From contig OZ029914.1 of the NCBI GenBank assembly GCA_964023275.1, forward strand, positions 35,638,424-35,702,423: 64,000 nt of DNA, written 5' to 3'. The position numbers were made by a program, and so were the translations under genes. The DNA comes from Norana najaformis. Lineage: Eukaryota > Annelida > Clitellata > Crassiclitellata > Hormogastridae. Positions 1 through 64,000 of the stretch are shown piece after piece (positions within the stretch are counted from its first letter, which is position 1; each line of letters opens with the position of its first letter). The notes under the pieces were generated by a model. The model saw only the letters and a program-made list of their open reading frames with translations. It was not told the origin of the DNA and did not search any database.

Positions 1-61
1 AATAATAATAAAAATTTTGGCAAGTGAACAGAGACATCCAAATCAACAATTATGCGTCATA

Positions 62-187
62 TTATGTAATGTAATGTGAAGCAAAAAGACATTTATATAG
101 TTCCAAAAGAAGCTCTGCTTCAGCTTGCTTGGCAGAGGTCCGTTTCAGCAGCACAACCCTAGCCTTGCAATGCTCTGATTGCTCTAA
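62..187 (-). other. Candidate alternative terminal exon after gene A membrane-proximal exon
   Basis: After acceptor ACTGGTCACAG there is a phase-0 open frame, [18 protein letters not shown]..., ending in a stop at 62. The exon at 1,066-1,190 ends in phase 0, so splicing would give a protein that ends before the membrane. A matching copy exists at 19,122-19,247. I do not recognise the peptide; this is a speculative exon. Confidence 0.25.
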
Positions 188-1065
188 CTGTGACCAGTAA
201 AGAAAAGGGAAACAGAGACATTTCAAACAAGAAACATTGTATATCATTCAATAAAGCAACAAGCATCTTTAACATTTTTCATAAATGGAAGTTGTTGAGT
301 TTTACTTTACATTCTTTATATAGTTTTACTATCTTTCCTCACTTTGGAATTCTCAATCCCCAAGAATAATTTTCTAGAGACAAATATTTGTAATAATTAG
401 GGCATTGGCCTATTTTAAAAAATTTGAAAGAGGAAAGCTGCAGAGAATTTCCGAATAGTTTGTTGCACAGAGAAAAAATTGCTACAGCTGTTTCTGTGTC
501 CAGGCATCATCTATCCTTGCCCTCTCCCTGTTAATTCTCACAATTGGAACTGATACCGTTACCTCAACTCAAGATTACTTCTACTGTCTCGTCTGGGAGC
601 ATGCATTTCTGAGTCGAAATTAGACAGAAGAACTATATAAATTATGTAATAATACGGCTCCATCAGTAATGCAGAAATTGTTAGAGACTACTGGTATGGT
701 TCTTACCAAATGCAGTAGGTGAAGACAGATCCAAAATCTTCCAAAGCTTTGCAATTGGGTTTTGTGTTGACTTTATGCATACTCCCTTAAAATTATAAAA
801 ACTGATATCAAAATGATACGTCTTTTAACAGTGATAGCAAACAGTAATCAAATACATCAGAGACTGTACCAGAACCAGGTTTTACAGAAAATGCCGATTT
901 GTATATCAGTGGTGTTTTCAACGGACACTTGCTAATAATTAGCATCATGCCAATCCCATGGTCACAACATGATGCGTCATTAAGAAAAGACAGCAGAGAC
1001 CAAGAGATACTGACCGAGATTACAAAATGACTGAAGTGCAGTTTACAATGAAAGATGAAGCTCAC

Positions 1066-1190
1066 TTTGCTATTGCAGATTCCCAACACGCAAGCCATTC
1101 CTTCTGGCAGAAACTCATAAACACCTTTCTTAAACAGTGGAAGGCAAGAGCCTTTTGCATCAATGCAACATCTCTTGCAAGCATCTTCCT
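1066..1190 (-). CDS. Gene A: ADAM17-like membrane-proximal exon (copy of exon 18)
   Basis: This 125-bp exon has the same borders as gene B exon 18 and encodes [19 protein letters not shown] and EGMACVLGICNSK. It belongs to a paralog or leftover cassette transcribed toward the left edge. The downstream transmembrane and tail exons would lie outside the window. No upstream protease exons for it exist between here and the stop of gene B. Confidence 0.85.
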
Positions 1191-1306
1191 CTGGAGAAAT
1201 CAAAACAGAGGCAATACATTACAGGTATAGGAAATGTCTAGTTTATACATTTATACAAGCATTTTGAAATGGCAATGCTCAAGACAGAGGACAATCACGT
1301 AATGTA

Positions 1307-1372
1307 ATGTAACAAGCATTTATATAGCGCCTTTCAACCATCTCTCAAAAGCACTGGTCACACGCTATCCAA
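1307..1372. repeat. 'TATATAGCGCCTTTCAACC' short dispersed repeat
   Basis: A partly palindromic unit of about 60 bp (TATATAGCGCCTTT...CTCAAAAGCACTGGTCAC). Relatives occur at 20,400, 59,725, 27,730, 29,030-29,130, 30,575-30,680, 32,800-32,890, 41,650-41,740, 43,005-43,055 and 47,795. This kind of motif is common in aquatic animal genomes; I cannot name the family. Confidence 0.7.
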
Positions 1373-1883
1373 CTGATCTAAACAAGTGTATTTTAAGGTG
1401 ATCTAAAAAAGTGTGTCTTAAGGTGAACAGAAAATGAATATTGAGTTAAACTAAGAGGTAACAGAGAAAAACCAGGAAACTCCGCACGAGACAGCCATTC
1501 CACTGTATACACTCCAAGGTGGCGCCACTGAAAGACCGGATGTATATACCGACATATACACATAAATACATATATACAGTGCATGTGTGTAAATTATGCT
1601 GATGGATATAGATATGTGTATGTGCATATGCTGTATGAATGCATGTATGTGAGTTGTACATACACATATTCATAATGAGTGTATGTATGTATCTATGTAC
1701 AACTGATGAACGTTATTCACTGGACTATGGGCAGCATTCAATGCCACCATGAGGCATTGACCCAGACTGAGCATATACACTGTAGCATCATCCTTACTCC
1801 AACATCCACAAATATGGTAACCCACATAATTTCCTCCTCTGAAATGAAACTGACTATGTTGGAAAGGAAATATGGTCTGTTAC

Positions 1884-1957
1884 CTGTGTCACAACTGCAT
1901 GTTGTGAAGCCATGAATGTTACAGAGACTTTCGCACACACCATTCTTACAAGTTCCT
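1884..1957 (-). CDS. Gene A: ADAM17-like membrane-proximal exon (copy of exon 17)
   Basis: This 74-bp exon has intact acceptor and donor and encodes [20 protein letters not shown]. One residue (Ile for Met) separates it from the other two copies. Phase and spacing to 1,190 match gene B. Confidence 0.85.
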
Positions 1958-2729
1958 CTGCACAGAGAAACACAACAACACAAAGCAAAATATAATGCAT
2001 TGCAACAATATAATTATTTAAAATGTTTAAATTTTTTAAATATATCAAACACGGATGATTACACATATCTAAACTACAAAATGTCATGTCTGTAGAAAGC
2101 AGACACTATTGGAATCTGATAATGCATGCCTGCTAATCAATCACATTCCCCGTAGATTAAACAGTGTCCTATTGAAGTTCCGGGACAAACTGGGTGGTAC
2201 CAGCTGCAAGGAAAGTGCTTCGACCAAACACAGTTAATCTCAGTACCACTTCAAACTAGATTGCTAGCTACTATCACACATTACCCTAAGAGTTGTAGAT
2301 TTCTATAAAATTGGGCATTACCACCTATCCACGAGGTTTCAAAGTTCTTTGTTGAAACATTTGCTACCTTTAATCGTAATGCTACATTACTGGACACATT
2401 GGCATAGCTATAAGCCCAAAGGTTCACAAATGCCTTCTTAGAGTTTATACACCTAAATTCAGCGGGAAAAAGCTCCTTTCAAGTCACTCAAGGAGATCTG
2501 AAATACAAAAGTGAGCTAACCATTGGACATTTAAATAAAACCTTCGGGTGCCAATAATCAAAAGTTTAAAAAACTAGACCCTTTCTCTGAGAATGAATGC
2601 CTTTCTACCAGTAAGTCTGAACCACATAAATTATTTTCAAAAGGCTGAATTTTAAATTACACAAGGCATAAAAAGCAATAAGAAGAAATATAATAATCTA
2701 GACTAAAAGAAACACATTTTGGTCTTTAC

Positions 2730-2792
2730 TTATTGAAACACTCTGTTCCATCAGACCTTATCTTTGAAGCCGGACAATCGGCACTAATTCCG
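2730..2792 (-). CDS. Gene A: copy of exon 16
   Basis: This 63-bp exon encodes [20 protein letters not shown] with intact AG and GT borders. It is the first recognisable exon of gene A on the minus strand. Upstream, up to gene B's stop, I found no disintegrin or catalytic exons, so gene A is a partial copy or uses distant exons. Confidence 0.85.
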
Positions 2793-3359
2793 CTACAGAA
2801 AGAAGTCAAAGAACATAACAGCAACAAACCATGTGTTTGCAACACTTACAAGAATCCCAATCAAAGCTGAATAATATATAATATGTTTTATGTTCGTGCT
2901 TGTACATTTATGCAAACTAAGCATTTCAGCATTATCTGTCCCTGATTACATATCTCTTCCCTCGGCAACATAGGGTGAATGTCTGAAATGTAGTTGGTTA
3001 AAACATTGAAACCACGTGACTTAAGACAGGCCGAAGATGATATTGAAGCAGAAGAAATGAGTAGACCTTGTGAAGGTGTCTAAAAAATTAGTAAACACAC
3101 TGTACAAGAATTTCATAATGATATAATAAGACTTATACCATCATGAAATTAAATATTGATACTGGTTAAGAAATAACAATACCAACAATCATTTAAAATA
3201 AATATAATTATTACTGATAAGATAATTGTTTGACAGATGCAAAAATGCAATCATACAAATAATGCTGTCATTAATTAAATGCACAAGGAACAAAACAGTC
3301 AGAAAAATATTCAATAAGAAGAGATTTTTGTCTGCTAGAAGGGGAGATCTAATCTACTC

Positions 3360-3996
3360 TAAGAATGCGTGAATACATTGGTGGAAGGTCCAATGTTTTA
3401 TGAATCAGATCAACTACATGCGGAACGACTTGCACTGTATGCCCATATGAAGACGGATTGAGTTTAAGTTGATTTATGCTGATATATAAAGTCTGGCTGG
3501 CCGGCTGTGCTCCACCCTGTCTTAGAAAACCATGCATTTCAGTGTCATCTGTCTCTGACTGCAGATCTCTGCTCTGCAACACAGGGTAATCTCTTTGTTC
3601 CATCGTCCCCTACTTCCACAATGCAAAATGGAATCTTTGCCAAGGTCGACCCATTATTCTGAAATAGACTTCCAGGCAACCTGCTACACGAGCTTCTTGT
3701 CCGTTCTATTCGTGTATCTCGGCAGCGGTTGAAGACTATTTTACTTGATTGTGGTCTTGCATTGTCAGGTCAGGCGCACTCTGATGAATTTTCTTTAAGA
3801 GGCGTTATATAAATCTCTCCTTATCTGCATGGACTTAGATCTGGCTCCGCCTCTAGCTTAGACACTAGCGTCATTATGCGTCCCTCAAGGCTCAGTACTC
3901 GAGCCGTTATTTTACAACCTCTATGCGGCTGATTTGACTCAACTCACCTCTTATGTCTGGGAGCGCGGGTTCATCAGTACGCTGGCGACATCAACC
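3360..3996 (+). mobile_element. LINE remnants upstream of gypsy copy 1
   Basis: Two CR1/L2-like pieces are adjacent. The first (about 3,430-3,800) reads like a C-terminal end (LHCMPI.., RQRLKT) plus 3' tail. The second (about 3,880-3,996) is a reverse transcriptase piece ([20 protein letters not shown]). Both have stops. The second is cut by the gypsy LTR. Same arrangement at 22,430-23,066 and 62,020-62,673. Confidence 0.7.
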
Positions 3997-4904
3997 TGTT
4001 CTAATATTGTGACATTCGGGATTAGAGAGACAGCCTATAAAAGCAGGGAACCAGAAGTTAGGTTAGGAAAGAACAGACGTCATGAACGTGCGCAATAAGG
4101 GCGGACAAATACAATATCTGGCGACGAAGATATTTTACTAATACTCATAAAAATGTGGGACCTTGGGGCAATACCCCAATTCGCACCGTTTCTGCCTGAC
4201 GTGGACCCGGCTTCAAAGGCATTTCGATGGACGAAATGGACCGATAGATTCGAAAATCTCATGACGGCGCTCAACATAGGTGATAACAATCGCAAACGTG
4301 CCCTCCTTTTCCACCTTCCTGGCGAAACAGTTTATGACATCTTTGAAGGCCTGGTCGTGGAAACAGTACTGGGTGACGCCGACCCAGGTGAGGATAACGC
4401 ATACATTACCACGAAACGTGCGCTTGATGAACACTTTAGTCCAAAGAAAAACGTCGAGTTCGAAATATAACTTTCGCTTAGCCAGACAAAATACTGATGA
4501 AACCACGGACGCTTATCATGCAAGGCTTCGCTCGCTGGCCAAAACTTGCACTTCAACGAGACTGCGAAGACGAGGTCTTGCAGACTCTGAAATGACGCTG
4601 AAAGTTTTGTTAGACACAGCCCGTGCAATGGAGACGTCTGAACGGCAGGTGAAAGTAATTGAAACGGGTTTCGGTGAGCGAGATACCAACAACCACAAGG
4701 TCGCTCGAGTGGTTAGTCAACCAAGACAACCAGTACGTCAACACGTCAAGAAACTGAGATCTACTGAACAGGTATGTCGTAATTGTGGTCTTCTGTATCC
4801 ACACCCCGGTGGGAAAATGCAGTGCTCAGCATGGGGGAAAACCTGTTTTGCAAGCAATAAACAAAACCACTTCCAGAGACAATGTCGTAGCATCATGAAT
4901 TTCG
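3997..4904 (+). mobile_element. Ty3/gypsy retrotransposon, copy 1 (5' fragment)
   Basis: LTR-like 5' end, gag from 4,153 and the double zinc knuckle (to about 4,890). The element then breaks off into unrelated LINE sequence at about 4,905. It shares the 2-bp gag deletion (near 4,467) with copy 2. The position relative to exon 16 is the same as in the other two copies. Confidence 0.85.
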
Positions 4905-5190
4905 GAATGAGTATATCAGACAGAAATTGGGAGTGGCATGTATATCTACAAGGTACAAAAAGCAAGGTTGAAATGGAATGGTCATGTGATGAGAAGAGAA
5001 GGGAAAACTGCATTAAAGGAATTTTGACAGCAGAGGTCTACGGACGCCGCAGTCGGGAAGACAAAAGAAGAGATGGGGAGACATGATTCAGCAAGACCTA
5101 AAGTTTCTCCGATTGAAGAAAGAAGATACTGGAAATATAAACAAATGGAAAAGGATTCATGTGGCTGACCTCTCCACTAGGAGGGATTAA
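4905..5190 (+). mobile_element. Non-LTR retrotransposon C-terminal tail
   Basis: Reads like the carboxy end of endonuclease/reverse-transcriptase LINE proteins: KWNGHVMRREE, GRRSR, Arg/Lys-rich, then a Trp-containing end, with frameshifts. It interrupts gypsy copy 1 at about 4,905. Confidence 0.65.
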
Positions 5191-8100
5191 TTCCAGCCAG
5201 AAGGAAGGAATTATCAGTGGCCCAGCGAGTACAGTCCATCTTTTCCTATGAAAACTGTGCCAGCACACGGCTTAATTTTTAATGGCGGCCTACCATAATT
5301 TGCGAAATACATGCAGAATATATAAGCCGATATCTCGTTCGCTTTTCCACGGGATAGTTTCATGTCCTATTAAAGTGATGCCGCCCTCAACTCCTTCTGT
5401 CAAATCCACGGAATCTGAAATCGAAATTCATCCACGGTTGAACAATGAAATCGGAAAGAAAATGCTGTCCCACAGTTTGTTGTAGGCCTATCGCTACGTG
5501 CAGTTTGGCGCTCAGCCAATATAGGTCTATCCTTCAATACCTGCAGACAAGTACCACCGAGGATTAGCCAGGCTGAGCCGATACCTCAGAAGCTGTGCAC
5601 AACAAGCTGATACGCAGACAAGTACACGCTTGATATATAGTCAATGTGTTGAGTTGTGATTCGGATGTGCATAAAAATCCGTTCCTTGGTCGATAAGGTA
5701 GACGGATAAGCATGATTCCATTCGATTGATATACAATAGATACAGACGATTCGGAAGGCAATGAATCTATCACGACCAGTTCCGACCAGCTGGCAGCCTT
5801 ATAAAAACAGCCCACGGCAATAAAAATTGTATGCTGTAGCGGCCTATAGCTTACTATCATTAAGTTTAAAATTGTCAATCGTAGACTTACCAGAGCGGCA
5901 ATTAAAAGGCCTTGTTTTCACTTATCCACCAAGAACTGCAATCACTTCTTGTGGCCGTTGGTGGCTCCAAAGAGACTAAAACCCTATCGGTGGTCCCCTC
6001 TGCGATCCCCTGAATCAGCCGTTGTGGTTGTCATAAGTGCAACGAAGGCATCAGTATATAAACCTCACCTGCACTGGCGGATTTAGCTATAAGCGCGGGG
6101 GAGGGTGGTTACTTGGTTATATGCCAGCTTCGTCAGGCTCGTGCACGCTGGAAATTTCTAGAATGAGACGGCCCTCTGGAAATGCTCTTGTCCTCCCACG
6201 CAATCAATCCTGCAGCCGCCACTACTCACCTGTAGTCGACTTTTCTCCTTGAGCTTTTGAGTCCAAACTACTAACTGAATATGTAAAACCTTACATTCCG
6301 ATACTTATCATTACACGACGCTATGAACACTTAAAACCTTAGCATACCACACTGGCTCTCGGTGCGGATTTGAGCCATGCAGGCACTGAAATCTACATGG
6401 ATAAGCAGGTCTCCACTGAAGCAGCTTCTGTGGGAGCTGACAAATTTAAGCGAGTTACATGTCAAATATAATTCAACACGCTTAGCCCATTCCGAGCGGC
6501 ACAATTGCAGGGCATGCATTCAACACATAGCAACTCCATCTCGAGACTGTGAGCCTCAATCAACCTCTCATGCACAGGGCAGCTGTGCGCCAGTCCTATA
6601 GCTGTCTATAATAGCAATTCATTGCTCCTAAGTAACCAAAGCTAACATCTTTCGTAACAAGATGAATATTCGTCTTCCCATCGACATTCATCCCTCTAAA
6701 ACGTACGCCCTGCAAACATTACCCCAAATATTACAATTACAAATATTACTCTCCACCGGATGCACTGAACAGTCCTCATGGCAGGCACTCGGGTCGTCGC
6801 TGGCAAATATTTACGTTGCTGCTTTATGCACCTAGGCTAGGTACACCCATGTAGCCTATATATGTAATATATACACACATGACCTTACATAATTCGCCAC
6901 CCATAAGCATGCCGGCAAATAAATAGAATTTCAAGCACACGCTGTTCATAGGTGGACGCCTATGGATTCTATAATTAATACGATTAATTAATTAATCAAT
7001 AAAGAATAATTAATTAATTAATGATGGATTCATTGTAGTCCTAGAAGTACATTCACGTATCTTACGTATTGTGGAACATAGCACGGGCTAATAACAAGGC
7101 TACACTTACATTAGAGCCTACATTTATGAGTTTTCAAAGATTTGCTTCTTTTAAATCAAAAATTAAACTGTAGGCTTGCTGCGTTTATTAGTATAAACTG
7201 GACACCTCCTACGTTTGGAAAGGGAATAATGAAGAATTTTAAACCTGAATATACAGCTAAGCTCAGACAAACAAGCTATGAAAAATAAGCATACATAGCG
7301 CAGAACAAGTCAAAGATCAGAACAAAAACGTTATATGCATATACATCTCTTAAATTTATATAAATAAAGTACTTTTCAAACAAAACAGTAAAACAACCAT
7401 CAAATCAAAACAAACAATTAAACAGCTATATACTCAAACTTTCTTCTCAGCACATACCATATATTATTAATGAAATTGTTTTACGCTATGCTCCAAGTCG
7501 AAACATAGTTCCAGAAGCCCTCAACGAGCAAAATATACTGCCCTCCATTAATGCCTGTCAGAGTCCAAAAAACTGGCCCACAAACAGCTCAAGAAACATT
7601 TTCAGCCGCCCTTAATTCAAGCCACACCACTTTAGATCTTTCATATTTCGGCGCCTTCGAGAGACTGTAAAATACTCTCTGTAAGACACCAGACACATAC
7701 GTACATAGGAAGCATTCTCACTGCTACATTCTTTTCAGTGACAAAAACAACCAGGTTGTGATTTTTGCATAGTAGCTGTGAGGGGAAAGATCTGTGGGCA
7801 GAACCAAATCATAGGGGAAAATGTACTTCAACTGGGAATAACTCATCCGATGTTCCCAAAAATTGCACATTGGTTCTGAGGAAATTCAATTACTAACCCG
7901 GGTAAAGTTAATCATGTAATTGTAACCAATTAATTGTAATTTCCATCATCTCCTTCATGCAGCCACTGAAACAACGTTGCTAAACGTTATTATGCAATAT
8001 TGTTTATGGCTGTTTGCCCATGGGTACTTCTCCATGCAGCCCTTTTACTACCCACTGACTCTCGTCATCGCATGCAACTACCCAGATAAAGAATTGGCAA

Positions 8101-8452
8101 GAACCCATTCCACATCCACCTGTTGCAAAACGTATGCCCTAAGCAGTTGGTCTGATCCGCTTATCTCGTAACGAATCAGGTGTGTTGAAAGGTGGAGAAG
8201 GTAGGTGAGAACAGAACAGTTTACTAAAAGAGATTAATCTTACATCCTTATCTATGCAGAGTACATGAAACAAACTTAAGCCATGAGAAGAAGACGTTCG
8301 TTGACAGTTCGCTTATTTTATCTATTACATTGCGTTGGTTCAGCAAGGAGAAGGAAGAGGAGAGGAGAAAGAGGAGACTGAGGAGGAGATAGAAGAGGAG
8401 GAGAAGAATTAAGGGAAGTATTAGATAGAGGAGTTAGTTAAAGAGGAGAAAT
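5191..8452. other. Intergenic stretch between gene B stop and gene A cassette
   Basis: No exon or transposon protein recognised in 5,191-7,200. An AT palindrome (ATTAATTAATTAAT...) lies at about 6,975-7,022. From about 7,200 the sequence is the paralog of 56,460 onward. Confidence 0.6.
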
Positions 8453-8460
8453 TTAAGGAG
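8345..8460. repeat. Polypurine/polypyrimidine tract at gene B 3' end
   Basis: About 115 bp almost purely A/G on the plus strand (GGAGAAGGAAGAGGAG...), hence C/T-rich in the gene B transcript. It starts at the stop codon and runs into the 3'UTR. Confidence 0.85.
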
Positions 8461-8530
8461 AGCCTGGACGATTAGGCGAATATTTGTACGCATCGGCCAC
8501 TTTTAGCCTCTTCTTCAACTTTTCTGGATT
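8453..8530 (-). CDS. ADAM17: Gene B terminal exon: cytoplasmic tail and stop
   Basis: After acceptor TGTTTTTTAG, phase 0, this exon reads [19 protein letters not shown] then NRPGSP and a TAA stop at 8,455-8,453. Gene C has an equivalent exon at 57,039-57,149 (TLASEESGKRPKAAEE...). The two genes have diverged most here. The 3'UTR on the transcribed strand is a long pyrimidine tract. Confidence 0.75.
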   Translation of the reverse strand, partial: NPEKLKKRLKVADAYKYSPNRPGSP

Positions 8531-11500
8531 CTAAAAAACAGACAATATTTGTAACTGGAGAAAGCTCTATTTTTACAAATATTATCAATAAATTGGCAAA
8601 TTAATTTGTTACACGAAGGCAGTAAAGTGTGCCAAATGCGCAAATGACCACGTGTGCAGCAAAGGACCAAGTATGAAAGCATTTGATTTAGTGTAGCGGA
8701 AACCTGCATCTGCTTCCCTAGGTGCTAAATAAGAGCCATAGTCACACCATTGCATCACAAAGTATTCTATATTTATGAACGCAAAATAGAGTTCTAAATC
8801 AAGGTTATTTACAAATGAATATTTACTGACTTAGCGTTAGCATTAAATGCAGCAAGTTTTTATCAGCCGGCCTGCGTGTTGCAAAGCACTAGGCGATGGT
8901 GACGCCCCTAGCGGCACGCAGCGCTCTATGCGCTTGCGTGATCTCTTATGGTGGTCAGGCTGTATTCGAGAAACTTCTGTACAGCTGGCGGCGAGCTGTC
9001 GCTTAGGTTGGTCCAATGTCATAGCGATTCACCAAATCGAACCTCAAATTTTTGGATTATCGGATTATAATCGAAGAATTTTATGATAGATTTACGGGGC
9101 TACGTGTGGATAATTGATCTTGCAAGTCGTCGATCGGAATTTATTCGGAATTTGGTCGTTTTATTTCGAAAAACGAACGACCTTCGACGATCTTCCCTAG
9201 AGTGCTATAATCTTGAGGATTAGCATTTTTCATTTCAAACTGGTGCAGACAGGACCCGAATTTGAATGTTTAGAATCTTCTTCGCTGAATATGGGCTTGG
9301 ATACATCCAAATTTCGGTCATCTGCCTCAGGTATACGAGTCCTCGTTGTCGATCAGTTCTCGTGTCTGAGAGAGCTTAACTGACCCCGCTACCTGGGAGA
9401 CGCCTGTCGACGTCGAACTTAGGAACTTGTTAAGGTCGAAGTTTAAGCAGGGTGTTGACATTTTGTTTATACGTTTTTTTCTTAGACCGATAATGGTCGG
9501 GCGGGGAGCAAATGGGGAAGGTACCAAAAACATAGACTGTTCACAGGGGTGGCCGCCGTCTATTCAAGATCCACGGACACCATGGGTTTAAGGAAGCTGG
9601 TCGCTCACCGTGTGAGGCTATAATTGGGTATCCTCTTGAGGTTGAGTAAGAGGGCACCTGTGCACTACAGGGAGGAACGTCTCCGGGCCTGTGGGGAGAG
9701 CCGACCGCGATTCGAATCCCCACCAGAAAAAGGAAAAATTGGTTCTTTTGGCCTGGAAGGGCTTCAAGGGCGAGTAGGAACGAAGTGTCATAGAAGCAAC
9801 AACAGACGACGCAACTTCTTCTTGTGGTTCTCTGCCCTCTAGGCAGGTTCATACGTCCAACGGCGCCATTCTTCACGGTGCTGAGCATCTCTTTTCAGTC
9901 CGCTGTATCCATCCGTGATCATCCAGTCCAGCAACATCTGTCTAGGTCTTCCTCTTGTTTTTCGTCCCTCCATTCTTCCCTCGATAATAGTTCTTACGAG
10001 TGAGTCCCCTCTCATTATGTGACCAATCCATTTCCTCTGTCGACTTCTAATTGTTCCCACCAAAGATCTTTCTTCCTCTACTCTTTGCAGTATCTCCTCA
10101 TTTGTAATGTGCTCCGTCCAGCTGACTCTCTCCATCCTGCGCCATATCCACATCTCAAATGCTTCCAATCTTCTGATGTCCTCCTTTCTTAGAGTCCATG
10201 TTTCTGATCCATACAGAACCACGCTCCAAACCAAGGTTTTCACCAGTCGTTTCTTCAGGTTCCGATTTAGTTTCCCTCTTATTATTTCCCTCCTTTTACA
10301 GAATCCATCCTTTCCCATAGCTATTCTTCTTTTTATTTCAGCATGGCATTTCGCATCTTGTGTACCTTCCCAGGTAGCAGAATTCCCCGACCTGTTCTAT
10401 TTCTTCACCATTTATATTGATCCTGACTGTCGTTACCTCTTTTTTACTTATCTTCATAACCTTTGTCTTTTTGATGTTTATTTTCATTTCATACTCTGTC
10501 GAGACACTATTCAGACGGTCCATCATTCTCTGTAAACCCTCCTGACTGCCCGCCAACATCGCCTGATCGTCTGCAAACCTCAGAGCATTCAACAACCTGC
10601 CCCCACCTTTATTCCCTCTGTCATGTCCTCCAATGCTTCTCTTATAAGTTCTTCAATGTATATGTTGAAAAGCAGTGGTGAAAGTGGGCAACCTTGTCTC
10701 ACTCCTCTACCTATTTTTCCAGGCTCCGAGTATTCTCCTTCGATTCTTACCCTTACTTTCTGGCCCATGTACAGGTTTCCTATAAGCCTTCTGTCTTTCC
10801 AGTCCACACCCAGTCGTGTAAGTGGATGCATTAACTTCCTCCAGTCTACTCGATCAAATGCCTTCTCGTAATCTACAAAGCATACGTAAATGTCCTGACC
10901 ATGTTGGAGATTTCTTTCTGCTAGTACCCTCAAGGCTCCAATTGCATCTCTTGTTCCTCTACCCTTCATGAACCCAAATTGATCCTCTCCTAGAAAGCCA
11001 ATTGCTTCTGTCTTAGCTTGTATCCTTTTTGTGAGAATTCGTAAAATGATCTTGGATGCATGAGTGAGAAGGCTGATAGTTCGATGGTCCTCGCATGCTG
11101 TTGCATTTGGTTTCTTTTTGAGCGGGATCAAAATGGTCTGCAAGAAATCCTCTGGCCATGCTCCAGTATTGTAGATGTCCTGACATATTCTTACCAATTC
11201 TGCCATTGCCTTTTCTCATAGGTTCTTAAGCAACTCAATCGGTATGTTATCAATCCCCTCAGCTTTATTGTTTTTCATTTCATTAATGGCCGTCAGTACC
11301 TCTTCCTTCATCACATCAGGTCCAGTAACATCATCCCTGTCATCTGGTGTGCACTCCTCCCGGAGAACCCCGTGGTTGCAGTTGCCCATATATAATTCCT
11401 CCACATAATCTTTCCAACGACTCCTGATGTCATTGGGATCCTGTAGTATCCTGCCACACTTGTCCCTGACTGCAATTCCTCCACCAATATTCGGTTTCTT

Positions 11501-14500
11501 TGTTAACTTTTTAACCTTTTCGTATACTAGATCATGTCTTCCAAGCTCCTGTAGTGCCTCCAGGTCATCACATTGCTCTTCCCACCACTTTTCTCTTGCC
11601 TTGTCCGTTGTTCTCCTTAGTTTATTGTTGAGTCTCTTATATTCCATTCTTGCTTCTTCTGTACTTTGGTGTTTCCATTTTCTTCTTCCTTCCATATCCT
11701 GAAGCATTTCTGTTGTGACCCATGGTTTTCGAGGGGCCACCCCCACCTGGAATCCCACCGTCTCCACTGCCTCTCTAAGCACTGTCTGCTTAAGTCTCCT
11801 CCATCTCTCCTCTGTTGATGCCATATTTCCTGTTTCCAAGCTTTCCTCTATCCTATTTGATAGTTCTTGACTCTTCATTTGTAGTTTTTCCTTATTCCAC
11901 TTCTGTCTTAGTATCCTTTTCTTCTTGAGGAATTTTAGTTGGAGGCAGAACGTCATGGCAACCAAGTTATGGTCCGTGTCCGCATCAGCTCCGGGTAGGG
12001 CTTTAGAGTTCTTTACACTATTCCTATATCTTTGTCTAACCATGATATAGTCCAGCTGGTAACGTGCCTCATCACCTGGCGACTTCCAAGTGTATCTGCG
12101 CCGTTTTTCCTGCTGAAACCAGGTATTTGATACCACTAATTCTTGACGTCGGCATATACTATGCATAAATTGGATCAGTTTAGTGGACCAAATGTTGAAA
12201 CCCTGCATTCTCATCCCTTGTAGCTTCTAAGGATATCTTGATATAAAACCCTGCTGATCTCAGACTTGTCGTAAAATCAGGCACCACTTCCAAACAGTTT
12301 CGCCAAAGAAAAAGTATACATACACAATTACAGTTAACTGTCCGATCGTTCTTCCTGAATATGCCTACTATAAAAAGCTGTAATACTGTTTGGTCATATG
12401 CATGCTGCAATTACCAAACAACTACTTTCTTTGTGTTTCTGGCAACAATAGTGCCTTATTTTTCGAAAAACGAGTAGCATTTCACGATTTTTAGCTCACG
12501 ATGCATAAGTATGTCTTCAATACAAACTGCCAGTTTGATTGCAAAATGACAATTGAAAATGCAGCCGGTTCCAATCATTACCTTGCCATAAGTTGCTGGA
12601 TGCCCAGGAGATGAAACCGTCCCAGGTGAACCCACCTGCATAAAATGAAACAACAGTAAGAACAGCCAAACCAATATTTCATATATAATTTGATGTCTGC
12701 ATCTGAGAAGCGTTATCTAAATGTCCAGCTGACAAACTTATATGGCTTTACTAAAACTTGCCTCTTTCACTCTGCTTAAAGTTCGTACGCCGTTTAGCTC
12801 TTGCAAGCCAGGGCTTTTCGGCTGCATTGCTTTGGAAATAAATACATCATGCATTTAGCAAGTAACTGAACACTGCAGTAAAAGGTACTAAGAGGAAATC
12901 TTGGCTTATAAAAGGCATGAAATTCCACTGGTATTTCAAACTAACAACAGACGTAATCGTTTGACACAGGAAAGCCTCTTAGAGAAGCGTTTAAATACAA
13001 TACAATACAACTTATATTTATAACTCGCCTTAATAAAACAATGTCTTACTCAAAGGACGCGTTACAACATAATAAATAATTATAGTACTGAGAGAATAAA
13101 TGAGTCTTAAGTTTAATTTAAAATTATCTATTGAAGAGCATCTTCGAATAGATTCAGGTAAAGAGTTCCACTCAGCTGGACCAGCTACTTCAAACATTCT
13201 TTTACCAAACTGTAGGTTAGCTCTTCTGACTTCAAAGCCCCCTTTTGAAGCCGAACGCAATCTTCTTCTGGACTCAGTGGAAGTACAAGGTTTAACTAGA
13301 GAGGACATGTAGGACGGGACAGAGCCTGACATAATTTTGAACATAAATAGACAGATTTTGAAAGATATGCGGGCCTGAATGGGTAACCAATGAAGTTGTT
13401 GTGAAGAATGAGTAATGTGATCTCGAGGGCCAAGGCTTTTAACTAGGCGAGCTGCAGCATGAATAACAGAGGTAAGCGGTGAAGAGTAAATAAACACTGA
13501 AGAGTAAAAAAAACACTGAAGAGTAAAAAGAATCCGTTAAGATTTTTAGATTCAGAAACCCTTAGTATCCTGTCCTCATATTATAAAAAGCCTTACCTTA
13601 TACATCATATTAACTGCTTGTCTGATATTCTCCTTATGTTTTGCCTACAACACATCACACAATATTCCTATGTTAAGATTCGAGATGACTCAACAAACAT
13701 CCTCCAATCATCATTCAACAAGAAATTCATGCAAAAATCCTCGTTAAATACATGTTTCAAACAGTTCGCTCCTTTCCAAGGGTCCCCCATTGCTAACGAC
13801 CACAGATCGCATTCTGATACCCGGCATGTTGTATAAGACATGTTGTATTAGAACTTTCGGCTTAAGCGCCGATAAGGCGGTCGGGCTTCCCAAAAATACA
13901 CGTACGTCTGCCTCCACGTTCATGCATTGCATCTAGTCTTCAAGCCCTTAGATTATCCTCGCCTTCGCTTGAACGAGTATACAGACGTTCTGGCGACCTT
14001 TCTGTCCTGAGTAAACTAAAGACCTGTCAGTGGATATCACAGCCAACTTATGTCCTGCAAGAAACAATATCTGTCCTCTTTTATTTACCTCAATTCAACC
14101 AATCCTCGACATCTTTAGAAAACCATTAACAATCTTCTTCACTGAGCTGCTCTCATCCTGTCCCAAACTCTATCACATCTCCATACGTTACCAATTTCTT
14201 TGCATCCTTCTTCACCCACGAATTCTTCTCCTTCAGCATTCTACCCCAGATATATTCCTTTGGATCATCAGGAGGATTGTAGTGGATAATCCAGTTGATA
14301 TTTTTCATGTCTACACCTAGTTCACTCCAAACTTGACTATTGCAACTCTTTCTTTCTGACATTGATTCATCTCAAATAAAACGTCTACAAACAATTCAGA
14401 AAGCTCTTGCACGTGCAGTTGCCAAAGCGCTACTGCATAATCTCAGTGCTCAAAATCATTTTATTGGCTTAAGACCCCTTTGCGCATCCACTACAAAATT

Positions 14501-17500
14501 GTATCTCTTATACATGCAATGCCTTTCAAACTTCCCAACCCTCTTACGTAAATTAGCCAGCTATTCACTATCCAACCGTCCAGATCTATTCGCTCTTCCT
14601 CATACCTTTCTCCATCTCGACCTCAGTCTCCTCCTCTCAAATTCTACAACCGCTCCTCAATCTACGCGGTGCCAGCTCTTTGGAAAGAACTTACGAAAGA
14701 CCACCGCCAGTTCTCACATCCCCCTTCCTCGTCTGCCAATACGAGCATTTTTTCGCTGCCCTCTTTCCGCCAGCCTTTCACTCAGCACAGAAAACTGAAA
14801 TTTTCAAGCTACCGTCCATCTACTCCTGCGCGATGATCATCTCATGACCACTGTCAATAACGATTTCTACCGTGGCACCATTCCGGACTCTGACCTGGCA
14901 CCAAAACTGACCAAACATGTCCAGTTCTGGCCATTGCGGAATTGATTTGATATTGCTACGGTGAATAACCTCGTCTCCCTGACGCGGTTTTTGTTTGGCG
15001 CAGAGAAATGTAAGAGATTTGCATTTATATTTCAGGTTCTCAATCAGCAAACGAAAAGTCTTTAAGTTCTGGATGACAGACAGTAAGTAATAGATATGCA
15101 TAATCTGACTTCATTATAAACCGAAAACTGATACCAGGTAAAAGGTACTTTGTGGAACTGTTTATAAAGACTCCAAAGTCACAAAACACCCTTTATCAAA
15201 GCAGCCTTAATGTTCATGATTGTGTACTTGCAATAAAGCCTGGTAAGATAATCAGATACTTCATTACATGATTTCGTGGATGCAGTATCTTATTTAATGT
15301 GACCCTAATTTAATAAACAGACTTATGTGGAACTTTAATCTGAATGCACTAGTCATTAATCAATGGTGCTCTGAAGTGAAGTAAAGTGAAATAAAGTTAA
15401 ACCGCAGGCTATATTAACATGTTAAAGAAGTCCATTTGCATTCTGAGAGGTCAGTGACACAGTGGCCGAGCCAGCAGCATATTTGTCTAGTAAAGTATTG
15501 ATCAAGGGTTTTATCATGCCTAATTTTAATTAGGAATCTTGGATAAGCAAATTTTTTTTAAATTGGCCTCTTCAACTAAAGCCAAATTTGGTATCATTGT
15601 CAGCTTGGAAGTAGATGCCAAGCCGAGACATTTGGCAGCATCCACTGAACAAATGAAAAAGTAATCGAGTGCCTTCTCTTCATAAACAATACAGTGGCAA
15701 AGAAGTCAACTACCTTTCTTTACAAATTGCACAGCTAGACAACAAACAGCTGATTTAACTTGACATAGCGGAATTGGACTAGTGACAAGGCAAATGTGCT
15801 ACACAGTCTTTTTCAATGTGCTACAGGTAAAGTCAACACTAAAGCTCAAGTACTTGAGACATGAAAGGAAAACCAAACTCACACGTCGTAGCGCCTGTTT
15901 TCCAGTTGGTGGCGGAGAAGATGGCGGAGAAGTTGGAGCAGAACCAAACTTTGCTTCAGTCATGATTTCCTAAGAAAAAAACAAACAGCAAAAAAGCAAA
16001 TTTTGCCATTTCTTCTTCTTCAGTGGTCAACGGCATTCAAACATTTTACTCTTTCAAAAGTCAGGTTTCCTAATGCACTGAATAAAAGGTCATGTAACTT
16101 TAAAAAAATTTCAACATTTGCAGCTTAAACTATTTTAGGATACGTCATGTAACTTTAAAAAAATTTCAACATTTGCAGCTTAAACTATTTTAGGATAGTT
16201 TGTTAAGTAGACTGCATATAGTTGGTAGTTTAATTACTAGTTATGATGGAGCTTTTATCCTTGGCTAAGACAAAAACCAACAAAACCGAAATAGCTAGAT
16301 CCAATTAAATGGGGCTAGTAATTATAACTTTAAAATTCTGTAAATGAAGCCATGTAATAACAGTGATTGACCCAATTGTGTAACCTCTGGTGTAAGGTTA
16401 AGCATATTACAAACTGAATAATCGAGATTGTTGTCATTCTAGCCTAAGAGAGGAACACCAAAGAATTGTATGTAATCATTGTCATTATTTTTATTATTGC
16501 TATGATATTCAGTAGTTCTTCAAAAATAATTATCTACACTCGTAAATAAAAAATAAATTTAACTGATAAGTATTCTTAACACATTAAACGGTTAATGTTA
16601 GTTGTTTATTATTATTATTATTAAAAATTATTATTATTATTAAAATTATTATTATTATTATCATCATTGTTATTATCTTGTTCTTGTCATGAAGGTCCTC
16701 TTTAAGCATATGACTCTATAATTAATTATAGACCTATATTTAAGATTCATCTTCCTTCAGTCTAAGGCTGCTATTATCTGCTACCTAGAAGATACCTATC
16801 TAGAATGGCTAAATCAAGTAGGTAACCAGATTTCAGAAAAAGAGACATCCTCACATCTATAACTTCACTGATGAGCGCATCCATATCTTTCTTTTCTTTC
16901 CTGTCCTATAACAGACAAACCGCTCTTACCAAATCTCAGCTCTTATTTAGACTAAACCTGGGTTCAGCTTAACAGAGATGCATCTATATGACTACTAACA
17001 CTTACAGTCATAAGCATTCGATATAATACCATATCATCAAAGTCCGGCCACATAAGACAGGTGTAACTGGCACCATTAATATTAATTCAGTTTAAAAGTC
17101 ATATCAGTCAGGAATCAATCAGATGCAATTCAGAAACTGTCTTTTTTGCTGAATGAATAAAATCCAGCAAGACTGGGCAAGTAAATGATCTAACAGAAAT
17201 GAATTAAAATGTAGAGTGCCTCTTAAATTTCAGCCAAACATAGCCCGGTGATGAGCAGAGGATTCTGGTGGTAGGCAAGAAATTATATTAATAGCTGTGC
17301 TTCAAAGTCAGGCATGTCGAGGAAGGGTGATGGTACATCCTAGGCCCAGTTGCTTTGGCCATTGCATCAGCCAGTGTAGCTAGGCTGATGATGGCGATGG
17401 TAATTTGAGGTCCACCCCTGTGACCAATACATGAGCCAATGTAAATACTGTCTGTTTACTCATCCAGTGAGTAATCAGGAAAATGCCTGCAATAACTTCT

Positions 17501-20500
17501 TCTCCTAGCATCTGTTTCTTCTGCCAAATTTCCAGCATACGTTTCTGCAAGATGTGAGGCGGAATTCACATTCACGCAGAATTCATTAAGAATGCACATT
17601 ATGACACTAAGTCAGCGTTGCATGTTGGGTCATTGGATTGTCCAAATAAATACATTTCCTGCATACAGCAACTTTGCATGTGAGAAACAAATTCAGATTC
17701 AAACAAAGATCGTGTTAGGTCAAACCCAGAAACATCAGTGGCAGACCATTCGTGAAGAGAACTGCATTTGGAGGACAATGTAGCCACAAACTCAGTTAGA
17801 GCAGACTGATAACAGGAGGTTGTAAATCTAACTGCGACCAGCATAGGAAAGGAAACAGAGGCATTTCATCCAAGAAATATTGAATACCATACATTAAAGC
17901 AACAAACATCATTAGCATTTCAGAAATGGAAGTTGTTGAGTTTTACTATACCATGAGTCTACAACAGATGTAATAAAATGTGTTATTGTCCGCCGACTTA
18001 CCAAATAGCATACAAAACAGCTTATGGGAACCCAGATAATGAGCGACAGTATCACTATGGTCCACACAATGTTGTTTCGCATAAATCTGACTACAATAAG
18101 AAGCACAGCATAAAAGAAGTGCAACTAATTTTACGAAATTAAACAGCAATATAAAAGTAAAAACTATATATGCACACAACTACTGACACTCAAAAGCCTA
18201 CAGCAGCAAAAGCAAAAGATACCAGAAAATAAGAATACAAGAACTGCAGCTATGCAGAAAAAACATAAAGCTACAAAGAACTAGATACAAAGCAATAAAA
18301 ACTAATAATAATTACTAGTTACAAAAGACTAAAGTTAACAGATAAAGAAAACTACACATGGAAACACAAGAAAACTACACATGGAGACACTGCTTACCAC
18401 CTCACTTATTGTCTTCTAACATCATCCAAATCATGATTTGCATAATAATCAATGGCCCAATTAGACTGTAGTCCATTCACTAGTAGGGTGGCTTGGCTAC
18501 TGGACTCCTGTCTAAAGATGCAGAAACAATAAATCAGATCTGTCCAATCTTGGAAAAACTGACTGTATGCAAAACACAAGTTCCTTGGCAAACTCAAGGA
18601 ACAGCTTGTCTGATACTTTCCACCTGGAGGGTTCTAAATCATGTCAGTTCCCGAAGATGAAACCCACAGGAAGGAAACAGGAGAAGTACTGATCTATAAA
18701 TTCACTGCCTGGCAAACAAGGAATTCCTCATTCATGTCTGTATCCTCTTGTCCTTCAACAGATATGTTCTTATACATAGCAACAGGTATGGTAAGTCATT
18801 AGTCACCATAAACTACCTGTATACACCTGGAGCATATAGGAACAGGTATTTATAAAGCCATGAAAAGCAGACCAGGTAATGCGCCAATGCCGACTTTGAT
18901 TAAACACGATCTACCGTTGTTATTGTCAATTTCAGTGCATAATACTGTTTTCCTCTGAAGTGTTGCTACAAATATGTGTGATTACATAACATGCAATACT
19001 ACTACTACCATTACCACTACTACTCCAACAACTAATAATAATAAAAATAAGAATAACAATAATAATAATAAAAATTTTGACAAGTGAACAGAGACATACA
19101 AATCAACAATTATGCGTCATATTATGTAATGTCTTGTGAAGTAAAAAGACATTTATATAGTTCCAAAAGATGCTCTGCTTCAGCTTGGTTGGCAGAGGTC
19201 CGTTTCAGCAGCACAACCCTAGTCTTGCAATGCTCTGATTGCTCTAACTGTGACCAGTAAAGGAAAGGGAAACAGAGACATTTCAAACAAGAAACATTGA
19301 ATATCATTCATTAAAGCAACAAGCATCTTTAACATTTTTCATAAATGGAAGTTGTTGAGTTTTACTATACTTTCTTTATATAGTTTTACTATCTTTCCTC
19401 ACTTTTCAGCTCTCAAACCCCAAGAATAATTTCCTAGAGACAAATATTTGTAATAATTAGGGCATTGGCCTATTTTAAAAAATTTGAAAGAGGAAAGCTG
19501 CAGAAAATTTCCGAATAGTTTGTTGCACAGAGTAAAACTTGCTACAACTGTTTCTGTGTCCAGGCATCATCTATCCTTGCCCTCTGCCTGTTAATTCTCA
19601 CAATTTGTACTGATACCGTTACCTCAACTCAAGATTACTCCTACTTTCTCGTCTGGGAGCATGCATTTCTGAGTCGAAATTAGAAAGAAGAACTATACAA
19701 ATAATGTAATAATACGGCTCCATCAGTAATGCAGAAATTGTTAGAGACTACTGGTGTGGTTCTTACCAAATCCAGTAGGTGAAGACAGATCCAAAATCTT
19801 CCAAAGCTTTGCAATTGGGCTTTGTGTTGACTTTATGCATACACCCTTAAAACCATAAAAACTGATATCAAAATGATACGTCTTTTAACAGTGATAGCAA
19901 ACAGTAATCAAATGCTTCAGAGATTGTACCAGAACCAGGTTTTAAGTTACCTAATTTCTCCTAAACATTTACAGAAAATGACGGTTGGTACATCACTGGT
20001 GAGTTCAAAGGACACTTGTCAAAAATTACAAGCACGCCCATCCCATGGTCACTCATGATGCATCATTCAGAAAAGACAGCAGAAACCAAGAGATACAGAC
20101 CGAGACTACAAAATGACAGAAGGGCAGTTCACAATGAAAGATGAAGCTCACTTTGCTATTGCAGGTTCCAAACACGCAAGCCATTCCTTCTGGCAGAAAC
20201 TCATAAACACCTTTCTTAAACAGTGGAAGGCAAGAGCCTTTTGCGTCAATGCAACATCTCTTGCAGGCATTTTCCTCTGGAGAAATCAAAACAGAGGCAA
20301 CACATTACAGGTATAGGAAATAACCAGTTTATACATTTATACAAGCATTATGAAATGGCAATGCTCAAGACATAGGACAATCATGTAATGTAATGTAACA
20401 AACATTTATATAGCGCCTTTCAACCATCTCTCAAAAGCACAGGTCACATGCTATCCAAATGATCTAAACAAGTGTGTCTGAAGGTGAACAGAAAATGAAT

Positions 20501-23500
20501 GTTGAGTTAAACTAAGAGGCAACAGAGAAAAACGAGGAAACTCCACACGAGACAGCCATTCCACGTATACACTCCAAGGTGGCGCCACTGAAAGACCGGA
20601 TGTATATACCGACATATACACATAAATACATATATACAGTGCATGTGTCAAATCGGTTGATGAATATAGATATGTGTATGTACATATGCTGTATGAATGC
20701 ATGTATGTGACAGTCATACATATACATATTCATAATGAGTGTATATATGTATCTATGTACAACTCATGAATGTTATTCACTGGACTATGGGCAGCATTCA
20801 ATGCCACCATGAGGCATTGACCCAGACTGAGTATATACACTGTAGCATCATCCTTACTCCAACATCCACAAATATGGTAACCCACATAATTTCCTCCTCT
20901 GAAATGAAACTAAGTATGTTTGAAAGGAAAGAAAGGAAATATGGCCTGTTACCTGTGTCACAACTGCATGTTGTGAAGCCATGCATGTTACAAAGACTTT
21001 CGCACACACCATTCTTACAAGTTCCTCTGCACAGAGAAACACAACAAGACAAACCAAAATATAATGCATTGCAACAATATAATTATTTAAAATTTTGAAA
21101 TCCTATAAATGTATCAAACACGGATGTTTACAAATTTCTAGACTAGAAAGTCATGTTTGTAGAAAGCAGACACTATTGGAATCTGACAATGCATGTCTGC
21201 TAATCAATCACATTCCCCGTACCCTAAAACTGCGCCCTATTGAAGTTACTAGACAAACTGGGTGGTACCAGCTGCAAGGAAAGTGCTTCGACCAAACACA
21301 GTTAATCTCAGTACCACTTCAAACTAGATTGCTAGCTACTATCACATATTACCCTAAGAGTTGTAGATTTCTATAAAATTGGGCAATACCACCTATCCAC
21401 GAGGTTTCAAAGTTCTTTGTTGAAACATTTGCTACCTTTAATCGTAATGCTACATTACTGGACACATTGGCATAACTATAAGCCCAAAGGTTCACAAATG
21501 CCTTCTTAGAGTTTATACACCTAAATTCAGCATAAAAAGGCCCTTTCAAGTCACTCAAGGAGATCTGAAATTCAAAAGTGAGCTAACCATTGGACATTTA
21601 AATAAAACCTTCGGGTGCCAATTATCAAAAGTTTAAAAAAAACTAGACCCTTTCTCTGATAATGAATGCCTTTCTACCAGTAAGTCTGAACCACATAAAT
21701 TATTTTCAAAAGGCTGAATTTTAAATTACACAAGGCATAAAAAGCAATAAGAAGAAATATAATAATCTAGACTAAAAGAAACACATTTTGGTCTTTACTT
21801 ATTGAAACATTCTGTTCCATCAGACCTTATCTTTGAAGCCGGACAATCGGCACTAATTCCGCTACAGAAAGAAGTCAAAGAACATAACAGCAACAAACCA
21901 TGTGTTTAGCAACACTTACAAGAATCCCAATCAAAGCTGAATAATATGTAATATGTTTTATGTTCGTGCTTGTACATTTATCCAAAGTATACACTTCAGC
22001 ATTATCTGTCCCTGATTACATATCTCTTCCCTCGGCAACATAGGGTGAATGTCTGAAATGTAGTTGGTTAAAACATTGAAACCACGTGACTTAAGACAGG
22101 CCGAAGATGATATTGAAGCAGAAGAAATGAGTAGACCTTGTGAAGGTGTCTAAGAAATTAGTAAACACACTGAACAAGAATTTCATAATGATATAATAAG
22201 ACTTATACCATCATGAAATTAAATATTGATACTGGTTAAGAAATAACAATACCAACAATCATTTAAAATAAATATAATTATTACTGATAAGATAATTGTT
22301 TGACAGATGCAAAAATGCAATCATACAAATAATGCAGTCGTTAATTAAATGCGCAAGGAACAAAACAGTCAGAATAATATTCAATAAGAAGAGATTTTTG
22401 TCTGCTAGAAGGGGAGATCTAATCTACTCTAAGAATGCGTGAATACATTGGTGGAAGGTCCAATGTTTTCTGAATCAGATCAACTACATGCGGAACGACT
22501 TGCACTGTATGCCCATATGAAGACGGATTGAGTTTAAGTTGATTTATGCTGATATATAAAGTCTGGCTGGCCGGCTGTGCTCCACCCTGTCTTAGAAAAC
22601 CATGCATTTCAGTGTCATCTGTCTCTGACTGCAGATCTCTGCTCTGCAACACAGGGTGATCTCCTTGTTCCATCGTCCTCTACTTCCACAATGCAAAATG
22701 GAAGCTTTGCCAAGGTCGACCCAATATTCTGAAACAGACTTCCAGGCAACCTGCTACACGAGCTTCTTGTCCGTTCTATTCGTGTATCTCGGCAGCGGTT
22801 GAAGACCATTTTACTTGATTGTGGTCTTGCATTGTCAGGTCAGGCGCAGTCTGATGAATTTTCTTTAAGAGGCGTTATATAAATCTCTCCTTATCTGCAT
22901 GGACTTAGATCTGGCTCTTCCTCTAGCTTAGACACTAGCGTCATTATGCGTCCCTCAAGGCTCAGTACTCGAGCCGTTATTTTACAACCTCTATGCGGCT
23001 GATTTGACTCAACTCACCTCTTATGTTTGGGAGCGCGGGTTCATCAATACTCTGGCGACATCAACCTGTTGTAATATTGTGACATTCGGGATTAGAGAGA
23101 CAGCCTATAAAACCAGGGAACCAGAAGTTAGGTTAGGAAAGAACAGACGTCATGAACGTGCGCAATAAGGGCGGACAAATACAATATCTGGCGACGAGGA
23201 TATTTTACAAATACTCGTAAAAATGTTGGACCTTGGGGCAATACCCCAATTCGCGCCGTTTTTGAGTGACGTGGACCCGGCTTCATCGGCATTTCGGTGG
23301 AAGAAATGAACCGATAGATTCGAAAATCTCATGACGGCGCTCAACATAACTGATAACAATCGCAAACGTGCCCTCCTCCTCCACCTACCTGGCGAAACAG
23401 TTTATGACATCTTTGAAGGCCTGGTCGTGGAAACAGTACCGGGTGACGCCGACACAGGTGAGAATAACGCATACGCTACGACGAAACGTGCGCTTGATGA

Positions 23501-26500
23501 ACACTTTAGTCCAAAGAAAAACGTCGAGTTCGAAATATAACATTCGCTTAGCCAGACAAAATACTGATGAAACCACGGACGCTTTTCATGCAAGGCTTCG
23601 CTCGCTGGCCAAAAGTTGCACTTCAACGAGGCTGCGAAGACGAGGTCTTGCAGACTTTGAAATGACGCTGAAAGTTTTGTTAGACACAGCCCGTGCAATG
23701 GAGACGTCTGAACGACAGGTGAAGTCATTGAAACAGGTTTCGGTGAGCGAGATACCAACAACCACAAGATCGCTCGAGTGGTCAGTCAACCAAGACAACA
23801 CGTCAAGAAACTGAGATCTACTGAACAGGTATGTCGTAATTGTGGTCTTCTGTATCCACACCCCGGTGGGAAAATGCAGTGCTCAGCATGGGGGAAAACC
23901 TGTTTTGCAAGCAATAAACAAAACCACTTCCAGAGACAATGTTGTAGCATCATGAAGTTTCAACGATCGATATCACAAGGTAAAAGAAACACTGTTCAGA
24001 ATATGACCAGAGCTATACAACAAGTTCGTCAAGTACGTGAGGAAATGCAGGAAGATGTGAGCGATGAAGAGACAGAAGATGAGTATGTATTCGTTATTGA
24101 AGAAAAGGAAAAGATGAAACAACCGTATGCCTGTGTCCTTGTTAATGGTTTCTCAGTTGAGATGATGATTGATTCAGGTGCCAGTGTCAATATCATAGAC
24201 GAAAATATGTTCCAAACATTCCTGATTCTCCGAATCTGAATCTGTCGCAGACTAGAATACATTCATACGCATCTAAATCACCAATAGATATAATAGGTTA
24301 TTTTGAAACTAAAGTGAGGCAAAAAAGAAACGCCACAAACGCCGTGTTTCATGTTGCCAGAGGAAACAAAGGATCACTGTTGCGCTTCACGAGTGCATTG
24401 GAATCATTAAAATCCACCTCAATGCCATAGAACCAATGGAACCAATAACGACTGAGTGGCTGACAAACAAATAGCCTCAGATCTTTGAAGGAACAGGCAA
24501 GCTGAACAACTTCAAGGTAAAACTTCACACGAATGAAAGTGTTAAACCATCGGCACAATAACACAGAAGGGTACCGTTCCACATACGCAAGAAGGTAGAA
24601 GACGAACTGAATCTTCTGCTTAAACAATGCATTATTAAACGAGTCAATGGACGAACGCCTTGGATGTCACCCATAGTAACACCAGTAAAGCCTAAAAAAC
24701 AGATAAAGTACGCATTTGTGTCGACATTCGACAAGCGAATAGAATCATTCTTCGTAAACGGCATGTGACTCCAACTCAAGAAGACATCATCAGTGACCTA
24801 AATGGGGCGAAGAAATTTTCAAAGTTGGATCTTCGTGCTGGTTACCATCAACTGGAACTAGATCCTGCTAGCCGTTACATCACAACGTTTACTACCCATA
24901 TCGGTTTGTTCCGCTACAAGAGATTAAATTTTCGGATTTCTTCAGCCAGCGAAGTGTTTCAAAATACCATAGCGCAGGTGTTTGATGGTATCCCTGGTGA
25001 TATGAATATCAGCGATGACATAATCGTATATGGTTGTACAGCTGCAGAACATGACAAGAATCTACTTGCTGTTATTACACGGTTACTGGATTGCGGCTTA
25101 ACTTTTAATAAGAACAAGTGTGAGTTGAACAAAACGAAACTTATCTTCTTTGAACATGTATTCTCAGAGAAAGGAGTTGGTGTTGATGCTGAAAAGGTTG
25201 ATGCTCTAGTAAAGGTCATATCGCCGACAAACGCAACAGAGGATAGAAGCCAGCTCGGAATGATAAATTACAGTTCGCGGTTCATTCAAGACTATGCAAC
25301 AAAGACTGAACCTTTAAGTAAGCTAACCAAAGCGGATGTACCGTTCATATTGGGGACCTGTTGAACATAAAGCATTTAATGAGCTCAAAACATGCTTGTG
25401 TCAGAATGCAGTTACGGCTTATTATGATCCGAATAAGCGGTCAAACGTCACAGTTGATGCGAGCCCTGTGGGTCTTAGTCCTATTCTTGCCCAACAGTAT
25501 GATCAAGATAGAATGCAAGTAGTCGCCTATGTTAGCCGATCTTTGACAGATGTTGAGATGCGTTACTCTCAGACATAATGTGAAGCACTGGCATGCGTCT
25601 GGGCATGCGAACGTTTACACAGATATTTGTATGGATGTTCTTTCGACATGATTACAGACCACAAACCGCTTGAGGCTATATATGGGAATCCTCGATGCAA
25701 ATTATCTGCAAGAATGGAAAGCTGGAGCATTAGGTTGCAGCCGTATGACTTTAGGATCATTCACAAAGCTGGAAAAGATAATCCTGCTGACTACATGCCT
25801 CGACACCCAATGACCGACAGAGGAGAAAGAGACGACAGATCAGAAAAGATCTCTGAGGAATATATTAATTTTATCATTCACAACGCTGTTCGTAAAGAAC
25901 AGATTGAAGAAGCAACCATGGGTGATCAGATGCTGCAGAAAGTTCTTGAATGCATTAAATCTAACAACTGGAGTGAAGCACGCAAGTCAAGTCTTCGGCA
26001 GTACTACCATGTCAGAGATGAACTATGTTTATCAGCAGATGCGAAGGTGTTGTTGAGAGGTACTCCAATCGTGGTACGGGAAAGTCTACAAAAGGAAATC
26101 AAAAGATTGTCACGTGAAGGTCATCAAGGCATAACAAAGACAAAGAAACTTCTCAGACAGAAAGTTCGGTTTCCTGGTATAGCCAAAGCGGCAAGAAGAC
26201 GCATTGAGAAAATGCCTATCTTGCCAAGCAGCCACACCGGAAACGTCTTCAGAACCGTTGCAGATGTCATCACTACCAAAAGGTCCGTGGCAGGACCTGT
26301 CGACTGATTGTGTGGTCCATTGCCAAGCAGAGAATACTTACTTGTTATCATGGATGACTATTCAATGTATCCAGTCGTCGAGATAGTCACTACAACGTCG
26401 GCCAACGCAGTGATTCCAGTATTTGATGGAATTTTCTCAATGTTCGGAAAACCAGTGACAGTAAAAAGTGACAATGGCCCTCCATTCAACAGTGACCAAT

Positions 26501-29500
26501 TCCGAAAGTTTGCTCAGTATTCCGGTTTTATTCATCGACGCATCGCTTGCTATTGGCCGAGAGCAAATGGTGATTTATGCGAACGCTAAAGAAATCATTT
26601 CAGATAGCTCACATGGAGAAGAAGAATTGGAAACAAGAAATGTACACTCTTCTTCATGCGTACAGGTCAACAACACACAGCACCACGGAAACGTCTTCAC
26701 CAGCTGAACTTTCGTTGAGATATCCATTTACAGGTCGCATTCCTGAGGTAACAAAATCTGTTCCTGATGAAGATGAAGAGTTAAGAGCACGTGACACTAC
26801 AGCTAAGCAGAAAATGAAAGCGTATAGTGACTTTCGAAGCCACTGCAAAGACAAGCTTAGAGTGGGCGATACTGTGCTGGGAAGAAAACCTCGAGGAAAC
26901 AAGCTATCCAGCTGCTATGATAACATTCCACTGACGATGAAAGATGTTCGTGGAACAATGATCACAGCTGCTAGGCAAGGATACTCCGTAGCAGAAAATT
27001 CGACAAGAAGAGTACCATGTTTGGCTGGGAACACTCTGGGCGCTCTCAAACTTCGACGAAAGTGCCATGATTGGAATCTATAGCTTCTCGTCCACAACAT
27101 GCGTGTAATTCTGGACGGAGACTTCTCAGTGGCAGATCACGAGAACCTCCATGCAGGTCCTGCTTCTATCAGTGGGCCAGATACGGGTCATATGGTGAAA
27201 TCTGTCGTTCAGCGCTGCAGTCACAATCACTCACTCGTTTACCCTTATGCGCCTGAATTATTGCAACTCAATCATTGCGGGTCTGCCAAAGTTCCGCCTG
27301 GGCTATCTCCAGTCCGTCCCCAACTGTGACGCCCAGGGTATAGTCAACAAGCCAAAATATTGGCAAATACATAAGAAATATACTAAAAAAGATGCTACAC
27401 TGGCTTTCTGTTGCGGCGCACACTTCTTTAAAATCATCTTGCTGGAACGTGCCTCATTTGTTCAGCATTGCTCCCAATATATATAAGGGTGCTCTGTGTT
27501 CCAGTTTCGAGTCAGCAGCGTCGGGTGATCGTTATGCGCTGCTACCCGTTGAGATACACAGTTGCCGCACTCCCGCATTTCAACTCGAGCCCATCGCGCC
27601 GTCTCATGTGTTACCACGTGCTCCTGAAAGCGACTAAATAGACTGCATATGCGTGCTGTCGCATTTGACCCTGTGCAACAAACCCCTTCCGAAAGCACTT
27701 ATTTCAACAGTCGATAGCCACGGATGCAGCGCTTTTGCAAGGTACCCAAAAGCGCTACATTAACTGTCTTGAGACATACACGCATCCTTACAAAATTACA
27801 AAATCTTGACACCTAAAGGCATTAATAAAATAAAGGCACATTATTATGATTATGATTATTATTAGAAAGAAACGGGATAAGAGCACTATTTAGGATCAGC
27901 AGAACGTGGATTATAAAGCAGATATTGGCTGCACGCAAATTTCATTACAAGTATTCAATGCACATTATTTTTTAATACTATTACTATAAAATATTGTTTA
28001 TTATAATCACTGCTCTGAAATAATTATTATATTACAGTGATGTCATATCCTAAATAATTACTCTCTGCCGATATTGGCCCCTCTGAATGTGCCATAAAAG
28101 CAGCTGCATTAAAACGCTGGAGGGCCAAATACAGCAAGAAAGAGGCAGTCTCTCTCATGTCTCCTGTCGTTCGTAAAGCCATCTTGGTTTGAATATTCTT
28201 GTAAATAAAATTATTAATATTATTATAACTAATTTACCAGTCATATTATTATAACTAGTTTAATAGTTTCTCACATTATTATTATTTTTTTATTATTATT
28301 ATCATTATTATTGTTGTTGTTGTTATTACTTCTGCTATTATTTCTACTACTACTATTCTAGGCCAGTCAGCTTGGTTTCATACAAAAGGATACTTGCACT
28401 TGCTGTCTAGCGCACAAACGTCATTAGACGTGCGGAAGCATGTAAAATTTTCAGTTGCCGACATGATCTGGCAGTTTTTGCAGCACAAACTATTGAAGTC
28501 ACTGTTAGAAAGAAACTGACACAGTGTATACAAACACAGCTTAATTAAGAACGTCAAGCCATTTCATTCTGAACGCTTGAGACATTTTTGTTAAATGGAC
28601 CAGTATGAGTTATAATTAAATTAAACTAACAGCCACTTCAAAAAAGCAGCAACACATCACAGTGAATGGAAGATACTGATCCCTTTTTGGTGCTGCCAAA
28701 TCATTCTGCATTGTAATGAGGTTAAATTATAAGAAAGTAATTACACACTAAGTTTGATTATTTAAACTTGGGGTCCATGTTTGGAACTACATTGTATATG
28801 AGATGCGTCATTCAACTAGTGTACACGATCATATGGCCAATTGAAGTAACTTAACTACACCGAGCCTGTGGTCTTAGTTTGCAGTTGCTATCACAGCATT
28901 TGTCGCCATCAGATGCAACATCGAATCCGGGATCACAGTCTTCCTCTGGGTCGATTCGATAGTTCCCACAGAAGGTCGACTTTTTCGCTGAAATAATACA
29001 AACAAGACAAATGACTAACAGCACATGAAGACACTCAATATAGTGCAATTTGAGTACCTCACAAAAGTGCTGTGCACACGTGGCTATCTAACAGATCAGT
29101 GTAGGGTGTGTTATAAAAACACCGTTTTGGTCAAGTGCTAATAAGGTGTCTTGTCATTGGATTTTTTGGTCATGTTTGCACCTTGAGTAGCCAAATAATT
29201 ATTAGACCTCAAGATCACACATATGTATCTAAGGAGTTTCAATTGATGCCGCCAACCAAATGTGTTACCGTTTTACCATTACATTGTAGCTTTTTTCAAC
29301 AATAGAAGAATGTTTTCGGGATTTCTTTTCAGTCTGCTGTTGTGCTGATGTCGTGTTGTAATATATTTAGTCATTCTATACCATGTTCTATAAACATGTT
29401 CGATTCTCAAATAAAAATTAAGGCTACTTACTTACTTACTTATACTGCAGACTGCAACTTTAAAAATCTGTTACCGATAAAGCAGGACGATTTTTCGTTT

Positions 29501-32500
29501 AATGCAAGACCGATTGAATTCTTGGAACAGGGTGAAAATAACTAAAACACAAAATCATCACAAACGAAACAATGTCAAAATTGCTCTACAGCATCTGTTT
29601 AAACGTATGGTAGGCCCATACAAATTCGAACTATGGTCGGGTCGACATAACGTCAGCACCTTTATAAATGTCAGATTACAGTTATAATTACCTTAAACCT
29701 TCTGTAAGATTTGAAGTTACTGTTAGGCTCTACAGCAGCATATTTCAACGCCAGAATCTAATATCTTTTCAGACTAAACTGATGAAATGAGATTTGACTT
29801 AATCTGGAGATTAAACTAGAAGACCGAGCTATCATCTGGTAATGCTTTGAAAATTATTAAAATTGCACTATTGAAGTACTCAAAAAGGTTCTTGATTTTC
29901 GTTAACTATTGATAAGAAAATTACACATACGATATTATTTTTATCTTGGCCGGATGTTAAGGATGGATACATCAGGTACACTCCACCTTGATCTGCTGAA
30001 GGTGTACAGGAATCAGGATCATGAGGAGAGCCCCAGTTGTGTCCTTAAAATTAGAAAATACACAGCAACTTCTCCAGGCAGATTTTAAAGAAACGACTCT
30101 ATGCTTATCATACATAAACTAGAACATGCTTTATAGCCTCTAGTTGTTTGTATTTCAATTACCAAATGTTAAGACAACATAACAAGAAGAGTTAAAGATA
30201 ATAAACTTATCAAAAAAGTAGATTTTAACAAAATGTTCTTGCAGTATGCTAGAACATGGCAAACTATACATATGAAAATTGGCAGAAGGCATCCGTGTTA
30301 AAAGTCTAATGCGTGTAAAGTATTTTAAAAAGACAACTATCTAGGTATAAGGGGAATTGCAGTGCAGCAGAGTGGTGTTAGGCTGTAATGCAAATAGCAA
30401 TGTCGTATGTTAAATCCTCATAAGGACTTCATATGTAGGACATATGAAGTTCTTATGAAATTGCTGTCATATTCTCACCCTATCTTCAACATATAATACT
30501 TATGACGTTGCTGTTGGGATCCCATGTATGTGTGTTAGTAAGTATTTGGGTATGTGTGTATGTATGTATATATCAAGACACTTAATATAGCGCATTTTGA
30601 GTAACTCACAAAAGTGCTGCACACATAGCTATTTAACAGTTCAGTGTAGTAGGTGTGTTATAAAAACACAATTTTCGTCAAATAAACGTGAAAAGTGTCA
30701 TTTAATGAAACAAACAATCTCACAGAAATCACAACAACCCTTATCCCTTCCAACTGACTGTAACCTCTTCTAAATTATTTCAAGCTAGTAAATGTAACCC
30801 AAGCTGCATAAAAACAAGTAGCATATCATCATAACTGAAATTGTGATGAAATGTAGCTGAAATTAATTCGTTTTTGTCTGAGTTGCATAACTTATAAACC
30901 CAATTTTTATGTTTTATTTTTTCATTATTGAGTTTAGTTTCAGTGTGATCTTACACCGAAAAGGAAAACATGACATAACCGTGCGAGGTGCTTTGCCACA
31001 ACCATTGGCGCCAATTTACAATGGCAGTTAAAAGGAACCATTTCTATACAACTCATAATAGTGCTAATCCCTTCCAATTATCTCTAACCTAATCTGAATA
31101 CTTGTAAATTACTTTAAATGATTCTGAGTTGCATATAAACACTGGCAGTGCATCATAATAAACTGTAATGAAATGCAACAAAACCGAAACATCTCCCCTT
31201 TCGAAATTTCAGCAATAAAGCAGCTTGAATACTTTTTTGTTCCAAATCTCAGCCAAGGTTTAACACATACCAATTTCTGAAAAAGCACACAGCCAAAGCA
31301 AATTATTTTGACTACATTAAAAATTCCAAAGTATTAGGCTTACATGATAAAAATCTATGAAAGAATGACTGAATGAGGAAAAAGCAGTTACCGGTAATGG
31401 GATGCGAGATATTCTTAAAAACTTGTAAGATTCAGCAAAAGAAGTAAGCAAATCTATACATGCATCCCAAAAATAGCCATGAGTAGCTGTTGAGGGAATT
31501 CCTCAAACATTCATGGTATCACCAATTGCCATTTAATTAAAGACTTGTCAAAGATGAGTGTTATGAGTGCAATACTCTGTGTTTCTCAAAGCTGTGTACT
31601 ATGGTCTCTGATCATGGCCTTTCTAAGTGTCAATCAATTGGGCTGTAAACTATAGACTCGCCCAATCTGTAGCATAGCATTAGCTCTATAGGAGACACAC
31701 AGTCTCTGATTTTCGAGTATATATAATTGAAAAACTGAACAGTTCAACGACAACAGACCTTGAACGTGAACATGGTTGTTAAGTGCACAAATCTTTAAGC
31801 AACATTTGTGACTTAAATTACCAAGTATACAACACACGGCTGCTACAAAATCTTTCTTGCACTCTCCCCACGATGCAATTGCGACTGCATTTAACGGCAT
31901 ATTTGTCGCCAAGTGAAAGGTCGCCGTTAATATCCAACAATGCGCGAGAAAGTCCACCAATCAGAAGAATATATTTAAAATGCGCATGAACGCCAACCAA
32001 TCACAAAGAAGTCATCAACCATATGACTCACCTACATTACGTCACAGAAATTTAGGGCTTTAGTACCCGAAACCCACCGGCCTTCGTCAGTCAACTCCCC
32101 AACCCGTGATCAATGCGTGTCAGAAAGATAAACTAGTCAACGTAACCACGTGGTCAAAAGCCAATTAACAAACCAATGACTCGACGGTGTGAAGTCATTG
32201 AAATTTCCAATGAAAACGGGCACTTACTCAACGTTGAAAAAATTCTGTTAACGGTCTAAGAAACGTTTGCATTTGGGTCATTTCATGTCAAATCAACCAA
32301 AATTCATAAACGTCCTCACCACACCATCTCAGAATTCGATGATATTAGGTCAGTTTACACATCAACATGTGATAGAAGGCCTTGCAAAATATTAGCTCTT
32401 AATCTTGCATGATGTTCAAGATATGACCAGTTTTATACCAAGAGGTAACGACACCTCGTGAACGACTTAATTCTGGGGCATTTCTGATTGCGAATAACTC

Positions 32501-34019
32501 AAGAATTATGTCAGATACAGCTGTCCAATTTTCGTCAGATTATCAGATCTTAGAGTAGAGTCTAACCATGTAAAGACTTTGTAGTTTGCTGTATTACCCA
32601 TTAACCCAGCCCAGATTGAAAATGGCAATTCGTTCATTTCGGCAGTACGAATCTTGATATTTGAACATGCGCTGGTGTGCTTTTTTAACATATAAAGTCT
32701 CCAATGTTTGTGGCTTAATTATGGAAAGTGATAAGGGTTGTTGTGATTTATGTGAGACTGTTTGTTTCATTAAGTGACACTTTTCACGTTTAATTGACCA
32801 AAACGGTGTTTTTATAACACACCCAACACTGATCTGTTAAATAGCTATGTGTGCAGCACTTTTGTGAGTTACTCAAAATGCGCTATATTAAGTGTCTTGA
32901 TATATACATACATACACACATACCCAAATACTTACTAACACACATACATGGGATCCCAACAGCAACGTCATAAGTATTATATGTTGAAGATAGGGTGAGA
33001 ATATGACAGCAATTTCATATGAACTTCATATGTCCTACATATGAAGTCCTTATGAGGATTTAACATACGACATTGCTATTTGCATTACAGCCTAACACCA
33101 CTCTGCTGCACTGCAATTCCCCTTATACCTAGATAGTTGTCTTTTTAAAATACTTTACACGCATTAGACTTTTAACACGGATGCCTTCTGCCAATTTTCA
33201 TATGTATAGTTTGCCATGTTCTAGCATACTGCAAGAACATTTTGTTAAAATCTACTTTTTGGATAAGTTTATTATCTTTAACTCTTCTTGTTTTGTTGTC
33301 TTAACATTTGGTAACTGCAATACAAACAACTAGAAACTATAAAGCATGTTCTAGTTTATGCATGATAAGCAGAGAGTCGTTTCTTTCAAATCTGGCGGGG
33401 GAAGTTGCTGTGTATTTTCTAATTTTAAGGACACAACTGGGGCTCTCCTCATGATCCTGATTCCTGTAGACCTTCAGATGAAAATGGAGTGTACCTGATG
33501 TCTCCATCAAGCGGCGAAGATAAAAATAATCTCGTATGTGTAATTTTCTTATCATCAGTTAACGAAAATCAAAAATCTTTTTGAGCACTTCAATTGTGCA
33601 ATTTTAATAATTTTCAAAGCATTACCAGATGATAGCTCGGCCTTCTAGTTTAATCCCCAGATTGAGCCAAATTTATTTTCATCAGTTTAGTCTGAAAAGA
33701 TATTAGATTCTGGCGTAGAAATGTGCTGCTGTAGAGCATAATAGTAACTTCAAATCTTACAGAAGGTTTAAGGTAATAATAACTGTAATCTGACATTTAT
33801 AAAGATTCTGACGTTATTTCGACCCGACCGCGTATTTTTAGACCATACAGTGCTAGAACTATAATGCTATGTCGACAAATAGGAATGAAATTGAAGTCGA
33901 CCAATAGAATTCGAGTTATTAATAGTGTGACATACTTTAGGTTTATTGCAGTCCCTCAAACTGCCTCGTTTTAAATTTAACAAAAAAATAATAATAATAG
34001 GTATTAGTAGTAGTAGTAG

Positions 34020-34055
<36 letters not shown>

Positions 34056-37000
34056 AACTACAACTAGTAGTAGTAGTAGTAGTAGTAGTGGTAGTAGTGG
34101 TAGTAGTGGTAGTGGTAGTAGTAGTAGTAGTAGTAGTGGTAGTAGTAGTAGTAGTAGTGGTAGTAGTATTAGTAACTTCCAATGCGCCGATGTTTAACGC
34201 ACAAGGCATAATAATAATAAAAAAAATATTAATATTAATTAGTAACTCCCTCAAACTGCCTCGTTTTAATGATAAATAATAATCGTAATCGTAATCGTAA
34301 TCTCGAAATTTCTACAGCGCTCAACGATAGCTAAGTCGCGGGAACCAGCTTATTCACAGGCGCTCAGTCAAAACAAAATCGATAGGCAAAAGGGTCAAGA
34401 TCCAGGAGTCAGGCACTCAGACAGTCGGACGGCTACGGTGGATGCTGTTTGAAACTGAAGCGAGAAGAGAGACAAGAGGAAGAGGAAGAATCAGGATAAG
34501 ATTTCTGGAAAAGAAGTGTTTTCAGTCTTGAGTGAAAGGCCTGCGCAGAAACTGAAAGAGGTGAAGTGTTGGTGAGTTCGTATGATTGACCAGACAACTG
34601 TCGCAATTCTGGCGGGAGTTTATTCCAAAGGGGTGGGGCAGCTATGGCTATGGAGCGATTTCCAAATTTTAAGGATGAGGTGACGGGAGGGCGAAGAAGT
34701 GTTAGGACAGATGAGGAGCGGGTTGAACGGAGTGGTTGGATAGTAAATAATTGACGAAGATAGGAGGGTTGGGAGGATTGAAGTGTGTTGTAGGTGAGGG
34801 ATAAGACTTTGTACTCTATTCGTTCTGGTATTTTAAGCCAGTGCAGTGATTTGAGAACAGGGGTGATGTGATGGTATTTGGGGGTTTTGGTGACAGCACG
34901 TGCGAGAGCATTCTGGATAGCTTGTAGGCGATTTATCTGGGTTGTGTCAATATTGAGGAAAAGTGAATTGCAGTAGTCAAGTTTTGCATGGACTATGGAT
35001 GTGGCAATGATAGATGCGGTTTTGAAGTCAAGCATAGGACGGATTCTGCGAAGGTCGCGGATATGCATAAAGCAAGAGCGGGAAAGATGGCTGATATGAT
35101 CAGAAAAAGTAAGGTTCTGGTCGAAAATAACACCTAAATTACGGACAGAGGAGTTAGTATTAAAGGTGTGGGTGGAGGCAGAGTCAAGGCTGAGGGAGAT
35201 AGAGGGGTCAGGAATTTTCTTCAGCTGGTCACGTAGGCCTATAAGTATGAATTCAGTTTTAGATGGGTTCAGGCATAAGAGATTAGATGTCATCCAAGAG
35301 GAGATTTGTTTAACCACACAAAGAAGATGATCTGTAGATTCATTGAAACAATTTGAAGAGAAAGAGATGAATAGTTGGGTGTCATCAGCATAGAGGTGAT
35401 GGTCAACGGAGGATGCTTTAATGAGTGAACTGAGTGGGGTAGTGTAGAGGATAAACAGAAGAGGTCCAAGAACGGAGCCTTGTGGAACTCCGCAAGTAAG
35501 AGGGCATGACTTAGAAGAGGCTTCCGAAGTTTTAACAGAGAAAGAGCGGGAGGAGAGATAAGACTGTATCCATAGGAGAGCAGTGTCAGCAAAACCAAAC
35601 CAGGTTGAAAGTCGGTGGAGTAAGATATTGTGATCTATGGTGTCGAAGGCTGCAGAGATATCGAGGAGACAGAGGCAAGAAACCTGTTGATGAGAAATGG
35701 CAGAAACAAGCTTGTTGTAGAGAGATGTCAGCAGAGTTTCGGTTGAGTGGCGTTTAGTAAAACCAGACTGGTGTGGGTTAATGAGTGAGTTAGAAGCTAA
35801 ATAGTTATTGATTCGAGAGAGGACAATCCGTTCAGTTAATTTGGAGATGAAAGTCAGGTTAGAAACAGGCCGGTAGTTAGAAAGGATTTCCTTGTCGAGA
35901 GATGATTTCTTGAGAAGAGGGGTAACAAGAGAGTGTTTAAAAAGAAGGGGAAAATTTCCAGTAGAGAGAGAGAGGTTAACTATTTTGGTAATAATTGGAA
36001 CAAGGACAGATGCACAGTCTTTCAATAAGGAGGTAGGTATAGGGTCAAGTTCACATTGTTTGTTTGGGAGAGATTTTAGCAGATTTAGTATTTCGGTCTC
36101 TGATGTAGGTTGAAAAGCAGAAAATGAGGATCGAGGTGGGGAAGGTGGACTGTCATAGGTGGAAGAGGGAGCATCAGCAGCTGGATTGTTGGAGGTTTTG
36201 GAAAGTAGAGATTGAAGAGAGAGACGGAGGGTACTAATTTTGTTCGAAAAGAAAGAACAGAACGAGTCGGCTATTGAAGAAGACGGAAGAGAATTTGGAA
36301 GTGGACTAGATGAGTTCCGATGGAGGAGCTGGTTAATAGTTTTCCAGAGAAGGCGAGGGCTAGAGGATCGAGAACGAACTAGTGAGGAGTAAAATCTTTG
36401 TTTAGTTGCAGTAAGAAGGCGATGGTATTTATTTGTGGCAGATTTAAGGGCACAGAGAAGTTGAGCATCCCTGGTGCGTTTATAGGCACGCTCAAGGCGT
36501 CGCCGGAAAGATTTGAAGGCCTGGAGATAGGAATTGAACCAAGGATTGTTAGAGTGAGAACGGGATTTGGTAATAATAGGAGCATGCTTGTCAAGGATAG
36601 TGGAAAGAGTGGTGTTATATGAAGAGAGAAGGTCATTCAGGGAGGAGGGTGGATTTAACACGAGATCAGAACAGGAAATATCTTGTGTGAAGGCTTCAAT
36701 ATTTATTGAACTGATGCGACGAAAAGAATGAAAGACAGGATCAGGACGTGGTGTCGGAAGAATGTTAAGATATGTAAAGATGGGGTAATGATCAGATGGC
36801 GAGTCAAAAGAGAAAGATATATCAGGTGATAGAGTGGAGAACGATGACGTGATAATGAGGTCAAGTGTGTGATTGTGAATGTGGGTGGGGAATTTGACAT
36901 GTTGAACCAGATTAGTTGAGGACAATAGGGTGAGGAATTCAGAAGCAAATGTGTCAGAGGGGTTATCGACATGTATATTGAAGTCACCTGTAATCAGAAA

Positions 37001-40000
37001 TTCATGAGGTGTAGTGGCGGCAGTAGAGAGGAGGGTGGTAAATTCTTTCAGGAAGACCGATGGAGGACTTGAATATGAAGAGGAGGATGGAGGGCGATAT
37101 ACATTAAAGATAGCACTGGCCAACAGAAAATTTTTTTTTCTTGTTGCCTTCGGTTTTAGACCTGTTCTTGGGGTAATTTTGGGCGCTGATTCAGAAAATG
37201 TCATTGGATTGAGTGCATCAGGTCTAGTTTCTGAGATATCGTCGATTTTGTAAAGAAAACCCAGTCCACTCTTTAAACGATGTCTTTGGCAAAACTAAAA
37301 TGTCATAATAAGCTTTATTTATGGCTAATTATAATTCTTGCTGATTCATATAATGCCTACATCCTTATAATGTAAAATCAGCATATCTTGCCGCGTGCTG
37401 AGATATTGCTGATTTAACGAAATAACTATTCCGTAGCCTACAGCTTACTCAACACTAAATTCATGGCCTCATTTAGAATTTATTTGTGCTTATACAGCGT
37501 TTCATGGTTTCGAACTATGTAAATAGATTATGCTGAAGTCAGCATTTATATAGCCTATATAAACCGCCTCCTGAAAGCTAGAGCAGCCGCAGTCGTCTTA
37601 GGGCATATTAAGAGTTGGTCGCAAGAACAATCTGTGAATGTGAGCATTAAATAACTACATGTTCTTACTATTTTTTAGGTTAGTCATTTAATTCCTCAGA
37701 TGCGAACATCCTTAAGGTTATGGCTACTTCCAGACGGAGCTGCGTTAACCATCCAGACATATTCTGCTACATTTGTGGGGAATACACACTAAAAGCAAAC
37801 AGGAAACCGATTTCTGAGTTTGTAAAAAGAGCATATGTAGGTTATTTTGGTGTCAAACTTGGAGATCAAGATAAGCAATGGGCTCCTCATACAGTATGCA
37901 AAACTTGTATTGAACAATTGCGCCACTGGACAATTGGAAAGAGAAGCTGCCTGAAATTTGGTGTACCGATGGTTTGGAGGGAACAGATAAACCACTTCGA
38001 CGACTGTTACTTTTGTATGGTTAATATCATAGGCATCAATCGAAATAATCGTCACAAGTTGTCTTACCCTGATATACCTTCAGCCAGGAGACCTGTTCCG
38101 CATTCGGATATTGTACGAGTTCCACCTTTTCGCGAACTACCTCAGCTCTCAGACGATGAGACTTGCATGTCCAATATCGGACAAGATGACGAAAGTAAAG
38201 AAAGTGGGGGCAGTGACAGTGATTTCCAATCAACTTCACACAGTGAACGTTTTGACCAAAAAGAGTTGAGTGATCTGATCAGGGACTTAAATCTTTCCAA
38301 AGAGTCCTCTGAATTGCTTGCGTCCAGACTAAAGGAAAAGAATGCACTTCAGCCTGGAACGAAAATTACAATTTATAGAAACAGAGAAAAGGATTTGCTG
38401 CCATTCTTTACCGAAGACAACAACCTAGTATTCTGTAATGACATCAGCAACTTATTGAAGAAAATTGGTCTGTCGGATTACAGCCCAGATGAGTGGCGTC
38501 TTTTTATCGACAGTTCAAAACGTAGTCTGAAATGTGTGCTTTTAAATAACGGCAACAAATTTGGTTCTATTCCAATCGGTCACTCCACCAGGATGAAAGA
38601 AGAGTACAATGCCATCTCTTTAGTACTGGAAAAGATAAAATACAAAGAACATCAATGGGTAATTTGTGTAGACTTGAAGATGGTAAATTTCCTCCTTGGT
38701 CAACAAAGTGGCTACACAAAGTATCCCTGCTTTTTGTGTCTTTGGGACAGTAGAGCCAAGCATGAACATTGGACAAGAAAAGATTGGCCTTCGAGGAAAG
38801 ACATGGTGGTTGGAGCTCAAAATGTAATCAAGGAATCTTTGGTGGCACGAGATAGGATCATACTGCCACCACTACATATAAAGCTAGGCCTGATGAAACA
38901 ATTTGTCAGGGCTTTGAATAAAGAAGGTTCATGCTTCGAATACATAGTACACAAGTCACCAGGAATTACAATGGAAAAATTGAAGGCTGGAATCTTCGAT
39001 GGTCCACAGATCAGGCAACTTATGAATGACCCACTTTTCATACCATCAATGAATGAAATCGAATCTTGTGCCTGGTCTTCCTTTGTTCTTGTAACTAAAA
39101 ATTTTCTTGGCAACAAGAAGGCAGACAATTATGCACAACTAGTAGAGGATATGCTTCTTCATTTCAACAAGCTTGGCTGCAACATGAGCATTAAAGTCCA
39201 TTATCTCCACAGTCACTTAGATCGCTTTCCAGAGAATCTTGGTGACTTCAGCGAAGAGCAAGGTGAAAGATTTCACCAAGACATCAAAACAATGGAAAAT
39301 CGATATAAAGGAAGATGGGATGCACACATGATGGCAGACTATTGCTGGAATATTATGCGCGATTGTTCCGGCAGATGCCACACTTGGAAATCGTACAAAA
39401 GGAGCTTCTTCGGTGTCGAACGACTTGAAATTTTTATAACAAACTTGTTCTGTTTGGTATCATATAAGTACAGTTTCAGGTACTACCATTTTCTTTTAAG
39501 TATTTGTATTATTATGTTTATTTAGTGTATCACATAATAAATTGAGCACTACATAATTATAGCTATAGCCTTATGTTTTATGTTCAATATCTCGAAAACT
39601 AGACCTGCTGGGAGAAAACTGGTTCCTTTTCTGGAATCAGCAGGTCAAATATACCCAGAAACAGTTCTAACATTTGAGGCAACAAATTATGTGTTGGCCA
39701 GTGTAGTCAGATTTGTGTGAGGAAGTTTAAGCGTAACTGATGCACATTCAAAAGAGTGGAAACAGTAACCAGGTGAGTCTAAAACTGTGGCAGGTTCTCG
39801 GGTGAGAAAGGCAATACCACCGCCAGTTGGATTTTTATGAGAAGGGCTAGATGGTTTGCAAGGACGAGGTGTACTGTAAAGATGGTAGCCAGGAGGAATA
39901 CAGTCTTCATATTGAGCAAGAGTGGTGTTTAAATTAAACCAGGTTTCAGATAAGGCAAATATGTCAGGCGGGTGAGAAGAGAGGGCTATATCACTGATTT

Positions 40001-43000
40001 CTTGTGAATGTGCAGGATGTAGTAATGATCGAATATTTAGCGTGCAAAGTAAGAAGCGGTTGTTGTCAGTATTTTGAGCATTGTCGAGGATGTTGGAGGA
40101 AGAAATTCTGGAAGGAGGAGGACAGGTAGGAGGTGAGGGAGGAGGACATGAATAAAAATCCAGTGGGCCAGGATTTGGGTGGATGTCCCCGGAAAGCAGG
40201 ATTAGTATGTTGAAGATGGTATGGCGGGTGAGGTGCTGTGGTGGTCGCCTGAGAGATGAAGTTAGGAAGAACGATAAAGGAATAAAATACATACGTCCAT
40301 ACTGCATAGTCGCAGTGCCAAATTGGGCGCAGTAAGAATGTTTGGCTGTAGGAACAATGTAGGGCAAGCGGGTGTGGAAGGGTTGGCAACTAATATGGAA
40401 GGCGATCATGAAACGTAGACCGAAAATAAGAAGAATGATTGAACTGTACATTATGTGATCTAAGATGACGTGGCAGTTTGATGAAGCTAAAATGGCGGAA
40501 GGTAAAGACGCAGGCGAACGAGTGCAAAAAGGACAAAAATTAGGCGAATCTTAAGTTGATAAAATGTTGAAACAAATAGGAACGAACTCACCAAAGACAG
40601 AGCATAAATCCGGTAAGAAAGAAAAATTAAAAAATCAGAAAAGACGTCGAAAAGTTAGAAAATATAGAATTGAGAAATAAAGCGCAATAATTAGTAACTT
40701 CCAATGCGCCGATGTCTAACGCACAAGGCATCAACCCATGGTGCACCAAAACCAAGCCACACTCAGGTCAATATCCAGAAGGTCAGTACACAAGACAGAA
40801 ATCCGGGCGGACAGGTAACGTTTAAGCTGAGAACGAAACGAAATCTTATTAGCAGAAAAATGTTAAGTGGACTGAAACTGCATAGCTAGCTCAATCGCTG
40901 TTTGTGCAGGAGCTAACCACAACGGAAATGCTAAGATATCTAGCTTTTTAAAATTAATTTTATGCCAAGGACGAGATTTTTCAGGCAACCATTCGAAACC
41001 AGAGCCCTCGGTCACCATTTTCGCCTACGCTAGGTCAAGGTATTTTTGGTCGACACAACATGGTATTCCTATTGCTCGACATAGCATTGTAGTTCTAGCA
41101 CTATATTGTCTAAGAATACGCGACCCGACCATAGTTCGAATTTGTATAGGTCTGCCATACGTTAAACAGATGATGTAGTGCAATTTTGACATTGTTTCGT
41201 TTGTGATGATTTTGTGTTTTAGTTATTTTCACCCTGTTCCAAGAATTCAATCGGTCTTGCATTAAACGAAAAATCGTCCTGCTTTATCGGTAACAGATTT
41301 TTAAAGTTGCAGTCTGCAGTTTAAGTAAGTAATTAAGTAAGTAGAATTAATTTTTATTTGAGAATCGAACATGTTTATAGAACATGGTATAGAATGATTA
41401 AATATATTACAACACGACAGCAGCACAACAGCAGACTAAAAAGAAATCCCGAAAACATTCTTCTATTGTTGAAAAGAACTACAATGTAACGGTAAAACGG
41501 TAACACATTTGGTTGGCGGCCTCTATAGAAACTCCTTAGATACATATATGTGATCTTGAGGTCTAATAATTATGTGGCTACTCAAGGTGCAAACATGACC
41601 AAAAAATCCAATGACAAGACAACTTATTAGCACTTGACAAAACGGTGTTTTTCATAACACACCCTACACTGATCTGTTAGATAGCCACGTGTGCACAGCA
41701 CTTTTGTGAGGTACTCAAATTGCACTATATTGAGTGTCTTCATGTGCTGTTAGTCATTTGTCTTGTTTGTATTATTTCAGCGAAAAAGTCGACCTTCTGT
41801 GGGAACTATCGAATCGACCCAGAGGAAGACTGTGATCCCGGATTCGATGTTGCATCTGATGGCGACAAATGCTGTGATAGCAACTGCAAACTAAGGCCAC
41901 AGGCTCGTTGTAGTTAAGTTACTTCAATTGGCCATATGATCGTGTACACTAGTTGAATGACGCATCTCATATACAATGTAGTTCCAAACATGGACCCCAA
42001 GTTTAAATAATCAAACTTAGTGTGTAATTACTTTCTTATAATTTAACCTCATTACAATGCAGAATGATTTGGCAGCACCAAAAAGGGATCAGTATCTTCC
42101 ATTCACTGTGATGTGTTGCTGCTTTTTTGAAGTGGCTGTTAGTTTAATTTAATTATAACTCATACTGGTCCATTTAACAAAAATGTCTCAAGCGTTGAGA
42201 ATGAAGTGGCTTGACGTTCTTAATTAAGCTGTGTTTGTATACACTGTGTCAGTTTCTTTCTAACAGTGACTTCAATAGTTTGTGCTGCAAAAACTGCCAG
42301 ATCATGTCGGCAACTGAAAATTTTACATGCTTCCGTACGTCTAATGACGTTTGTGCGCTAGACAGCAAGTGCAAGTATCCTTTTGTATGAAACCAAGCTG
42401 ACTGGCCTAGAATAGTAGTAGTAGAAATAATAGCAGAAGTAATAACAACAACAATAATAATAATGATAATAATAATAATAAATATTAATAATAATGTAAG
42501 AAACTGGTAAATTAGTTATAGTAATAAGACTGGTAAATTAGTTATAATAATATTAATAATTTTATTTACAAGAATATTCAAACCAAGATGGCTTTACGAA
42601 CGACAGGAGACATGAGAGAGACTGCCTCCTTGTTGCTGTATTTGGCCCTCCAGCGTTTTAATGCAGCTGCTTTTATGGCACATTCAGAGAGGCCAATATC
42701 GGCAGAGAGTAATTATTTAGGATATGACATCACTGTAATATACTAATTTTTTCAGAGCAGTGGTCATAATAAACAATATTTTATAGTAATAGTATTAAAA
42801 AATAATGTGCATTGAATACTTGTAATGAAATTTGCGTGCAGCCAATATCTGCTTTATAATCCACGTTCTGCTGATCCTAAATAGTGCTCTTATCCCGTTT
42901 CTTAATAATAATAATCATAATCATAATAATGTGCCTTTATTTTATTAATGCCTTTAGGTGTCAAGATTTTGTAATTTTGTAAGGATGCGTGTATGTCTCA

Positions 43001-46000
43001 AGACAGTTAATGTAGCGCGTTTGGGTACCTTGCAAAAGCGCTGCATTCGTGGCTATCAATATTCGTACTGCCGAAATGAACGAATTGCCATTTTCAATCT
43101 GGACTGGATTAATGGGTAATACACCAAACTGCAGTCTTTACATGGTTAGACTCCACTCTAAGATCTGATAACCTGACAAAATTGGACAGCTGTATCTGAC
43201 ATAATTCCTGAGATATTCGCAATCAAAAATGCCCCAGAATTAAGTCGTTCACAAGCTGTCGCTAACCCTCCCCCCGGTATAAAACTGGTCATATCTTGAA
43301 CACCGTGCAACAATAAGAGCTATTATGTTTGCAAAGCCTCCTAACACATGTTGATGTACAAAATGACTTAATATCGTCAAATTCTGAGATGGTGTGGTGG
43401 GGACCATTGGTTGATTTGACATGGAATGACCCATTTGCACTGGTGATGTCATAACAATACACCAGGTAGTGCCGCTGTTGCTGAACACTCACTTTAACTG
43501 GGACTACCTAGCACCCTAAGGCAACAGCTTCTGAGCCTTTTCCTGTCTTCCTTAATTCTTGGCTGAAAACCAGCTGGTTTGCTGGCAGACTGGAGTTGGA
43601 AGTGCTGAAGTTTTCCTGAACTGTTCCTCCATAAATGTTCACTAATTACCAAAAAGTACTGCATCTGCTAATATCCTGTGTTCACAGATGATGCAATACT
43701 GATACAGAATAAGATTGCATTTTTAATGTCAACTTACACCAAAACTTGACCAACAGCATACTACACGAGCTTTAACACACGTAATTAAAGACGGGAAGAA
43801 TGAATCAGTTACCATGAGACGTGATTAGCGTTGCTGGCAAAGACAGGTATTCACTCAGTCTTCCATAAGATGTCAATCCACTATTTCCATGACCTGGTCA
43901 TGAGTGATGCAACAGTAATTTTTGACATGCATGTAACTGTAAAGTGTTCGGAAAAATATGCATAAAAAATTTCTAAACAAAAACTTTATTAATAGAACCT
44001 TGTCTACTGTCACTACACATGAAGAGGAAACTAATCTTATGCAATGCATAATAATCATTCATTTATGCAACACAGTCTTTGCGTCTCTGTAAAGAATTAC
44101 ACTAATCGGTACCGAAAATTGTAACTTAAAATATAAGGAAACAAAGGGTGCTTACTAGAAGAACAGATGGCACCAAGCCATGCTATTCCAAGAACGTCAG
44201 GTCTGTCTTGAAATACTTGGTGGGTGAAGAGATGACCAAGGCAAAAGTCAGGCAATGCCGGATCTTTACCGAATTCCTTAAAGCAAATATAACAAGACCT
44301 TATTCAACATGATTCCAACTCTGAACATTGCCACTGCAAATGCTTCAAGATTTTGTAGGTACTATAGGTAACTAATACCCAAAAGGAAGGGCACTTCTGT
44401 ACGTGTGTTTCTGTGACTCCATGACAGTTTTAACATAGTGAAGTCACCGCACACGACTTTTGATGATGATGATGATGACGATGATAAGAATAATAACAAT
44501 AATAATAATAATAATAATAACTGCCTTTCCAAAGCGCTCTAATTTTATTAAGACCATCTTTTGATGCTCCTAGGGTTAGCCACTTGCTTCGCTGTTCTTG
44601 CTCTAAACATCCAACTCTGGACCGGCTTGATTATACCGTGCGAGAAGGCCTCGAGTCCATCGACAATATAAAACTTGACAACACTCAGTGGCTGCAGGCC
44701 ACATTGCTTATAAGATATGAGGAACTTGGAATGAGGAGAGTAGGGTCGTTGGCTTCTTCTTCAGCTGCGAACACTCTCGAACTCCAGTCCACAATTCTTA
44801 GTCAATTCCTCGAGACTTCCGATTCGCATATGACAGATCTGATGACGGCTCGTAGGGAGACACTCCCATCAATCGTCTCACTGCCACCAAAACAGGCTAT
44901 CTGGGACGGACTTATGATTTAATTGGATGGGTCGACGGTTTGGGCAAGTTCCGAGAAACCGACCGATCGAGCACGGTTGCCCGCAGTCAGCTGCCCCCAT
45001 TCTGGCGATTGGCTGACCGCACTTCCCATCTCATCATGCGGTCTATGCTTAAGCAACGAGGCGATACGAGAAGCAGTTGGCCTCTGTTGGGGCCTTAACC
45101 TATGTAGCCCACTTAAATGTCGCTGCGGTGATTTGGTAGGCCGTGTTGGTTTCCACGGTTCCGACTGCAGACCGGCTTTTGGAAGATCCCTTCGTCATTA
45201 TGCCATCAATGACATAGTCTGGCGAGCTTTACAGAAATCTTATGTCACCCCGAACTACTAAACCACCCGGCTTGTTCCGCTCTGAGGGCAACAGACCAGA
45301 TGGGGCTACAGTGGTCCCATGGGCGGCTAGGAAATATCTTGCCTGGGATGCCACAGTTGTGCATACCTGTGCGGCATCTTACATCGCCCACTCAGCAAAT
45401 TCAGCAGGATCAGCGGCAGAACAGGCTGCCATTCGTAAAACCTAAAAATGTCTAGGGCTACCATCGACATATCTTTTTCTGCCCATCGCATTCGATACAC
45501 TGGGCTCAATTAATTCTGCCGGGTCGAATTCATCCACGAGGTTGGCCGTCGCCTTTCGACCATCTCAGGAGATTCACGAGAGATTGCATGCTTTCCTTCT
45601 TCAGCGCCTCACCACCTGTATTCAGCGCTATAGCCCCATCTCTTTCCGGGGCACGTTTCCTGATGCTGCTCATGACGAGGCCTGATTTCCCAGACACCCC
45701 TTAACAGCTCCTCGAGTAATTTTTCAGCTACTGAGTGATTATATTTTTTTAAAATAATAATGTCAACACTAGAATTCTAATTTCTGAGAGGTTATGATTA
45801 TCTTGGCTTTAAAAATATAGCAATTATTCAGATCTTGTGATAAGTACTAGAAAAGGCACTGTACGAATTGTCTTGACTACACGAACAGTGTCATTGCTTG
45901 ATTCACACTGAATGACAACAACAACAACAACAATGATATGCTGTGGCACTATACGTAAAATCAAGACACCGCTGTACAAGACGCTAAAATGAATATAGGC

Positions 46001-49000
46001 TCATTACTCGGAATAGTAAAATCATAGTGAATTCTTGAAACCTGCCGAAAGTCTATACCACATTAGGTCTAAAAGCTGCAAAGTAACTTGCAATCCCATA
46101 GAATAAATACCAAATCTGTGTAAATACCGAAAGAAGGTCAGTGCTATCCCAGCTTTTCTCGTTGGTGTACGGAAAACCCGGAGTTGTCTGAGGAAATATG
46201 TTTATCTGTGGATTATCACAGAATAAAAATTATAGCCTAGAAAAACCTGGGTCTGTAACTTATTACATACTGTGAACGTACTAAAATCAAAGAAACATCT
46301 GACAGAAGATACAGGCTGAAGGAAATACGAAAACGAAATCACAAGAAAATATACAAGTAATTTATATAGCACTTCAATAAAACACTTAAATGGCACTTCT
46401 TGGCTAATTTTCTAAACCTCATTTACAACATGATGTATCTCTATCAGGTGTTGATCTCGCATTTAAAGCTAGAACAGACAAATTAGTGATGTTAGGGTTT
46501 AACAAATGTTATTCTGACTATAAGAATAAAATATAACATTCTAGAGGTTACTTCGGCTAAAGTGAAAAATGACAACAATCCAAAAGATAGCTTCTCTGCA
46601 TGAATTACATGGCTTTACAATGAATTATTCATTAAACTTTAATGCCAAAAAAGCAAAGGCCTAATTAATTTGCCACAGCGTTCAAGTATGATTATGAATA
46701 AAACATTTACTGGAATAATGAAATTGGAAAAGCCTGATTAAATGGCTAATAACAGGAAAGAATTTGAATACATACTTTCTTCACTTCAAACCCAAAGCCT
46801 GCATCGCAAGGATGAAACTGATGTCCTCTGTAGATCTGATCAATCCTGTCAAAAACTGATAACTAAAAGAAAACAACTGCAAACTGAAAAAGTATGACAT
46901 GCATCACCAATTCAATAAAACTTCTTGCACTTGAAGGTAAATATAAAACCTTTGCGCTTCAGGCCTTCAAGATCAATCTTCCAATGCAAACCTCTTCCAC
47001 TTGACGTAGCTGACTAGGTGAAGAAATATTTTCAGCTCAAGAACGGGGCAGGTATAACTCATAAATACATACATAAATATACTCATTGATAATAATATTA
47101 CTACATTTGTTCTTCTAAATAAACAAATGAAATGTGCAGAAAATATGCTTTGAATTTTTTACTTAGCCCAATCCTCCTTTCAATCTCAATTTAACTCAGT
47201 AATGCTATGATTTTTAATTTATCCCAATCCTGCTTAGAATTCTAATTGAACTCAGTCTTTGCTAACTGTTGTTTGAGAATCTGATTGTTTCACCAAAAGA
47301 CCTAATCATCTTTAGGACTCCTCCAGGTACCAGAAGAACTAATAAATTGACAGTCATCCTAAATCCTCTGCCTCTAACGACCTTTCCTTCAGTCTCTTAA
47401 ATGTAATAATTGTTACCTTAAACGTTATTTCACATAAATTCAGAGAGAAATAAATCATACAGATAGCCAATGATATTTTATTCCACTTAAATTCAAAGAT
47501 AAATTAATAATTCATGGCAGATAATAAATCAAGAAATTAACCAGTCGGTTAGTTGTTTCTGTCACATCATTATTCCCAACATTTTTGACGAATCTTGGAT
47601 CAGCCGCTAGATAGAGGTGGCATGTATTTTTGTCAGTATTCTTGCATACATCTCTCTTTGGCCTGGATTCTGAAATTTGTTACAAGTCATTTTGCAGAAC
47701 AATAGATGAAGACACTTCGCATACTTTTTATTCCATTACATCTTAAAAGTTTGCTTGTTTATTTGTATATATGAATTTATCAATACGTTCAATACAGCGC
47801 CTTTTGTTACCTCTCAAAAGGGGCCTTTAAGAAGTATTTAAAAATATCTTGCTACCAACACTTAAAAGTTTGCAAAAACAATGATATTTCAGGACAGTCC
47901 GTGCCATAGACAGCATCTCTAGTCCGACAGCCATCTGCCTGAACTGTGTTGGATCTAATAAAAATTCATTTTCTAGGCGCTGCAGTATCAAATTACCCTA
48001 TCCTGTAGCACATTTAGCCCTGCAGAATTCCAGGGCATTAGAGAATTCAGCATTCTTATAGCATTTGGGTAGCCTAATCAATAACTGTTATTTCTGCATT
48101 TTACTAAGCGCCACCATTTTATGCCTAAGCTTCAATCAATGGCTTTGCGCATTTGTGAGTGAATGATTTCCTTAAAGTCCCTACAAAGTCACTGTCTCAG
48201 AGCAGGCTCGAATCAGTACTCTCCGCCTTAAAAGTCAAGTGCTCTAACCAATCGGCTACCGTGCCTTAAGAACTGTAATCTAGGCCTTAGTACACCGCTG
48301 GACTTAAAGTCCCCAAAGAGAGATGGGAGGGGCATAAAGCCAATTGTGGAGAAAGTCGGACAAGAGGGAGGGAGGGAGGGGACTAAAGCAGTTCATTTTT
48401 CGCAGATTTCCTTTTTGGACAATCCCACACACATATATATATATTTATTTAAGAATTATATAATTACTCCTGGCAATAAAGTCACTAGAACAGTCAATTG
48501 AAATCTGAGTCTGAGAATCTAATTAATCCAAAAAAACTGGGAAAAGTGTAACAATCGACTTTTGCAGATTTCTTGCAGTTTTGAGCAAAAAATTACAAGA
48601 ATTGACCAAAAGCAAAACAACACAGACTGAATCCAACAATTTTAGCAGATGAGACGCAATGGGTTGGATAAATCCGTATTTTCTCGATCACGTACTTTCA
48701 GTTTCGTTCATAAGAAGCTGATCAGTGACAAATTCCAATTCATCTCCACCATCACTTACATAGCCACATCGACTAAACAAAATCAAACATTCTCCAACAG
48801 TTTTCTCTTGTGTTTCTGTGCACAGGTAACAAACAAATTTCCTCATTCACAATTCAGTAATTCGTTGGTTTCTTATAATAATTTCAAATGGTATATGTCA
48901 TTTACATAGTCAGTGAGAGACAGTAAAATCAAAAAACAACACCCAAGTTAGGAGCAGCATCAACTAAATTAACAAGTCATCCTGTTTTAAATATGTTTGC

Positions 49001-50165
49001 CATTCAAATTTTAAAGTTGCTACAGAGTGCCCAGCAGTAGAAAGAACTACAACCTACCTCAGTAGTACACACTAGAAGAAGTAAGAACATCTGCTTACAT
49101 CCCTCTAAATCGAGTAAAGATTTTACATGCTCTATAGATTTATATAGATATTAGTAAACAACTGCGTTATTTCAGATTTTTAAGTTCTATTTAATTACAG
49201 GGGTCTTTGATTCTTCTGCCCAGCTATCTCTCGGTGGGTCCTATACTATCACATTTCAGCTGTAAATTAAAAGTTGTCAGCTTTTATTAGGTTGTGCAGC
49301 ACATTATGTATCAAGCTGTGAAACATGGACTCCAAAACAATGCAAGAAAACTAGCAGAAAATTACATATGTTGCAAAAAAATCTCTCATTTTCAAGGGCA
49401 AAGCCTTTGACCTCTTGACCCATGAACCCAGATGGGCTCTGTTCCATACCTCCATCCACAAAACACCCAGGATTCAATTTTCAATAATTTATGAAAACCG
49501 TGGCCAAAGAGCTGCAGACAATCAGTAACTCATTATCCATGTAATGTAATAGTGGTACCACAGAAAGAAACACTAGTTTGAGATTAAATGAACCTGTTGT
49601 TGTCCCATCTAAGGTCCGATTCCCTGTAAATGATCATGGTGTCATTCGTTGCATTTGGAACCAGATTCACTGCAGGCTGCAAATATCAACCATCGATATA
49701 CGTATTTCAAGAATGCCAAATCCATCCATCCACCCATCCATCCACCCATTCACCCATCCATCCACCCATCCACCCACCCACCCAACCACCCATCCACCCA
49801 CCCATCCACCCACCATCCATCCATACATCCATCCTTCCATCATTTGTTTTCAATGAGCGCCTGTAAATAAGCTGGCTCCCACGACTTAGCGTTCACTAGG
49901 TGCTGTACAAATTTTTTAGTTTATGATTACGATTGTGTAGATTTTCTGACCAAAGTACAATTGAGAAACTTCCATAATAATAAATAGAACTTACTTCCAC
50001 AACATAGAGTTCAGACACAGTCTGAATAGATGCAGACAGAACATGGTTATCATTCAAATAGGCACTGACGAAGGACTTCTCTTCCCCTAGAAAGAACAAA
50101 ATTCAAAAAACGGTCTGCAAAACTTAACCTATTATCGTTGTAGTACTTAGGGGACGTTACAAGAG

Positions 50166-50223
<58 letters not shown>

Positions 50224-52307
50224 GCAACACTAAAGCGAACACATTTGATTATACGCCTCTAAAGAAGTATGTGTGTGACATGTGGTCTATTCAATTAGCA
50301 CACTGGTCTTTAACCCAGCGATTGCAGGTTCGAGCTTGCTGCATGGACTCTGTGTAACGACCCTGAACAAATTGTTTGCGCACATATACCTCTGTCAACA
50401 GCAACAGAATTTTGTGGTGGCATAGGCTGGGATGTAAACAGCAAGTTCTGCCACTCACTGACTTCAGGTCCCGGACTGTATGATTCGCTCACTGCCTGCT
50501 CAAGGATGAAGAACAGGAAAATTGTGCCTCCCCTACGTCCCGATAGGGACACGGGAGCTTTATTTATAACAAAGAAGTATGGATGAAGGGCGGAGTGGCA
50601 TCTGTGGGCGTGGAATTCTTTAAATGGTCACCATCCAAGACCTAGCCAGGCTAGGTGTTGCTTATTTCTCTGCACGTTGGTTAGTTCACTGTATGTGCGA
50701 TTGATGTATCAACGTCGCAAAGACTCCAAATTAAGCACAAATTATGGCAAATAAACTGATTTCCAAAAGGTTATACATACTGTAGTTGCAGAGTATTAAA
50801 TTATTATTAGAGTATTAAACAATTTGTGAGATCCAGAAAACTAGTAGCAAATATGAAGCATGACAGTTATCAGTTAAAAAGAAAGAAAACACATACCTTC
50901 TACAATTCCCCGATAAAGATTTAGGTCCAAATGCGCTTCATGGCTTTTGCCATCTTCTTCAAAGACAAGAATTTTAAAACCAGGAGCAAGAACCGAGAAG
51001 TCTTTTCGAAGTAGAAGTGAAAACTGTCTGAAAATCAGAAGTTAAGACAATACATTTCATAATTAACCATGTTTGCTACATTTGTCTCAGGGCTAGTAAT
51101 AAGTTAACCCATTCATTTCTTTAAAAATAGTAATCTGTTGACTATAATAATATTTTTTCCGATTTAATTAAATTATAGAACATTTAAAGACCGTCTTAAA
51201 ACAGTCTTAAAGGTAAAAGTAACATTTATTTAGATGCCTCTGACACACTGTGCAAGAGTTGAAGGATAATTTGGCTGAAAGGCAGACACAAACACAGCAA
51301 AACCAAGAACCATTTAAACCATCTGACTTGTGTTACTAGGCATTTACCAAACTTCAAGAAATGGCCCTAATCACTCTTGGCGCTATGTAACATATCTGTG
51401 CCTGCCTGCATCACACGTATGTTAGTCACACAAAGGTTCCTAACTGGAAGCCACAGTGACAAGGTTTCATTACCATAGTTTGTTAATGACCTGTCCAATC
51501 ACACAATTTCTTGCAATGTGTCTCTTTGTACAATTACTAAACGGTTCTAGCATTATAAATCAGCCAACTTGGCATCATGAAAGTCAAGTTGTGGTTGCAC
51601 CTATATGTTCAAGGTACATAACAGAAGTAGCAGGATCAATCTGTTAGACTTACTGATTGAAATGCAAAAACTAACCTGCCGTAAGAGTCAAACGTGATCA
51701 GTTGCTCAACAGGATGTCGACTTCTCGTGTCACGTTTGACAATGCGACGTTTAATATTTGACACGGAAAGAGTCTCCCAGTATTTCAAGGATTCTTCTAA
51801 ACCTTTTTTGGATTCACCTTTAAACAACATTTGAAAAATCTATGCATGTTGTTGTTTCTTATTGCAGAGTGAGACTAAAGGACACTTTTTGTGCTTTATG
51901 AAAGTCAATTCACGTTTTTATTGAAAATTATGCAACACAGAGTTAAGATAACAGAGATGTGCAATGTGATTTACGAAACATCATCACTTGCCACATTGAA
52001 ATCATAGTTTAAGATTTCGTTTTGAAGACCTCGTTGGATTGCCAATTCAATTCATATGATTTAGTGAGTTCGTGACAGCCGAGACTGTAAGGGCCGTAAA
52101 ACAAAACTGTATAATAATAATAATAACAATGATGATGACGACGACATCGACGATGATGGATTAAAACTTGACGATCTTGCATTTACAAGATGACGTCTCC
52201 AGTAAAGATAATTTTTGCCCAATCTACACACAAGGAAAAACAAACTAGATGTAACTTTGACACTTGCCAGCAATACAAGACACTGCGACGACCGTCAAAC
52301 TCAACAT
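8453..52307 (-). CDS. ADAM17: Gene B: ADAM17/TACE-like transmembrane metalloprotease, about 23 exons (whole-gene span)
   Basis: ADAM17-type proteins are type I membrane proteases that shed ectodomains. I assembled this gene from minus-strand exons with AG/GT borders and matching phases. Their order is signal peptide, prodomain with cysteine switch RCGY, furin-type RPKR, catalytic domain, disintegrin-like domain ([15 protein letters not shown]), CCKNC and DCPAS modules, membrane-proximal domain (CKRCC), transmembrane helix and a Pro-rich tail with a stop at 8,453. This is the ADAM17 domain order, not that of ADAM10 or snake-venom-type ADAMs. The exon 11/12 junction is one base out of phase and exon 11 lacks the HE of HExxH, so the product may be a pseudoprotease, or the locus may be damaged. 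Introns hold LINEs, a gypsy element and a 3-kb inverted copy of exons 12-15. Identity is secure; activity and the exact start are not. Confidence 0.85.
9839..12214 (-). mobile_element. 5'-truncated LINE with endonuclease end and reverse transcriptase
   Basis: Four frames in succession read as one protein. They hold an endonuclease end ([20 protein letters not shown]), a thumb/palm start ([12 protein letters not shown]), [31 protein letters not shown], catalytic FADD (about 10,57x) and a tail with [16 protein letters not shown]. They are separated by stops or shifts near 11,210, 10,590 and 10,330. It lies in sense orientation in the last intron of gene B. Confidence 0.85.
12582..12635 (-). CDS. 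ADAM17: Gene B exon 22: cytoplasmic tail
   Basis: The 54-bp, phase 0/0 exon (acceptor TTTATGCAG, donor GTAATG) encodes [19 protein letters not shown] paralogous, shorter exon with the same borders exists in gene C (58,878-58,913, MRLPEHSATFGK). That supports it as a real exon even though tails are poorly conserved. Confidence 0.75.
12996..13497 (-). mobile_element. CR1/L2-like LINE 3' fragment
   Basis: The 155-codon minus-strand frame contains [37 protein letters not shown] and [15 protein letters not shown]. This is the classical C-terminal end of CR1/L2 LINEs. It is 5'-truncated. Confidence 0.85.
14330..14815 (+). mobile_element. Decayed copy of the CR1/L2-like LINE 3' end
   Basis: [19 protein letters not shown] matches [19 protein letters not shown] of the LINE at 34.4-37.1 kb. 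Pieces of the remaining C-terminus follow, with deletions and shifts. Confidence 0.75.
14820..15101 (-). other. Unidentified 93-codon ORF
   Basis: A minus-strand frame ends in [16 protein letters not shown]...[17 protein letters not shown] and a stop at 14,820. The composition looks like coding sequence, but I do not recognise a family. It lies between tail exons 21 and 22 of gene B, next to a LINE remnant. It could be a retro-inserted gene fragment. Confidence 0.3.
15883..15969 (-). CDS. ADAM17: Gene B exon 21: proline-rich cytoplasmic tail
   Basis: The 87-bp exon (acceptor TTTTCTTAG, donor GTGAGT, phase 0/0) encodes [20 protein letters not shown] and ends GKQALRR. The PPSSPPP run resembles SH3-binding and proline-directed kinase sites, as in the human tail. 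It joins exon 20 in phase. Sequence conservation of ADAM17 tails is low, so the assignment rests on phase, splice sites and composition. Confidence 0.7.
16091..16200. repeat. 55-bp tandem duplication
   Basis: Two adjacent near-perfect copies of a unit starting CATGTAACTTTAAAAAAATT, period 55 bp, in intron 20 of gene B, upstream of exon 21. A similar two-copy repeat with period about 47 lies at 59,204-59,296. Confidence 0.9.
16600..16680. repeat. (ATT)n microsatellites
   Basis: ATT/TAA-rich trinucleotide runs in intron 20. Comparable runs lie at 28,200-28,350 and, mirrored, 42,410-42,500 (both inverted-repeat arms), and at 44,460-44,520. Confidence 0.85.
18002..18090 (-). CDS. ADAM17: Gene B exon 20: transmembrane helix
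   Basis: The 89-bp exon (acceptor TATTGTAG, donor GTAAGT, phase 1 in and 0 out) encodes [19 protein letters not shown] followed by [10 protein letters not shown]. It matches '[28 protein letters not shown]' residue for residue in the NNIV..SLI.W.P core. This is the single membrane anchor. Confidence 0.9.
18501..18558 (-). CDS. ADAM17: Gene B exon 19: juxtamembrane segment
   Basis: With acceptor ATACAGTCAG, this 58-bp exon reads [19 protein letters not shown]. It resembles the ADAM17 stalk helix 'RFWDFIDQLSINTF' that precedes the membrane. Phase 0 in and 1 out fit exons 18 and 20. The donor (GTAGCC) is modest, and an alternative donor lies 21 bp downstream, so the 3' border is less certain than the identity. 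Confidence 0.65.
19122..19247 (-). other. Candidate alternative terminal exon downstream of exon 18
   Basis: This is the same arrangement as 62-187: acceptor ACTGGTCACAG, phase-0 frame [18 protein letters not shown]..., stop at 19,122. It lies between exon 18 and the juxtamembrane exon of gene B. Use of it would yield a soluble form. A more decayed relative of the flanking sequence lies at 17.7-17.95 kb. Confidence 0.25.
20152..20276 (-). CDS. ADAM17: Gene B exon 18: membrane-proximal domain
   Basis: The 125-bp exon (acceptor TTCTCCAG, donor GTGAGC, phase 1 in and 0 out) encodes [19 protein letters not shown] and [13 protein letters not shown]. It matches 'NSCKVCCRDLSGRCVPYV..GKPCTVGFCDMNGKC'. 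The CxxC in CKRCC is the ADAM17 motif implicated in redox control of shedding (family knowledge). Confidence 0.9.
20953..21026 (-). CDS. ADAM17: Gene B exon 17: membrane-proximal domain
   Basis: The 74-bp exon (acceptor CTGTGCAG, donor GTAACA, phase 2 in and 1 out) encodes [20 protein letters not shown] then SCDT. It aligns with '[25 protein letters not shown]'. Paralogous copies lie at 1,884-1,957 and 60,273-60,346. Confidence 0.9.
21349..21564 (-). other. Conserved unidentified ORF in intron 16
   Basis: Following a TTTCAG acceptor, the minus strand reads [17 protein letters not shown]... and [15 protein letters not shown]... for about 70 residues. A near-identical frame exists at 60,908-61,117. 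The third copy (about 2,288-2,497) has a 1-bp insertion that shifts it. Its phase does not fit exons 16 or 17. I do not recognise it. Confidence 0.3.
21799..21861 (-). CDS. ADAM17: Gene B exon 16: disintegrin/membrane-proximal linker
   Basis: The 63-bp exon (acceptor TTCTGTAG, donor GTAAAG, phase 2/2) encodes [20 protein letters not shown]. It corresponds to 'NSSECPPPGNAEDDTVCLD'. Nearly identical copies occur at 2,730-2,792 and 61,350-61,412. A gypsy element separates it from exon 15. Confidence 0.88.
22430..23066 (+). mobile_element. LINE remnants upstream of gypsy copy 2
   Basis: Near-identical to 3,360-3,996, with [20 protein letters not shown] just before the LTR-like start. The reverse transcriptase piece seems to resume beyond the gypsy element at 27,240. 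Confidence 0.7.
23067..23183 (+). repeat. Candidate short 5' LTR (copy 2)
   Basis: A 117-bp stretch starts TGTTGTAATATTGTGAC, contains CTATAAAA and ends ACA just before a TCTGGCGACGAGG leader that could serve as primer-binding site. Equivalent stretches occur at 3,997-4,113 and 62,674-62,790. Without a 3' LTR, the left border is inferred from the TG...CA rule and from where LINE homology stops. Confidence 0.5.
23067..27083 (+). mobile_element. Ty3/gypsy retrotransposon, copy 2 (gag-pol remnant)
   Basis: The order is LTR-like 5' end, leader with TCTGGCGACGAGG, gag (23,223 on), double zinc knuckle ([13 protein letters not shown]), protease (IDSGAS), reverse transcriptase, RNase H and integrase, ending at 27,083. 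It is broken by an in-frame stop in gag (about 23,307), a 2-bp gag deletion near 23,537 and several pol stops and shifts. No 3' LTR is seen before LINE sequence at 27,240. It lies antisense to gene B between exons 15 and 16. Confidence 0.85.
27240..27640 (+). mobile_element. CR1/L2-like LINE C-terminal remnant
   Basis: Reads [26 protein letters not shown] and a degenerate end, typical of the region after the reverse transcriptase. With 22,9xx-23,066 it may be the other half of a LINE split by gypsy copy 2. Confidence 0.65.
28400..28501 (-). CDS. ADAM17: Gene B exon 15: disintegrin-like domain, second half
   Basis: The 102-bp exon (acceptor TTCTAACAG, donor GTGCAAGT, phase 2/2) encodes [19 protein letters not shown] followed by [14 protein letters not shown]. 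The CCKNCQ core is the same as in ADAM17 ('[24 protein letters not shown]'). Phase agrees with exons 14 and 16. Confidence 0.88.
28861..28987 (-). CDS. ADAM17: Gene B exon 14: disintegrin-like domain
   Basis: The 127-bp exon (acceptor TATTTCAG, donor GTGTAG) encodes [18 protein letters not shown] followed by [15 protein letters not shown]. This is the ADAM17 pattern 'VCGNSRVDEGEECDPG..DTCCNSDC'. Phase is 1 in and 2 out. Its protein is identical to the right-arm copy at 41,781-41,907, but only this copy keeps the GT donor. Confidence 0.92.
29475..29541 (-). CDS. ADAM17: Gene B exon 13: end of catalytic domain
   Basis: The 67-bp exon (acceptor TGTTTTAG, donor GTAACA, phase 0 in and 1 out) encodes [19 protein letters not shown] then CFI. 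It corresponds to '[22 protein letters not shown]', including both cysteines. It lies in the left inverted-repeat arm. Confidence 0.9.
29931..30043 (-). CDS. ADAM17: Gene B exon 12: end of metalloprotease domain (third His and Met-turn)
   Basis: The 113-bp exon (acceptor ATTTTAAG, donor GTATGT) encodes [12 protein letters not shown], giving the second and third zinc-ligand His and the following Asp. [12 protein letters not shown] then supplies the Met-turn. It ends SGQDKNNI in phase 0. These match '[31 protein letters not shown]'. It lies in the left arm of the large inverted repeat and is the more canonical of the two copies. Confidence 0.9.
30753..32267. other. Spacer between the inverted arms
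   Basis: About 1.5 kb unique to this window. Apart from the promoter-like cluster at 31,957-32,045, I see no exon, and the longest frame (31,634-31,960 minus) has no recognisable domain. Confidence 0.6.
31957..32045. promoter_or_regulatory. Promoter-like cluster in the hairpin loop
   Basis: Within 90 bp there are two CCAATCA boxes (31,957 and 31,997), TGCGCATG (31,981), an AP-1 type TGACTCA (32,024) and TTACGTCA (32,038). They sit in the spacer between the two inverted arms. The cluster is suggestive, not proof, of a promoter able to read toward the right-arm exons. Confidence 0.3.
32268..32656 (+). repeat. Inverted flanking repeat C (left)
   Basis: About 390 bp beginning near GGGTCATTTCATGTCAAATC and ending at GGCAGTACGAAT. 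Its reverse complement occurs at about 43,060-43,442. The two copies bracket the right arm. Probably a dispersed repeat; no coding sequence seen. Confidence 0.8.
33430..33533 (+). pseudogene. Inverted copy of exon 12 in the right arm
   Basis: This plus-strand exon keeps AG and GT borders and an open frame. It is 9 bp shorter than exon 12 and reads [18 protein letters not shown] then [15 protein letters not shown]. The Met-turn Tyr becomes Ser and three codons are lost. It lies antisense inside a gene B intron with no upstream plus-strand exons, so I treat it as a decaying duplicate. Confidence 0.75.
33999..34170. repeat. (AGT)n-(ACT)n-(AGT)n trinucleotide palindrome
   Basis: Runs of AGT, then ACT, then AGT with interruptions form a self-complementary microsatellite next to the LINE 3' end. 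The long poly-Val, poly-Ser and poly-Thr frames here are artefacts of it. Confidence 0.9.
34433..37110 (-). CDS. LINE ORF2: C-terminal endonuclease half and reverse transcriptase
   Basis: The frame is open for nearly 900 codons. It contains the end of an APE-type endonuclease ([23 protein letters not shown]). The reverse transcriptase follows, with [28 protein letters not shown] and the catalytic YADD (about 35,38x). The CR1/L2-type carboxy end ([27 protein letters not shown]) ends with a stop at 34,433. The long open frame implies a young copy. A decayed relative lies at 14.3-14.8 kb. Confidence 0.9.
37114..39703 (+). mobile_element. 2.59-kb CACTA-like DNA transposon
   Basis: Perfect 12-bp terminal inverted repeats CACTGGCCAACA (37,114-37,125 and 39,692-39,703) are flanked by the direct repeat TAG (37,111-37,113 and 39,704-39,706). 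The host LINE frame is continuous when the element and one TAG are removed. CACTG termini with a 3-bp duplication fit the CACTA/CMC group. It carries a single intact ORF and is the youngest layer of the nest. Confidence 0.88.
37720..39525 (+). CDS. Uncharacterised transposon-encoded protein, probable transposase (601 aa)
   Basis: The 601-codon frame is intact. The N-terminal 100 or so residues hold Cys pairs (CYICG, CKTCI, CYFC) typical of a zinc-binding domain. An acidic Ser-rich linker follows ([13 protein letters not shown]). The C-terminal core has [12 protein letters not shown], then [10 protein letters not shown] with nearby His residues, and GERFHQD. Homologous 'hypothetical proteins' recur in arthropods and cnidarians (recollection, not a search). 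Its place inside TIRs argues for a transposase; Asp in CVDLK and Glu in GERFHQD are candidate acidic catalytic residues, unproven. The last about 25 residues are hydrophobic. A 5' intron is possible: TTTTTTAG precedes the start by about 45 bp. Confidence 0.75.
   Translation: MATSRRSCVNHPDIFCYICGEYTLKANRKPISEFVKRAYVGYFGVKLGDQDKQWAPHTVCKTCIEQLRHWTIGKRSCLKFGVPMVWREQINHFDDCYFCMVNIIGINRNNRHKLSYPDIPSARRPVPHSDIVRVPPFRELPQLSDDETCMSNIGQDDESKESGGSDSDFQSTSHSERFDQKELSDLIRDLNLSKESSELLASRLKEKNALQPGTKITIYRNREKDLLPFFTEDNNLVFCNDISNLLKKIGLSDYSPDEWRLFIDSSKRSLKCVLLNNGNKFGSIPIGHSTRMKEEYNAISLVLEKIKYKEHQWVICVDLKMVNFLLGQQSGYTKYPCFLCLWDSRAKHEHWTRKDWPSRKDMVVGAQNVIKESLVARDRIILPPLHIKLGLMKQFVRALNKEGSCFEYIVHKSPGITMEKLKAGIFDGPQIRQLMNDPLFIPSMNEIESCAWSSFVLVTKNFLGNKKADNYAQLVEDMLLHFNKLGCNMSIKVHYLHSHLDRFPENLGDFSEEQGERFHQDIKTMENRYKGRWDAHMMADYCWNIMRDCSGRCHTWKSYKRSFFGVERLEIFITNLFCLVSYKYSFRYYHFLLSICIIMFI
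39707..40451 (-). CDS. LINE ORF2: N-terminal part with 2A-like motif and endonuclease start
   Basis: A hydrophobic leader is followed by GDIHPNPGP (40,164-40,190), resembling the 2A-like peptides known from several APE-type LINEs. The endonuclease start follows: [30 protein letters not shown]. The frame runs straight into the CACTA-like element at 39,706. Removing that element and one copy of its 3-bp duplication restores continuity with the ORF at 37,110. Confidence 0.85.
41223..41289 (+). pseudogene. Inverted copy of exon 13 in the right arm
   Basis: This 67-bp plus-strand exon has the same borders and protein ([19 protein letters not shown]) as 29,475-29,541. It is separated from its exon 12 copy by the 7.3-kb nested insertion at 33,830-41,121. 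Confidence 0.8.
41781..41907 (+). pseudogene. Inverted copy of exon 14 with broken splice donor
   Basis: This 127-bp plus-strand copy of the disintegrin exon encodes the same protein as 28,861-28,987. The donor reads CTCG|TTGTAG instead of CTCG|GTGTAG. Loss of GT would prevent normal splicing to the exon 15 copy. Confidence 0.85.
42267..42368 (+). pseudogene. Inverted copy of exon 15 in the right arm
   Basis: This 102-bp plus-strand exon keeps AG and GT borders and the same protein ([14 protein letters not shown]) as 28,400-28,501. No plus-strand copy of exon 16 follows, so the antisense cassette stops here. Confidence 0.8.
43060..43442 (-). repeat. Inverted flanking repeat C' (right)
   Basis: Reverse-complement partner of 32,268-32,656. 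It directly abuts the outer end of the right arm (junction near TATCAATATTCGTACTG). Several indels and substitutions separate the two copies, more than between the exon-bearing arms. Confidence 0.8.
43515..43641 (-). CDS. ADAM17: Gene B exon 11: metalloprotease domain, zinc site altered
   Basis: The acceptor GGTAATTAG joins exon 10 in phase. The exon reads [15 protein letters not shown], then [18 protein letters not shown] and SEAVALG. It aligns with '[43 protein letters not shown]'. Where the family has HELG, this exon has VALG, so the first zinc-binding His and the catalytic Glu are absent. The only GT donor leaves phase 2, while exon 12 needs phase 1. Either the gene is inactive here, a small exon was missed, or one G was gained in the GGG at the border. 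Confidence 0.55.
44156..44276 (-). CDS. ADAM17: Gene B exon 10: metalloprotease domain
   Basis: The 121-bp exon (acceptor GCTTTAAG, donor GTAAGC, phase 0 in and 1 out) encodes [17 protein letters not shown] and DVLGIAWLG. It matches '[24 protein letters not shown]' strongly. A non-LTR retrotransposon tail (44.56-45.70 kb) lies in the intron just upstream. Confidence 0.85.
44560..45700 (+). mobile_element. 3' end of a non-LTR retrotransposon with restriction-like endonuclease features
   Basis: Three overlapping frames encode a reverse-transcriptase C-terminal region, a Cys/His knuckle ([14 protein letters not shown]) and then [10 protein letters not shown]...[12 protein letters not shown] followed by WD resembles the PD-(D/E)xK nuclease of R2-like LINEs. 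Stops and shifts occur near 44,922 and 45,26x. It lies antisense to gene B between exons 9 and 10. Confidence 0.65.
46128..46187 (-). CDS. ADAM17: Gene B exon 9: metalloprotease domain
   Basis: The 60-bp, phase 0/0 exon (acceptor TTTCCTCAG, donor GTATTT) encodes [18 protein letters not shown]. It corresponds to '[21 protein letters not shown]', with the Trp-Asp pair conserved. It joins in frame to exon 10 ([17 protein letters not shown]). Confidence 0.75.
46776..46862 (-). CDS. ADAM17: Gene B exon 8: metalloprotease domain
   Basis: The 87-bp exon has acceptor TTCTTTTAG and donor GTATGT, phase 0/0. It encodes [18 protein letters not shown] and [10 protein letters not shown], aligning with '[31 protein letters not shown]'. 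After it, about 15 residues of the family alignment appear to be missing before exon 9. A further small exon or a real deletion is possible. Confidence 0.8.
47542..47669 (-). CDS. ADAM17: Gene B exon 7: furin site and start of metalloprotease domain
   Basis: The 128-bp exon has acceptor ATTTCAG and donor GTTAAT. It encodes SRPKRD, a convertase-type site (R-x-K-R), then [18 protein letters not shown] and TETTNRL. These match 'RVKRR..MKNTCKLLVVADHRFYRYM..ESTTTNYL' of ADAM17. Phase is 1 in and 0 out. The site would separate prodomain from catalytic domain in the secretory pathway. Confidence 0.85.
48192..48268 (-). repeat. tRNA-derived sequence (SINE head or tRNA pseudogene)
   Basis: The minus strand has a box A-like TAGCCGATTGG and, 33 bp later, a box B-like GATTCGAGCC, with TTGACTTTTAAGGCGG between. 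Stems pair poorly, so a functional tRNA is unlikely. It sits between exons 6 and 7 of gene B. Confidence 0.45.
48696..48772 (-). CDS. ADAM17: Gene B exon 6: prodomain with cysteine switch
   Basis: The 77-bp exon has acceptor TTGTTTAG and donor GTACGTG. It encodes [18 protein letters not shown]. The Cys corresponds to the ADAM17 cysteine-switch residue in the PKVCGY motif, which in family members holds the zinc of the latent protease. Phase is 2 in and 1 out. Keeping the switch is notable because HExxH is not intact in exon 11. Confidence 0.85.
49594..49676 (-). CDS. ADAM17: Gene B exon 5: prodomain
   Basis: The 83-bp exon (phase 0 in, 2 out) encodes [20 protein letters not shown] followed by DLRWDNN. 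This is the counterpart of '[26 protein letters not shown]'. A (CATC)n-type tandem repeat lies within 50 bp upstream of its acceptor on the transcribed strand, which could affect branch-point use. Confidence 0.8.
49717..49836. repeat. (CATC/CACC)n tandem repeat
   Basis: Imperfect CATC/CACC tetranucleotide repeats over about 120 bp, just upstream (in gene B sense) of exon 5. The His/Pro-rich frames over it are not genes. Confidence 0.9.
49995..50086 (-). CDS. ADAM17: Gene B exon 4: prodomain
   Basis: The 92-bp exon has acceptor TTTCTAG and donor GTAAGT. It encodes [20 protein letters not shown] and ends VSELYVVE. It aligns with the prodomain segment '[34 protein letters not shown]'. Phase is 1 in and 0 out. 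The next exon begins with Pro, reproducing the conserved Glu-Pro at this border. Confidence 0.85.
50165..50220. repeat. (AT)n microsatellite
   Basis: Nearly pure TA repeat with one G interruption, in intron 3. Similar (AT)n tracts lie at 55,929-55,972 and about 59,055-59,092. Confidence 0.9.
50283..50345 (+). repeat. Weak tRNA-like sequence
   Basis: GGTCTATTCAATTAGCACAC followed by CTGGTCTTTAACCCAG and GGTTCGAGC resembles D-, anticodon- and T-arms. Acceptor pairing is not convincing. Probably another SINE remnant. Confidence 0.3.
50897..51027 (-). CDS. ADAM17: Gene B exon 3: prodomain
   Basis: The 131-bp exon has acceptor TTTTCAG and donor GTATGTG. It encodes [20 protein letters not shown] followed by [20 protein letters not shown]. 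This matches the ADAM17 prodomain segment where a hydrophobic strand is followed by 'VVVVDGKNE..'. Phase is 2 in and 1 out, consistent with both neighbours. Confidence 0.85.
51676..51817 (-). CDS. ADAM17: Gene B exon 2: N-terminal prodomain
   Basis: The 142-bp exon (phase 1 in, phase 2 out, donor GTTAGT) encodes [13 protein letters not shown] and [16 protein letters not shown]. This corresponds to the 'YDILSLSN..VRKRD' start of the ADAM17 prodomain. It splices in phase to exon 3, giving ..SYGR-QFSLLL... The acceptor chosen is the one whose phase fits exon 1; an upstream acceptor at 51,840 would also leave the frame open. Confidence 0.8.
52256..52307 (-). CDS. ADAM17: Gene B exon 1: initiator Met and signal peptide (candidate)
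   Basis: The ATG at 52,307 opens a hydrophobic stretch [17 protein letters not shown], compatible with a short secretory signal peptide. The exon ends in phase 1 at a GTTACA donor. That phase joins the acceptor TTTAAAG at 51,818 of exon 2. The donor is weak, and there is an alternative Met inside the upstream ORF of exon 2, so this first exon is a reasoned choice rather than a certainty. Confidence 0.5.
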
Positions 52308-52542
52308 TTGAAAAACTATTACCGGCGTCATAACAGACTGACGATAAATAAGTTTTAAAAATTTAAAAACATAAAATTCTGAGACGACACTAATCTTCAC
52401 TAGTTAGCATATTGAAATAACCACATATTAACTTTTCACACGAATATTTGGTAATATTCAGCTTTCACATCGGCGTATTTTTCGAATCTTTGACAGCGTC
52501 TAACCACAGATTATCTATCGAAATACTCAACACCCCAATAAG

Positions 52543-52550
52543 TGACGTCA
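52543..52550. promoter_or_regulatory. Perfect CRE palindrome upstream of gene B
   Basis: TGACGTCA lies 236 bp upstream of the candidate gene B ATG on the transcribed strand. The site is the CREB/ATF consensus. It is placed where a promoter would be expected, but there is no transcript evidence. Confidence 0.35.
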
Positions 52551-52564
52551 TTGTTATTGCGCCG

Positions 52565-53935
52565 CTGCTGAGAGAGAGAGATTTATTGACAACCAAAAAT
52601 AATAAACAAATACAATTATGGTCTGTCACCTACAATGGTGCCAATGGGTTGACATAAAAGGAACAAACAGTTCCGCTACGAAGGTTACCTATTTGCATCA
52701 TGGATTACAAATATGTGACAGTATAATACTGAGTAAAACAACTAATAATCTAAAATATAAAGTAATTATTATAATCAATGTCATTGCAAAAACCTAAACA
52801 AAACATAAAACACTTTACTAAGCACCAAATTTACTTAACTAAGTGCATTGAGTATATGAGATTTTAGACTTGTTTTAAACTGGTATAATGTTGGCAAGCT
52901 AGTAAGAACAGTTGACAGAGAATTCCAGAATGACGGTCCACAAATTATAATATTATACTGTCTATTAGTAGTGTGAACAGAATGTTTATGATACATATGA
53001 GATGATCGTGTATAGTGACCATGCACATCTGAATTCATACAAAAGTATTGGTAGAAGTCCACAGGTAAACCTATTTGCAATTTATTAATACAATCAAAAG
53101 GCAATATTCATTGACTGTGAAAGGACAATCGAGTGCTGGTTCTGAAGGATAGATTAAAAATAATTCTGATGATGCGTTTCTGTAGGGTTCTAAGATTAGA
53201 CAGGCGAGTATGATATGTGGAAGCCCAAACAATGTTGCAGTACGAGATATATGGATATATTAAGGAGTAATATACGTTCATTAATATTTTTTGGGTAATT
53301 TGTGGCGGATAAGAGAGATAATACCATTATGTTTTATATTTTTTTAGATATGATATTTATATGTCCTTTCCAAGTCAAATGTTCGTCAATGTGAACTCCT
53401 AGAAATTTTGTGGATGACACCTGATTTATATTTACATTATCTATTTTTATACTGAGATTACATTTAGGTATAATTTTCCTCTGTGAGCTAAATAATATGA
53501 AATTCGTTTTCTTAATATTTAGTGATAGTTTATTTGCTTTGAACCATGCTGACGCCATTTTTAGCTCTTCATTAATTTTATTAACCAGCAATTCAAAAGA
53601 TTTGTCAGACATGAATACATTGGTGTCGTCAGCAAACAGAATAAAATGGAGCAATGAGGAAGAGTTCGATATATCATTGACATAAATTAGAAACAGTAGT
53701 GGGCCTAAGACAGAGCCTTGAGGCACACCACAGGTAAGATAAGATTCACAGGAAGTGTACCCATTATATGAAACACATTGCCATTCATTAGGTAAGTAAT
53801 CAGATAATCATTTTAAACACATTCCTCGTATGCCACAATGTTCAAGTTTGTTTAACAGAATATCATGATTCACATTGTCAAATGCTTTAGACAAGTCCAA
53901 AAAACTGTCTGCCATTAATTTGCAATGTAATGTAA
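52565..53935 (-). mobile_element. CR1/Jockey-like LINE, 5'-truncated
   Basis: Minus strand: [42 protein letters not shown] (catalytic FADD, about 53,64x), then a C-terminal piece with GPSFWNSLSTVLTSLPTLYQF ending at about 52,835. At least one shift separates the two frames. It sits just upstream of the gene B candidate promoter. Confidence 0.85.
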
Positions 53936-55369
53936 ATTGAAACAATTTCACACCAGTTTATTAACCAATGCTAGTGAAAAAATATCCGCAAGAGTTATTA
54001 GGTCAGTTTAAATGCCAGGTCAAAATATAAAAACACTTCTAGCAAAAACTGAGTAGGGGCAAGTCTCCAAGAGGCAAGTGGGGCAAGCTAGAGTTGCCAA
54101 CGGTCTCGGAATGGCTTGTATCGCCTAATAAAAATAGTGACTACAGTTCGATCCAATGCAACAGCCAACCACTCAGTGAGAAAGATGGTTTTGCTGAGAT
54201 TTTAAATGATAAATGTTGGTTTCTCATTCTCTTTGATACATTAGCAGACTTGTTCATCAGCCGTATTTTATTGTTGCTGTTTAACTCCAATTAATAATAA
54301 TAATAAATAGCAACTTATATATTATGCAATGATGGGTAGAAGATCCATCTGCTTTTTATCTCTCAGTGTGTGCTCCTTGGACTGCGAGTTCCATGTAATG
54401 TGTTATAAGATTCAAAAGTTAATCTAGCATGTTTAATTGAAATTTAACATTTATTAGCAAGGGAGCCATACGTACATGTTATCTTGTCTTTTCCATTCAC
54501 CAATTAGGCCTAGATAACCGAAAGAAGGCGAAAAACTCCGCCACTGCCGTATTCGGGTAGCGCCAGTCCCAGGCCTGGATAAAGTAGGAGGGCGACGTCA
54601 AAGGCCTTTGATGCCATAAGATGTCGTAAAACATTGCAACTGCTACGAAGGCGAAACGACCTACTGTATAAACTTCCAAAGGCCAGTGGAACCTCTAAAT
54701 ATTATTCAATTTACATAAAATTGCACCTCAATTATTTTTATATTGGACTTATTTGGCATCTTCCAGTATTCAAACACTGAAACTTTTATTTTTACCATAC
54801 AAGCGTGGACCACCCGTGTGTAGGGCTGCCAACCGTCCCGCATTCGCCTGGACAGTCTTGGAATCGGCTTTGTGCCTCCCGTGTCCCGGATTCATCCCAA
54901 ATTGTCCCGGAACTTGGTGTAAATATCCACTTCACCAAATGTTGTTCTTTTTCGCACACTAAACTCGAACGTCGGTAGTAAATAAATTTTACAGAGTGAC
55001 CATAGAATAGAGGGTAGCTAGGTTAGTAGAACCAATAAAATTTAATGACATCTACAAATTGCACGTATCGTGCATGTATATGTGCACTTCGCTCGTGCTA
55101 GGCCCTGAAGCCTGGTAGGTTACTGGAATTTAATAAACGTTTTGCTCTTGAAGTTGATTCCAATGTTATATATAGCCCACTTGTCTCTTGATGATTTGAG
55201 TCAAATCCTTTGACTGTAATTTTTAACGGCTATTTGCAGTAGATCCTACATTAGGGTGACGCGACATTCGCTAAATACAATGATGTGGATAGGGTAAATT
55301 GGTACTAGCATATCGAGTTACTGTGGGCGGATTGGCAGAATCAAAAGTTGGCAGCTTTACTCTTGTGTG
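53936..55369. other. Region between gene B 5' end and gene C
   Basis: No host exon recognised. Around 54,820-54,910 there is a stretch (GGGCTGCCAACCGTCCCGC...) that looks like a fragment of a widespread repeat. 55,850-56,460 likewise shows only an (AT)n tract. Confidence 0.4.
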
Positions 55370-55720
55370 TGTATATTATCAGGAACTTGGCCAATGACGC
55401 TGGCAAACAAGAAAACACTTGAGGCAGCACACCACAGATGGCTGAAAATTCTGCACATTTCGTGGCATGATAAGATATCAAATAAACTATGAGAAAGGAC
55501 AAGACAAGAGGATATAGAGAATATAATCAGAAAGAGAAGAATAAAATGGATGGGAGGACATGTAATTCGTTTGAACAGAAATACGCGGGCCAATCAATCA
55601 ATGAACTGGATTCCTGAAAGAAAACGGAGGAGGGGAAGACCAAGGAAAAACTGGCCAGAGACCATCCACCGTAGCCGTCCGACTGACTCCTCATGCTTGA
55701 CCTGGAACCGAACCCTTTTG
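55370..55720 (+). mobile_element. LINE C-terminal remnant
   Basis: Reads KKTLEAAHHRWLKILHISW, DIENIIRKRRIKWMGGHVIR and KRRRGRPRKNW, the usual carboxy end of endonuclease/reverse-transcriptase LINE proteins, with an internal stop near 55,49x. Confidence 0.7.
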
Positions 55721-55928
55721 CCCATCGATTTTGTTTTGACTGAGCGACTTGGCTTTCGTTGGGGCTGGAGAAATCTCGAGATTACGATTACTATCAGAGA
55801 CGACCTTCGGTGTTTGGAAATATCACGGGATGAGTGAGGCAGGAAGACTAGCGGTCCACATGAATGGAGAAGCTGCGTTGCCCGATGTGCAGACCTGCAC
55901 AGGAAGAACTAGGTACTAAGTAAATGCA

Positions 55929-55971
<43 letters not shown>

Positions 55972-57038
55972 TCGCATGTACTGTATGGAGAACACCATAT
56001 ATATGTCCTAACTTTACAAACTGGAAGCAAGTAATGCAGTTGTTAACACGCCGTTTGTATCAAATGAGCAAGGAATCGTAGACGTGGGTAGGTCACAGCA
56101 GTCAGATAACAAAAGCAAGACGATGCAAACAGGTCTTATGCCCCTTTACGAATATGCCTACGAAGTATAGGGGCAAAAAACTAGAAATTTCCACACAAAG
56201 TACGAACAGGTGGTTACCCATGAAACCTATTCTGTTTAAGTGCTTGCAATATTAAATTTATATGAGCTTGGAAGTCCACTGATGAATCGTAGGTACTGTA
56301 AGACTAAACATCGCTTGAAAAAGAATAATGTGTCAGCTTACAGACTTTGAAAAAAATTTAATTAAAGAACACATTATACTGTAGCAAATGAAGATTATAA
56401 CAAATTTGACAGCTGTTACATTTAGAAATGCAACAATCAAGAATTATTTAAAATCTATATATTAATTAATCTAAGCTTAGAAAACAAGCTGTGAAAAATA
56501 AGCAAATGCATGGTGCAGAACATGCTAGAGTTATTTACGAGATGTTTAGGCATTTACAAGTGCTAACTTAGTGCCTAAAAGAAATATTTTCTTCAAAAAA
56601 CAATCAGATAGATTAGTTTAAAAAAAACTGCACCCTGGTTTTCAGGAAACTACACTTTTGCACCATCTCCTACTTGGTGGACAATTACTGACATTGCTAA
56701 ACGTTAGTATGTAACATTGCTTACAGATCTGCCCAGGGGCAGTTTTCCCAGCCCTCTTGCTCGCCCATCACACCCTCCCTTACAGGCAAAGGCCCTGATA
56801 AATAAGTGACAATATTACATTCTCACACCCGCCTGTAGATAGCACAGTATAAGCAATTAATCTTATCTGACTATCATCTAAGGACCAGGTGTGTCCAGTG
56901 GCAAAGACAGATGAGAACAGCAAACATGTTCTAAAAAACAGATTGTCGTAAACCCTTATCTATGCAGAGAACATGAAATAAAAGTTAGCGATGAGAAGAC
57001 ATTCGTTGATAATGTGCTATTTGAATCTGAGGCATTTA

Positions 57039-57149
57039 CTAGTAGGAGGAAGTGGTAGTGAATGAAGACGAGCTGGAGGCACATGGGAGGATGAGGGTGT
57101 GTTCCTCGGCCGCTTTCGGTCTCTTCCCTGACTCTTCTGAAGCCAGTGT
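57039..57149 (-). CDS. Gene C terminal exon: cytoplasmic tail and stop
   Basis: After acceptor GCTTTTTAG, phase 0, this reads TLASEESGKRPKAAEEHTL then a Ser/Thr-rich end and a TAG stop at 57,041-57,039. It is collinear with gene B's last exon (flanks from about 56.46 kb match 7.2-8.7 kb), but the coding sequence has diverged strongly. Confidence 0.6.
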   Translation of the reverse strand, partial: TLASEESGKRPKAAEEHTLILPCASSSSSFTTTSSY

Positions 57150-57719
57150 CTAAAAAGCCAAGACAATCATTGCAACTGAAGACTGCTGTATTCTCTACAA
57201 ATACTATCATTAATTGGTAAATAATTTGTTACACGAAGCTAGTTAGGTGGAACTCACAGAAAGTCATGAATCCAAAATACATCAGCACAAGGGACAGATC
57301 ACTGTGCTTATCAATTCTACCAAATTTCTATGCATTATCTGAATTACAAAACACATTACATTTCTGTAACATATCTGACTGTGAAAGTAAACATGATTTC
57401 CGATCAAACTAGTTCAATTCGGTATCTACCATCTCACCAGATCCCTACTACTATTGCCATGAACAGTATAAATAGAATCATTATGTACTAACGTTCTTCC
57501 ATCTACACAGAACATAATTGAAACTCTCATTCCACAACGGTCTTGTAATGATAATGTCTATAATCAACAGCCTTGATAGGTTACTACTTGAATAAACTGA
57601 TCAGCATGAAGAAGGTCGCACTCTGTTTTTAAGTAAACCAGACAATTATGTATCGACTCTGACTTTAACTATTACAGCACTACCCAAACAAATGGCCGAG
57701 AACACCAAAAACAACACAC

Positions 57720-58440
57720 ACCATTGTCACTCATGCATACTAATAGACGTAGTATAAGTTACAAGCTACCTGATGTACAGCTCCTTCTTGCCCACTTCCA
57801 TGCCACTGTATTCACAGTCACTGGGTCTTGGGTGAGTCTGGAGTTAGCTTCAACCATGACCACACCTGGATATAACAATAAGGTAATCACTCTCGTAATT
57901 TCCCCAACATTTTTGTGAGTTTGCACCGATAAGCACCTGATGTGGAAAGGTACATAACTAATGTTCCTGTAAAGCTGCCAAAACATTGGCACTATCTCAA
58001 GAATTCATCACCTCCGTATAATTATCATGTTTGTCATATTACCTGGACTACTAACTAAAATGTACAGAAGTCCTGTAGAAATTATAATTACATGATATGT
58101 AAGCATTTAAAAGCCTCATGCAAAATGGCTTTTAACAATTTAGGCATTTTGACTTTAGACTGTATTACAAAGTAAAGTTTAGCATACTCATTACTTATCT
58201 AAGAATAACCTGCTGCCATTAGGCAGATTATCAACTATTATAAATGTGCTTTAAAACTGCAAAGCTGTATGAACTTTCACCAATAATTTGCTCGCAATAA
58301 CACAAAGAAACTTCCTATTTTGGTGAACAGACTTGCTCTGTGGACCTCGCTGCCTTATATTCTTACTCAACTGCCAACTTTGCACCAGTTCAAAGCACAT
58401 TTAAAGAGCTTTAATACAACTGAAATAATAATTATCACTC
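57720..58440 (+). mobile_element. Internally deleted LINE remnant
   Basis: An endonuclease start (RRSISYKLPDVQLLLAHF, TGSWVS, TTPGYN) at 57,740-57,890 is followed about 430 bp later by a C-terminal end (LWTSLPYILTQLPTLHQFKA). The middle is missing. It is related to the LINE at 52.6-53.9 kb. It lies in gene C between the last two recognised exons. Confidence 0.6.
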
Positions 58441-58877
58441 TATTACGAATGCAAATAGAAACTATCAGTTGACATAATTACATATATTTAAGAAACTGAC
58501 CAATAACTATACCACCCATATAAGCTTATACTGTAATTGGAATATTCTACATAGCAAGACCAGCAAGACTCATATGGTTTCTTCGGAGTTCTTCCTTTGA
58601 TGCCTATTGATGCAGATGTGACTGTCTGTATATTTCCTAAACTGGTAGTGATCAATAATATGACTTTAATTCAATTCAGTTAAATTCAACACTCTGGCAA
58701 CAGGCTACAAATCTGAATACCGGTACTTAATTACTAGAGAGATTTTGGCAACACTAGAGGTTCCAAGCGCAGTTTTAAGAGTTGCTTTTCATGACATGGA
58801 GCCCATGACGATTAAGCATCTCTTTAACAGAACAGTCAGTGTTCATGGACAAAGTGACAGCTGGCTCAAAAAATTAC

Positions 58878-58913
58878 CTTGCCAAAAGTTGCTGAATGCT
58901 CAGGTAATCTCAT
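58878..58913 (-). CDS. Gene C cytoplasmic-tail exon (paralog of exon 22)
   Basis: This 36-bp, phase 0/0 exon has acceptor TTATGCAG and donor GTAATT and encodes MRLPEHSATFGK. It aligns with the last 12 residues of the 18-residue gene B exon, i.e. an 18-bp deletion. The flanking intron sequence also matches 12.4-12.8 kb at lower identity. Confidence 0.6.
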
Positions 58914-60272
58914 CTGCATAAAACGAAATGACAGTAAAACCAGTTAAATTCACCATCTCATATAATTATTGTTAACTCTACAATCTGGAAGTGCTATAAA
59001 AATGTCAAGCTAACAAATTTACTCATGCTATTGTAATTTGTAATTTAGGCTCACATATATATGTATATATGTATGTGTATATATATATATAGTACATATG
59101 AAGCCCATATGGGAGAATTGTCATCTTCTTACAATATTTTCAACATGCCACATTGATGCTGGAAACTGACACATTAGCAATCAACTAGCATGTTTCAAGA
59201 TCAATGCAATCCAGTTAGAATTTATTTCATGAAGTTGGTGTAGTGGGTTAATGCAATCCAGTTAGAATTTATATATAAGGTTGGTGCAGTGGGTTACCCC
59301 TATATATGAAGACTGACTTTCAGTCCTCCACCACCGAATGAATCATCAATGCTATTTGTAAACGATTTGTTTTTTTGAGGTGTGGATTGCCTGGCAGCCA
59401 GTTTTACATATGCAAGCTCAGAATGGAGATTCAATTCCGTAATGAGGGGAGAGTAATTACGAGTTCAGCTAAACCAAGAAACACTAAAATGACGTTCAAG
59501 AATTGGTGCAGAGTAACATGAAACCACTATTTCCAATCCTCATAATATCTGAAACCTTACATTAAGTTTCAATTTTTGAATTGTTTGTCTAATTTCCTCC
59601 TTCTGTGTTGCCTGTAACACCAACCACACAATTTTGACATTTAAAGATTTCATAAAGAAATGGGTTTCTAGACTACACTAAAACAAGGTTTCTAGGTTAC
59701 AGAGGACAATCATGTAATGTAATGTAACAAACATTTATATAGCGCCTTTCAACCATCCCTCAAAAGCACTGGTCACACGCTATCCAAACGATCTAAACAA
59801 GTGTGTCTGAAGGTGAATAGAAAATGAATGTTGAGTTAAACTAAGAGGTAACAGAGAAAAACCAGGAAACTCCACACGAGACAGCCATTCCACTGTATAC
59901 ACTCCAAGGTGGCGCCACTGAAAGAACGGATGTACCAACATATACACATACATACATATATACAGTGCATGTGTGTAAATTATGCTGATAGAAATAGATA
60001 TGTGTATGTGCATATGCTGTATGAATGCATGTATGTGACAGTTATACATACACATTCATAATGAGTGTATTTATGTATGTATGATGAATGTTACTCACTG
60101 AACTATGCGCAGCATTCACTGCCACCATATTAGGCATTAACCCAGACTGAGTATATACACTGTAGCATCATCCTTACACCAACATCCACAAATATGGTAA
60201 CCCACATAATTTCCTCCTCTGAAATGAAACTAAGTATGTTGGAAAGGAAAGAAAGGAAATATGGCCTGTTAC

Positions 60273-60346
60273 CTGTGTCACAACTGCATGTTGTGAAGCC
60301 ATGCATGTTACAAAGACTTTCGCACACACCATTCTTACAAGTTCCT
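60273..60346 (-). CDS. Gene C: copy of exon 17 (membrane-proximal domain)
   Basis: This 74-bp exon encodes [20 protein letters not shown] with intact borders. The expected next exon (CKRCC, about 700 bp further in genes A and B) is absent. Homology to genes A and B stops near 59,699, before that exon. Confidence 0.8.
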
Positions 60347-61349
60347 CTGCACAGAGAAACACAACAACACAAAGCAAAATATAATGTATTGTAACATTTT
60401 AATTATTTAAAATGTTTAAATTTTTTAAATATATCAAACACGGATGATTACACATATCTAAACTACAAAATGTCACGTCTGTAGAAAGCAGACACTATTG
60501 GAATCTGACAATGCATGCCTGCTAATCAGTCATATTCCCCGTAGATTAAACTGTGTCCTATTGAAGTTCCGGGAGAAACTGGGTTTAGCAACACTTACAA
60601 GAATCCCAATTAAACCTGAATAATACGTAATATGTTTTATGTTCGTGTTTGTACATTTACGCAAACTATGCATTTCAGAATTATCTGTCCCTGATAACAT
60701 ATCTCTTCGCTCTGCAACATAGGGTGAATGTCTGAAATGTAGTTGGTTAAAACATTGAAATGACATGACTTAAGACAGGCTGAAGATGATATTGAAGCAG
60801 AAGAAATTAGTAGACCTTGTTAAGGTGCAAGGAAAGTGCTTTGGACATACGTAGTTAATCTCAATATGACTTCAAACTAGATTGCAAGCTATTATCACAC
60901 ATTACCCTTAGAGTTGTAGGTTCCTATAAAATTGGGCAATACCACCTATCCACGAGGTTTCAAAGTTCTTTGTTGAAACATTTCCTACCTTTAATCGTAA
61001 TGCTACATTACTGGACACATTGGCATAACTATAAGCCCAAAGGTTCACAAATGCCCTCTTAGAGTTTATACACCTAAATTCAGCATAAAAAGGCCCTTTC
61101 AAGTCACTCAAGGAGATCTGAAATACAAAAGTGAGCTAACCATTGGACATTTAAATAAAACCTTCAAGCGCCAATTAATCAAAAGCTAAAAAACTAGACC
61201 CTTTCTGTGATAATCAATGCCTTCCTACCAGTAAGTCTGAACCACATAAATTATTTTCAAAAGGCTGAATTTTAAATTACAGAAGGCATAAAAAGCAATA
61301 AGAAGAAATATAATAATCTAGACTAAAAGAAACACATTTTGGTCTTTAC

Positions 61350-61412
61350 TTATTGAAACACTCTGTTCCATCAGACCTTATCTTTGAAGCCGGACAATCG
61401 GCACTAATTCCG
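61350..61412 (-). CDS. Gene C: copy of exon 16
   Basis: This 63-bp exon encodes [20 protein letters not shown] with intact AG and GT borders. Upstream exons of gene C would be beyond the right edge of the window. Confidence 0.8.
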
Positions 61413-62019
61413 CTACAGAAAGAAGTCAAAGAACATAACAGCAACAAACCATGTGTTTAGCAACACTTACAAGAATCCCAATCAAAGCTGAATAATATGT
61501 AATATGTTTTATGTTCGTGCTTGTACATTAATGCAAACTATGCATTTCAGCATTATCTGTCCATGATTACATATCTCTTCGCTCTGCAACATAGGGTGAA
61601 TGTCTGAAATGTAGTTGGTTAAAACATTGAAATGACATGACTTAAGACAGGCTGAAGATGATATTGAAGCAGAAGAAATTAGTAGACCTTGTTAAGGTGT
61701 CTAAAAAATTAGTAAACACGCTGTACATGAATTTCAAAATGATATAATAAGACTTATACCATCATAAAATTAAATATTGATACTGGTTAAGAACTAATAA
61801 TAATTATCATTATTACTCAGACCATAATAGCAAAAATCATTTAAAATAAATATAATTATTACTGATAACATAAATGTTTGACAGATGGAAAAATGCAATC
61901 TATTCATACAAATAATGCTGTCATTAATTAAATGTACAAGGAACAAAACAGTCAGAAAAATATTCAATAAGAAGAAACTTTTGTCTGCTAGAAGTGGAGA
62001 TCTAAACAACTCGAAGAAT

Positions 62020-62673
62020 GCCTGAATGCATTGGTGGAAGGACCAAAGTTTTATGAATCAGACCAACTACATGCGGGACGAGTTGCATTGGTTGCCAATA
62101 TGAAAACGGATTGAGTCTAAGTTGATTTATGCTGACATATAAAGTCTGGCTGGCCGGCTGTGCTCCACCCCGTCTTAGAAAACCATGCATTTCAGTGTCA
62201 TCTGTCTCTTAGTGCAGATTTCTTCGCTGTGCAACAGAGGGTGATATGTTTGTTCCATCGTCCCCTACTTCCACAATGCAAAATGGAAACTTTGCCATTA
62301 TTCTGAAACAGACTTTTACGCAACCTGCAACATGAGTTTCTTGTCCGTTCTATTCGTCTATCTCGGCAGCGGTTGAACACCATTTCATTTGATTGTGGTC
62401 TTGCATTGTTAGGTCAGGAACACTCTGATGAATTTTCTCTAAGAGGCGCTATAGATTAATTTTCTTTAAGAGGCGCTATATAAATTTCTCCTTAACTGCA
62501 TGGACTTAGATCTGGCTCTGGCTCTGGGTCTAGCTTAGAAACTGGTGTCATCTTGCGTCCCTCAAGGCTCAGTACTCGAGCCGTTATTTTACGGCCTCTA
62601 TACGGCTGATTTGACTCAACTCACCTCTTGTGTCTGGGAGCGCGGGTTCATCAATACGCTGGCGACATCAACC
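62020..62673 (+). mobile_element. LINE remnants upstream of gypsy copy 3
   Basis: Contains LHWLPI and KRIESKLIYADI, then [20 protein letters not shown] ahead of the LTR-like start. An extra approximately 25-bp duplication (TTTTCTYTAAGAGGCGCTATA) near 62,435-62,480 distinguishes it from the other two copies. Confidence 0.7.
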
Positions 62674-64000
62674 TGTTGTAATATTGTGACATTCAGGATT
62701 AGAGAGACAGTCTATAAAACCAGGGAACCAGAAGTTAGGTTAGGGAAGAACAGGCGTCATGAACGTGCGCAATAAGGGTGGACAAATACAATATCTGGCG
62801 ACGAGGATATTTTACTAATACTCGTAAAAATGTGGGACCTTGGGGCAATACCCCAATTCACCCCGTTTCTGCCTGACGTGGACCCGGCTTCAACGGCATT
62901 TCGATGGAAGAAATGGACCGATAGATTCGAAAATCTCATGACAGCGCTCAACATAACTGATAACAATCGCAAATGTGCCCTCCTCCTCCACCTACCTGGC
63001 GAAACAGTTTATGACATCTTTGAAGGATTGGTCGTGCAAACAGTACCGGGTGACGCCCACCCAGATGAGGATAACGCATACATTACCACGAAACGTGCGC
63101 TTGATGAACATTTTAGTGCAAAGAAAAAAGTCGAGTTCGAAATATATAATTTTCGCTTAGCCAGACAAAATACTGATGAAACCACGGACGCTTATCATGC
63201 AAGGCTTCGCTCGCTGGCGAACACTTGCACTTCAACGAGACTGCGAACACGAGATCTTGCAGACTCTGAAATGACGCTGAAAGTTTTGTTAGACACAGCC
63301 CGTGCAATGGAGATGTCTGAACGGCAGGTAAAAGTCATTGAAACAGGTTTCGGTGAGCGAGATACGAAAAAACCACACGGTCGCTCGAGTGGTCAGTCAA
63401 CCAAGACAACCATTACGTCAACACGTCAAGAAATTGAGATCTACAGAACAGGTATATCGTAATTATGGTCTTCTGTATCCACACCCCGGTGGGAAAATGC
63501 AGTGCTCAGCATGGGGGAAAACCTGTTTTGCAAAGAATAAACAAAACCACTTCCAGAGACAATGTCGTAGCATCATGCAGTTTCAACGATCGATACCACA
63601 AGGTAAAAGAAACACTGTTCAGAACATGACCAGAGCTAAACAACAAGTTCGTCAAGTACGTGAGGACATGCATGAAGACGTGAGCGATGAAGAGACAGAG
63701 GATGAGTATGTATTCGTTATTGAAGAAAAGGGAAAGATGAAACAACCGTATGCCTGAGCCCTTGTTAATGGTTTCCCAGTTGAAATGATGATTGATTCAG
63801 GTGCCAGTGTCAATATCATAGACGAAAATATGTTCCAAACATTCCCTAATCCTCCGAATCTGAATCTGTCGCAGACTAGAATATATTTATACGCATCTAA
63901 ATCACCAATAGATATAATAGGTTATTCTGAAACTAAAGTGAGGCATAAAAGAAACGCCACAAACGCCGTGTTTCATGTTGCCAGAGGAAACAAAGGATCA
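62674..64000 (+). mobile_element. Ty3/gypsy retrotransposon, copy 3 (runs off the window)
   Basis: LTR-like 5' end, gag from 62,830, zinc knuckles and protease motif (IDSGAS near 63,79x), continuing past 64,000. Gag is open through the site deleted in copies 1 and 2. A 1-bp insertion near 63,365 and a stop at about 63,757 break it. Cys-to-Tyr changes also alter the first knuckle (YRNYG). Confidence 0.85.

Follow-up and report, generated by a model that had tools for sequence, protein, structure and literature searches.

An inverted copy of four ADAM17-like exons within a foldback element in an intron of the same gene in Norana najaformis

One gene in a tandem array of ADAM17-like genes of the annelid Norana najaformis carries a block of four exons twice, in sense within the gene and as an inverted copy within one of the gene's own introns, where it takes the place of the interior of a foldback element. 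The sequence analysed, referred to here as the window, is a 64-kb stretch of DNA (C2:35638424–35702423). Our comparisons lead us to favour, as the probable origin of the copy, microhomology-mediated template switching inside the intronic foldback element, followed by patchy gene conversion and with no selected function attached to the product.

The initial annotation had described two reverse-complementary arms, each holding the same four exons, and this was confirmed by Self-BLAST of the window, which aligned 27713–29644 with 43057–41121 (minus orientation, 97.3% identity) and 29635–30752 with 33829–32722 (minus orientation, 94.3% identity), and by matches to human ADAM17. Over both pieces the arms agree at 2932 of 3033 aligned bases with 62 gap columns (96.7%), and the longest perfect duplex runs between them are 288, 242 and 240 bases, against a chance reverse-complementary word of about 16 bases at most in 64 kb as given by a random-sequence formula. 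The two arms stand as annotated, with the right arm extending further, to 32717, but the foldback element around the copy and the gene array had been missed. The arms and the DNA between them are as follows:

27713–30752, minus strand (the gene lies on the minus strand): left arm, the block belonging to the gene itself; its four ADAM17-like exons are in sense.
30753–32275, no strand: spacer between the arms on the loop side, intron DNA common to paralogues.
32717–33829, plus strand: right arm, proximal part, with the inverted e12 copy at 33430–33533.
41122–43057, plus strand: right arm, distal part, with the inverted e13, e14 and e15 copies.

The exon boundaries in both arms were called by eye, and the exon labels e12–e15 follow the numbering of the initial annotation:

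29931–30043, minus strand: left e12, GHNWGSPHD...DKNN, end of the metalloprotease domain.
29475–29541, minus strand: left e13.
28855–28987, minus strand: left e14, disintegrin-like, with a putative donor.
28394–28501, minus strand: left e15.
33430–33533, plus strand: right e12.
41223–41289, plus strand: right e13.
41781–41913, plus strand: right e14.
42267–42374, plus strand: right e15.
43813–43893, minus strand, called by eye: predicted exon immediately upstream of the host intron of the inverted copy.

Human ADAM17 matches the left set on the minus strand and the right set on the plus strand, which bears out the annotated sense and antisense orientations. The matches to e12 have E values of 3e-9 in the left arm and 2e-4 in the right, and those to e14 and e15 have E values of 3e-7 and 0.005, respectively, in each arm; e13 (E 10 in each arm) is not significant alone and was accepted because of its place and splice sites. 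The e14 peptide by itself also matched ADAM17 chains in the PDB (E 4.7e-5), and a prodomain exon gave a weak match to human ADAM17 (E 0.035). Exon finding provided further candidate upstream exons, all predicted. The gene resembles ADAM17 (TACE) in having metalloprotease-end and disintegrin-like exons, regions in which similarity to the family is present, and would differ from it at the predicted join of 43813–43893 to 29931–30043, which is without the glutamate of HExxH, the zinc motif that includes the catalytic glutamate. The same exon end, CATG before GTAACTG, is found in 7/7 other copies compared, and this suggests that the array includes non-catalytic members, unless a tiny exon has been missed.

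The array was delimited by searching the 608-Mb genome (17 contigs) with 1001 bases of the left arm, e15 included, with 40 of 381 candidates scored. This gave at least 66 matches, among which our own grouping recognises no fewer than 14 places on C2, between 35.245 and 35.833 Mb; window 17000–53400 belongs to this array. Among the 14 places listed, 13 have the orientation of the left arm and the right arm alone is inverted, and on other contigs the matches listed are confined to a short repeat (query bases 482–648). The array DNA compared with the window comprised 200 kb with g35245, g35283, g35324 and g35368, plus pieces of six more units, and in this retrieved DNA the block occurs once per unit, in one orientation and with window-like flanks. 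Single paralogous units are co-linear with window 17000–32275 and 43432–52570, bar local insertions and deletions (in g35324 the equivalent of window 30363–45453 is missing), and it would therefore follow that both arms belong to one gene unit, as first annotated, in which 32276–43431 is extra.

Several other features of the array may be recorded here. Two block matches, C2:35501749 and C2:35513410, share one orientation at a distance of 11.7 kb, and these (only the second was retrieved) may represent the block duplicated directly inside a single unit. The 3' exon block of the gene is present in the window as three direct copies (1–4903, 19061–23961 and 59699–64000, the third ending at the window edge), and a tblastn search with human ADAM17 found no convincing upstream exons at 5–18 kb for the first of these. 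Retrotransposon pol-like frames with a reverse transcriptase in Pfam, which we would label Gypsy, lie beside the exon block at 24696–27083, and this insertion would be older than part of the array because 22652–27692 and 21201–27692 are common to two paralogues. Across 11 genes e12 is hypervariable, with a pN/pS of 1.65 (an uncorrected pair mean given without a significance test), compared with uncorrected pair means of 0.71 for e13, 0.26 for e14 and 0.58 for e15.

The inverted block is enclosed by the two ends of a foldback element, which are inverted, up to about 440 bp long and accompanied by ATTT target copies:

32276–32716, plus strand: X', left terminal inverted repeat of the foldback element, with an ATTT target copy before it.
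43054–43431, minus strand: X, right terminal inverted repeat of the foldback element, with an ATTT target copy after it.

X and X' are 86.7% alike, with a longest exact run of 42 bases. Among the ten paralogues, the equivalent intron site is empty in three (g35245, g35283 and g35703), has both element ends in two (g35368 and g35799), keeps the left end and interior in two (g35746 and g35592), and has been deleted along with its surroundings in one (g35324); for the remaining two (g35420 and g35513) the site lies beyond the retrieved DNA. The element in g35368 and g35799 is 1.3–1.4 kb long, with ends that start GGGTCATT and ATTT on each side. When compared with the paralogue copies, the interior of the element is absent from the window and the inverted exon block stands in its place. 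Inspection by eye of the two joins found CCA in common where the right arm meets X', the last ten or so arm bases there differing between the arms, and GATA in common where it meets X. Both joins thus have shared bases within the range of 2–5 expected of microhomology, a result which comes without a chance estimate and is less clean for the CCA join, and the 3–4 bases are weak evidence for template switching.

It should be noted that the end lengths are long/long in the window, long-left and short-right in g35368, and short-left and long-right in g35799. Identity between X' and the inner part of X is 92.0%, below the 96.7% of the arms, and does not support the copying of that part from X' in a single event with the exons. 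Together, these differences in end length and the 92.0% value indicate a path more complex than a single copying step in an ancestor like g35368.

The presence of an exon-free element at the equivalent position in paralogues makes in-place capture the most economical account, and we infer an order of events in which the foldback element settled in the intron ahead of some of the array gene duplications. At a later stage, in a change that none of the other genes examined shows, the hairpin-prone element would have suffered a break or a stalled fork, and repair would have used the gene's own four-exon block, lying 2 kb off, as template for an inverted copy of about 3 kb. The joins, at 3–4 shared bases, would have been made by MMBIR-type template switching. 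The copy would then have taken in a nest of mobile elements, and gene conversion would have evened out patches of it against the sense arm and probably also against paralogues. We also considered gap repair with filler DNA after excision of the element. An element that had captured the exons elsewhere and then jumped into the intron would likewise leave, in Pack-type fashion, a block between inverted ends with target copies, but we find this scarcely credible: the exon-free element at the same paralogue site makes in-place capture simpler, no other inverted block occurs among the matches listed (40 of 381 candidates scored), and those listed on other contigs are the short repeat already described.

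The arms, at 96.7%, are closer to each other than either is to any of the ten paralogues (94.8% at most), and they have in common 26 bases that occur in none of these paralogues, which places them third among the 66 pairs that can be drawn from the 12 sequences (two other pairs have more private bases, 35 and 30). At the protein level e14 and e15 each have one residue that only the two arms carry. Since the 26 arm-shared bases are missing from all ten paralogues, the inverted copy was probably made from the exons of the gene itself. Differences between the arms are clustered (chi-square 69.3, 12 df, p 4e-10), with 28463–29212 and 30213–30462 near-identical and 29213–30212 not. The left arm equals g35703 in three bins, and the right arm is locally closer to g35746, g35592, g35324 or g35420 than to the left arm, and so part of the block may derive from one of the other copies. 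Runs of identical variable sites reach 66, which is above the 95% permutation limit of 51 and below the 99.9% limit of 75, and it is likely that gene conversion lies behind the patchy similarity of the arms.

The right arm is split by later insertions, which are also relevant to the integrity of the assembly:

33830–41121, no strand: 7.3-kb nest of insertions splitting the right arm.
33821–33829, no strand: left copy of the 9-bp target duplication GACCCGACC (right copy at 41122–41130).

The outer element has inverted ends of about 47 bp, and the insertion holds endonuclease and reverse transcriptase frames (Pfam) on the minus strand which we read as LINE-like. The LINE-like element is itself split by a nested element of 2.47 kb (window 37114–39582), other array copies of which have 98.4–99.1% identity; the 613-aa frame of this element had no Pfam match, and the element appears to be recently mobile. 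In a repetitive array such as this one, two alleles or paralogous loci might have been misjoined to give the appearance of an inverted copy. We regard such an artefact as very unlikely, given that the window contains no N (0 bases in 64 kb), that the arms are closer mutually than to any of the ten paralogues, that the joins fall within an element at a site common to paralogues, and that the 9-bp target duplication brackets an insertion present in one arm only, the insertions there being layered. The presence of an inverted exon copy within the gene's own intron is confirmed as an observation.

The foldback ends may have a more active history than a single capture. The interior of the element in g35799 is the mirror image of that in g35368 (L034 5244–6606 compared with L026 3583–4848) and, mainly, of those in g35746 and g35592, while the outer ends keep their types, a 9-base stretch being present in 5/5 left ends and missing from 3/3 right ends. 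This indicates that recombination between foldback ends flipped DNA in this intron, and it leaves some room for an invertible exon cassette in which recombination between X and X' flips the block and at times supplies a second sense set with a different e12. The exons of the right arm are compatible with such use, as reading frames are open in both arms, the bases flanking e12–e15 are equal between arms, and e12 differs by nine nonsynonymous and no synonymous changes, plus 9 bases in frame, where e13–e15 together have no nonsynonymous and three synonymous changes. However, simple arithmetic from the numbers of sites gives the 9:0 pattern a probability of about 0.11 by chance, and the e13–e15 pattern is also expected from purifying selection on the left arm together with conversion; more generally, these small counts can be put down to conversion together with left-arm selection. 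X and X' are, moreover, only about 87% alike with no exact run beyond 42 bases, and no allele with the copy in sense orientation was seen. We therefore judge an invertible cassette to be decidedly unlikely, and hold out still less expectation for the broader proposal of a flipping cassette between the foldback ends that acts on the family as an antisense hairpin or provides a second sense set with a variable exon. If true, the ends of a mobile element would have become an exon switch in a diversifying gene array.

Returning to a copy made by template switching, a possible consequence, provided that the intron is transcribed, is pairing of the four exons with their inverted copies in the pre-mRNA; the resulting duplex would have the spacer (about 2 kb) towards its loop and the 7.3-kb insertion as a bulge. 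Back-splicing, which had been raised in the initial annotation, was set aside on geometry: it would not be specially favoured because the exons lie within one arm, not between the arms. Right-arm 21-base words that match paralogue exons come mostly from e14 and e15, which would in principle allow a hairpin to act on the gene family. A functional hairpin, through which small RNAs or editing would tune this gene and its paralogues, is in keeping with the location of both arms in one gene unit, with perfect duplex of up to 288 bases and with the 24–65 of 111 right-arm e14 words that match in each of the ten paralogues. We nonetheless consider it unlikely, as the arrangement was seen in a single array gene, 7.3 kb of insertions interrupt the right arm, and matching words from e12 and e13 are few or none in several paralogues. 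A neutral by-product without a selected function is the most likely status of the copy.

Published MMBIR and template-switch inverted duplications have an inverted copy of a nearby segment, 2–5 shared bases at the joins and nearby repeats (PMC2621351, PMC10766186, PMC3907307). The copy reported here is similar in its inverted nearby segment, shared join bases and existing repeats, and differs from those cases in being on a kilobase scale and within one intron and foldback element, with a pathway deduced from its outcome. Pack-TYPE transposons of plants, for which tandem insertion and re-mobilisation are named as the acquisition route (PMC8903248), also enclose host coding sequence in terminal inverted repeats flanked by target copies; unlike these, our example is from an animal genome, was apparently captured in place and has no moved copies among the matches listed (40 of 381 candidates scored). 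Hairpin RNA loci such as the soybean I locus with its chalcone synthase repeats (PMC3804491) and the Drosophila hpRNA loci (PMC10317233) are likewise inverted copies of family members, which can silence related genes, whereas here the antisense copy sits in the gene's own intron and is known from DNA alone. Screening of the open-licence literature by title and start of abstract found no counterpart to an intronic inverted copy of a gene's own exons, and no report of a tandem expansion of ADAM17-like genes was found in the open-licence literature.

The empty, filled and altered sites of the paralogues reveal much of the history of the inverted exon copy, and suggest that a foldback element can be the starting point for inverted duplications of kilobase size within genes. 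Intragenic inverted duplications of this kind are raw material for hairpin RNA loci, and the locus is a natural experiment on the fate of intronic duplexes, which may be tolerated, edited or processed.
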